Source of the DNA: Selenomonas ruminantium subsp. ruminantium ATCC 12561 | GTDB lineage: Bacteria > Bacillota > Negativicutes > Selenomonadales > Selenomonadaceae | Assembly: GCF_000424065.1 (NCBI RefSeq) | Contig: NZ_AUJE01000035.1 | Span: 1-39,910 of the forward strand | Direction: 5' to 3' | DNA: 39,910 nucleotides | Shown here: piece after piece, positions 1 through 39,910 of the stretch | How positions within the stretch are numbered: the first letter of the stretch is position 1 | How the letters are laid out: every line of letters starts with the position of its first letter | Position numbers and translations under genes: made by a program | Notes under the pieces: generated by a model | Seen by the model: the letters and a program-made list of their open reading frames with translations, nothing else | Told to the model about the DNA's origin: nothing | Database searches by the model: none

Positions 1-216
1 CAGAACTGCAAATGCCGATGTCAACGGGGCGGCAAACATACTTCGCAAAAGTAAGCAGAACTTCGATTTCGAAGAACTGTGTAGAGGGCTTTTGGACAGC
101 CCATTGAGAATAAGGGTATCCTGACAGCTAACTCCTTTGGGATATGTCTGTCGGGCGTTAGTCCGTGTATCAAACTTCTCAAGAATCCCCCACTTCTATA
201 AGTGGGGGAGGTTCAA
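1..216 (+). mobile_element. Right end of an IS200/IS605-family element (partial)
   Basis: The window opens inside an insertion sequence. What remains is the 3' end of a tnpB-like gene (stop at 122-124), a short untranslated stretch, and a right-end hairpin. The hairpin has CCCCCACTT (187-195), loop CTAT and AAGTGGGGG (200-208), followed by GAGGTTCAA to about 216. Subterminal hairpins of this kind are typical of IS200/IS605 ends. The right boundary is placed near 216 because a PIN-like reading frame on the minus strand is intact up to about 217 and then runs into the element. The left end lies outside the window. In TnpB systems the right end and the 3' part of tnpB form the omega RNA, so one could be encoded here. 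Confidence 0.7.
2..124 (+). CDS. tnpB: TnpB-like RNA-guided nuclease/transposase-associated protein, C-terminal end (partial)
   Basis: The frame starting at base 2 is open from the window edge to the TGA at 122-124 and gives about 40 residues. It contains NADVNGAANILRKS, the Asp-containing C-terminal signature of the TnpB/OrfB family (third RuvC segment, consensus near D-x-N-A-A-x-N-I). The rest of the protein is outside the window. In this family TnpB is an RNA-guided DNA nuclease that favours retention of the element. The gene is followed by the element's right-end hairpin, which supports the call. Whether the full protein is intact cannot be seen. Confidence 0.75.
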   Translation, partial: RTANADVNGAANILRKSKQNFDFEELCRGLLDSPLRIRVS

Positions 217-315
217 GCTGTAGAACGTTACGACAATATCTTCTTCGGTTAATTTTTCAACACCATCAAAGCCTGCTGCTCTTACATTCTCGTAATCAAC
301 AAGGTAATAGTTCAT
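196..315 (-). pseudogene. PIN-like domain protein, truncated after about 33 residues by the IS element
   Basis: A minus-strand frame begins with ATG at 315-313 (AGGAATGAGCAGC upstream) and reads MNYYLVDYENVRAAGF, later ending in VVTFYS. This is the usual N-terminus of small bacterial PIN-like proteins, with the first catalytic Asp in the LVDYENV strand. From about base 216 the frame reads into the IS right end and stops at TAG (198-196) inside the IS hairpin. The gene is therefore interrupted. It starts 33 bases after the stop of the upstream MFS gene and was probably co-transcribed with it. The missing 3' part, if still present, would lie on the far side of the element, outside the window. 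Confidence 0.65.
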
Positions 316-348
316 GCTGCTCATTCCTTACTGTTTTTGTCGGAAGAA

Positions 349-1500
349 TTATCTTTTTAGCCGTGGTACCATTGCTGCAATCAGGATATCGAGGGCGAGA
401 AGGGCAGCCAGGATAAGGAAAGCGCCAGTGAAGCCGAATTGTTCGTGGAGGAAGCCGAAGGAGGCGGAGATGACGGTAGCGCCGATGCCGGTCGCGGCGG
501 TGATGGCGGCGGTGACGGTGGCGGTACGGCCGCCAGCAAAGTCGGCCACATAGGTCAGCACATTGGGATAGACGGCGCCGCAGAAGAAACCAAAGACGAA
601 AACGGCGGGAAAGACGAGAATCTCCTGCGTCAGGCAGGTCAGGAGCGCCAGCATGATGGCGGCGCCCAGCGGGGCAATGTAGATGAGGTGGCTGCGATAC
701 TTAGCAAAGCAGCCGCAGAGGAAGCGCGAGGGAATCATGGCCAGCCAGAACAGGGACAGCGCCAGATAGCCGCGGGCGGAATCAATGGTGTCGGCCATGA
801 AACTGTTCAGGAAGAAGCAGAAGCCGTTTTCCACGCCCACATAGATAAACATGATGGCACAGAGTAAGGTTACGCCTTTTAAGTGCATGCCGCCTTCAAT
901 CTGGGCAAGTTCTGCGGGGGTGGGTTCTTCGCGGGGCGTAAAATCAGCTCTGGCCAGCAGGACGGTCAGCGCGAGGAAGATAAGGGCGCTCAGGACGAAG
1001 AAGCCTCGCCAGCCCCAAGGCGTATCGAGGGAAAGGCCGACAATAAGCGGGGCGATGACGGCACCGAGGGCAAACATCGCCGTGATATAGCCCATGCGCT
1101 GGTTGCGGGTCTGAGGATAGGTATCCTGCATACCGGCAATGGCCACATATTGTACGATGCTGCAGGCAAAGCCCAGCACGAAAATCCCTGCGGCAAAAAG
1201 CGGGGAGTTGGTGGCCAGTAAGATGATGGCTGCCGATAGGGTGCGGGCGGCAGTAAAGAAGACCAGCATGATTTTTTTGCCAATCCTGTCGGCCAGCGGG
1301 CCGAGCAGCAGCGGCGCAATCATGGTGGCAAAGAGTTGGACGGCGGCAAGCAGGCCCTGCTGGCCGATGGACAGGTCAAATTCCTGTCCGACATAGAGAA
1401 GGGCTGCCTGATAGCCGCCGGTCTCAAAACCGTTCATGAAAATGGATAACAGAAATAACAACGATAAATCGTTCTTAGCCCAATAGGCTGATTTTCCCAT
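349..1500 (-). CDS. MFS transporter
   Basis: A 383-residue polytopic membrane protein with about 12 hydrophobic segments. Between the second and third segments it has LGPLADRIGKK, the MFS signature (G-x-x-x-D-R-x-G-R/K-K). A second, weaker copy of the motif is expected mid-protein after the cytoplasmic loop (TPREEPTPAELAQIEGG). The start chosen is the ATG at 1500 (MGKSAYWAKND), because AGGAGGTGATACC lies directly upstream. A longer frame from 1542 would overlap this strong ribosome-binding site. The substrate cannot be told from sequence. It is transcribed away from the flagellin gene at 1798 and toward the interrupted PIN-like gene. Confidence 0.85.
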   Translation of the reverse strand: MGKSAYWAKNDLSLLFLLSIFMNGFETGGYQAALLYVGQEFDLSIGQQGLLAAVQLFATMIAPLLLGPLADRIGKKIMLVFFTAARTLSAAIILLATNSPLFAAGIFVLGFACSIVQYVAIAGMQDTYPQTRNQRMGYITAMFALGAVIAPLIVGLSLDTPWGWRGFFVLSALIFLALTVLLARADFTPREEPTPAELAQIEGGMHLKGVTLLCAIMFIYVGVENGFCFFLNSFMADTIDSARGYLALSLFWLAMIPSRFLCGCFAKYRSHLIYIAPLGAAIMLALLTCLTQEILVFPAVFVFGFFCGAVYPNVLTYVADFAGGRTATVTAAITAATGIGATVISASFGFLHEQFGFTGAFLILAALLALDILIAAMVPRLKR

Positions 1501-1622
1501 GGTATCACCTCCTGCGTGCGTTAGGTTTAGAATTTTTTGCATATATTCGCCACGGACAAGCGTTTATCCTGCTGAGGTGCCAACGCGTCTGTATATTGCA
1601 TGCCTGTTGCTTGTGACAGGTG

Positions 1623-1666
1623 TGGACTAGGCTTTTTTTCCTACATGGACTAGGCCTTTTTTCCTA
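1623..1666. repeat. Tandem direct repeat, 21 bp x 2, in the MFS-flagellin divergent region
   Basis: TGGACTAGGCTTTTTTTCCTA (1623-1643) and TGGACTAGGCCTTTTTTCCTA (1646-1666) differ at one base and are spaced 23 bp apart, about two helical turns. They sit just upstream of the candidate flagellin promoter (-35 at 1675). Position and spacing would suit a binding site for a dimeric regulator. No protein can be assigned. Confidence 0.5.
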
Positions 1667-1674
1667 TTTTTTTA

Positions 1675-1703
1675 TTGCGCTCAATGCTTTTCGGGGGTAT
1701 AAT
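1675..1703 (+). promoter_or_regulatory. Candidate sigma-70-type promoter for the short flagellin gene
   Basis: TTGCGC (1675-1680), 17-base spacer, TATAAT (1698-1703). Initiation near 1710 would leave a leader of about 88 bases before the ribosome-binding site AGAAAGGAGA (1781-1790). I saw no sigma-28 box here, unlike upstream of the flagellins at 27180 and 32581. Confidence 0.5.
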
Positions 1704-1797
1704 ATATGCATAGAAGTGTATTTGTTTTTTATATCAACGATTTGCAGCAGGAAATGGGATTTTTCTTCCAAAATTTTGTAAGAAAGGAGAGATTTTT

Positions 1798-2700
1798 ATG
1801 AGCATCAGCGGTATCAACAGCTCCCTTAATCAGCTGAATCGTGCCCATTCGTTGCAATCTCAGAGCATTCAGCGGATTGCGACCGGCTCCAAGCACTCCA
1901 GTGCGGCTTATGGCGCTTCCGATTATGCGATTGCACAGAAAATGCAGTATAATTTGGGAGGGATTCGCCAGTCCAACTCCAATACGCAGACGGCCAATTC
2001 TATGCTCAATGTGGCTTCGGGTGCGGTGAACAACACCGTCAGCTCGCTTTCCTCCTTGAGGGAAACGCTGATCAATGCAGCTAACAGCACCAATGGCAGT
2101 ACAGATGTTGCCGCATTGCAGGAATCGGTGAATCAGACCCTTTCCCAGATCAATACCAACGCGCAGGTGGAATACAACGGGCAGAAGCTCTTAGATGGCA
2201 GTCAGACGGTGACGGTGGCCGGGATTGATGGTTATGACAATGTTTCTTTGGGCGATATGAGCACGAAGGGGCTTGGCCTTACCGACAGTCAGGGCAACAG
2301 CACCATCAATCTGCAGGAAGTCAATCGAGCATTAGGCGATCCTTCACAGCCAAACGGTACGGAAGACGGAGTGCTCAATAAGGCACTTTCGCAGGCACTC
2401 GACACGGTAGATGCAGCGCTGAATAAGGCGCTTGACCAGGCTACGAACATCGGTGCAGCGCAGCAGGGCATGGATTATCAGTCGGCCAATTACACGACGA
2501 TGGAGGAAAACCTTCAGTCGGCACTGTCGACCAGCGATGATACGGATATTGCCGCAGAATCGGTGAACAATGCCAGCGCCAAAAACCAAACCCAGATGGC
2601 TATGTGGGCCGTAAAGCAAGGACTGCAGAATTTCAGCCAGCAAATGCTGGGGACGCTCAACAATCACAGCCGGGGCGCAGCATACAATATGTTGTCCTGA
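1798..2700 (+). CDS. Short divergent flagellin or flagellin-like protein
   Basis: 300 residues. The N-terminal helical domain (MSISGINSSLNQLNRAHSLQ to about residue 140) follows the flagellin ND0/ND1 pattern, including ATGSKHSSAAYGASDYAIAQK and the NGQKLLDG turn. The middle is only about 60 residues, and a C-terminal helical domain follows (residues about 200-290, NYTTMEENLQSAL). It differs from the four flagellins further right in lacking the RDADMAKEM stretch and the usual C-terminal LSLLQ; it ends in HSRGAAYNMLS instead. It has no cysteine. It is a single gene between its own promoter and a strong terminator. It may be a minor filament subunit or a secreted flagellin-like protein; membership of the flagellin family is secure, its role is not. 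Confidence 0.85.
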   Translation: MSISGINSSLNQLNRAHSLQSQSIQRIATGSKHSSAAYGASDYAIAQKMQYNLGGIRQSNSNTQTANSMLNVASGAVNNTVSSLSSLRETLINAANSTNGSTDVAALQESVNQTLSQINTNAQVEYNGQKLLDGSQTVTVAGIDGYDNVSLGDMSTKGLGLTDSQGNSTINLQEVNRALGDPSQPNGTEDGVLNKALSQALDTVDAALNKALDQATNIGAAQQGMDYQSANYTTMEENLQSALSTSDDTDIAAESVNNASAKNQTQMAMWAVKQGLQNFSQQMLGTLNNHSRGAAYNMLS

Positions 2701-2708
2701 CCGGAATA

Positions 2709-2767
2709 GCGCAAGGATAGCAAATGCCGCTGCATGGAAATGTGGCGGTTTTTTGCTATCCTTGCGC
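2709..2767 (+). terminator. Strong hairpin terminator after the short flagellin
   Basis: GCGCAAGGATAGCAAA (2709-2724) is perfectly complementary to TTTGCTATCCTTGCGC (2752-2767). Nested inside is GCCGC/GTGGCGG followed by TTTTTT, giving an ordinary intrinsic terminator inside a longer palindrome. Confidence 0.8.
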
Positions 2768-2790
2768 GTGACGAAGTGGGTGGGGAAATA

Positions 2791-2819
2791 TTGCAAATTT
2801 AAGTTCAATACGGTATAAT
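2791..2819 (+). promoter_or_regulatory. Promoter for the candidate antisense RNA of toxin locus 1
   Basis: TTGCAA (2791-2796), 17-base spacer, TATAAT (2814-2819). No ribosome-binding site plus start codon follows before the hairpin at 2897-2929, so a short non-coding RNA is the likely product. Confidence 0.55.
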
Positions 2820-2825
2820 TGAATA

Positions 2826-2928
2826 TACCAAAAGGACAGTTGATGTGTGGTAACGTCGACTCTCCCTGTTTTGTTTAATAGTAAATTTGGAGAAAGGTCG
2901 CCTCGTACCGCTTAGGCGGCTTTTTTCA
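2826..2928 (+). ncRNA. Candidate antisense RNA (antitoxin) to the holin-like toxin mRNA
   Basis: Predicted from the promoter at 2791-2819 to a hairpin with GTCGCCT and AGGCGGC arms followed by TTTTTTC (ending about 2928). The RNA runs head-on into the toxin gene on the other strand and would overlap the toxin mRNA's 3' untranslated region, because the same hairpin read on the minus strand can end the toxin transcript. Near its 5' end is GGACAGTTGAT, and the same 11-mer occurs near the predicted 5' end of the toxin mRNA (minus strand, about 3049-3059). The arrangement resembles TxpA/RatA-type modules. The ends are inferred. Confidence 0.45.
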
Positions 2929-2936
2929 TGCGAAAG

Positions 2937-3014
2937 TTACTTCAGCAATCCAAGGAAAGAGACAATCAGCGTCAGAAAGGCAAAGAATAAGGATAGTTTT
3001 TCATATAGCGTCAT
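2937..3014 (-). CDS. Small holin-like toxin (type I toxin family), 25 aa
   Basis: A 25-residue frame with an excellent ribosome-binding site (GGAGGTGAGAGCC directly before the ATG at 3014-3012). It begins MTLYEKLSLFFAFLTLIV and continues as one hydrophobic helix ending in Lys. The Y-E-x-L-S-x-x-x-x-F-x-x-L-I pattern matches the family annotated as putative holin-like toxin, whose members insert in the cytoplasmic membrane. A TATAAT lies upstream on the minus strand (3072-3067) with no good -35. A convergent candidate antisense RNA faces its 3' end. It overlaps the untranslated region of the YdcF-like gene on the other strand. It is short enough that chance cannot be fully excluded, but start site, sequence pattern and antisense layout agree. 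Confidence 0.6.
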   Translation of the reverse strand: MTLYEKLSLFFAFLTLIVSFLGLLK

Positions 3015-3066
3015 GGCTCTCACCTCCCCGTTAGGGGAAAGCCGGCGTATCAACTGTCCGATGGTC

Positions 3067-3072
3067 ATTATA
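3067..3072 (-). promoter_or_regulatory. Candidate -10 box for the holin-like toxin
   Basis: TATAAT on the minus strand. Initiation shortly after it would place GGACAGTTGAT at the 5' end of the toxin mRNA. The expected -35 position is only T-rich, so the promoter would be weak or regulated. Confidence 0.35.
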
Positions 3073-3093
3073 ACAAAGGAAGAGAAGAATAAA

Positions 3094-3849
3094 ATGGTTT
3101 ATTTATTAAAGTTTGGCGCCGCATGGATACTGCCGCCGGGGATATTTTTCCTCGCGTTGTGGTTTGTGGCCTGGCGGCTCTATCGCAAAAAGGAAAAGAG
3201 GCTGGCGGCTATGCTTGCAGCTCTGGTGTTTGTGTTTTATCTCCTGTGTACCAGCTTGGTATCCGAGCGGCTGATGGGGGCTTTGGAAGGAACTTATCAG
3301 CCGCCGGAAAATCCGCAGGGGGATTGCGTGATTATGCTCGGCGGCGGGGCGTTTCCCGATACGCCGGATGTGAGCGGGCAGGGGACGCTTTGTTCTTCGC
3401 CGGCCAACCGTCTGCTGACAGCAGTCCGTCTGCAGAAAAAGCTCGATGTGCCCATTATCCTCTCGGGAGGGCAGGTCTATAGCGACAGCGGCCCGGAAGC
3501 GGTGATTGCGAGCCGAATCCTAAAGGATTTGGGCGTGCCTGAGGACAAGATCATCGTGGAGGGCAAAAGCATCAACACCACGCAGAATGCGCAGTTTTCC
3601 ACGGAACTTATGCGGCAGCATGATTTGAAAAAGCCCATCTTGGTGACTTCAGCGTTTCATATGCGTCGTTCCGTGCTGAATTTTGAAAAATGCGGTGTCG
3701 AGGTTACGGCGTACCCTGCCGATTATCGCGCAAATCTGCGGCATGATTTCCATTACAATAAATTAAAGCCCAGCGTGAGTGCGCTGGACGATAATGTGAT
3801 TGTGCTGCAGGAGGTTCTGCGGGCGTTTGTTACGAGGTACCTTGAATGA
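3094..3849 (+). CDS. YdcF/SanA/ElyC-family (DUF218) membrane protein
   Basis: 251 residues. Two N-terminal transmembrane helices (about residues 5-28 and 38-58) are followed by an extracytoplasmic DUF218 domain. Seen in it are CVIMLGGGAF, PANRLLTAVRL, PIILSGGQVY, E-A-x-x-A-S-R-I-L-x-x-L-G-V, the EGKSINTTQNA stretch and LVTSAFHMRRS, all of which fit the family. Relatives affect cell-envelope polymer metabolism, but the reaction is not settled. The start at 3094 is preferred because AAGGAAGAGA lies 8-9 bases upstream. The frame is open farther left (to 2887), where it would overlap the small toxin locus. Its stop overlaps the MATE gene start by 4 bases, so the two are translationally coupled. 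Confidence 0.8.
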   Translation: MVYLLKFGAAWILPPGIFFLALWFVAWRLYRKKEKRLAAMLAALVFVFYLLCTSLVSERLMGALEGTYQPPENPQGDCVIMLGGGAFPDTPDVSGQGTLCSSPANRLLTAVRLQKKLDVPIILSGGQVYSDSGPEAVIASRILKDLGVPEDKIIVEGKSINTTQNAQFSTELMRQHDLKKPILVTSAFHMRRSVLNFEKCGVEVTAYPADYRANLRHDFHYNKLKPSVSALDDNVIVLQEVLRAFVTRYLE

Positions 3850-5186
3850 CGAAAAACTTAACGGAAGGCAGTCCTGCAAGGCTGATTCTGATGTTTACGC
3901 TGCCGCTGATTGCGGGGAATATCTTTCAGCAATTATACGCCTTTGTGGATACCTTGATTGTGGGCCGTTTCCTGGGCGTTGAGGCGCTGGCGGCGGTGGG
4001 CTGTACCGGCAGCCTGATGTTTCTGATGCTCGGCTTTGTGATTGGCTTTTCCACGGGGATTACCATTTATACGGGTCAGCGGTACGGTGCCAAGGATTAT
4101 AAAGGCGTGCGGCAGAGCGCGGCTGCTTGTGCCGTGCTTTCCTTTTTGGAAGCGGTGGTGCTGACCATTGTGGGCGTTTCGCTGTGCCGTCAGCTCCTGA
4201 TTTGGATGCAGACCCCGCCGGAGATTTTGGAGGGGGCGTACTCCTTCATCAGTATCGTGTTCGGTGGTATCGTGATGTTCGTCTGCCTGCAGACGCAGAC
4301 CAACCTGCTGCGGGCGCTCGGCGACAGCCGCATGCCCACGGTGATTCTGGCAACGGCGCTGATCATCAACATCATTTTGGAGCCGATTGCGATTCTGGTA
4401 TTGGGCTGGGGCATTCCCGGTGCGGCGCTGGCGACCATCGTGGCGCAGTTTTTGGGCAATGTGATCTGCTACCTGTACATCTGCAAAAAAGTGCCGGTGC
4501 TCCGCACTTACCGCGAGGACTGGCAGGTGAGCTGGCCGGTGCTGAAGGCGCATTTGAAACTGGGCCTGCCCATGGGCTTTCAGTCCTCGATTATCGCCAT
4601 CGGTGCGGTAATCCTGCAGGTGGCGCTCAATAACCTTGGCCCGACAGCCGTTGCGGCCTATGCGGCGGCACAGAAGGTCGATTCCATCGCCCTTATGCCC
4701 ATGATGTCCTTTGGCCTCGCCATGGCGGCCTATACTGCGCAGAACTATGGCGCACAGAAATACGACCGCATCGCTGAGGGTGTGAAAAAGTGCAGCTATA
4801 TGTCCGTGGGCTTCAGTATCCTCGCGGCAGTTGTGCTGATTCTCTCCGGCCCCTTCATCATGGAACTCTTTGTCGGTGAGGGCCAGCAGGAAGTCGTGGA
4901 CATGGGGCATATGTACCTGATTGTCAACGGCGTGAACTACTGGATACTGGCGCTTTTGTTCATCTTCCGCTATACCCTGCAGGGCCTCGGCCAAAGCGTC
5001 GTGCCCACCATTGCAGGTGTGATGGAACTCTTGATGCGTGCCGGGGCCGCGATTTTCCTCTGCGAAATCTGGGGCTACTTCGGCGCCTGCGTCGCCAACC
5101 CTATGGCCTGGGCAGGTTCGTGCATACCGCTCGCCATTGCGTTCTTCTGGACGCGGCGGACGTTTAAACGAAAATACAGCGTATAA
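3846..5186 (+). CDS. MATE family efflux transporter
   Basis: 446 residues with about 12 hydrophobic segments in two related halves. The N-terminus (EGSPARLILMFTLPLIAGNI) and the following YAFVDTLIVGRFLG are typical of the DinF/NorM branch of MATE exporters, which expel organic cations using a Na+ or H+ gradient. ALGDSRMP in the first half and GLGQSVVPTIAGVMELLMR in the second are the matched loop segments. The ATG overlaps the upstream gene's stop (ATGA). A long perfect terminator palindrome follows. The substrate is unknown. Confidence 0.88.
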   Translation: MTKNLTEGSPARLILMFTLPLIAGNIFQQLYAFVDTLIVGRFLGVEALAAVGCTGSLMFLMLGFVIGFSTGITIYTGQRYGAKDYKGVRQSAAACAVLSFLEAVVLTIVGVSLCRQLLIWMQTPPEILEGAYSFISIVFGGIVMFVCLQTQTNLLRALGDSRMPTVILATALIINIILEPIAILVLGWGIPGAALATIVAQFLGNVICYLYICKKVPVLRTYREDWQVSWPVLKAHLKLGLPMGFQSSIIAIGAVILQVALNNLGPTAVAAYAAAQKVDSIALMPMMSFGLAMAAYTAQNYGAQKYDRIAEGVKKCSYMSVGFSILAAVVLILSGPFIMELFVGEGQQEVVDMGHMYLIVNGVNYWILALLFIFRYTLQGLGQSVVPTIAGVMELLMRAGAAIFLCEIWGYFGACVANPMAWAGSCIPLAIAFFWTRRTFKRKYSV

Positions 5187-5187
5187 G

Positions 5188-5238
5188 TAAACCGGGAAGA
5201 CCGCATTCTCCTAAGGCGAATGCGGTCTTCCCGGTTTA
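5188..5238 (+). terminator. 21-bp stem terminator after the MATE gene
   Basis: TAAACCGGGAAGACCGCATTC (5188-5208) pairs perfectly with the complementary arm at 5218-5238 across a 9-base loop. The stem ends in an AAA/TTT pair but has no long T tract, so it may act in both directions. Confidence 0.7.
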
Positions 5239-5244
5239 CGTCTA

Positions 5245-5272
5245 TTGACAACAAGGATAATTTTGTTATACT
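5245..5272 (+). promoter_or_regulatory. Promoter of the second small-toxin locus
   Basis: TTGACA (5245-5250), 16-base spacer, TATACT (5267-5272). It is the best match to the sigma-70 consensus in this part of the window and directly precedes a leader of about 45 bases and a 23-codon frame. Confidence 0.65.
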
Positions 5273-5323
5273 TGTTGCAGGTGCTGTTTAGCGGTTTCGC
5301 CTTCTGGAAAGGGGGCGGCGCCT

Positions 5324-5395
5324 ATGGCTGAAACAATCGTAGTTTTGCTATTGATTTGGATGATTGTCGTAGAAGTGAAAAATAACCGCTCCTAG
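5324..5395 (+). CDS. Small membrane peptide, candidate type I toxin, 23 aa
   Basis: The frame reads MAETIVVLLLIWMIVVEV followed by a polar tail KNNRS. One hydrophobic helix with a basic C-terminus is the usual build of Fst/Ldr/Ibs-like type I toxins. AAAGGGGG lies 8 bases before the ATG. It has its own strong promoter (5245-5272). A convergent minus-strand promoter (5506-5478) would make an antisense RNA that covers the 3' end of the mRNA. The last codons lie in an inverted repeat (AAATAACCGCTC, 5380-5391, with GAGCGGTTATTT, 5407-5418). I do not recognise a named family for it. Coding is supported by layout more than by homology. Confidence 0.5.
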   Translation: MAETIVVLLLIWMIVVEVKNNRS

Positions 5396-5471
5396 TCTGG
5401 CCAACTGAGCGGTTATTTATCGAAGTGATAATTTAACTTGTGAGGGCAACCGCTAGGCGGCGCCTTCTTTT
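5378..5471 (-). ncRNA. Candidate antisense RNA of toxin locus 2
   Basis: Transcription from the minus-strand promoter at 5506-5478 would start near 5471, run through GGCGCCGCCTAGCGGTTGCC and end at the hairpin 5418-5380, which on this strand is followed by a T-rich run. The RNA would be about 90 bases and fully complementary to the 3' part of the toxin mRNA. Both ends are inferred. Confidence 0.4.
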
Positions 5472-5477
5472 GTTTAT

Positions 5478-5506
5478 ATTTTAGCATTTGCCCAGGTTAC
5501 AGGCAA
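5478..5506 (-). promoter_or_regulatory. Convergent promoter of the antisense RNA, toxin locus 2
   Basis: On the minus strand: TTGCCT (5506-5501), 17-base spacer, TAAAAT (5483-5478). It points toward the small-peptide gene. No start codon with a ribosome-binding site follows. Confidence 0.5.
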
Positions 5507-5645
5507 GTGCTTTTTTGCATTTGCAATTTTTATCATGACATTTGTAACATTTTACCGGGATTTACATTTTCAGGCAGGATTTTTCTGTCGGTTGTCGTAT
5601 ATGATACATATATATTGATTCAGACTAAAGAAGGGTGGATTTATT

Positions 5646-7328
5646 ATGTATCAAGATGAATACAAACGCTGGCTGGGTGCTGACCTCATTGACTGCGACC
5701 TGGGCAAGGAACTCCGGGACATTGAAGGTGACGACGAAGCCATCAAAGAGCGTTTTGCAGCTGCGCTGCAGTTTGGTACAGCAGGCCTGCGCGGTACGTT
5801 AGGTGCCGGCACGAACCGCATGAACATCTGGGTTGTGCGTCAGGCCACGCAGGGCGTAGCCGATTGGGTAAAAGGTGAAGGCGGCACGCAGACGGTGGCC
5901 ATCAGCTACGATACCCGTCTCAAAGGCTGGACTTTTGCCAAGGAAGCGGCAGGGGTTTTAGCCGCCAATGGCATCAACGTGCGCATTTACGATGAGCCCA
6001 TGCCGGTACCCGCCCTTTCTTTTGCCACCCGTTTCTATAAGGCCAATGCCGGCATCATGGTGACGGCCAGCCACAACCCGGCCAAGTACAACGGCTACAA
6101 AGCCTATGGCCCGGACGGCTGCCAGATGACGGACGATGCCGCAGACGTCGTTTACAACGCCATTCAGAAAACCGATGTGCTGACCGGCGCAAAATATATG
6201 TCGTTTGCTGAAGGCGTGGAGAAAGGCTTGATTAAGTTTGTCGGGGAAGACTGTAAGGAAGGCCTGTATAAAAACATCGAGGCCTGCCAGGTTCGCCCCG
6301 GCCTCTGCAAGACGGCCGGTCTGAAGCTCGTCTACAGCCCGCTTAACGGCACCGGCCTTGTGCCCGTTACCCGCGTGCTGCGCGATATCGGCATCGATGA
6401 TGTGACGATTGTGCCGGAACAGGAATATCCCAACGGCTATTTCACGACCTGCTCCTATCCGAACCCGGAAATCCTCGCCGCGATGGAAAAAGGCGTGGAA
6501 CTGGCCAAGAAAGAGGGCGCAGATCTGATGCTCGCCACCGACCCGGATGCTGACCGCGTGGGCATCGCCATGAAGTGCCCGGACGGCTCCTATGAACTGG
6601 TTTCCGGCAACGAGATGGGCGTGCTGCTCCTCGATTACATCTGCGCCGGCCGTCAGGAAAAAGGCACCATGCCCAAAGACCCTGTAGCCGTTAAATCCAT
6701 CGTGTCCACGCCGCTGGCTGATGCCGTGGCCAAGCATTATGGCGTAGAGCTGCGTCATACGCTCACGGGCTTCAAGTGGATTGGCGACCAGATTCTCGGT
6801 CTGGAAAACAAGGGCGAAGTGGAACGCTTCATCTTCGGCTTCGAGGAAAGTTATGGCTACCTCGCCGGCCCCTATGTCCGCGATAAGGATGCCGTTGTCG
6901 CTTCCATGCTGATTTGTGAAATGGCCGCTTACTATCGCAGCCAGGGTTCGTCCATCAAACAGCGCCTCGAAGAAATCTACAGCCAGTATGGCCGTTACCT
7001 CAACAAGGTCGACAGCTTTGAATTCCCGGGCCTTTCCGGCATGGACAAGATGAAGGGCATGATGGAATCCCTGCGCAAAGACCCGATCCAGGAACTGGCC
7101 GGCAAGAAGGTTGTCAAGGTTATCGACTACCTCGACAGCGCTGCTACGGGCCTGCCCAAGTCCAACGTGCTGACCTATGAATTTGAGGACGGTTCTTCCG
7201 TCATCATTCGCCCGTCCGGCACCGAGCCGAAAATCAAGGCTTACTACACGACGAAGGGCAAAGACCTCGCCGAAGCACAGGCGGCCAAAGACAAGATGGC
7301 CGAAGCGGTTAAGCCGTATCTGTCCTAA
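5646..7328 (+). CDS. pgcA: Phosphoglucomutase/phosphomannomutase (alpha-D-phosphohexomutase)
   Basis: 560 residues, the usual length for PgcA-type enzymes of Firmicutes, which interconvert glucose-1-phosphate and glucose-6-phosphate in the cytoplasm. The four-domain order is visible: FGTAGLRGTLGAGTNRMN at the N-terminus; the catalytic TASHNP with phosphoserine Ser142; the metal loop TDPDADRVG; the sugar-binding GFEESYG; and the phosphate-binding RPSGTEPKIKAYY near the C-terminus. AGAAGGGTGGA precedes the ATG by 5 bases. It is a single gene closed by a strong terminator. It would link glycolysis (pgi lies 5.7 kb downstream) to polysaccharide or nucleotide-sugar synthesis. The symbol is given by similarity to the Bacillus type. 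Confidence 0.92.
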   Translation: MYQDEYKRWLGADLIDCDLGKELRDIEGDDEAIKERFAAALQFGTAGLRGTLGAGTNRMNIWVVRQATQGVADWVKGEGGTQTVAISYDTRLKGWTFAKEAAGVLAANGINVRIYDEPMPVPALSFATRFYKANAGIMVTASHNPAKYNGYKAYGPDGCQMTDDAADVVYNAIQKTDVLTGAKYMSFAEGVEKGLIKFVGEDCKEGLYKNIEACQVRPGLCKTAGLKLVYSPLNGTGLVPVTRVLRDIGIDDVTIVPEQEYPNGYFTTCSYPNPEILAAMEKGVELAKKEGADLMLATDPDADRVGIAMKCPDGSYELVSGNEMGVLLLDYICAGRQEKGTMPKDPVAVKSIVSTPLADAVAKHYGVELRHTLTGFKWIGDQILGLENKGEVERFIFGFEESYGYLAGPYVRDKDAVVASMLICEMAAYYRSQGSSIKQRLEEIYSQYGRYLNKVDSFEFPGLSGMDKMKGMMESLRKDPIQELAGKKVVKVIDYLDSAATGLPKSNVLTYEFEDGSSVIIRPSGTEPKIKAYYTTKGKDLAEAQAAKDKMAEAVKPYLS

Positions 7329-7374
7329 GTAAAATAATCAATGAAAAAGAGTCTCACCGGGTGTTGAGAACTGC

Positions 7375-7420
7375 AGCCCCCCATAAGTCAGACCAGGAAA
7401 TCCGGCTTATGGGGGGCTTT
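7375..7420 (+). terminator. Intrinsic terminator after the phosphohexomutase
   Basis: AGCCCCCCATAAG (7375-7387) pairs with CTTATGGGGGGCT (7406-7418), followed by TTT. Confidence 0.85.
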
Positions 7421-7546
7421 ATCTATTTCCTGTTTGGATAGTTTGGACAATGCGGTTTAGCAGGCAGGGATAGTTTGGCTAAGGATAGAATAAGATAGTA
7501 AAGATGCGGTTCACAGGAATGATGCGACAATAAAGCAGGTGGGAAT

Positions 7547-8536
7547 ATGCTGGATAGGGGCTTGTTTTTGGCGTTACAGGAGCTGCCGGCAGGCGGCAAA
7601 AATGAAGTGATTACCCTGTTGGCCGGCCCGAAGCGCGGGGCCAAAGCACTGCTGTCTGACGGGAAGGTCTTATGGCAGCGTGGTGCAGAAGATTTTTGGG
7701 GGCAGGTGAACGATTCGGCGGCGCTGCTGGTTGAACCTGTGCCTGCGGACAGGAAACTAATCATCTGCGGTGCCGGTCATGTGGCACTGGCGGTGATTGC
7801 GCTGGCACAGATGGTGGATTTCCATATCACGGTGATTGAGGACCGTCCGGATTATGCCGAGGCGGCGCACAGGGCAGGGGCAGATACGGTGCTGGTGGAA
7901 GACTTTGGTCAGGCACTGGCCAAAATTCCGGGAGGGGACAATACCTATTTTGTGGTTCTGACCCGGGAACATCAATATGATGCAATCTGCCTCAGGGCCA
8001 TTTTGCAAAAGAATTTTGCCTATGCCGGTGTCATGGGCAGCAGGCGCAGGACGGAGCTGCTGCGGCAAAAACTGCTTGCAGAAGGTATTCCGGCAGCGGC
8101 AATAGCCCGGCTGCATGCGCCGATTGGTCTGGACATTGGTGCTGAGACGGAAAGGGAAATCGCTGTGGCGATTGTGGCCGAGCTGATAAAATTCGGCAGG
8201 AGAGCGGGAAGCTTCCCTAAAAAGCTCATTGCGGCTGCAGTGAAGGCCAGCGAGCCGTTTGTGCTGGCGACCATCGTACGCCGCAAGGGTTCGGCACCTC
8301 GGGCGGTCGGGACGAAGATGCTGATTTTTGCGGAGCATATTGTGGCAACCATCGGTGGCGGCATGATTGAAGCAAGGATTATCCGCCGGGGGCGGCAGAT
8401 GCTGGCGGAAAAAGAAACGCAGGATGTCTGGGAACAGGTGGATATGCGTGGTGATGATGCTGTTTCCGGGCATATGGTATGCGGCGGTATGGTCGATGTG
8501 TTGTTGGAGTATGTGGAACCGGCAAAGCCGCGTTGA
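7547..8536 (+). CDS. XdhC/CoxI-family Mo-hydroxylase maturation protein with reversed domain order
   Basis: 329 residues. Residues about 70-225 form a Rossmann-like XdhC C-terminal-type domain: ICGAGHVALAVIALAQM with the nucleotide-binding G-x-G-H, a conserved V-I-E-D-R-P, VVLTREHQYD, VMGSRRR and LHAPIGLDIGAETEREIAVA. Residues about 232-325 form the XdhC/CoxI-type domain: FVLATIVRRKGSAPRAVGTK and ATIGGGMIEA. In the classical XdhC protein the CoxI-type domain comes first. The family inserts or sulfurates molybdenum cofactor for xanthine dehydrogenase-type enzymes. It is the first gene of an operon with all three enzyme subunits; its stop lies within the next gene's ribosome-binding site. ATG at 7547 follows CAGGTGGGAAT. 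A role in a selenium-dependent hydroxylase system is possible but not shown. Confidence 0.85.
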   Translation: MLDRGLFLALQELPAGGKNEVITLLAGPKRGAKALLSDGKVLWQRGAEDFWGQVNDSAALLVEPVPADRKLIICGAGHVALAVIALAQMVDFHITVIEDRPDYAEAAHRAGADTVLVEDFGQALAKIPGGDNTYFVVLTREHQYDAICLRAILQKNFAYAGVMGSRRRTELLRQKLLAEGIPAAAIARLHAPIGLDIGAETEREIAVAIVAELIKFGRRAGSFPKKLIAAAVKASEPFVLATIVRRKGSAPRAVGTKMLIFAEHIVATIGGGMIEARIIRRGRQMLAEKETQDVWEQVDMRGDDAVSGHMVCGGMVDVLLEYVEPAKPR

Positions 8537-8548
8537 GGAGGGATAGTC

Positions 8549-10657
8549 ATGGAAGATATCAGCAAAGCCGTTGAGCGGAAAGACCATCGGCTGAAGATGT
8601 CCGGGCGGGCAGAATATACGTGCGACAAACGCTTGGAGGGCATGCTCTATTCTGCGTTTGTGCGCTCGGAAATCGCGCATGGCCGGATTTTGGACATAAA
8701 GCTGCCGGATTTGCCTGCGGGGTATGTGGCGGTGGGCGGCCGTGACCTGTATGACAATCATCTGCCTGTTGTTACGAATGAACAGCCCATCTTTGCCGTG
8801 GATGAAGTCTGCTTTGTCGGGGAGGCAATCCTGCTGCTGGCTGGGCCTGATTTGGCAACGGTCCGGCGCCTGTGCCGGGAGACGAAAGTAACTTATGAGG
8901 AATTGCCTGCCGTGCTGACCTTGGATGAGGCCACGGAAATGGCCGCGCATTATCATTACCGCAAGGGGGATGTGGAAGCGACTTTTGCACAGGCGGCACA
9001 GGTGGTGGAGGAAACCTTCACGACCGGGTATCAGGAGCAGGCCTATCTTGAAGTGCAGGGCATGACAGCGCAATGGGATGCCGAGAATGGGAAAATGCAT
9101 GTCTTTGGTTCGATGCAGGCGCCGTATTATGTGAAAGATGCCGTGATGCGCGTACTGGGGCTGGATGAAGGGCATGTCCGCGTGGTACAGGAAGTGACCG
9201 GCGGCGGCTTTGGCGGCAAGGAGGATTATCCTTCGCTCATAGCCTGTCAGGCGGCGGCAGCGGCGAAGAAAGCAGGGGCACCGGTTCGTGTCGTCCATGA
9301 CCGCCGGGAGGATATGGTGGTTACCACCAAGCGCCATCCGAGCAGGCTGCACTACGTTGCAGCCCTGGATGCACAGCACCGCATCATCGCGCTCAAGGCC
9401 GATATCTGTTTAGACGCCGGAGCGTATCCGGGCTTGTCCAGCGTGGTGCTGCAGCGTTCGTTGAATGTGGCGGCCGGTGTCTATAAAATCGAACATCTCG
9501 ATGTGGATGGACGGGCGGTTATCACCCATACCGTGCCCAATGGTGCCTTTCGTGGCTTTGGCGCTCCCCAGAGTATTTTTGCCATAGAATCCCTGATGAA
9601 TCATCTGGCGGCCAAGGTGGGGATGACCCCGCTGGCGTTCCGGCAGATGCATATGGTGCAGCAGGGCGACGCTACGGTGACCGGCGGCAGGTTCCATCAG
9701 TATGTGCCCCTTCCGGATTTGCTGGCCAAGGCCGAGGAAATGTCTGCTTACAGCCGCAAATATGCGGCCTATTCGCAGCCGCAGCCGGGACGGTACCGCA
9801 GGGGCATCGGCCTGTCGCTATTTCTGCATGGCTGTGGTTTTACCGGTTCTGCAGAGAAAGATATCCTGCACGCACGCGTGATCTTGCGCAAATATGCGGA
9901 TGATACGGTGGAAATACTGGCCAGTAACGTGGATATCGGCCAGGGCCTCAAGACGACATTCAGCAAGATTGTCGCTGCGGTTTTGGACCTGCCGCTGGAG
10001 AGGATTATCTTCCAAAATCCGGATACCGACCGCGTGCCGGATTCCGGGCCGACGGTGGCTTCCCGGTCCTTGACGATTGTGGGGAAGCTCGTGGAGCGGG
10101 CGGCCAGGAAACTGAAGGCCGGCTGGGAAAGCGGCAGGGAGCAGGAAGCGGTGGCGGACTACGAAGCGCCAGAGCTGATTCCCTGGGATATGGACAAGTT
10201 TAGCGGCGATGCTTATCCCGCGTATTCCTGGGGAATCCATGTCGTCGAGCTGGAGGAAGACCGCCTGACCGGCATGACAAAACTGCTGGGCGTTTGGGGT
10301 GTCTTTGATGTGGGCAAGGTCATCGATACCACCGTGATGCTGGGACAGGCTGAAGGCGGCATGCTGCAGGGAATCGGCTATGGCTCCATGGAAAAGATGG
10401 AGTCCGTGGCGGGGAAAATCCGTCAGAACAGCTTTACCGATTATATGATTCCTACGGCCATGGATACGGTGCCGAATCAAATCGCCTTTATTGATAATTT
10501 CTATGCGGACGGCCCGTTTGGGGCCAAGGGGGCGGGCGAACTGACCCTGCTGGGCGGTGCACCTGCTTATACAGCCGCAGTTGAACAGGCCACAGGCAAG
10601 ACCTATCCGAATATCCCGTTGACGCCGGAGCGCATTCTGGCGGCGGAAGCGAAATAA
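8549..10657 (+). CDS. Xanthine dehydrogenase-family molybdopterin-binding subunit
   Basis: 702 residues, somewhat shorter than the usual 750-780. It begins with the hammerhead domain (GRAEYTCDKRLEGMLYSAFV, SEIAHGRI). The Mo-cofactor domains follow: EVTGGGFGGKEDYPSLIACQ, the GAFRGFGAPQ segment, ASNVDIGQGLKT and, near the C-terminus, GPFGAKGAGELTLLGG, whose Glu is the expected base catalyst. It hydroxylates a heterocycle or aldehyde at the Mo centre and passes electrons to the 2Fe-2S and FAD subunits encoded next. GAGGAGGG precedes the ATG. Substrate could be xanthine or another purine, nicotinate or a similar compound; the sequence alone does not decide. Confidence 0.9.
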   Translation: MEDISKAVERKDHRLKMSGRAEYTCDKRLEGMLYSAFVRSEIAHGRILDIKLPDLPAGYVAVGGRDLYDNHLPVVTNEQPIFAVDEVCFVGEAILLLAGPDLATVRRLCRETKVTYEELPAVLTLDEATEMAAHYHYRKGDVEATFAQAAQVVEETFTTGYQEQAYLEVQGMTAQWDAENGKMHVFGSMQAPYYVKDAVMRVLGLDEGHVRVVQEVTGGGFGGKEDYPSLIACQAAAAAKKAGAPVRVVHDRREDMVVTTKRHPSRLHYVAALDAQHRIIALKADICLDAGAYPGLSSVVLQRSLNVAAGVYKIEHLDVDGRAVITHTVPNGAFRGFGAPQSIFAIESLMNHLAAKVGMTPLAFRQMHMVQQGDATVTGGRFHQYVPLPDLLAKAEEMSAYSRKYAAYSQPQPGRYRRGIGLSLFLHGCGFTGSAEKDILHARVILRKYADDTVEILASNVDIGQGLKTTFSKIVAAVLDLPLERIIFQNPDTDRVPDSGPTVASRSLTIVGKLVERAARKLKAGWESGREQEAVADYEAPELIPWDMDKFSGDAYPAYSWGIHVVELEEDRLTGMTKLLGVWGVFDVGKVIDTTVMLGQAEGGMLQGIGYGSMEKMESVAGKIRQNSFTDYMIPTAMDTVPNQIAFIDNFYADGPFGAKGAGELTLLGGAPAYTAAVEQATGKTYPNIPLTPERILAAEAK

Positions 10658-10672
10658 GCAGAGGTGGGAAAA

Positions 10673-11140
10673 ATGTTGGACTTTATCTTAAACGGCAAAA
10701 AATGCACAAGCCAGCTGCCGCCGCAGAGCCGCCTGCTGGACGTATTGCGGGAGGAATTTGGTCTCCATGCCCCCAAGGAAGGCTGCGGCGAGGGAGAATG
10801 TGGTGCCTGTGCGGTGCTGGTGGATGGAATGCTTTGGAATTCCTGTATCACCCCGTTGGCGAATGTGCAGGGGAAAAGCGTGCTCACGCTGGAGGGATTC
10901 CGCGATACGGAAAAATATAAGCTGCTCGAACAGTGCTTCGGGGAAGCCGGAGCGGTGCAGTGCGGCTTCTGCACGCCGGGGATGATTATGGCGGCAGAAG
11001 CTTTGCTGCGGAAGAACCCACATCCGCAGGAGGACGAAATACGCGAGGCGATTTCAGGAAATCTCTGCCGCTGCACGGGTTATAATATGATTATCGCGGC
11101 AGTCCGCATGGCGGCAGAAAAGGGGGCGGGATTATGGTGA
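10673..11140 (+). CDS. Xanthine dehydrogenase-family (2Fe-2S)-binding subunit
   Basis: 155 residues, the normal length for the small subunit. The plant-type ferredoxin cluster uses Cys38, Cys43, Cys46 and Cys58 (EGCGEGECGACAVLVDG). The second cluster uses Cys97 and Cys100 (QCGFCTPGM) and Cys132 and Cys134 (GNLCRCTGYN). The start is ATG 10673, with GAGGTGGG upstream; an in-frame GTG at 10664 lies inside that ribosome-binding site. It carries electrons from the Mo subunit to FAD. It overlaps the FAD-subunit gene by 7 bases. Confidence 0.93.
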   Translation: MLDFILNGKKCTSQLPPQSRLLDVLREEFGLHAPKEGCGEGECGACAVLVDGMLWNSCITPLANVQGKSVLTLEGFRDTEKYKLLEQCFGEAGAVQCGFCTPGMIMAAEALLRKNPHPQEDEIREAISGNLCRCTGYNMIIAAVRMAAEKGAGLW

Positions 11141-11976
11141 CCACCTATAGGCCAGGCTCTGTGCTGGAAGCCCTGCGCCTGAAACAGCAGGCACAGGCCG
11201 AGGCGCTTTTTGTGGCTGGCGGCACCGATATCATGCCGTCCGGCCGGACGGCTCCCGTGCTGATTTATCTGCAGGGAATTGACGAACTCCGTGAAGTGTC
11301 AAAAACGGAGGACGTTCTGCGGATTGGGGCCGGCTGTACCTATGCACAGCTTATCGGGGATAAACGGATTCCGGCAATTTTGCGCGAGGCCATGCAGGAG
11401 ATTGCATCCCCCGCCATCCGCAACGTGGGTACGATAGCCGGCAATATCTGCAATGCGTCCCCGGCTGGCGATACCCTGCCGCTTCTGTATGTCCTGGATG
11501 CGATACTGGTGATGGGGCACCTGGATGAACAAGGAAAGCTCAGGACACGCAGGCTCGGCATTGAGGCGTTTATTCAGGGGGTGCGCAGGATTGCGCTGAG
11601 ACCAGCGGAAATGGTTCTGGCGGTGGAAATTCCCTGCGCTGCCTATGAGCAGATGACGAAACTGCAACGATTCAAGGCAGGCGCGCGAAAAGCGCAGGCC
11701 ATAGCGAAAATCTCCTTTGCCGGACTCTGCAAGGTGGAAGGGAATGTATTGCAGGATGTGCGCATTGCCTTTGGCTCTGTCGGGGCAACGGTCATCCGCA
11801 GCTGGACAATCGAGGCAAAGATGCAGGGCCTGAGCCTGACGGAACTGGCCGCAAGGCGCACGGCAATCGTGCAGGAATATGGAAGGCTGTTGCGGCCGAT
11901 TGACGACCAGCGTTCCACAGCGGCTTATCGCCGTCAGGTATGCCTCAATCTGCTGGAGGATTTCCTGTGCTTATGA
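11134..11976 (+). CDS. Xanthine dehydrogenase-family FAD-binding subunit
   Basis: 280 residues, matching the CoxM/CutM/XdhB-type medium subunit. It shows the FAD pyrophosphate loop FVAGGTDIMPS and the second loop RNVGTIAGNICNASPAGDTLP. LQRFKAGARKAQAIAKISFA and AFGSVGATVIRS mark the C-terminal CO-dehydrogenase flavoprotein domain. It overlaps the upstream ferredoxin-type gene by 7 bases and the next gene by 4 (ATGA), a tight operon. Electrons from the 2Fe-2S centres would reduce NAD+ or another acceptor through FAD. Confidence 0.92.
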   Translation: MVTTYRPGSVLEALRLKQQAQAEALFVAGGTDIMPSGRTAPVLIYLQGIDELREVSKTEDVLRIGAGCTYAQLIGDKRIPAILREAMQEIASPAIRNVGTIAGNICNASPAGDTLPLLYVLDAILVMGHLDEQGKLRTRRLGIEAFIQGVRRIALRPAEMVLAVEIPCAAYEQMTKLQRFKAGARKAQAIAKISFAGLCKVEGNVLQDVRIAFGSVGATVIRSWTIEAKMQGLSLTELAARRTAIVQEYGRLLRPIDDQRSTAAYRRQVCLNLLEDFLCL

Positions 11977-12566
11977 ACGGGGCATTGATACTGGCCGCCG
12001 GACTGTCTTCCCGTATGGGGGCGTTCAAGCCCTTGCTGGATTTGGCGGGAAAAACGCTGATTGAGCACGTCATCGGCCATTTCTGCCTATTTGGCTGTCA
12101 ACCCATTCTGGTGGTGACCGGCAGGGACGCGCAGCTTCTGGAGGATTTCCTGACGGAAAAATTTCCGGGCCGGATAGGCTTTGTACGCAATCCGGACTAC
12201 GCCTCAAGCGATATGTTTGCTTCCGTGAAGCTGGGGATAAAAGCGCTGCCGGCGGATTGCACCGGTACTTTTCTGACACCGGCGGATATCCCGCTGTTCG
12301 ATGCCGCACTGCTGGCCAAGATGGCGGCGGTTCCCGCACAGGTTGTGCGCCCTTCTTATAAAGGAAAGGCTGGCCATCCCGTGTTTTTGCGTAAAAGCGT
12401 ATGGAGCCGCATTTTGTCCTATCGCGGCGACGGGGGCCTGAAGGGCGCACTGCAAACCGAGCCGCAGGCGTTTGTGGAAGCTGCCCATGAAGGAATCCTG
12501 CTGGATGCCGATACGCCGGAGGATTTTCAGCGGCTGCGCGAATTCCTGTGCAGGATGACACAGTGA
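11973..12566 (+). CDS. MocA-like molybdenum cofactor nucleotidyltransferase
   Basis: 197 residues with the NTP-transferase N-terminus LILAAGLSSRMGAFKPLL (L-A-A-G-x-S-x-R-M-G, then K-x-L). Further on are ARNV-like FVRNPDYASSDMFASVKLG, TPADIPLFDAALL (metal-binding Asp) and GHPVFLRKSVW. Family members (MocA, MobA-like YgfJ) add CMP or GMP to molybdopterin. MocA makes the CMP form used by xanthine dehydrogenase-family enzymes, which fits its place as last gene of the Mo-hydroxylase operon. The start ATG overlaps the upstream stop as ATGA; an in-frame ATG at 11940 would overlap the FAD subunit by 37 bases and is less likely. Confidence 0.85.
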   Translation: MNGALILAAGLSSRMGAFKPLLDLAGKTLIEHVIGHFCLFGCQPILVVTGRDAQLLEDFLTEKFPGRIGFVRNPDYASSDMFASVKLGIKALPADCTGTFLTPADIPLFDAALLAKMAAVPAQVVRPSYKGKAGHPVFLRKSVWSRILSYRGDGGLKGALQTEPQAFVEAAHEGILLDADTPEDFQRLREFLCRMTQ

Positions 12567-12593
12567 ATAGCAGAGGCGGTTGATAGGCCTTTT

Positions 12594-12761
12594 ATGACGG
12601 ATGATATGATTCATGTATTGCTTGACTTGATGAGCGTGGAGACAGTAGATTACGACCCGACTAAAAGTGTTATCAATTCTGCATGGCAGGCAAGTGAGCG
12701 TATATTCAGCGATAGGGTGTATGAGAAAAACGGTCAAGAATCATCATTGCAACAGAAGTAA
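12594..12761 (+). CDS. Small hypothetical ORF, 55 aa
   Basis: A 55-codon frame begins MTDDMIHVLLDLMSVETVDY and ends in SSLQQK. It lies 27 bases downstream of the MocA-like gene, in the same direction. Its content is acidic and hydrophilic, with no transmembrane segment or motif that I recognise. The ribosome-binding site (GAGGCGGTT, about 12 bases from the ATG) is poor. It could be a real small gene, the remnant of a longer one, or chance. Confidence 0.3.
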   Translation: MTDDMIHVLLDLMSVETVDYDPTKSVINSAWQASERIFSDRVYEKNGQESSLQQK

Positions 12762-12819
12762 GGCTTGAGAAGTTCAATATAACGATTTGGGGAGTATTTT
12801 TGTGTACCGTCACATAATT

Positions 12820-12916
12820 TCCTATGGCAAAATCAGAACAACTGCGTTATGTCGAATCGACGAAACGCGAATAAGTGATTTTGCCTATGGTAAAATTTGA
12901 ACAACTGCGTTATAAT
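12820..12916 (+). repeat. Direct repeats of about 30 bp upstream of pgi
   Basis: CCTATGGCAAAATCAGAACA then ACTGCGTTAT (12821-12850) recurs as CCTATGGTAAAATTTGAACA then ACTGCGTTAT (12884-12913), with 3 differences in 30 bases and a period of 63. The second copy runs into TATAAT (12911-12916), a possible -10 box for pgi. The copies could be operators or a small duplication. Confidence 0.5.
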
Positions 12917-12984
12917 AAATTCGTATGTAACAATAACGATATAGAATGATATTGTTTATGGAATGAACTAGAGGAGTGTAGACA

Positions 12985-14445
12985 ATGAGTTTGAAGCTTG
13001 CATCCGGTTTTGAGTTTGATTACGAAAACCTGTATGGCGAAGGTAAGGTTACGGAAGCTGACCTGAAAAGCTATGAAGAAGATTTGAAGAAGGCTCACGA
13101 AGCCATGAAAGTTATGCGTGAGAAGGGCTTTATCCGTGCGCATCTGTCCAAGGACGGCGAGCCGGAAAAGGTACTGTTCTCCCAGCTGCCCTATATTGAA
13201 GAAGGCCACCTCAACAGCCCGTCTTCCCTGAAGCACCTGCAGGAACTGACCGACCATGTAAAGGACAATGTGGATTTCGTTGTATCTCTGGGTATCGGCG
13301 GCTCCTTCCTGGGCGACAAGGTTATCTTTGATGTGCACTGCGGTGAATTTTGGAACGAATTGCCGAAAGCAGAACGCAACGGTTTCCCGAAAATCATCTT
13401 CAGCGGCCAGAACATTGACCCGCGCCGTACGGGTGACATCATCCACTATCTCGAAAACAGCGCGAAAGTCACCAAATCCCACGAAAAGCGCAACCTCAAA
13501 GTGCTGCTCCTCGTTATCTCCAAGTCCGGCGGCACGCTCGACACGATGAGCAACTTCATGGTCATCTACGATGCCCTGCAGAAACTCGGCGATATCGATG
13601 TGGAAGTGGTTGCTGTAACCGACCCGAACATGGAAAAACAGACCCTTTTAAAGAAGCTGGCTATTGAAAAAGGCTGGCCGCAGTACGCTGTACCCGATGG
13701 GGTGGGCGGCCGTTTCTCCATCTTCTGCGAAGTCGGCCTGACGCTGGCTGCCTGCGTGGGCTTTGATATCGAAGCCTTCCTCAAAGGCGCCCGCGATATG
13801 GATAAAGCCTGCCAGAATGATGACCTCTGGCAGAACCCGGCAATGCTCAATGCTGCGCTGAAGTTTGCCGCTTCTGAAAAGCATGGCCGCGACATCGAAG
13901 TCATGATGCCGTATGGCGATTACATGAAGTCCGTTTCCGAATGGTACATCCAGCTGCTGGCTGAATCCCTCGGCAAACAGTACAACAAGGACGGCAAGGA
14001 AGTTTGCTACGGCCGTACGCCGCTCGTTGCTGTTGGTACCACGGACATGCATTCCCAGACGCAGCAGCATCAGGAAGGCAAGCTCAACAAAGTTGTTCAG
14101 TTCATCCGTCTGGCTGACTGGGAAAATGACCTCACGATTCCTGACGTATTCCCGGAAGCCAAGAAGCTGTCCGATATCTCCGGCGTAACCATGGGTCAGG
14201 CACTCGAAGTTGCCCGTCAGTCCAACGCTGACGCGCTGGCTTCCAACAAGCGCTACAACGCTTGCTTCACCCTGCCGAAGCTCAACGCTTACCACCTCGG
14301 CGAGCTCCTCTACATGCTGGCTATGTCCGTAGCTTACGAAGGGGAACTGTCCAACGTAGACGCCTTCAACCAGCCCGGCGTAGAATCCTACAAACGCATC
14401 ATGGGCCCGAAACTGGCTGAAGTTAAAGCTGCAAACCAGAAATAA
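12985..14445 (+). CDS. pgi: Glucose-6-phosphate isomerase
   Basis: 486 residues; reversibly isomerises glucose-6-phosphate and fructose-6-phosphate in the cytoplasm. Visible family segments are VSLGIGGSFLGDKVIFD (phosphate site), LLVISKSGGTLDT (the SIS fold sugar-phosphate loop), GGRFSIFCEVGLTLAACVG, and a C-terminal part with the catalytic His/Lys region (TDMHSQTQQHQEG, NQPGVESYKRIMG). GAGGAGTG lies 9 bases before the ATG. It stands alone between the Mo-hydroxylase operon and a strong terminator. Confidence 0.93.
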   Translation: MSLKLASGFEFDYENLYGEGKVTEADLKSYEEDLKKAHEAMKVMREKGFIRAHLSKDGEPEKVLFSQLPYIEEGHLNSPSSLKHLQELTDHVKDNVDFVVSLGIGGSFLGDKVIFDVHCGEFWNELPKAERNGFPKIIFSGQNIDPRRTGDIIHYLENSAKVTKSHEKRNLKVLLLVISKSGGTLDTMSNFMVIYDALQKLGDIDVEVVAVTDPNMEKQTLLKKLAIEKGWPQYAVPDGVGGRFSIFCEVGLTLAACVGFDIEAFLKGARDMDKACQNDDLWQNPAMLNAALKFAASEKHGRDIEVMMPYGDYMKSVSEWYIQLLAESLGKQYNKDGKEVCYGRTPLVAVGTTDMHSQTQQHQEGKLNKVVQFIRLADWENDLTIPDVFPEAKKLSDISGVTMGQALEVARQSNADALASNKRYNACFTLPKLNAYHLGELLYMLAMSVAYEGELSNVDAFNQPGVESYKRIMGPKLAEVKAANQK

Positions 14446-14474
14446 AATATACTAAAAGTTAATACGCAGTAGAG

Positions 14475-14514
14475 GGGCGGTGTGTTCTTGTGACAAGAAC
14501 ACACCGCCCTTTTT
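14475..14514 (+). terminator. Intrinsic terminator after pgi
   Basis: GGGCGGTGTGTTCTTGT is followed after one base by its exact complement ending in CCGCCC, then TTTTT. A 17-bp stem. Confidence 0.9.
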
Positions 14515-14546
14515 AGCAACATATTGCGATAGCAACAGGCGATATA

Positions 14547-15147
14547 AAATTGCAGTTTGCTAGTACGTGCTGAAATTTTTTGTTACAGCTCAGTTTGGGC
14601 AGAGGTGGTAATACTTTTCGCCGTTGCACGAAATGACCCACAAGGAAATATATGGGCTTTTTAGTCACCTGCGCCGGGCAAGACCGGCGGCGCGTATATT
14701 CAGCTCAATTTCTAGAAACTGTCGTTTGTGGGCCAGTCCTCACTGCGTTCGGACAGTCGTTCCACGACGAAAAGCATCACCACCTCTGCCCTAAGTGATG
14801 TCCGTACAAACCGTCATTTTCGTAGTGATAAGCAGCAAGTACATCGATGTTCTTGTTACAGGGGAGCGAGTTCGTGGCAATAGGCTAATCCGTAACTTGG
14901 GGCAAACGGGGGAGTGCTTTTTCTGTAGGAGCGACTGCCTGAACGCAGTGAAGGCCGGCCCGACGCAGGCAGCAACTAGAAAGCACGTTGAAAGACGCGC
15001 CGCCGGCCTGCCCGGCGCATATAGCTAAACAGCGATTTCTGTCAGGGAGGGTCGTTTAGCGGAATCAGAAAAAGTACTCCCCCGTTCGCCCCTGACAACG
15101 TATGACCTGGATACCTTTATCACGAACTTGCCGGCAAACTGCAATTT
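14547..15147. repeat. 601-bp non-coding element with terminal and nested inverted repeats
   Basis: This fills the 860-base gap between pgi and the zinc-ribbon gene. The outer ends are exact 14-bp inverted repeats: AAATTGCAGTTTGC (14547-14560) and GCAAACTGCAATTT (15134-15147). Inside are two hairpin units of about 195 bp. Unit A runs from 14597-14620 to 14768-14791 (22 of 24 bases complementary). Unit B runs from 14899-14925 to 15066-15092 (25 of 27). The units are related to each other in opposite orientation: unit A CACTGCGTTCGGACAGTCG matches the reverse complement of unit B CGACTGCCTGAACGCAGTG with two differences, and both carry a GCGCCGGGCA block. No convincing reading frame is present. 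It may be a MITE-like mobile repeat or a structured RNA locus. Confidence 0.65.
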
Positions 15148-15307
15148 ATTAATTTTCAATTAAAAATCATTCTCTTAGCAGGGATTTCTCTCTCTATAGC
15201 GAAAAATAATATCTATCAAAACTTTTTTGCATAACCCTATTAATCATTGACGAATTTCACCGATATATAGCAAAAGAATGCTAAACGGTGAGAAAGGAGG
15301 AAGAACA

Positions 15308-15952
15308 ATGATTTGCAAGAAATGTGGCTGTATAATTGAAGAAGGTGTCAAAGAATGTACCTTCTGTGGCGAACCGGCAGAAGCCGGACAAGAAGATGTA
15401 ATGACTCGCTTTGTGGGTGATGATGGAGCAAGGCAGATTTTAGAAGCCATGCCCCAACTGATTGCTCTGCAGCAGCTTGAGGATGTGCCGCCGGAAAAAG
15501 AGCGCATGCTTTCCGAGCTTCATCGCCTGCAGGCCTACTTTGCTCATATCCGCGGCAAATATGCGACCTTGGGCGATTTGTGGCTGATGCGTTCCCAGAA
15601 CGCCGAACCGCAGCTCAGCAACTACACCATCGGCGGCGGGATTGCGACCTTGTTCTTCTATTTGATTCTCACCGGTTTTTTCCCGAGTGTGCCGTGGACC
15701 TTTTTCTTTGTGGTCTGGCTCGGCGTGACCAGCGTTTCCTACGTGCAGGCGGGCAAAGCCCATGAACGGCGCAAGGCCAGACTTGAAGCCGATATCCGTG
15801 GTATTGAAAATGAAATGCGTGCATTCTATAATCAGGCAGAGCATTGCTTCCTGCCCTTTGACTACACCGACCCCAAGATTATCAACGAACTCATCGATGC
15901 TGTGCAAAGCGGCACGGTAACGTCCTTCCGTGAAGTCGAATTGCAAGGATAA
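15308..15952 (+). CDS. Zinc-ribbon membrane protein of unknown function
   Basis: 214 residues. It opens with a zinc ribbon, MICKKCGCIIEEGVKECTFCG (two C-x2-C pairs). A coiled helical region follows (about residues 45-95), then two adjacent transmembrane helices (about residues 112-150, GGGIATLFFYLILTGFFP), and an amphipathic C-terminal part rich in Arg and Glu. AAAGGAGGAAGAAC precedes ATG 15308; an upstream in-frame ATG at 15278 lacks such a site. Proteins of this build are common in Firmicutes and mostly unstudied. I do not recognise a named family. Confidence 0.7.
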   Translation: MICKKCGCIIEEGVKECTFCGEPAEAGQEDVMTRFVGDDGARQILEAMPQLIALQQLEDVPPEKERMLSELHRLQAYFAHIRGKYATLGDLWLMRSQNAEPQLSNYTIGGGIATLFFYLILTGFFPSVPWTFFFVVWLGVTSVSYVQAGKAHERRKARLEADIRGIENEMRAFYNQAEHCFLPFDYTDPKIINELIDAVQSGTVTSFREVELQG

Positions 15953-15960
15953 ATGACCGT

Positions 15961-16007
15961 AATCCGCAAGGGGATTGGGACTTTAGCCCCGTTTTCCCTT
16001 GCGGATT
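15961..16007 (+). terminator. Hairpin between the zinc-ribbon gene and the next gene
   Basis: AATCCGCAAGGG (15961-15972) pairs with CCCTTGCGGATT (15996-16007). An inner GGGG/CCCC stem is followed by GTTTT. It starts 8 bases after the upstream stop and overlaps the promoter region of the next gene. Confidence 0.6.
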
Positions 16008-16011
16008 GCTA

Positions 16012-16020
16012 TGTTATAAT
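16012..16020 (+). promoter_or_regulatory. Extended -10 promoter element
   Basis: TGTTATAAT is an extended -10 (TGn-TATAAT). The -35 position is only T-rich. Initiation near 16027 would give a leader of about 37 bases before the ATG at 16064. Confidence 0.45.
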
Positions 16021-16063
16021 TAATGAAAACCGAATTGCAAAACGATTACACAGGGGGAATTTG

Positions 16064-16873
16064 ATGTCTTTATTTGCACTATGCCTGCTTATTGTATGTC
16101 CGGTACTCCTTCTGCTGGTGGCGGGCCGTTATTTTTGCCAGCATGACTACAGACGAACGGCGCTCTTTGCGCTGCTGGCATTGTCGGTGGGCGTTATCGG
16201 CGGCTTTGCGGGCTATGGGGAGATGGACAGCCGCGCGAAAAGCAACACCGTCTCGACCTTCGACCGCGACCAGCGGGAGAATATGACCCAGCGCTATGAA
16301 CAGGCGGCAGCAATCCTTGCCCAGTTGAATATCAACCATCCTGACCGGGAAAAAGCGGAAGAAGCGGTGCATCTTTTACAGGAGTTTCGTGATGAACAGC
16401 TGGTGGAAAAGCTGGACGGGGCTTGTCCGGATGCGCCCATGCTGCTGGCTTATGCTGAAGCGATGGAGCAGGCAGCCAGCTACAGGGGGCATATGACGAA
16501 CCAGGATGTGCATGCCGACCGGAAGCTCCTATCCCTCGTGCAGGATATGCCGGAGGGATATACGGGAAAACTGGCCGATAAAATCGTGCCCTTTCAGCGG
16601 CTGATTATCGCCATGAATGCCGAGGCGGAGAAAGAAGCGAAACTGGACAAGGAAAACGCCCAAAAACACGCAGAAAATCTTTCTCAGGGAAAATATGGAG
16701 GAATTCGGCCGGGTGACAGCGAAGATAATATAACAGCCGCTTTTGGCAAACCTGCCCGTGTGAGTGAAAACAGCGACAACGGACAGACCATGAAGCAGTA
16801 TGTCTTCAACCATAACGGCAAGAGTATTTATGTTTACACAACGGACGGCATCGTGACCGATGTATCCATGTGA
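16064..16873 (+). CDS. Membrane-anchored protein with BamE/SmpA-like C-terminus, function unknown
   Basis: 269 residues from ATG 16064 (CAGGGGGAATTTG upstream). Two N-terminal transmembrane helices (residues about 4-24 and 32-52) precede a charged helical region (SRAKSNTVSTFDRDQRENMT to about residue 205). The last 60 residues read GGIRPGDSEDNITAAFGKPA followed by a Tyr-rich strand pair ending DGIVTDVSM. The pattern of G-x-S/T-x-x-x-V/I-x-x-x-F-G-x-P followed by beta strands resembles the SmpA/OmlA (BamE-like) fold, an inference from pattern only. The gene ends 22 bases before the next start, so the two are likely co-transcribed. Confidence 0.6.
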   Translation: MSLFALCLLIVCPVLLLLVAGRYFCQHDYRRTALFALLALSVGVIGGFAGYGEMDSRAKSNTVSTFDRDQRENMTQRYEQAAAILAQLNINHPDREKAEEAVHLLQEFRDEQLVEKLDGACPDAPMLLAYAEAMEQAASYRGHMTNQDVHADRKLLSLVQDMPEGYTGKLADKIVPFQRLIIAMNAEAEKEAKLDKENAQKHAENLSQGKYGGIRPGDSEDNITAAFGKPARVSENSDNGQTMKQYVFNHNGKSIYVYTTDGIVTDVSM

Positions 16874-16895
16874 CTTTTTTTATGAGGTGATTATT

Positions 16896-17327
16896 GTGAA
16901 GAAAAAAATTACAGCTTTGGTTTTAGGTGCACTGTTGAGCGTCTCGGCAGCGGCTATGGCATCGCCGGAGTCCGATGCGATGGCTGCCCAGCAGGCAAAG
17001 GCAGCGGCCTGGATTGACACCATGCTGGTGAAGAACAAGCCGGCTGATACCTTAAAGCTCATGGGGGCAGAGGCACAGAAGGAAATTGATGACAAGAAAA
17101 TCACGTCCATCAGTGAAGAAATGGCCAAGAATATGGGCAAATATCAGGCTTCCCGCTTCGTGGGCTGGACGCGCTTCGATCAGGGCGACCAGATGATGTA
17201 TCTGATGTCCTTTGACAAGGAGCCGGTAGTGCGCTGCATTTTCCTCTTTGATGAAAAAGGCAACCTCCAGAACTTTGCCCTTTCTCCGTTGAAACAGGAA
17301 GCGGAAGACAACAGCCAGAAAAAATAA
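16896..17327 (+). CDS. Small secreted protein of unknown function
   Basis: 143 residues starting at GTG 16896, with GAGGTGA 6 bases upstream. The N-terminus MKKKITALVLGALLSVSAAA plus MAS is a clear Sec signal peptide, with likely cleavage near MAS-PES. The mature part is alpha/beta and ends in a strand pair (DQMMYLMSFDKEPVVRCIF) and a Lys/Glu-rich tail. It resembles small periplasmic proteins of the DUF3887 kind, but I cannot confirm this. It lies directly behind the membrane-anchored gene and 15 bases before the PHP gene. Confidence 0.65.
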   Translation: MKKKITALVLGALLSVSAAAMASPESDAMAAQQAKAAAWIDTMLVKNKPADTLKLMGAEAQKEIDDKKITSISEEMAKNMGKYQASRFVGWTRFDQGDQMMYLMSFDKEPVVRCIFLFDEKGNLQNFALSPLKQEAEDNSQKK

Positions 17328-17342
17328 TGCTAAGGGGTAGTT

Positions 17343-18122
17343 ATGCTATTTGACAGTCATATCCATACGGAGTTTTCCGCCGATTCCGAGATGAAGGCGG
17401 CAGAGGCACTATCTGCTGCGACCCGGCAGGGGATAGGCCTTGTCTTTACGGAACATTTGGATGCGGATTACACCAGCAAGGAAGGCAAGGTATTTTCCTT
17501 TGACCCGCAGGCTTATTGGCAGAAATACAGCAGCCTGCAGGGCGATACCCTGCGTTTGGGGGTGGAAATCGGCATGCGGGAAAGTACCCGCGAGTTTAGC
17601 GAGGAATTTTCCCGGCAGGTGCCCTTTGATTTCATCATCTGCTCTCAGCATATGGTGGATGATCTGGATATCTACTATCCCGACTATTATGAAGGGAAGG
17701 ACAAGCAGGAAGCCTATCACCGCTATTTCGTGCAGATGGCAGAGAACATCAGGGCGCATAGTTTTGCCAATGCCTTGGGGCATATCGACTACATCTGCCG
17801 TTATGCACCCTATGCAGATGCCGATATCCGTTATGCTGAATTTGCCGATGAAATTGATGCGGTGCTTCAAAATGCCATCGAAAATGATGTGGTCATGGAA
17901 ATCAATACCCGCAGGCTGGGGGACAGGCAGGCACTGGCGAGCCTTATTCCCATCTATCAGCGCTACCGGGAACTGGGGGGCAGGTTTGTTACCTTAGGTT
18001 CCGATGCCCATACGCCGGAAGCAGTGGGGGCACACCTCCTGCTGGCATATGACTTTGCTGAAGGCTTAAAGCTCACGCCGGTCACCTTCAACCAGCAGCG
18101 TATGGTGAATAGTCTGAAATAA
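17343..18122 (+). CDS. hisJ: PHP-family histidinol-phosphatase (HisJ type)
   Basis: 259 residues. All metal-ligand segments of the PHP fold are present: DSHIHTEFSADSE (His-x-His), FTEHLDAD, GVEIG, CSQHMVDD, GHIDYI, and GSDAHTPEAVG near the C-terminus. HisJ-type enzymes remove phosphate from histidinol phosphate in histidine synthesis. Other PHP phosphatases share the fold, and no his genes are near, so the substrate is a good but not certain guess. ATG at 17343 follows AAGGGGTAGTT. Confidence 0.8.
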   Translation: MLFDSHIHTEFSADSEMKAAEALSAATRQGIGLVFTEHLDADYTSKEGKVFSFDPQAYWQKYSSLQGDTLRLGVEIGMRESTREFSEEFSRQVPFDFIICSQHMVDDLDIYYPDYYEGKDKQEAYHRYFVQMAENIRAHSFANALGHIDYICRYAPYADADIRYAEFADEIDAVLQNAIENDVVMEINTRRLGDRQALASLIPIYQRYRELGGRFVTLGSDAHTPEAVGAHLLLAYDFAEGLKLTPVTFNQQRMVNSLK

Positions 18123-18127
18123 TTCGT

Positions 18128-18183
18128 GAATCTCCTTGTATTATGGCACTTAACGTGCTATCATATATAGGAGATTCTATTTT
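18128..18183 (+). terminator. Terminator after the PHP gene
   Basis: GAATCTCCT (18128-18136) pairs with AGGAGATTC (18169-18177), with GCAC/GTGC nested in the loop, then TATTTTTT. Confidence 0.65.
18136..18164 (+). promoter_or_regulatory. Candidate SCIFF promoter embedded in the terminator
   Basis: TTGTAT (18136-18141), 17-base spacer, TATCAT (18159-18164). It lies inside the stem-loop that ends the upstream transcript, so SCIFF transcription would begin near 18171. Confidence 0.45.
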
Positions 18184-18199
18184 TTGATAGGAGGGCTAA

Positions 18200-18340
18200 A
18201 TGATGAAGCACATCAAGACGGTCAACAAACCATCTATGCAGAAGACCCTGAAAACTGGTGGCTGCGGCGAATGCCAGGCGTCCTGCCAGTCCGCATGCAA
18301 GACTTCCTGCACGGTAGGCAATCAGGTTTGCGAAAAGTAA
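18200..18340 (+). CDS. scfA: SCIFF ranthipeptide precursor (six cysteines in forty-five residues)
   Basis: 46 residues with GATAGGAGGGCT upstream. The leader MMKHIKTVNKPSMQKTLKTG is followed by a core with Cys22, 25, 29, 33, 37 and 44 (GGCGECQASCQSACKTSC). This is the SCIFF family, nearly universal in Clostridia, whose cysteines are joined by a radical-SAM maturase through thioether bonds to non-alpha carbons of acceptor residues. The maturase gene follows after 69 bases, separated by a terminator-like hairpin, which would give more precursor than enzyme. Confidence 0.93.
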   Translation: MMKHIKTVNKPSMQKTLKTGGCGECQASCQSACKTSCTVGNQVCEK

Positions 18341-18359
18341 GCGCTTGGCTTATATTACG

Positions 18360-18384
18360 GGCCTTCCCCCTGGGAGGGCCTTTT
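18360..18384 (+). terminator. Terminator or attenuator between SCIFF precursor and maturase
   Basis: GGCCTTCCCCCTGGGAGGGCC (18360-18380), a 9-bp stem with a 3-base loop, followed by TTTT. Partial read-through would set the precursor-to-maturase ratio. Confidence 0.7.
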
Positions 18385-18409
18385 GTGTTTGCGAAAGTTA
18401 GGAGTTGTA

Positions 18410-19810
18410 ATGAAAGCGAAGATTCATAAATTCGTGCAAAACGGTACCTATATCCTGCTCGATATCAACAGCGGTGCTGTGCACGTTATCGATAAAATGA
18501 TTTACGACATCATGGACACCTTCACGGGCGAAAATGATGACGAAGTGATAAGCGCCTGGGAAAATACCTATAAAAAGGACGATTTGATTGAAGCACTCGA
18601 CGAGCTGCATGCGCTGATGGACGCAGGCGAACTTTTTGCGCCGGATATCGACGTACCGCCGACGTTCAAGCAGAAGGGGCTTGTAAAATCCCTGTGTCTG
18701 ATGATTGCCCAGGACTGCAACCTGCGCTGCAAATACTGTTTCGGTGACGGCGGCAGCTATGGTCAGGAGCGTGCCATCATGAGCCCGGAAACCGGTATGA
18801 AGGCCGTTGACTTCCTGATTAAGAGCAGCGGCCCTAGAAAGCACCTCGAAATGGATTTCTTCGGCGGTGAACCACTCATCAATATGAAGACCGTCAAGGC
18901 CGTGACCGAATACGCCCGCAAGCGCGAACAGGAAACGGGCAAGAAGTTCAAGCTGACGCTGACGACCAACGGCCTGCTCTTAAATGATGAAAACATCAAA
19001 TGGCTTAACGACAACGACTTCTCCCTCGTGCTGTCCCTCGACGGCCGTAAGGAAGTCCATGACGCCATGCGTCCCGATGTGGGCGGCAATGGTTCCTACG
19101 ATAGAGCCATCAAGAACTTCCACAAGTGCCTTGACTCCCGCAAGGGTGGCGACTGGGATTACCGCGGTGTCTACACTTACCTGCGCGGCACCTACACGAA
19201 GAACAACATGGACTTCACAAAAGACGTGCTCTCCATGAACGATGAAGGATTCGATATTCTCTCCATGGAGCCGGTGGTCTTAAAGGACAGCCCGCTGGGC
19301 TTTACCGAGGAAGACCTGCCCCGTATCAATGAAGAATACGACAAGCTCACCGATGCCTATATGAAACGTCATCGCGAGGGCAAAGGTTTCTTCTTCTTCC
19401 ATTTCAATATGGATTTATCTAACGGTCCCTGCGTGGCTAAGCGTCTGTCCGGCTGCGGTGCCGGTCACGAATACTTCGCTGTGGCCGAAAACGGCGACCT
19501 TTATCCCTGCCATCAGTTCGTGGGCCGCGAAGGCTACCGCTTAGGCTCTCTGGACGAAGGTGTAACGGATACGAAGCTGCCTCAGTACTTCCGTGAAAGC
19601 CATGTGCTCAACAAGGAAAAATGCCGCGACTGCTGGTCCCGTTTCTTCTGCTCCGGCGGCTGCCATGCCAACGCCGACCTGTTCCATGGCGACATCCGTA
19701 AGCCTTACGAAGTCGGCTGCGAAATCCAGAAGAAGCGCCTCGAGTGCGCTATCTACGTGCAGGCCATGCTCGAACTGGAAAAACTGGAAAAAGAAGACGA
19801 AACCGCATAA
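18410..19810 (+). CDS. scfB: SCIFF maturase, radical SAM/SPASM protein
   Basis: 466 residues. An N-terminal peptide-recognition (RRE-like) region (residues 1-95) includes THIKF-like KIHKFVQNGTYILLDINSG. The radical SAM motif CNLRCKYC places Cys103, Cys107 and Cys110 on the SAM-binding 4Fe-4S cluster, and DFFGGEPLINMKTV follows. The C-terminal SPASM domain has C-G-A-G-H, LYPCHQFVG, CRDCWSRFFCSGGCHAN and a late VGCEIQK, enough cysteines for two auxiliary clusters. It would form the thioether crosslinks in the SCIFF precursor encoded upstream. Start ATG 18410 follows AGGAG (18400-18404). Length and motif order fit the family. Confidence 0.92.
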   Translation: MKAKIHKFVQNGTYILLDINSGAVHVIDKMIYDIMDTFTGENDDEVISAWENTYKKDDLIEALDELHALMDAGELFAPDIDVPPTFKQKGLVKSLCLMIAQDCNLRCKYCFGDGGSYGQERAIMSPETGMKAVDFLIKSSGPRKHLEMDFFGGEPLINMKTVKAVTEYARKREQETGKKFKLTLTTNGLLLNDENIKWLNDNDFSLVLSLDGRKEVHDAMRPDVGGNGSYDRAIKNFHKCLDSRKGGDWDYRGVYTYLRGTYTKNNMDFTKDVLSMNDEGFDILSMEPVVLKDSPLGFTEEDLPRINEEYDKLTDAYMKRHREGKGFFFFHFNMDLSNGPCVAKRLSGCGAGHEYFAVAENGDLYPCHQFVGREGYRLGSLDEGVTDTKLPQYFRESHVLNKEKCRDCWSRFFCSGGCHANADLFHGDIRKPYEVGCEIQKKRLECAIYVQAMLELEKLEKEDETA

Positions 19811-19835
19811 AACATAAACAAAATTTATCGTAATC

Positions 19836-19957
19836 AAGCCTTTCCTTTTGAGGGGGAGGTGGCAGCCGCAGGCTGACGGATGAGGTGTCAAGGCAATAGA
19901 TACGCATGCACATCATTTACGGTTTTGCAGTGCCACCTTCCCCTGGGGGAGGCTTTT
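19836..19957. repeat. Intergenic hairpin repeat (about 120 bp) also acting as terminator of the maturase gene
   Basis: The left arm, AAGCCTTTCC to GAGGGGGAGGTGGCA, is mirrored by TGCCACCTTCCCCTGGGGGA then GGCTTTTTT. The middle has GCAGCCGCAGGCTGACGGAT, itself a small hairpin, then GAGGTGT. From memory, related G-rich blocks with GACGGATGAGG recur in Negativicutes intergenic regions. A partly similar block (CCTTCCCCTATGGGGGC, GGTGGATGAGG) occurs at 22671-22745 in this window. The T tract at the right end makes it a plausible terminator. Confidence 0.6.
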
Positions 19958-20074
19958 TTATTGTTTTTGCCTCGTTTTTGCCCATGAAAAACTCTTGTTA
20001 TATCGTTGTTGAGAATTTTTTGAAAAAAATCCTTGTTATTCATCGAATAATTGCTGTAATTTATGATAAAAAGA

Positions 20075-20104
20075 TTGACATTTGAGGGGGAGTTATTGTA
20101 TTAT
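20075..20104 (+). promoter_or_regulatory. Promoter of the glycolytic cluster
   Basis: TTGACA (20075-20080), 18-base spacer containing a GAGGGGGAG block, TATTAT (20099-20104). It lies about 50 bases upstream of the gap start codon. No CggR or similar regulator gene is next to it. Confidence 0.6.
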
Positions 20105-20154
20105 AGACGTTGTAAGAACTGAAACTTCTAAAAAATTTAGGGGGTATTTTTCAA

Positions 20155-21165
20155 ATGGCAGTAAAAGTTGCTATCAATGGTTTTGGCCGTATTGGCCGTC
20201 TCGCTTTCCGTCAGATGTTCGATGCAGAGGGTTATGAAGTAGTTGCAATCAACGACCTCACGAGCCCGAAAATGCTCGCACACCTGCTCAAGTATGATTC
20301 CACGCAGGGTAAGTACAAGTACGCTGACAAGGTAGAGGCTGGCGAAGACAGCATCACCGTTAACGGCAAAGAAATCAAAATCTACGCTGAAAAGGATGCA
20401 AAAGACATTCCTTGGGGCAAGCATGATGTAGACGTAGTTCTCGAATGCACTGGTTTCTACACTTCCAAAGAAAAGGCTTCTGCACATCTGGCTGCAGGCG
20501 CTAAGAAAGTTGTTATCTCCGCTCCGGCTGGTAACGACCTCCCGACTATCGTATACAACGTTAACCATGAAACCCTGACGAAGGAAGACAAGGTTATCTC
20601 CGCTGCATCCTGCACGACGAACTGCCTTGCTCCGATGGCTAAGGCTCTGAATGACCTGGCTCCGATTCAGTCCGGTATCATGTGCACGATCCACGCTTAC
20701 ACTGGCGACCAGATGACTCTGGATGGCCCGCAGCGTAAAGGCGACCTCCGTCGCAGCCGTGCAGCAGCTTGCAACATCGTTCCGAACTCCACGGGTGCTG
20801 CTAAAGCTATCGGCCTCGTAATTCCTGAACTGAAGGGCAAACTGATCGGTGCTGCACAGCGCGTTCCAACCCCGACTGGTTCCACGACGATCCTCAACGC
20901 TGTTGTTAAGGGCGACGTTACGGTTGAACAGATCAACGCTCAGATGAAGAAGGAAGCTACGGAATCCTTCGGTTACAACGAAGAAGAAATCGTATCCAGC
21001 GATATCGTTGGCATGCGTTTCGGTTCCCTGTTCGATGCTACGCAGACGATGGTTAACCCCGTTGAAGGTGGCACGCAGGTACAGGTTGTATCCTGGTACG
21101 ACAACGAAAACAGCTACACGAGCCAGATGGTTCGCACGATCAAATACTTCGCTGAACTCGGCTAA
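20155..21165 (+). CDS. gap: Glyceraldehyde-3-phosphate dehydrogenase, type I
   Basis: 336 residues, standard length. The NAD-binding N-terminus ([17 protein letters not shown]) is followed by the catalytic SCTTNCLAP with Cys153, then TVDGP-like [20 protein letters not shown], and the C-terminal [13 protein letters not shown]. It oxidatively phosphorylates glyceraldehyde-3-phosphate in glycolysis. Codon use is strongly biased toward a small set (GCT, GTT, CGT, AAG), as in highly expressed genes. GGGGGTAT lies 7-12 bases before the ATG. First gene of gap-pgk-tpiA-gpmI. Confidence 0.96.
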
Positions 21166-21181
21166 TTATTTGATGTAGCAA

Positions 21182-21303
21182 GGAAACGATGGCTAGACGA
21201 AAGCGTTAAGATGAGCGGTTGAGTTAGTCAGCGTTTCCGCAACTTCATACTACGAAGATCGATTGAGGTCCGGCCTGGCAAACTTGGGCCGGGCCTCAAT
21301 TTA
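21182..21303 (+). terminator. Two hairpins between gap and pgk
   Basis: The first is imperfect: GGAAACG (21182-21188) pairs with CGTTTCC (21232-21238). The second, ATTGAGGTCCGGCC (from 21262), pairs with GGCCGGGCCTCAAT (to 21300), followed by TTATTATTTTT. They may terminate part of the gap transcripts or protect mRNA ends. Confidence 0.6.
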
Positions 21304-21325
21304 TTATTTTTGGAGGTTTACATAA

Positions 21326-22519
21326 ATGGATAAGAAAACCCTGAAAGATATTGACGTTAAGGGCAAAAAAGTATTTGTCCGCGTTGACTATAACGTTCCG
21401 TTCGACGAAAATCAGAACATCACCAACGACACCCGTATGGTTCGCACGCTGCCGACCATCAACTACCTGCTGGACAACGGCGCTGCTGTAATCCTGGCTT
21501 GCCACATCGGCCGTCCGACCGAAGCTCGTGAGCCCCAGTTCTCCACGAAGCACCTCGTTGCACATCTGTCCGAACTCCTCGGCAAAGATGTAAAATGGGC
21601 TTCTGACTGCGTAGGCGAAGTTGCGGAAAAAGCTGCTGCTGATCTCCAGCCGGGCGAAGTTCTGCTTCTCGAAAACCTCCGTTATCACAAGGCTGAAAAG
21701 AAGAACGATCCCGAATTTGCAAAACAGCTGGCTTCTCTCGCTGACGTTGCTGTTGACGATGCTTTCGGTGTATCCCACCGCGGTCATGCTTCCAACGCTG
21801 GTATCGCTCAGTATGTGGAAGTTGTTGCCGGTTTCCTGATGGAAAAAGAAATCAACTACATCGGCAAGACGCTGGAAGCTCCGCAGCATCCGTTCGTTGC
21901 TATCATCGGCGGCGCTAAAGTTTCCGATAAGATCGGCGTAATCAGCAACATGATTGAAAAAGTCGACAAGATCATCATCGGCGGCGGCATGGCGCATACT
22001 TTTGATGCAGCTAAAGGCCTGCCCATCGGTGCATCTCTCTGCGAACCGGACAAGTACGACCTGGCTCGTGAACTCCTGAAGAAAGCAGAAGAAAAGGGCG
22101 TAGAAGTAATCCTGCCGGTTGACCTCGTTATCGCCGACAAATTCGCTGCTGATGCCAATACCCAGATGGTAGACGTGGACAAAGTTCCCGATGGCTGGCA
22201 GGCACTCGACTCTGGCGAAAAGACTTCTGCAAAATATGTGGAAGCCCTCAAAGGCGCTAAGACGGTTGTTTGGAACGGTCCTATGGGCGTGTTCGAATTC
22301 GACGCTTTCGCTAAAGGCACCCTGGCTGTGGCTGAAGCTGTTGCCAAAGCAACGGACGAAGGCGCTATCTCCATCGTTGGCGGTGGTGACTCCGTAGCAG
22401 CCCTCAAGAAGACCGGCCTCACCGACAAGATTTCCCACGTTTCCACCGGTGGCGGTGCAACGCTGGAATTCCTCGAAGGCAAAGAAATGCCGGGCGTAGC
22501 TGCAATCGCAGACAAATAA
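21326..22519 (+). CDS. pgk: Phosphoglycerate kinase
   Basis: 397 residues, standard. Signature segments: VFVRVDYNVPFDENQNITND at the N-terminus, the HIGRPTEAREPQFSTKHLV substrate-binding stretch, LLENLRYHKAE, AIIGGAKVSDKIGVI, and the nucleotide-binding KTVVWNGPMGVFEF and GGGDSVAAL in the C-terminal domain. It makes ATP from 1,3-bisphosphoglycerate. GGAGG precedes the ATG by 9 bases. Same codon bias as gap. Confidence 0.96.
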   Translation: MDKKTLKDIDVKGKKVFVRVDYNVPFDENQNITNDTRMVRTLPTINYLLDNGAAVILACHIGRPTEAREPQFSTKHLVAHLSELLGKDVKWASDCVGEVAEKAAADLQPGEVLLLENLRYHKAEKKNDPEFAKQLASLADVAVDDAFGVSHRGHASNAGIAQYVEVVAGFLMEKEINYIGKTLEAPQHPFVAIIGGAKVSDKIGVISNMIEKVDKIIIGGGMAHTFDAAKGLPIGASLCEPDKYDLARELLKKAEEKGVEVILPVDLVIADKFAADANTQMVDVDKVPDGWQALDSGEKTSAKYVEALKGAKTVVWNGPMGVFEFDAFAKGTLAVAEAVAKATDEGAISIVGGGDSVAALKKTGLTDKISHVSTGGGATLEFLEGKEMPGVAAIADK

Positions 22520-22528
22520 GTAAGTGGT

Positions 22529-22759
22529 GATACTTTTCTTTGGCGCAAAGAAAAGTATCCAAAAGAAAACGCGGACTGAAATCCCATCACGGGATTTACG
22601 TCCGCCTGCGCCCTTCCTTGGGCGCCGGGCAACGAGTACGCGTTATCTTTTCGAAATAAAAGTAAAAGCCTTCCCCTATGGGGGCGGCTTTGCCGCGGGT
22701 GTCCGGTGGACACCCCGTACGGGACCGTGTTAGCGGTGGATGAGGTTCTTACCGCTAAC
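22529..22759. repeat. Cluster of six hairpins between pgk and tpiA
   Basis: In order: a perfect 14-bp stem with 3-base loop (22529-22559, GATACTTTTCTTTG arm); GCGGAC/GTCCGC with GAAATCCC/GGGATTT (22571-22605); GCGCCC/GGGCGC (22608-22625); GCGGC/GCCGC (22684-22696); GGGTGTCC/GGACACCC (22697-22715); and GTTAGCGGT/ACCGCTAAC (22729-22759). No gene is present. It looks like a mosaic of intergenic repeats and would strongly structure the pgk-tpiA message. Confidence 0.65.
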
Positions 22760-22797
22760 TGGTCTTATAACAATAAAATTGCTGGGAGGCTATATAA

Positions 22798-23547
22798 ATG
22801 GCTAGAACTCCGATTATTGCCGGTAACTGGAAAATGAACAACACGATTAAGGAAGGCGTTGAGCTCGTAAAGGCTCTGGCTCCTCTCGTTAAGGACGCTA
22901 CGGTAGACGTTGTGGTTTGCCCGACGGCTACGGCTCTTTCCTCCGTTTGTGAAGCTGTAAAAGGCACCAACATCCACGTTGGCGCACAGAACGTACATTG
23001 GGAAGCAAAAGGTGCTTTCACGGGTGAAATCTCCACGGGCATGCTCAACGAAATCGGTGTAGATTACGTTGTCCTTGGTCATAGCGAACGCCGTGACTAC
23101 TTCGGTGAAACGGACGAAGGCGTAAACAAGCGCGCTCGTGCTGCTTTCGCTGCTGGTATCACGCCGATTATCTGCTGCGGTGAAAGCCTCGAAATCCGTG
23201 AAGCTGGCACTTACATCGACCATGTAGTTGCTCAGATTAACGCTGCTCTCGAAGGTTTTGCAGCAGACGAAGTTGCAAAACTCGTTATCGCTTACGAACC
23301 GATCTGGGCTATCGGCACGGGCAAGACGGCTACCTTTGACCAGGCTGAAGAAGTCTGCAAAGCTATCCGCGAAGCTGTTGCCAAGAAATTCGACCAGACG
23401 GCAGCTGACGCTATCCGCATCCAGTACGGCGGCAGCGTAAAACCGGCTACGATCAAAGACCTCATGCAGCAGCCGAACGTTGACGGTGCTCTCGTAGGCG
23501 GCGCTTCCCTGAAGGCTGAAGACTTCAGCGCTATCGTTAACTTCTAA
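22798..23547 (+). CDS. tpiA: Triosephosphate isomerase
   Basis: 249 residues, standard. It has GNWKMNNT with the catalytic Lys, [14 protein letters not shown] with the catalytic His, [14 protein letters not shown] with the catalytic Glu, and the phosphate-gripping IQYGGSVKP and GALVGGASL. It interconverts dihydroxyacetone phosphate and glyceraldehyde-3-phosphate. GGGAGG lies upstream. It is 32 bases ahead of gpmI, with no terminator between them. Confidence 0.96.
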
Positions 23548-23579
23548 TCTGTGTTTCTTAGAAGGAGCATATAAAAAAC

Positions 23580-25109
23580 ATGGCAACTCTTAAAAATGCA
23601 CCGGTGGCCCTCATCATCATGGATGGCTGTGGCCTCGGTGATAAAACCGACAAGAACAACGCTGTACAGGTAGCTAACACGCCCGTACTCGACGGACTCC
23701 TTGCCAACTACAAGACCAGCCAGCTGCAGGCTTCCGGCGAATTCGTCGGCCTGCCGGATGGTCAGATGGGCAACTCCGAAGTTGGTCATACCAACATCGG
23801 TGCCGGCCGCATCATCTATCAGCAGCTGACCCGCATCACCCGCGACATCAAGAACGGCGACTTCTTCAAGAACGAAGCTCTGCTGTCCATCGTCAACGGC
23901 GTGAAGGAAAAGAACGGCGCCCTGCACCTTATGGGCCTCGTTTCTCCGGGCGGCGTGCACAGCCATCAGGAGCACCTCTATGCGCTGCTCGAAATGGCCA
24001 AGAAAAACGACATCAAGGAAGTCTATGTACATGCCTTCCTCGATGGCCGTGATGTACCGCCCCAGAGCGCACAGCCTTTCCTCGAAGAACTCGAAGCAAA
24101 GTGCAAAGAAATCGGTGCTGGCTGCATTGCAACCGTCAGCGGCCGTTACTACGCTATGGACCGCGACAACCGTTGGGAACGCGTAGTCAAGGCTTATGAA
24201 GCCATCACCCATGCAGAAGGCGTTAGCGCTGATTCTGCAGTAGCCGGCCTCAAGGCAAGCTACGACAATGACGTAAACGACGAATTCGTTGTGCCGTTCG
24301 TAGTCAAAGGCTACGAAGGCATGAAGAATGGCGACGGCGCTATCTTCTTCAACTTCCGTCCGGACCGTGCCCGTCAGCTCACGCATTCCTTCGTGGATGA
24401 AAGCTTTGACGGTTTCGAACGCGACGAAGATTTGAAGATTCCGTTCGCTACCTTCTCCCAGTATGAAGACGGCATGAACGCTCTCGTAGCTTTCCCGCCG
24501 GAATCCATCAATAACACGCTGGGCGAAATCATCCAGAACAAGGGCATGACCCAGCTGCGCATCGCTGAAACCGAGAAGTACGCTCATGTAACGTTCTTCT
24601 TCAACGGCGGCGTGGAAGAACCCTACAAGGGTGAAGACCGCATCCTCGTTCCGTCCCCGAAGGTTGCAACCTACGACCTCCAGCCGGAAATGAGCGCTGT
24701 GGAAGTTACGGATAAAGTTGTCGAAGCCATCAAATCCGGCAAATACGACTTCATCATCCTCAACTATGCAAACTGCGACATGGTTGGTCATACCGGCGTA
24801 TTCCCAGCTGTAATCAAGGCTGTGGAAACGGTAGACAACTGTGTTGGCCGTTTCGTAGACGCCATCCGCGAAGTTGGCGGCGAGGTCTGCATCACCGCTG
24901 ACCACGGCAACGCCGACAAGATGATGGACTACGAAAACGACCAGCCCTTCACCAAACACACCACCAATCCGGTACCGTTCATCGTGGTATCCGACCGCGT
25001 CAAGTCCGTTAAGGACGGCGCCCTCTGCGATATCGCACCGACTCTTTTAACGCTGGCAGGCGTAGAGATTCCGGCCGAAATGACGGGCAAGAACCTGGTG
25101 GAACTCTAA
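23580..25109 (+). CDS. gpmI: 2,3-bisphosphoglycerate-independent phosphoglycerate mutase
   Basis: 509 residues, the normal length of the Mn-dependent enzyme. The alkaline-phosphatase-fold metal sites are visible: LIIMDGCGLGD, the catalytic Ser in GQMGNSEVGHTNIGAGR, NYANCDMVGHTGVF, and ITADHGNADKMMD. The inserted phosphatase-like domain has GLVSPGGVHSHQEHL, FLDGRDVPPQSA, TVSGRYYAMDRDNRWERV and FNFRPDRARQLTH. It converts 3- to 2-phosphoglycerate. AGAAGGAGC lies 14 bases before the ATG, a little long. Enolase would be the next step but is not here. Confidence 0.96.
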   Translation: MATLKNAPVALIIMDGCGLGDKTDKNNAVQVANTPVLDGLLANYKTSQLQASGEFVGLPDGQMGNSEVGHTNIGAGRIIYQQLTRITRDIKNGDFFKNEALLSIVNGVKEKNGALHLMGLVSPGGVHSHQEHLYALLEMAKKNDIKEVYVHAFLDGRDVPPQSAQPFLEELEAKCKEIGAGCIATVSGRYYAMDRDNRWERVVKAYEAITHAEGVSADSAVAGLKASYDNDVNDEFVVPFVVKGYEGMKNGDGAIFFNFRPDRARQLTHSFVDESFDGFERDEDLKIPFATFSQYEDGMNALVAFPPESINNTLGEIIQNKGMTQLRIAETEKYAHVTFFFNGGVEEPYKGEDRILVPSPKVATYDLQPEMSAVEVTDKVVEAIKSGKYDFIILNYANCDMVGHTGVFPAVIKAVETVDNCVGRFVDAIREVGGEVCITADHGNADKMMDYENDQPFTKHTTNPVPFIVVSDRVKSVKDGALCDIAPTLLTLAGVEIPAEMTGKNLVEL

Positions 25110-25111
25110 TC

Positions 25112-25240
25112 AGCAGGACAGAGGCAGCTCCCTTGAGCAAGGGCGCGTAAGCGCGGGATGCCGGTGGCATCCCCGGGGAGCAGGTTCATCGATGTTATCG
25201 GTGACCGCTCCATGCTAGCCCTCTTATGTTCTCCTGCTTT
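25112..25240 (+). terminator. Large nested hairpin after gpmI
   Basis: Outer arms AGCAGGA (25112-25118) and TCCTGCT (25232-25238), then TT. Inside are GCGCGTAAGCGC and GGGATGCCGGTGGCATCCCC stems and CTCCC/GGGGAG arms. It likely ends the glycolytic transcript and belongs with the other hairpin-rich spacers here. Confidence 0.55.
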
Positions 25241-25290
25241 GGGGCAAGACCTCTAGTGTTATATTTTAGAAAAAGAGAGGAATACGAACA

Positions 25291-25986
25291 ATGATTGCTT
25301 ATTCACAAAAAGTGGAAGACATGGCATGCGTAGCCCAGGAAGTACACCATGGTGCTGCTCCCATTCCTGAAGAAGGCAAATGGGTAAAATCCAAGAACGT
25401 ACAGGACATCAGCGGCCTGACGCACGGCATTGGCTGGTGCGCTCCGCAGCAGGGTGCCTGTAAACTGACCCTGAACGTTAAGGACGGCATCATCCAGGAA
25501 GCTCTCGTTGAAACCATCGGCTGCTCCGGTATGACGCATTCTGCTGCAATGGCTGCAGAAATCCTGCCGGGCCTCACGGTTCTCGAAGCCCTGAACACTG
25601 ACCTCGTGTGCGATGCCATCAACACCGCTATGCGCGAACTCTTCCTGCAGATTGCTTATGGCCGTTCCCAGACTGCATTCTCCGATGACGGTCTGCCCAT
25701 CGGCGCTGGCCTCGATGACCTTGGTAAAGGTCTGCGCAGCCAGACGGGTACGCTCTACAGCACGCTCAAGAAGGGTCCCCGTTACCTCGAACTTGCAGAA
25801 GGCTATGTAACGAAACTCGGTCTGGACAGCGAAAACCGCGTAATCGGTTACGAAGTTGTTCAGCTCGGCAAAGTTATGGAAGCTGTACGTGCCGGCAAAG
25901 ATGCTAACGAAGCCATCAAAGCCAACACCAGCACCAAAGGCCGTTTCGCTGACGCTGTTAAGACGATTGACCCGCGCGAAGAGTAA
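25291..25986 (+). CDS. NifU/IscU-like iron-sulfur scaffold family protein
   Basis: 231 residues. The middle resembles the IscU/NifU N-terminal scaffold: GWCAPQQGACKLTLNVKDG, then VETIGCSGMTHSAAMAAE, then LVCDAINTAMREL, supplying three spaced Cys positions like those that hold a transient Fe-S cluster. The C-terminal 90 residues (after SQTAFSDDGLPIGAG) have no match that I recognise. The partner gene 49 bases downstream encodes a GGGtGRT protein; these two families are, from memory, commonly adjacent. AAGAGAGG lies upstream of the ATG. A scaffold role is inferred. Confidence 0.75.
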   Translation: MIAYSQKVEDMACVAQEVHHGAAPIPEEGKWVKSKNVQDISGLTHGIGWCAPQQGACKLTLNVKDGIIQEALVETIGCSGMTHSAAMAAEILPGLTVLEALNTDLVCDAINTAMRELFLQIAYGRSQTAFSDDGLPIGAGLDDLGKGLRSQTGTLYSTLKKGPRYLELAEGYVTKLGLDSENRVIGYEVVQLGKVMEAVRAGKDANEAIKANTSTKGRFADAVKTIDPREE

Positions 25987-26035
25987 TAATCTACCTTCCG
26001 AAGTTAATGCAAGTGTATAGAGAGGAATGAATAGA

Positions 26036-27037
26036 ATGTCATTATTCGAAGGCTATGAACGCCGTATTGACCAGATTAATGAAGTTTGCAAAAAGTATGG
26101 TATTGCTTCCATCGAAGAAGCAAAAACCATCTGCGATGAAAAAGGCGTAAAAGCTTACGACATCGTAGGCGACCTGCAGCCGATTGCATTCGAAAATGCA
26201 AAATGGGCTTATACCCTCGGCGCTGCTATCGCAATCAAGAAGGGCTGCACGGCTGCTGCTGATGCTGCCAAAGCTATCGGCGAAGGCCTCCAGGCTTTCT
26301 GCGTACCGGGTTCCGTTGCTGACCATCGTAAAGTAGGTCTTGGCCATGGTAACCTCGGCGCTATGCTTCTGTCCGAAGAAGCTGGTTGCTTCGCATTCCT
26401 GGCTGGTCACGAATCGTTTGCCGCTGCTGAAGGTGCTATCGGTATCGCACAGACGGCTAACAAAGTTCGTAAGAACCCGCTGCGCGTTATCCTGAACGGC
26501 CTCGGCAAAGACGCTGCTCAGATCATCAGCCGCATCAACGGTTTCACCTTCGTAGAAACCGAATATGACTTCAAGGCTGACAAAGTAAACGTAGTGAAGG
26601 AAATCGCTTACAGCGATGGCCTCCGCTCCAAGGTTCGCTGCTACGGTGCTGAATCCGTACAGGAAGGCGTTGCCATCATGAAACTGGAGAACGTTGATAT
26701 CTCCATCACGGGTAACTCCACGAACCCGACCCGCTTCCAGCATCCGGTTGCAGGCTGCTACAAGAAAGACTGCATCGAAAACGGCAAGAAGTACTTCTCC
26801 GTTGCAAGCGGTGGCGGCACGGGCCGTACGCTCCATCCGGATAACATGGCAGCAGGTCCTGCTTCCTATGGTATGACTGACACCATGGGCCGTATGCATG
26901 GCGATGCCCAGTTCGCAGGTTCCTCCTCCGTACCGGCACACGTTGACATGATGGGCCTCATCGGCGCAGGCAACAACCCGATGGTTGGTATGACCGTAGC
27001 CGTAGCTGTAGCTGTACAGGAAGCTATGAGCAAATAA
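26036..27037 (+). CDS. GGGtGRT family protein
   Basis: 333 residues. It carries the motif SVASGGGTGRTLHPDN after which the family is named, along with VPGSVADHRKVGLGHGNLGA and GAGNNPMVGMTVAVAVAVQE. The function of the family is not established. The start chosen is ATG 26036, 10 bases behind GAGAGGA; the ATG at 26027 touches that ribosome-binding site. It is likely co-transcribed with the IscU-like gene, and a strong terminator follows. Codon use is as biased as in the glycolytic genes, which suggests high expression. Confidence 0.85.
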   Translation: MSLFEGYERRIDQINEVCKKYGIASIEEAKTICDEKGVKAYDIVGDLQPIAFENAKWAYTLGAAIAIKKGCTAAADAAKAIGEGLQAFCVPGSVADHRKVGLGHGNLGAMLLSEEAGCFAFLAGHESFAAAEGAIGIAQTANKVRKNPLRVILNGLGKDAAQIISRINGFTFVETEYDFKADKVNVVKEIAYSDGLRSKVRCYGAESVQEGVAIMKLENVDISITGNSTNPTRFQHPVAGCYKKDCIENGKKYFSVASGGGTGRTLHPDNMAAGPASYGMTDTMGRMHGDAQFAGSSSVPAHVDMMGLIGAGNNPMVGMTVAVAVAVQEAMSK

Positions 27038-27055
27038 TTAAAAACGTATGTTTTC

Positions 27056-27091
27056 AGGCACAAGTTCCGTTAAAGGGACTTGTGCCTTTTT
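27056..27091 (+). terminator. Intrinsic terminator after the GGGtGRT gene
   Basis: AGGCACAAGTTCC, loop, GGGACTTGTGCC, then TTTTT. Confidence 0.9.
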
Positions 27092-27109
27092 GACGTATAC
27101 AACCGAATT

Positions 27110-27135
27110 TAATTTTTTCCCGATATTGTCGATAT
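27110..27135 (+). promoter_or_regulatory. Candidate sigma-28 promoter of the flagellin operon
   Basis: TAAT (27110-27113), 15-base spacer, TCGATAT (27129-27135), close to the flagellar consensus TAAA-N15-GCCGATAA. A second possible -10, CCCGATAT (27119-27126), overlaps it. It lies about 45 bases upstream of the first flagellin of the cluster. Confidence 0.55.
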
Positions 27136-27179
27136 ACTATATGATAAGGTTTGTTTGCGCATACACGGAGGTAAGTGCT

Positions 27180-28943
27180 ATGGCAATGGTCATAAAGAAC
27201 AATATGGCAGCCCAGATGGCCTTGGGAGAGCTGAACAAAAATAATAATAAATTGTCAAAATCTTTGCAGAAAGCAGCTTCCGGCATGAAGATCAATAGTG
27301 CCGCTGATGATGCCTCCGGCTATGCCATCAGTGAGCGCATGCAGGTGCAGCTGCGCAGCCTTAATGCGGACATTTCCAACACGCAAAACGCCACCAGCTT
27401 GCTGAAAACAGCAGAAGGAGCGGTATCTTCGACCGTCGATATACTCAAAGCCTTTAAAGAAAAGGCCATTAATGCCGCCAACGATACCAATACGGACGAT
27501 GACCGTGCCATCATGCAAAAGGAACTCAACCAATATATGTCTCAGATTGAAGATAACGCTGCGGTGACGTTCAATGGCAAACGGCTGTTGGATGGTACGC
27601 AGGGGCGGGGGATCGTCGCCAACCCTTGGGATGCCATGGCTTCTTTCATGAGCTATCTGGATGACGCAGATGACGCTACGGCACAGGAGGCGTTGGACGG
27701 TGCCATTAACTATGTTTCTGGCGGGAAATTTGACGATGAGGAAGCCCTGATTAATTGTTTTATTAACGATATAACGAAAAGTGGACTTGAAGCCTGCGGC
27801 ATCGATTTGAACAACGATGATACGGGGGCTATTACAGGCAAGGATGCGCGCAATGAAGTGGTAAAAACCGCTGAAAGCATTGTGCCGGAAAAAGATTATC
27901 CTTATGGCGGAAATCCAACAGGAGGAACCTCCCGCATTCGTGGCTTGACGGTGAAATGGCCTGCTTCCGTAAATTCGGATGTGGAAAGAGCAATATTGGG
28001 AGCCTTGGATCATCCCTGGCTGCAAAATTGCATGGATCTCATTGATGAATCCTATGCCTTGAATTTCTGGGAGAAAGGCGTTTCTATTCGTACTATGGAT
28101 GTGATACTGTCCAATAGTGGCCCAGGAAATTTAGCTTATATTACAAACAGTTCATCTGGAGGGGTTAAGAGTCTTAGTTTGACCATTAATATGTACTATT
28201 ATTCTTCTCTGGATTTAAAAGACTGGAATGGTAAAACTCCAAGCGTATCCGGTTATCTCGATCGCATAATTGCACATGAGATGACACATGCATTGATGAC
28301 ATCCAATATCAAAAATTTTAACAGTCTGCCTAAGTATATTACTGCAGGGGCAGCTGAATTGGTACATGGAATTGATGATTTTCGCAAAAAAAGCATTATC
28401 AGTCTGGCCAGTAATCCCGCTACATTGAAAAGTGTTTTACAAAATTCATCGTCAGCATCTGGCGACCAGGCTTACGCTGCCGGTTATATGATTCTTCGTT
28501 ATCTGGCAAAACAGTCTGCCGATGGGGAGCCGGAGAAAAACCTGACCTTCCATACAGGCACCAAGGCAAATCAAAATCTGCGGATAGGGCTTGCCGATAT
28601 GCGCTGCAAGGCATTGGGCCTTAGAAAATCAGATGGTACTACGGTAAGCGTTACTACGCAGGAACAGGCAAATTCAGCCATTACGGTGATTGACCGGGCC
28701 ATTGGCCGGGCACTCAAGCAGCAGACCCTTATCGGCGCGATGACGAGCCGCTTGGAATACACGGCGGCAAACCTGACTACCGCCCACGAAAACGTCACCT
28801 CTTCAGAGAGCGTCATACGCGATGCGGATATGGCCAAAGAAATGAGCAGCTATACCAAAGCAAATGTTTTGACCCAGGCGGCGCAATCGATGCTGGCACA
28901 GGCAAATCAGAACAGTTCTTCGGTACTTAGTTTATTGCAATAA
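27180..28943 (+). CDS. Flagellin with inserted metallopeptidase, permuted module order (flagellinolysin-like)
   Basis: 587 residues. Flagellin ends are intact: ND0/ND1 (1 to about 140, MAMVIKNNMAAQMALGELNK) and CD1/CD0 (about 460-587, ending RDADMAKEM to LSLLQ). Between them lies module A (about residues 147-262: FMSYLDD, INCFINDI, DTGAITGKD, VKWPA), then module B (about 265-453) with the HExxH peptidase motif AHEMTHALM, His366, Glu367, His370. The third gluzincin ligand, expected 18 residues on, is Ala389 (ITAGAAEL), so catalysis may be weakened or lost, unless Glu393 substitutes. Module order is the reverse of that in the next gene. Start ATG 27180 follows ACGGAGG; the frame is open upstream but without a site. 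Four cysteines lie within or next to the insert. Confidence 0.88.
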   Translation: MAMVIKNNMAAQMALGELNKNNNKLSKSLQKAASGMKINSAADDASGYAISERMQVQLRSLNADISNTQNATSLLKTAEGAVSSTVDILKAFKEKAINAANDTNTDDDRAIMQKELNQYMSQIEDNAAVTFNGKRLLDGTQGRGIVANPWDAMASFMSYLDDADDATAQEALDGAINYVSGGKFDDEEALINCFINDITKSGLEACGIDLNNDDTGAITGKDARNEVVKTAESIVPEKDYPYGGNPTGGTSRIRGLTVKWPASVNSDVERAILGALDHPWLQNCMDLIDESYALNFWEKGVSIRTMDVILSNSGPGNLAYITNSSSGGVKSLSLTINMYYYSSLDLKDWNGKTPSVSGYLDRIIAHEMTHALMTSNIKNFNSLPKYITAGAAELVHGIDDFRKKSIISLASNPATLKSVLQNSSSASGDQAYAAGYMILRYLAKQSADGEPEKNLTFHTGTKANQNLRIGLADMRCKALGLRKSDGTTVSVTTQEQANSAITVIDRAIGRALKQQTLIGAMTSRLEYTAANLTTAHENVTSSESVIRDADMAKEMSSYTKANVLTQAAQSMLAQANQNSSSVLSLLQ

Positions 28944-28964
28944 ATATACACGGAGGTAAATTCT

Positions 28965-30740
28965 ATGGCAATGGTCGTAAAGAATAACAGGGAAGCGTTA
29001 AATGCGCTGAATACACTGAATAAAAACGAAAGCGCCATGCGCAGCAGCTTGCAAAAAGTTTCCAGCGGCATGAAAATCAACAGTGCAGCTGACGATGCTT
29101 CCGGCTACTCGATTTCGGAAAAAATGCGGGTACGCATTCGCGGACTTGACCAGGCCACGGCCAACACACAAAATGCGACAAGCATGCTCAGAACGGCAGA
29201 GGGAGCTGTGCAGTCCACCATTGATATCATGAGAAACATCAAGGAAAAGGCGCTGAATTCTGCAAATGATACCAATACCGATGATGACCGGTCAATCATC
29301 CAAAAAGAAGTTGACCAGCTGGTGGAACAGATTGACGAGAACGCCAGTGCAACCTTCAACGGCAGACCGCTGTTCGATGGCTCTAACCGGCAGGCTGATA
29401 CTGTTGAGCAGCAGATTATCAAGGCACTTAACAGTGAATGGATTCAGAACAGTCTGGAGATGATAAAAGAAGCCTATGGCGTGGACTTTACGCAGGACAG
29501 CACAACCGTCAACAGAATGAAGGTAAATTTGAATTATAATCCCTCTTCACAGCAAAGTTCTGCTCTAGCCTGGGTAACGTCTACCCCGGTGGGAGGGAAG
29601 ACCGTTTCGTTGCAATTAGACATTAATATGACATTTTATAGCAATATGGATATGGAAAATGTCAATGGTGTTTACCCTGGTGGTGGTGCGGCAAATTACT
29701 TAGACCGTACAATTGCTCATGAAATGACCCATGCAGTAATGGCAGCAAATATTGAAAATTTTTCTTCACTACCATTATACATAAAGGAGGGAATGGCTGA
29801 ATTAATACACGGTGCAGATGATAATCTAAGTAATGAAATTAATAGTTTGGATGCAACGGAGTATACCAGTTTGTTTAATAATGGCGCTGGCACAAAAGCA
29901 CAATCACCATATGCCGGTGGTTTTGCATTATTTCGCTATATGGCATATCATTCGGGAGATAATGGCAAGGCTGCGCTTAGTCGTTTTATGAAAGTCCTGG
30001 AGGAGCAGGGGGCAGGTGCGATTGATGCTGCGGTATCTGGTGCTACGGCAGGGCGATTTGCTTCCTTGACGGATTTAACCAATTCATTTTTGAACGATTT
30101 TAACCGTTACTCGCCAATGAATATTAGTTTCTACAAAAAAGAATGCGGGATAGATATAGCCAATAAGGATATAGGTGGCATTATGGGATGGGATGCAGGC
30201 AACCGCGAATGGCGCACGACAGAAAGCACGGTTCCCGAAGGCGGTTCGACAAAATACTGGATTTACCCGGAAGATGCCGTAACCGTGATTGACGGCTTGG
30301 AAGTAGAATGGCCTGCCTTTGAGCATAAGATTGGCGGCTGGCAGTTCCATACAGGCACGAAATCCAACGAGTCCATTCATGTGGCGATTAATGATATTCA
30401 TGCGGAAGCTTTGGGCGTAAAGGCAAAAGATGGGACAAATATCAGCGTGGCCACATGGTCAGATGCGACAGCAGCAATCCGGCAAATCGATAAATCCTTA
30501 AACCGGGCCTTGAGCTATCAAACCAAGATTGGTGCGATTATCAGCCGCCTGGAATACACGGCAAGCAACCTTACGACCGCCAGCGAGAATACGCAAAGTT
30601 CCGAGTCTGTGATTCGGGATGCCGATATGGCAAAGGAAATGGCAACTTATACCAAGAATAATGTCTTGACGCAAAGCGCCCAAAGCATGCTGGCGCAGGC
30701 CAACCAGAATAGTTCATCGGTACTTAGCCTGTTGCAGTAA
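28965..30740 (+). CDS. Flagellin with inserted metallopeptidase (flagellinolysin-like), canonical zinc site
   Basis: 591 residues. The flagellin N-terminal domain (MAMVVKNNREALNALNTLNK to about 140) and C-terminal domain (about 462-591, ending LSLLQ) frame an insert. Module B comes first (about 147-335): VEQQIIKALNSEWIQNSLEM, then the peptidase core AHEMTHAVM with His252, Glu253, His256, and KEGMAEL with Glu275, giving HExxH-x18-E as in gluzincins. Module A follows (about 336-455: FMKVLEE, NSFLNDF, KDIGGIMGWD, VEWPA). Flagellinolysins are flagellins with a surface-exposed Zn peptidase along the filament. It starts 21 bases after the previous stop with a nearly identical ribosome-binding region, so the pair is a tandem duplication in one operon. 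The peptidase stretch is clearly more AT-rich than the flagellin ends. Confidence 0.9.
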   Translation: MAMVVKNNREALNALNTLNKNESAMRSSLQKVSSGMKINSAADDASGYSISEKMRVRIRGLDQATANTQNATSMLRTAEGAVQSTIDIMRNIKEKALNSANDTNTDDDRSIIQKEVDQLVEQIDENASATFNGRPLFDGSNRQADTVEQQIIKALNSEWIQNSLEMIKEAYGVDFTQDSTTVNRMKVNLNYNPSSQQSSALAWVTSTPVGGKTVSLQLDINMTFYSNMDMENVNGVYPGGGAANYLDRTIAHEMTHAVMAANIENFSSLPLYIKEGMAELIHGADDNLSNEINSLDATEYTSLFNNGAGTKAQSPYAGGFALFRYMAYHSGDNGKAALSRFMKVLEEQGAGAIDAAVSGATAGRFASLTDLTNSFLNDFNRYSPMNISFYKKECGIDIANKDIGGIMGWDAGNREWRTTESTVPEGGSTKYWIYPEDAVTVIDGLEVEWPAFEHKIGGWQFHTGTKSNESIHVAINDIHAEALGVKAKDGTNISVATWSDATAAIRQIDKSLNRALSYQTKIGAIISRLEYTASNLTTASENTQSSESVIRDADMAKEMATYTKNNVLTQSAQSMLAQANQNSSSVLSLLQ

Positions 30741-30771
30741 ATGGGGAAAGTTTATATAGGGGGAATGAGAA

Positions 30772-32361
30772 ATGGCAATGGTCGTGAAAAACAATATGTC
30801 GGCGGTTAATACACTGAATACGCTGAATAAAAACAGCAGTGATATGGCAAATTCACTAAAAAAAGTGTCTTCAGGGATGAGAGTAAACGGGGCAGGGGAT
30901 GATGCTTCTGCTTATAGCATATCTGAACGGATGCGGGTAAAAATCCGGAGCCTTGGTCAATGTGAGGCTAATACCGAGACAGGTAAAAGCATGCTCAAGA
31001 CGGCAGAGCGGGCGGTCAATGAGCAAGTGGATATCACCAAGCGGTTGAAAGAAAACGCCATCAAAGCGGCAAATGATACCTGTACGGACGAAGATCGGAA
31101 AATCATTCAGAAGGAAACAAACCATCTGCTGATGCAGATGAATGATATTTCCTACGAAACAAACTATAATGGCATTCAGCTCCTGAATGGTCGTACGATA
31201 ACAGAACCGTATGAACCATCGTTTATTCCCCGTGTAGGGACGAGTACAGCCAATAGAGGCGGAATACAGATTACCGAATCAGGTACAGATCCAAGCACAA
31301 AACATCCGCCGTTAGTAGGGAAAAAAGTACTAGCAGGGAATACCAGTCCGCTTAATTTTGATTATCCGGATTTGCCGCGTTCGTTGCACAATCAGGGATT
31401 TTCCAGCTTGTGTGAAGCGTGTTCTCAGTTTGCCAGTGTGTTATTTGATGCGAACACAGACGAAGTCCTTTATGCTAATGATAAAAAACCAATTGGGTCC
31501 ATGTCTGAAGTATTTGTGATTGGGATAAAAAACTGTCGGACGCCGGAGGATATTGGTGAAGCTATTTTGAACGGACTGGCCAAAGCGCGGGCTAAGTATA
31601 ACGTTCCGAAGGCTTCAAATGCCATTGATTCTCATCATGGTATTAAATTTTTCAAGTCTAGTACTAACCCAGCTAAGTATTCACTAGAAGCCAATGAGCA
31701 GACTCAGATTATCTACAATGGTGTTTCGGGCGATGTTGAATTTACAGGCGGGGTGCTGCCACATCAGAGTCTGATGATTCAGGGGGATACGAAGGCTTCG
31801 GCAGAAACACGCATAGAGCTTCCCAATACCACCTTGAATGCGCTGTTCCCCGGTTCACCCCTTGATAATGACTGGAAGACTGTCCCACGGCAGATGGACT
31901 ATCCCAAGGAATGGCCAAGCGACTTTGTAGTGGAAGGCAGTGCCGAATATGAGTATTATGACAAGAAATACGGCTGTAATGGCGATATAGAGCAAATTCG
32001 TAAGGAAAAATATTACGATGAAGTGTGGCCTTATCCGCGTAAAGGGGCATCGGCCACGGCCAGCTGTGTTACTACCATACAAAAGGCCACAAGATTTATA
32101 GACGATCTTGACCAAGCATTGAAGTATTTAGTGAATTGTGCCACTACCTTGGGTGCCCAATGCCAGCGTATGGAAGTGATGAATGAAAACCTTGTTACCA
32201 GTGATGAGAGCACCCAGGCATCGGAAAGCCTGATTCGTGATGCGGACATGGCCAAAGAAATGGCAAACTTTACCAAGCACAATGTTTTGACACAGGCGGC
32301 GCAGTCGGCCTTGTCTCAGGCCAATCAGGGCAGCAGCGGTGTGCTGAACCTTTTGCAGTGA
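30772..32361 (+). CDS. Cysteine-rich flagellin with two unusual insertions
   Basis: 529 residues with normal flagellin ends (MAMVVKNNMSAVNTLNTLNK; RDADMAKEM, ending LNLLQ). The hypervariable part (about residues 142-350) contains GFSSLCEACSQFASVLFDAN and a GIKNC segment. A second insertion of about 80 residues (NALFPGSPLDNDW through EVWPYPRKGAS) splits the region before the C-terminal helix. There are nine Cys in all (two in the N-terminal helical domain, three in the variable domain, four from KYGCNGD onward). Flagellins generally have none. There is no HExxH. It follows the peptidase flagellin by 31 bases and is closed by a terminator, so it is probably third in that operon. I do not recognise the inserts. 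Confidence 0.85.
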   Translation: MAMVVKNNMSAVNTLNTLNKNSSDMANSLKKVSSGMRVNGAGDDASAYSISERMRVKIRSLGQCEANTETGKSMLKTAERAVNEQVDITKRLKENAIKAANDTCTDEDRKIIQKETNHLLMQMNDISYETNYNGIQLLNGRTITEPYEPSFIPRVGTSTANRGGIQITESGTDPSTKHPPLVGKKVLAGNTSPLNFDYPDLPRSLHNQGFSSLCEACSQFASVLFDANTDEVLYANDKKPIGSMSEVFVIGIKNCRTPEDIGEAILNGLAKARAKYNVPKASNAIDSHHGIKFFKSSTNPAKYSLEANEQTQIIYNGVSGDVEFTGGVLPHQSLMIQGDTKASAETRIELPNTTLNALFPGSPLDNDWKTVPRQMDYPKEWPSDFVVEGSAEYEYYDKKYGCNGDIEQIRKEKYYDEVWPYPRKGASATASCVTTIQKATRFIDDLDQALKYLVNCATTLGAQCQRMEVMNENLVTSDESTQASESLIRDADMAKEMANFTKHNVLTQAAQSALSQANQGSSGVLNLLQ

Positions 32362-32377
32362 GTAAATATATGGCAAC

Positions 32378-32412
32378 AGCCCTTCTCTTTTTGGGGAGGG
32401 CTTGCTTTTTAC
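32378..32412 (+). terminator. Intrinsic terminator after the three-flagellin operon
   Basis: AGCCCTTCTC, loop, GGGGAGGGCT, then TGCTTTTT. Confidence 0.8.
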
Positions 32413-32466
32413 CTAAAAGTTTGTGTAAAATGAAGATGATGATAGCAAAAAATTTTTTATTGTACT

Positions 32467-32493
32467 TAAGAAATTTTCCAAATCACCGATAAT
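32467..32493 (+). promoter_or_regulatory. Sigma-28 promoter of the last flagellin
   Basis: TAAG (32467-32470), 15-base spacer, CCGATAAT (32486-32493). It matches the flagellar sigma consensus TAAA-N15-GCCGATAA well. The leader is about 80 bases. Confidence 0.75.
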
Positions 32494-32580
32494 ATAACTA
32501 GAAGACTCGGCAGATCTGTATCGGAAATCGTGGATTTGCGTGTATATATAATGGGGTGAAGAACAAGGAGGTTGGCCGCT

Positions 32581-33906
32581 ATGGCTATGGTGGTAAAGAA
32601 TAACATGTCAGCGAAGAACACGCTGAATGAGTTGAACAGGAATGAAAAGGCGCGTACCAAGAATCAGAAGAACCTGTCTACAGGGATGAAGATTAATGGT
32701 GCCGATGATGATGCTTCAGGGTATGCCATCTCCGAAAAAATGCAGACGCAGATTCGCAGCCTGAGTCAGGATTTGGACAACACCCAAACCGCCATGAGTA
32801 TGTTGAAGGTGGCAGAAGGTGGTGTTCAGAGTACCGTGGACATTCTCAGTACCTTGAAAGAAAAAGTCATCAATGCGGCTAACGATACCAATACCGATGA
32901 AGACCGGGCCATCATCCAAAAGGAACTGGATCAGGCGGTCAGTCAGATTGATGAAAACGCCAATGTGATGTACAATGGCAAGATTGTGCTGGATGGTTCC
33001 CATAATAACGAGGTAAAACCGGCTACATATACGGTGCTGGCGAATGAGAACTTAGATCCGTCTACTACTAGTTCAGATTTGATAACGGATTTAAAAGATT
33101 CCTCTGGGAGAAGTTTGGGAATTCTTGAGGATAGTAAAATAGAGTTTTCGTATGTAAAGCAAGGGAAGACTTATACGACTACATTAGATCCAGTGGATAC
33201 GTGGAGCCTTACAGATATGTTTGCAGAAAGCTTAGATCCTGAAGGTTTTCCGCCTAGTAGCAATGATATGAATTTGGCTTTTGACAATGTTATCGGTGTT
33301 GACCGTACTGGTACTAATGTCATGACGGTCAATGGCAATTCAGCATTATTGTTTAGGGCGGCTGAGTCTGGGGTAGATGGTCAGATTGCGGGCTTGACGA
33401 TTAATGTGGTCAACAAGGATGGCACGGTAAATCAAACAGCTAATGCCGTATTAAATGATTTTCGTGAGGCTATCCGGGCAGAGAATGAATCGCCGGATAA
33501 TGCGCTGACGTTCCAAATTGGGACGAAAGCCAATCAGTCGGTAAAAATAGGTTTTTCGGATATGCGCGGTACCGCTTTAGGACTGCGAACCGACGATGGT
33601 ACAACGCTTTCGATTTCCACGCAGGAAAAGGCGAATGCCGCTATCAATGTATTGGAATTGGCTATTGGCAAGGCGTTGGCTGTACAGACGAATATTGGTT
33701 CGGTAGAGAATCGTATGAATTTCACTGCTGCTAACATAACGACTGCAAGTGAAAACACGCAGGCTACAGAATCGATTATCCGTGATGCGGATATGGCCAA
33801 AGAAATGACAGCTTATACCAAAAATAACGTATTGGTGCAAGCATCTCAGTCCATGTTGGCACAAGCCAATCAGAGTAGTTCGTCGGTACTCAGTTTGTTA
33901 CAGTAA
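32581..33906 (+). CDS. Flagellin with a non-catalytic variable domain
   Basis: 441 residues. Conserved ends (MAMVVKNNMSAKNTLNELNR; TESIIRDADMAKEM, ending LSLLQ) frame a variable domain of about 160 residues (from HNNEVKPATYTVLANE to NALTFQIGTKANQ), rich in Asp, Ser and Thr with a KTYTTTLDPVDTWSLTDMF stretch, and without Cys or HExxH. It is the most ordinary filament subunit of the five flagellins here and has its own sigma-28 promoter and terminator, so it could be the major flagellin. ATG 32581 follows AAGGAGG by 9 bases; a TTG nine bases earlier is too close to that site. Confidence 0.92.
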   Translation: MAMVVKNNMSAKNTLNELNRNEKARTKNQKNLSTGMKINGADDDASGYAISEKMQTQIRSLSQDLDNTQTAMSMLKVAEGGVQSTVDILSTLKEKVINAANDTNTDEDRAIIQKELDQAVSQIDENANVMYNGKIVLDGSHNNEVKPATYTVLANENLDPSTTSSDLITDLKDSSGRSLGILEDSKIEFSYVKQGKTYTTTLDPVDTWSLTDMFAESLDPEGFPPSSNDMNLAFDNVIGVDRTGTNVMTVNGNSALLFRAAESGVDGQIAGLTINVVNKDGTVNQTANAVLNDFREAIRAENESPDNALTFQIGTKANQSVKIGFSDMRGTALGLRTDDGTTLSISTQEKANAAINVLELAIGKALAVQTNIGSVENRMNFTAANITTASENTQATESIIRDADMAKEMTAYTKNNVLVQASQSMLAQANQSSSSVLSLLQ

Positions 33907-33920
33907 TTTTTATAGAACAG

Positions 33921-33967
33921 GCCCTGTGCTTGGTGAAGTGAGGCGCTTCATCACGCACAGGGCTTTT
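33921..33967 (+). terminator. Terminator after the last flagellin
   Basis: GCCCTGTGC with an inner GTGAAG arm pairs with CTTCATCAC and GCACAGGGC, followed by TTTT. Confidence 0.85.
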
Positions 33968-34098
33968 GGGTAGATGGAATATTACAGATTTTTGAAAATT
34001 TTATTTTAAGAGATACCATCATGATAAGAGAGTTTCATGGTTAGATATAGATGTAAAGAAAGATAGAATAAGCGCAGTGTTTAATGGGGTGTTGTAAA

Positions 34099-37000
34099 AT
34101 GCGCAGGGATAGTAGACATAAACAAATTGCCTTACAAGTCAGTATTGCGCTGACGGCAGGCATGTTCAGTATTGTACCGGTTGCCTTGGGGGCACCGGTG
34201 GGCGGCAGTTCAGCGACTGCCAACATCAGCTATAGTGATGTAAAAAATGGCAATGTTGTGATTGGTCAGGATACCAATATCAGCAGCACGACAACTAACA
34301 ATGTGATTGACTGGCATGATTTTTCCGTTGCTAAGGATGAAAAAGTTGTTTTTGATGGTGGCAGCGGTAGCAGCATCAAAAACAACTATATGAATGTGGT
34401 CACTGGTGCGAATACATCGAATATAAATGGTAAAATCGAAGGCGGTAATGAGGTTTATCTTGTAAATCCCAATGGGGTTATCTTTGGTAAAGATGCCAGT
34501 GTAGATGTAGGGAGTCTCTATGTATCGACCAGAGGGGATGCAGTTGTCAAAAACGCCACGACTAATGCTGTGGATTTTAATGCGACTAAAGCGAATTTAA
34601 TCACGGCAGCTACTTCGGTCAATGGTGCGGCCATGGACGTGGTCAATATGGGAAAAATATCTGCGGATAAAGTGGTCTTGGAGGGCGAGAATATCCGCTT
34701 GCTTAACTCTGCAGATATTACAGCAGCCAATGGCGTTACCCTGCGGGCGGATGATGGATATATCCATGTGGGGAATACCGGCACCGTTGCCACGGGGTAT
34801 ACATCTGAAAAAATGACCAGCGCAGGTTCTGTTGCGCCTGTCGAAAACTTTACTCTTGTGGATAATACGAACTGGAGTACAACATTGGGGACAGGGGGGG
34901 CGGTCAGCGGTAATTATATGCTGGCTGAAGAGATTGATGCTAGTGCTATTGCGAACTTTAATACGGTATCATCCTTTACCGGAAAAATTGATGGAAATTT
35001 TTATGCAGTAAAAAATGTTAATGGCAACAAAGGGTTATTTGCATCGACAAATAATGCTGAACTAAGAAATATTGGTATTAAAAATTCTACATTTAAATCA
35101 ACTGCAGTTATAGGTGCATTGATTACCAACGCTACAGATACTGAGCTGTATAATGTTTTCAATGAAAACACCAAGATACAGGCTGGCAATAATTCTGGTG
35201 CCTTGGTGGGTACAGCAAGTGGCGTAAAAATAGAATCAAGTTACAATACAGGTAACGTATATAACAACAAAGGTACATCTGTAATGGGAGCTGGTTTTGT
35301 AGGCGTGTTTTCTAGTGGCACGAATACGGTGACCAATAGTTATAGTACAGGGACTACTAATAATAGTGCATTTGCGACAAGCAATACTAGTGCAAGTGTG
35401 ACCTATGAAAATGTATATGGAAACGGAAAAAAATTTCATGGAAATGCTGCTGGAACCGTTGTAATAAAAAATTCTGTTAGCGTGGGAAATAATCAATATC
35501 GCTTGGCAAACAGCAGTGGAACTGAAAAAGATGTATTGAAATCCAATATAGATTTAACGGTACTTTCCTCGGTTGCCCAAGGTGGGGATTATCCATCGTG
35601 GTCGAATTCGACGATTACAGATACAGGAGGCTTATCCTATAGCGGCACGAAACTCATTCGTCCCGCCTGGCGTATCTATGAGGGAAAGGCTGCCCCTGTG
35701 CTGACCGCTTTCCAGCAGGGCATTAAAAATGTCGATTATCATTATGAATATTTTGATGCCAGCAATGCAATTGATACCAATGCGGCAAAATACAACAATG
35801 GTGCCAATAAAGGACAGGATATGACACCCTATACCTATGGCACCACGTTGGATGGTTTGGTCTACAATGGCGACACGCTGAAAATCGTGGACAGCAGTGG
35901 CAACGCAGCTTCGTCCAATAGCACTACCAAGGCAATCAATGATATCAGCACGGTGTTTCAGACTACACCTAATGGCGCTGAGATGATTGATAAAAATCAT
36001 GTATTCTACAATGCGGCCGGACAGCGGGATGCTACCTATACGCCGCCAGCCACGGGAAACACCACAGGCACGCAGAACAAGCTGGCTTTTGTTTGGTCTG
36101 ATCAAAAAGGGTATGATCTGGTGGGGAGTAATATCTCCATTGCGCCGCGTCAGGTGATACTGACCAATAACTTAGGTACGCAGACGATTGTCAAGGAATA
36201 TGATGGTTCGGATGATGCGGTGAATTTGGTGCCTAACCTGTTCAAAGGAAACAGCGCGACATCTACCGGCATACTGGCTGTCGATAGTGGTTCGGTAAAT
36301 GTGGGATGGGCTCAAAATACAACTCCTACGGCTATTTTTGTCAATCAGGGGGGAACGACGGGAAACGCGGACGTCAGCGCAAATAAGCAGGTATTGATCA
36401 ATGGTACGATTGCGCTCACTACCCCTAGCGGTGCGGCTTATACAGGTAGCAATTATGTCATCGTGGATGGCAATGGTAATCCGGCTTCCAGTGTACAGTT
36501 GAATACGGCAGTAAATGCGGCAATCTATCAACGTCAGCTGCAGGTATCCTTTAACAGCACACCGATTACCAAGACCTATGACAAGGATGAATTTGTCAAA
36601 GACAGTAACGGCAATTTGCGGTCTTTTGGGCAAAGCGATTTTACCCTGAATACGGCCAATGTGGTGTCTGGGGATAATGTGGCTTTAACCGTGGCAACTA
36701 CGAATCAAGCCACTTATGTGGACAAAGCTACGGGACAAGTGCAGAAAAATGTAGGAACTCATGATGTAGCTGTGGGCGGCGTAACATTAACCGGTACTGC
36801 GGCGAAGAATTATACTTTGGTAGATGCCAGTGGCAATCCGGTTTATAGCGAACAGGGCATTGTTACCGGCTTTAAGCAGCAGGGGAATCCCATTGGTCTT
36901 GGCGGTGGAACATTCTATACCACGGGCGATATTACCCTGCGTTCTTTGGGCGATACCGGTTATAAGTGGTTTAAGAATGCGCCTGGCGGCACGCCAAAGT

Positions 37001-39910
37001 ATGAAACGGCGACCAAGGAATACGATGGAAACTCGAACTATGCTGACCCGGGGACCTTTTATGTCAGCAATGCCGGTTCGTCGTCAGCATCGGCTACTAC
37101 TGGTATGGTAGCTGGGGATAACCTTGATTTTCAGGTGACTTCCGCAGAGTTTACGAATGACAGCACTAACGTGAATTCCACGCCGGTTCGTGATGCCAAT
37201 ATCACCAATACGCCACAGGGGGTACGCTATACGGTGTCCGTCAGTGGTACGGCAGCCAGCAATTATACCTTTGATTCGCAGACGGCGATTAATAATGGCA
37301 CAGCGGTACCTTTGACAAATGGCGGCACGGCACAGGTCATGGGCGAGGGCAATATTACCCCGCGTACCATTTATGTCACTGCACCACAGGCAAGTACCGC
37401 CAATAAAACTTATGATGGGGATGCTTATGTTAAAGATGCCAATGGCAATACTACCTTTGATTTGACGTCTGGTTATCTAATTTATGCCGATAACATCAGT
37501 CACCGTCATTTGGTCAGTGGAGATGGTTCCACGATTGATATTACGGGGTTGTATCAGGCTGGTACGAATGCGGCAGGTTATAGCTATGCCGGTAAGGATG
37601 TAAATTATGATGCGACCAATACCGTCAATCCGGTTCTGGCCAAAGATATCGTCTATACGGCGAAGGTTATGCAGAATAATGTACCCAGTACCAATTATGT
37701 ATTTAATATCTCTGGGTCCAATCAGGCAACTTTTAATGGCAAAGGTACCATTGATCCTGTACAGCTGGGTGCGATTACGTTTAACAGCGTATCCAAGACT
37801 TATGATGGCAATGCTGCTGTAACCAACACACAGAATACAGCAGCACCACAGTATACCGATGATGAGATTCAAATGAATAAGAAGCTGACCGGAATCATTT
37901 CCGGAGAAAGCATCAGCGATGTATTTCACGTAGACAGCAATGGTTATTTGGATTCTACTGGGGCAGGCTTATTGGCCAATGGCACATTTGCAGCTAACTA
38001 TGGTGATCAGGGGGCCAATGGTTTTACGCTGAACCCCAATGTGAAACGCGATCCGCAAAATTTAAAGCAGATTTTGCCACGGGATGTAGAGTATGCCGGA
38101 ATAAGCAGCCTGATGAAGAACCACAACTATGTTTTAGCCCCTGCCACGGCTAATAGTGACAAAGTTTATGGTCAGGGAACCATCAATCCCTTTGTGGTTA
38201 CCGATAAGAGCTGGATTAAACTTGACCGGAATAATACGCCGATTACTAAGGTTTACGATGGCACCGATACAATAGCAAATCCCATGAGTTACCTGAATAC
38301 TACTGGTAATAACAAGGCTAATGCCACCGTAACTACGCCTGCGGGGAAGGTTCTGCCGGGACTGGGGTCAACGGTAATTGGCGCGAATTATTTCAGTCCG
38401 CATAGTAATGGCAATACCGCGCAAGATGTTATTTATACCGTTGACTTTGTTGAGTCAGGAAATTATAGCATTGCTGACGGTGTGAATAATCCACAGCAGA
38501 TTAACTTGAAAAATACACAGGGATATGTGGATTTGACTTTGTCCGGAGGTGGCTTGATTACCCAGAAACATATTATTGCTACCACGCCGAAGGATCCTGA
38601 TGTAACCAAGACCTATGATGCTACAGATGTTATCAGCAAAACGGGTAATGCTTTGGTGGATATCAGCAATGATATTCTGCCTATTGACCGGTCACGGATA
38701 ACCAATGGAACCACGGCAAAATATATTGCCAATGCCAATGGTGCAGCACCTGATGCCAGCACCAATAATGGCGATAAGACAGTGGAATATACGTTGGCAT
38801 TGAACGGTGATACCTATCGGGATTATCTGTTGGATAATGGCAATGGTGGTAACACGATTACCGGTGCTGGTACTATCAACAAGCGCAATTTGGTCATATC
38901 GGGTAATACCAACCATTACAAGAAATATGATGGTAAAGACACCGTTACCGATATGCCTGCTAGTCTTTCGGGATTTACCTTTGGTGATTCGCAGGATACA
39001 ACGGTTTTGGGGCTGGATAATTTTGATATCAGCAAGCTTACGGGTAGTTATGGTTCGGGCAATACGGATGCCACATTTGTTGCTGACCCCAATGTAGGCA
39101 AAAATAAGGATGTACAATATAGTGGTTTCTTTACCGCATTGGGGGCAAAAGCGAAAAACTATACAGTAAATGGTGCAAGTTATAACAGTGGCAGTACAGG
39201 TACAGCTTATGGACAGGGGATTATTGATCCGGCAGCATTTGCGGGTAAATTTATTTTTAAGCTGAACAATGGGATAACGCAGACATATAGCGGCTCGGAT
39301 GATGTGGGGCAGTTGGAGTCCAATACTACTGCGGCGGCAAAAGATGGTTTCCGACGACAATGGGTAGATTTAACGAACAGCGGCGTAGACATTGACAACG
39401 ATGGTACGATTGATATTACGTTAGGCAATGGTGCCTATACCTATACGATAAATTCGGCAAAATATACCACGGGTGCCGATGCGGGAACCAATAAACCGGT
39501 AACCTATAGCATCACGTTAAACCCAGCCAGTCTCACCAATTATACAGGTGTAACGACTCCGCAAAATCTCACCGATACCATCACGGACGGCGAAATCAAA
39601 GCGCGTGAAGTAACGGTGGATCTGACTGCACTAGCCAAAGGAGGACTGAGCAAATACTACGATAATACCGGTGCAATCTACAACAATGACAACAAGGCCT
39701 ATTCCACGGACACAGCAACCGGAACAATCCTGACGGGCAACAGCATCGTAGAATTTGACCCGGTAGATACAGTCAACCATACAGGATTGATAAAAGGAAC
39801 GAATGCAAGTACGGGTGCATATACGAATGCAGATGCAGGTTTAGGCAAAGTCGTAGAATATACGGCAGATATCACAGGAGATAAATTAAGCAACTATATC
39901 TTCAAAGATA
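34099..39910 (+). CDS. Large two-partner-secretion exoprotein (filamentous haemagglutinin-like) with MBG/YDG repeats, partial
   Basis: Open from ATG 34099 to the window edge, at least 1,937 residues. The N-terminus is a long signal peptide (MRRDSRHKQIALQVSIALTA and on to about residue 32). A TPS domain follows, with the hallmark VYLVNPNGVIFG near residues 118-129, needed for export through an outer-membrane TpsB partner. Residues about 275-435 contain GLUG-like short repeats (IDGNFYAVKNVNG, GALVGTASG). From about 700 onward ten YDG-type motifs (K-x-Y-D-G) stand at residues 701, 827, 975, 1105, 1235, 1386, 1506, 1610, 1730 and 1854, each with an N-Y-x-F/L strand before the next: MBG/YDG beta domains typical of adhesins. 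GGGGTG 8-12 bases before the ATG is a modest ribosome-binding site. No tpsB is in the window. Likely a surface adhesin. Confidence 0.85.
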   Translation, partial: MRRDSRHKQIALQVSIALTAGMFSIVPVALGAPVGGSSATANISYSDVKNGNVVIGQDTNISSTTTNNVIDWHDFSVAKDEKVVFDGGSGSSIKNNYMNVVTGANTSNINGKIEGGNEVYLVNPNGVIFGKDASVDVGSLYVSTRGDAVVKNATTNAVDFNATKANLITAATSVNGAAMDVVNMGKISADKVVLEGENIRLLNSADITAANGVTLRADDGYIHVGNTGTVATGYTSEKMTSAGSVAPVENFTLVDNTNWSTTLGTGGAVSGNYMLAEEIDASAIANFNTVSSFTGKIDGNFYAVKNVNGNKGLFASTNNAELRNIGIKNSTFKSTAVIGALITNATDTELYNVFNENTKIQAGNNSGALVGTASGVKIESSYNTGNVYNNKGTSVMGAGFVGVFSSGTNTVTNSYSTGTTNNSAFATSNTSASVTYENVYGNGKKFHGNAAGTVVIKNSVSVGNNQYRLANSSGTEKDVLKSNIDLTVLSSVAQGGDYPSWSNSTITDTGGLSYSGTKLIRPAWRIYEGKAAPVLTAFQQGIKNVDYHYEYFDASNAIDTNAAKYNNGANKGQDMTPYTYGTTLDGLVYNGDTLKIVDSSGNAASSNSTTKAINDISTVFQTTPNGAEMIDKNHVFYNAAGQRDATYTPPATGNTTGTQNKLAFVWSDQKGYDLVGSNISIAPRQVILTNNLGTQTIVKEYDGSDDAVNLVPNLFKGNSATSTGILAVDSGSVNVGWAQNTTPTAIFVNQGGTTGNADVSANKQVLINGTIALTTPSGAAYTGSNYVIVDGNGNPASSVQLNTAVNAAIYQRQLQVSFNSTPITKTYDKDEFVKDSNGNLRSFGQSDFTLNTANVVSGDNVALTVATTNQATYVDKATGQVQKNVGTHDVAVGGVTLTGTAAKNYTLVDASGNPVYSEQGIVTGFKQQGNPIGLGGGTFYTTGDITLRSLGDTGYKWFKNAPGGTPKYETATKEYDGNSNYADPGTFYVSNAGSSSASATTGMVAGDNLDFQVTSAEFTNDSTNVNSTPVRDANITNTPQGVRYTVSVSGTAASNYTFDSQTAINNGTAVPLTNGGTAQVMGEGNITPRTIYVTAPQASTANKTYDGDAYVKDANGNTTFDLTSGYLIYADNISHRHLVSGDGSTIDITGLYQAGTNAAGYSYAGKDVNYDATNTVNPVLAKDIVYTAKVMQNNVPSTNYVFNISGSNQATFNGKGTIDPVQLGAITFNSVSKTYDGNAAVTNTQNTAAPQYTDDEIQMNKKLTGIISGESISDVFHVDSNGYLDSTGAGLLANGTFAANYGDQGANGFTLNPNVKRDPQNLKQILPRDVEYAGISSLMKNHNYVLAPATANSDKVYGQGTINPFVVTDKSWIKLDRNNTPITKVYDGTDTIANPMSYLNTTGNNKANATVTTPAGKVLPGLGSTVIGANYFSPHSNGNTAQDVIYTVDFVESGNYSIADGVNNPQQINLKNTQGYVDLTLSGGGLITQKHIIATTPKDPDVTKTYDATDVISKTGNALVDISNDILPIDRSRITNGTTAKYIANANGAAPDASTNNGDKTVEYTLALNGDTYRDYLLDNGNGGNTITGAGTINKRNLVISGNTNHYKKYDGKDTVTDMPASLSGFTFGDSQDTTVLGLDNFDISKLTGSYGSGNTDATFVADPNVGKNKDVQYSGFFTALGAKAKNYTVNGASYNSGSTGTAYGQGIIDPAAFAGKFIFKLNNGITQTYSGSDDVGQLESNTTAAAKDGFRRQWVDLTNSGVDIDNDGTIDITLGNGAYTYTINSAKYTTGADAGTNKPVTYSITLNPASLTNYTGVTTPQNLTDTITDGEIKAREVTVDLTALAKGGLSKYYDNTGAIYNNDNKAYSTDTATGTILTGNSIVEFDPVDTVNHTGLIKGTNASTGAYTNADAGLGKVVEYTADITGDKLSNYIFKD

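Follow-up and report, generated by a model that had tools for sequence, protein, structure and literature searches.

The analysed window, a stretch of 39,910 nucleotides from Selenomonas ruminantium subsp. ruminantium ATCC 12561 (contig NZ_AUJE01000035.1), contains two adjacent genes, here termed F1 and F2, which are separated by 21 bases and encode flagellins with a peptidase-like insert (Table 1). The flagellin ends are collinear in blastp comparisons, with 64% identity over residues 1-140 of both proteins and 66% identity between residues 457-587 of F1 and 461-591 of F2. In the inserts, the matches are crossed: residues 152-262 of F1 correspond to 337-451 of F2 (module A, 34% identity, E 2e-15) and residues 209-448 of F1 to 102-332 of F2 (37% identity, E 2e-41), the latter comprising module B, with the portion that is B in both proteins beginning near residue 268 of F1 and 148 of F2. 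None of 1000 shuffled sequences equalled the scores of 150 for the two A modules and 352 for the two B modules; the wrong pairings were at chance level, both for A of F1 with B of F2 (score 33, reached by 215 of 1000 shuffles) and for B of F1 with A of F2 (score 35, reached by 89 of 1000). The same two modules thus lie in opposite order, as an earlier note on this DNA had claimed, and the module boundaries proposed there agree with the computed coordinates in both genes. Two homologous segments in opposite order, as expected for a pair of circular permutants, are therefore present, and the inserts of F1 and F2 are the same peptidase domain, of which the A-B order is a circular permutant. Upstream of F1, a sequence resembling a flagellar sigma-28 site was found at 27109-27134, but such sites are too weak to use, with 22 matches at up to three mismatches where 10.2 were expected, and scans for sigma-70 promoters and terminators gave results near chance.

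Table 1. Features of the two adjacent flagellin genes with peptidase inserts (window coordinates)
Feature	Position	Strand	Basis
F1, flagellin with permuted peptidase insert, order N-A-B-C, 587 aa	27180..28943	+	
F1 Flagellin_N domain	27180..27599	+	PF00669 2e-30
F1 module A, C-terminal gluzincin helices, loop and hairpin; first in insert	27633..27965	+	blastp, shuffle control, F1 predicted model
F1 module A hairpin (model residues 110-119), immediately 5' of B	27927..27956	+	F1 model, structural alignment ranges
F1 module B, backing helix, sheet, HEXXH helix, glutamate helix	about 27981..28523	+	blastp, shuffle control, model
F1 HEMTH zinc-binding motif	28275..28289	+	
F1 Ala389 codon gca, at position of third zinc-ligand Glu	28344..28346	+	row alignment
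F1 flagellin C-terminal domain	28548..28943	+	PF00700 4.4e-21, blastp
F2, flagellinolysin in usual order N-B-A-C, 591 aa	28965..30740	+	NF033876 297.8 bits, one stretch
F2 module B	29394..29969	+	blastp, F2 model, structural alignment
F2 HEMTH motif	29718..29732	+	
F2 third zinc-ligand Glu, codon gag	29787..29789	+	
F2 module A	29973..30317	+	blastp, F2 model, structural alignment
F2 module A hairpin (model residues 299-308), closing the insert	30279..30308	+	F2 model

By the curated cut-off of 205 bits for the NCBIfam flagellinolysin profile NF033876, F2 is a flagellinolysin, and it matches in a single stretch (profile positions 1-383 of 384, residues 112-521) with the HEXXH motif and the distal glutamate as zinc ligands. 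F1 reaches a total of 219.6 bits, split into four out-of-order stretches that include, in order along the protein, profile positions 221-321, 39-218 and 324-382. Flagellin N and C domains flank the insert of F1 as in flagellinolysins, whereas the collinear profile match and the glutamate that provides the third zinc ligand are lacking. A profile built for the usual order splits or underrates the A-B class. Both inserts also differ from bacterial collagenases of family M9 in remaining below the gathering score of 26 of the Pfam profile PF01752 (15.1 bits for F1 and 12.6 bits for the F2 insert).

Of 118 aligned rows, 117 have the full zinc site (H, E, H, E), and F1 is the only row with alanine in place of the third zinc-ligand glutamate, a substitution that the earlier note had not mentioned. 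The report on flagellinolysin (FlaMP) describes this ligand as conserved in the flagellins identified there, along with a calcium site near the active site (Eckhard 2017, PMC5595980); a further example comes from Hylemonella (PMC7643111). F1 shares with these proteins a gluzincin-type peptidase between the flagellin N and C domains, but has the parts of this domain in another order. Judged from Ala389, F1 probably has weak peptidase activity or none. F1 is nevertheless under purifying selection, with dN/dS values of 0.03-0.15 over four regions in comparison to three near A-B genes, at synonymous sites that are close to saturation. Relaxed evolution of its module B was considered, as dN was 0.13-0.17 towards the three relatives, compared with 0.07 and 0.10 in two pairwise comparisons of the relatives themselves, but relative-rate tests on this module detected no significant acceleration (17 vs 12, chi2 0.86; 17 vs 11, 1.29; 15 vs 9, 1.5). 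F1 deviates at four columns that are conserved in 90% of the rows, the median row at three. The small number of deviant columns and the lack of a significant rate increase indicate that a loss of function in F1 would be recent or partial. F1 may be kept as a filament subunit, with a role as surface coat, in binding or as decoy, next to F2 with its intact zinc site.

The structure of the F1 insert was predicted with a pLDDT of 93.4 and a pTM of 0.92, that of the F2 insert with values of 86.3 and 0.88. The input for the F2 model consisted of module-by-module alignment rows; the first alignments for this model had misplaced rows, and the in-register row set was chosen by register before any F2 model was made. 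Both predicted inserts contain the same helices and strands, listed in rotated order, and the order of structural elements is identical after rotation, as in a circular permutant pair. The crossed homology and the rotated elements together bear out the proposal that a single catalytic domain within a flagellin is circularly permuted; the same fold with moved termini is supported as far as the order of elements in the predicted models goes.

The best structural match of the F2 model was lugdulysin (M30, 7bb8; Z 12.6, rmsd 3.8, 224 aligned residues, model residues 5-260), which is presumably not part of a flagellin, and collagenase G was matched over model residues 5-301 (7zbv, Z 11.6; 7z5u, Z 11.4). 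The alignments of F2 with gluzincins extend through the A helices, including those with the M9 peptidase domains 7z5u, 4ar1 and 4ar8 (Z about 11). With the M9 domains, the F1 model reached Z values of about 8.5 and aligned to collagenases only within model residues 105-309 (9l5o, Z 8.8; 7z5u, Z 8.7), corresponding to B and the last hairpin of A. Z values as low as those of F1 can also be attained by unrelated models. With some structures other than collagenases, the alignment of F1 begins within the A helices, at Z values of about 8 (8p0i, model residues 24-315, Z 8.1; lugdulysin 7bb9, model residues 45-314, Z 8.0; also 8cgw and 3o0y). Foldseek searches of the PDB yielded one match at E<=0.001 for F2 and none for F1. 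Sequence-profile searches of solved structures found no peptidase match for either profile; one profile had five matches, the best two being TAL effectors, which were judged spurious due to many weak repeat matches, and the other had none.

According to the structural alignment of F2, the A helices follow B in M9 and M30 peptidases. The hairpin apparently precedes B in collagenases, as it does in F1, judging from the alignment ranges, whereas in F2 it ends the insert. Since A supplies both these helices and the hairpin that seems to come before B in those structures, it completes the fold of B. Tentatively, and with doubt slightly outweighing belief for the reading as a whole, one gluzincin fold could exist in three circular registers: collagenases and M30 peptidases would have hairpin-B-A, ordinary flagellinolysin B-A-hairpin and the form of the Selenomonadaceae A-hairpin-B, the reopened form being mobile between filaments and RTX-type exoproteins and one copy in this genome being a filament pseudoenzyme beside an active enzyme. 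Insertion into flagellin would tie the ends of the domain together, so that the chain could reopen elsewhere.

The A-B order was present in 91 of the 137 distinct inserts that were read, 34 in flagellins and 57 in other proteins, in a sample partly fetched with an A-B query. A-B flagellins occur in Selenomonas, Anaerovibrio, Schwartzia and Quinella-like bacteria, and isolates with the A-B order include Anaerovibrio lipolyticus DSM 3074 and Schwartzia succinivorans DSM 10502; the label Quinella-like for one genus (g11) is based on a single named Quinella locus (L110) that groups with its flagellin inserts. RTX-type exoproteins (e.g. L074, L072 and L185) share the A-B order with F1 and have a complete zinc site, but carry RTX calcium-binding repeats instead of flagellin ends. 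In other families of the class Negativicutes, 11 of 12 matching genomes had the B-A order and one (G237) the A-B order, showing that the permuted form is not limited to one family. Two distant Firmicutes (L203 and L204) have B-A. Viral contigs gave 17 pattern matches, none of which was confirmed. Together with the NF033876 model and the order of helices in gluzincin structures, the B-A order in these genomes outside the family supports B-A as the usual flagellinolysin order, in agreement with the earlier note, and A-B as the permuted form.

The insert tree was based on 118 of 172 rows, after removal of ORFs with short modules, the window copies L001-L004 and rows that shared more than 88% identity with a retained row having the same module order. 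Constraining all A-B rows to a single clade was not rejected in a first AU test with 87 of the 118 rows (p-AU 0.666, log-likelihood 11.07 higher) nor in a second (p-AU 0.327, log-likelihood 7.94 lower). A single origin of A-B is compatible with both tests and is the most simple reading. In the unconstrained careful tree (73 of the 118 rows; L204, L186, L030 and eight other names omitted, A-B exoproteins thinned to 16), the B-A flagellins of Selenomonadaceae are nested in A-B rows with two order changes and weakly supported deep branches, which would require that B-A was regained or that the permutation happened several times. Together with the position of the hairpin before B, seemingly as in collagenases, this nesting could indicate that, among the copies in Selenomonadaceae, A-B came first and the B-A order of their flagellins was derived by a second permutation back. 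We consider this unlikely, though it is the alternative to be taken most seriously, because the outgroup rows are all B-A, the A helices follow B in M9 and M30 and a single A-B clade was not rejected.

That A and B are two independent, freely shuffled domains is improbable. ORFs with one module and a flagellin C domain (L187 with A, L059 with B) and a locus with overlapping A and B frames (L068) might point in this direction, but the ORF in L187 reaches the end of the locus and that in L059 begins at the third base of the contig, so that both are cut. Moreover, A completes the B fold, and repeated modules (A-B-A or B-A-B), which would also be traces of duplication, were found, at the threshold applied, in none of the 210 ORFs that contain both A and B.

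Even less credible is a recent rearrangement of F2, or of a copy of F2, into F1 in this genome, the local version of the earlier note's view that F1 is the rearranged copy. The close spacing of the two genes and the similarity of their flagellin ends would fit such an event, as would the adjoining A-B and B-A genes in another genome (G146) and their presence on one contig of a third (G155), where a flagellin that is read in two frames separates them. However, the two A-B inserts closest to that of F1 share 78% and 82% identity with it, versus 34-37% for F2, and F1 and F2 fall into separate groups of the flagellin-backbone tree (102 of 171 rows, near-copies having been removed). Among 154 loci with an A-B ORF, covered by short fetched stretches, a B-A ORF was additionally present only in L001 and L004 (window copies), L036 and L039/L076, the last two being one and the same contig. 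Local conversion of F2 into F1 is also contradicted by where A-B inserts occur: the A-B order is common to many genomes of several genera and to RTX-type exoproteins. The permuted form is old and is not the product of a local event in this genome. An assembly artefact, conceivable in principle with a genome in 67 contigs, is practically negligible, as it is contradicted by the same order in separately assembled isolates and metagenome bins and by open frames and intact motifs, to which there are few exceptions.

As a whole, the data are in all likelihood best explained by one domain that is opened differently in the two proteins, with A-B as a permutant of B-A ancestry and F1 probably weak or inactive. 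F1 and F2 would display one kind of gluzincin-type metallopeptidase on the filament, with the chain opened at different points. A domain inserted into a flagellin needs both ends close to each other, so that one fold can be opened at different surface loops, and the ends of the two inserts would lie near each other in space. The chain of F2 would enter at the backing helix and leave after the last hairpin, that of F1 would enter at the C-terminal helices, run through the hairpin to the backing helix and leave after the last helix of B. The A-B form may have arisen from a B-A ancestor in or near the Selenomonadaceae, in the simplest case a single time, and may then have come onto several flagellin backbones and into RTX-type exoproteins. 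The textbook route for a permutation is a duplication to B-A-B-A, after which the two outer halves are lost; A-B would have been formed in this way, although no intermediate was seen.

Natural circular permutants of enzymes are known. To our knowledge, it is unusual for a single gene array to carry a permuted and an unpermuted form of the same catalytic domain next to each other. In the literature searched (including PMC5595980, PMC7643111, PMC9585023, PMC3650047 and PMC6248924), no description of a permuted catalytic domain in a filament subunit was encountered, in line with what the earlier note had assumed. With both registers on the same scaffold, stability, activity and assembly are directly comparable. 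The discoverers of the proteolytic flagellins left the source of the inserts open (PMC5595980); the A-B exoproteins are candidate sources for some of them.

The window contains four flagellin genes, F1 to F4, in tandem on the plus strand, all of which have Flagellin_N and Flagellin_C ends in Pfam. The ends of F1 and F2 are 64% and 66% identical (blastp), and their peptidase-like inserts match crosswise: module A (C-terminal gluzincin helices, loop and hairpin) matches A with 34% identity (E 2e-15), and module B (backing helix, sheet, HEXXH helix and glutamate helix) matches B with 37% identity (E 2e-41). None of 1000 shuffles per pair reached the A-A or B-B scores, and the wrong pairings of A with B scored at chance level in the shuffle control. 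The NCBIfam flagellinolysin model NF033876 spans F2 in one stretch, whereas its match to F1 is broken up and out of order, positions 221-321 of the profile coming ahead of 39-218. The blastp matches, the shuffles and the split profile match thus bear out the crossed module order described in the earlier note, and the finding is real: the flagellinolysin domain also exists in a conserved, circularly permuted form. The insert of F3 had no convincing match in Pfam.

Tandem flagellin genes in the window
Gene	Position	Strand	Description
F1	27180-28943	+	flagellin with peptidase-like insert, order A-B
F2	28965-30740	+	flagellin with peptidase-like insert, order B-A
F3	30772-32361	+	flagellin, different insert of ~280 aa
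F4	about 32578-33906	+	flagellin, shorter variable region

Both inserts yielded confident models (pLDDT 93.4 and pTM 0.92 for F1; pLDDT 86.3 and pTM 0.88 for F2), and they contain identical structural elements in rotated order, in agreement with the proposed permutation. The F1 model starts with three helices, a loop and a hairpin. Next come a long helix, three strands, the HEXXH helix and the glutamate helix; two short helices and a final one close the model. In the F2 model, the long helix comes first and the helices, loop and hairpin stand at the end, with one or two extra short helices in A compared to F1. Among solved structures, F2 aligned with lugdulysin of family M30 over 224 residues (model 5-260; Z 12.6, rmsd 3.8) and with collagenase G over 232 residues (7zbv, model 5-301; Z 11.6, rmsd 4.5), ranges that put its A helices at the position following B in these peptidases. 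For F1, the collagenase alignments were confined to residues 105-309 of the model, corresponding to the hairpin of A plus B (best match 9l5o, Z 8.8, rmsd 4.0, 180 residues), and some other matches had their start within the A helices (8p0i, model 24-315, Z 8.1; lugdulysin 7bb9, model 45-314, Z 8.0; likewise 8cgw and 3o0y); since these Z values lie within reach of unrelated models, the fold assignment of F1 leans equally on the module homology with F2. Foldseek returned one match for F2 and none for F1 at E<=0.001. Together, the structural alignments indicate that B-A is the helix order of the fold at large and A-B the permuted one; the earlier note had taken B-A as the usual flagellinolysin order.

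The position of the hairpin suggests a possible third register. Alignments started earlier for F1 than for F2 in collagenase G (413, model residue 107 near the hairpin, and 428, model residue 5 in the long helix), collagenase T (355 and 370), collagenase H (345 and 360) and lugdulysin 7bb8 (123 and 138). Judged solely by these alignment ranges, the hairpin seems to precede B in the collagenases and lugdulysin, as in F1, whereas F2 has it at the end of the insert. If this placement is true, ordinary flagellinolysin would itself be permuted by one hairpin, and in F1 the same ring would have been opened anew a second time.

A search of 189 Selenomonadaceae genomes with NF033876 detected many open frames of ~595 aa that matched the B part only. 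Forty stretches picked from this list, with ~595-aa or longer frames, contained N-A-B-C flagellins in several genera and also A-B proteins without flagellin ends. Of 416 stretches confirmed in a contig scan with an A-B alignment, the 80 best represented 79 distinct loci, originating from Selenomonas, Anaerovibrio, Schwartzia, Quinella and other Selenomonadaceae or Selenomonadales; their sole B-A ORF was truncated (L076). Across the class Negativicutes, 149 of 380 genomes matched the A-B alignment (E<=0.001), including partial matches to B-A genes, and the 12 matching genomes outside Selenomonadaceae comprised 11 with B-A and one (G237) with A-B. All fetched stretches together contained 137 distinct inserts with both modules, 91 in the order A-B (34 in flagellins, 57 not) and 46 in the order B-A (35 in flagellins, 11 not), a biased frequency because an A-B alignment served as query in one of the scans and one of the genome searches. 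When seven non-flagellin A-B proteins were compared to Pfam, RTX repeats were found in four (L074, L072, L185, L138), a match under the cut-off in L061 and none in L060 and L067. The earlier note had regarded F1 as the rearranged copy; in a local sense, this is contradicted by the occurrence of A-B in several genera of Selenomonadaceae and in non-flagellin proteins; the permuted order reaches wider than described there and its origin is not local. Quinella-like genomes of genus g11 (e.g. G066 and G065) each contain many A-B peptidase candidates, many of them in long open frames, with up to 55 first-look NF033876 candidates in G066.

Insert trees rooted with B-A outgroup rows (quick tree, 118 rows; careful tree, 73 rows) both placed most A-B and B-A flagellin inserts in separate groups, several of them well supported, with weak deep branches. 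In the careful tree, B-A flagellins of Selenomonadaceae were nested within A-B rows, so that the order changes twice. A constraint that keeps all A-B rows in one clade was not rejected, either with 87 rows (p-AU 0.666, log-likelihood 11.07 above the free quick tree) or with the careful tree of 73 rows (p-AU 0.327, log-likelihood 7.94 lower). The simplest, though tentative, reading is a single origin of A-B from a B-A ancestor. In a quick tree of flagellin ends (102 rows), A-B needs five changes, at least two of them forced by well-supported branches, indicating that A-B inserts reside on more than one flagellin backbone, which could have come about by insert transfer or by conversion of the ends. 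A repeated module, the expected intermediate, occurred in none of 210 ORFs with both modules.

The zinc site (H, E, H and a distal E) is intact in 117 of 118 aligned rows, and F1 alone has alanine at the distal glutamate (codon gca at 28344-28346; gaa in the relatives G146, G154, G155 and G006). In the available text of a 2017 study, this glutamate is conserved across the flagellins identified, in contrast to F1, and changing the catalytic glutamate abolishes flagellinolysin activity (PMC5595980). At three further columns with 90% conservation among A-B rows, F1 also differs, each time mildly (two V to I changes and one A to S). Comparison with three near A-B genes gave dN/dS values of 0.03-0.15 across the four regions (N, A, B and C), at near-saturated synonymous sites, so the F1 gene is maintained; relative-rate tests detected no significant change in its module B. 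The F1 copy in this genome is probably catalytically impaired, most likely by a recent and specific loss of catalysis in a retained subunit, although F1 may still bind zinc weakly and retain some activity. In another A-B flagellin gene, an in-frame TAA separates A from B (L037 4647-4649, genome G159; the gene recurs in L078, Selenomonas sp. AE3005), so that this looks like a second damaged copy.

Flagellin ends place an insert on the filament exterior, as reported for the flagellinolysin of Clostridium haemolyticum (PMC5595980). F2 would be a surface peptidase on the filament, and F1 would copolymerise with the same domain fold and a damaged metal site, possibly serving in peptide binding, surface filling or dilution of active sites. 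In line with the earlier note, we found no description of a permuted flagellinolysin domain in the literature searched, which included few subscription journals. Word searches found permutation unmentioned in the main text of two flagellinolysin papers (PMC5595980, PMC7643111), no mention of permutation, peptidase or protease in the available text of the Quinella genome paper, and "circular permutation" only in the reference list in that of PMC3650047.

Eleven B-A proteins of 435-585 aa from other families of the class (L188-L198) have no clear flagellin ends. All four tested passed the NF033876 cut-off; of three compared to Pfam, L189 exceeded the Flagellin_N cut-off (34.8 vs 26.6 bits) and L188 and L197 stayed below it. 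Six of the eleven end at or near VLQLL, and these proteins are possibly degenerate flagellins.

The F3 backbone groups with a G146 gene (L036 1669-3453; SH-aLRT 100) in the flagellin-end tree, and L036 carries on one strand an A-B, a B-A, an F3-like and a plain flagellin, the gene order of the window. Upstream of the array (20155-27037) lie the glycolysis genes for GAPDH, PGK, TIM and iPGM, together with a GGGtGRT gene and one whose NifU_N match falls below the cut-off. Beside the flagellins, a very large protein that looks exported begins at 34084-39909; its 1942 aa run on past the end of the window, and its YDG repeat match lies just under the cut-off.
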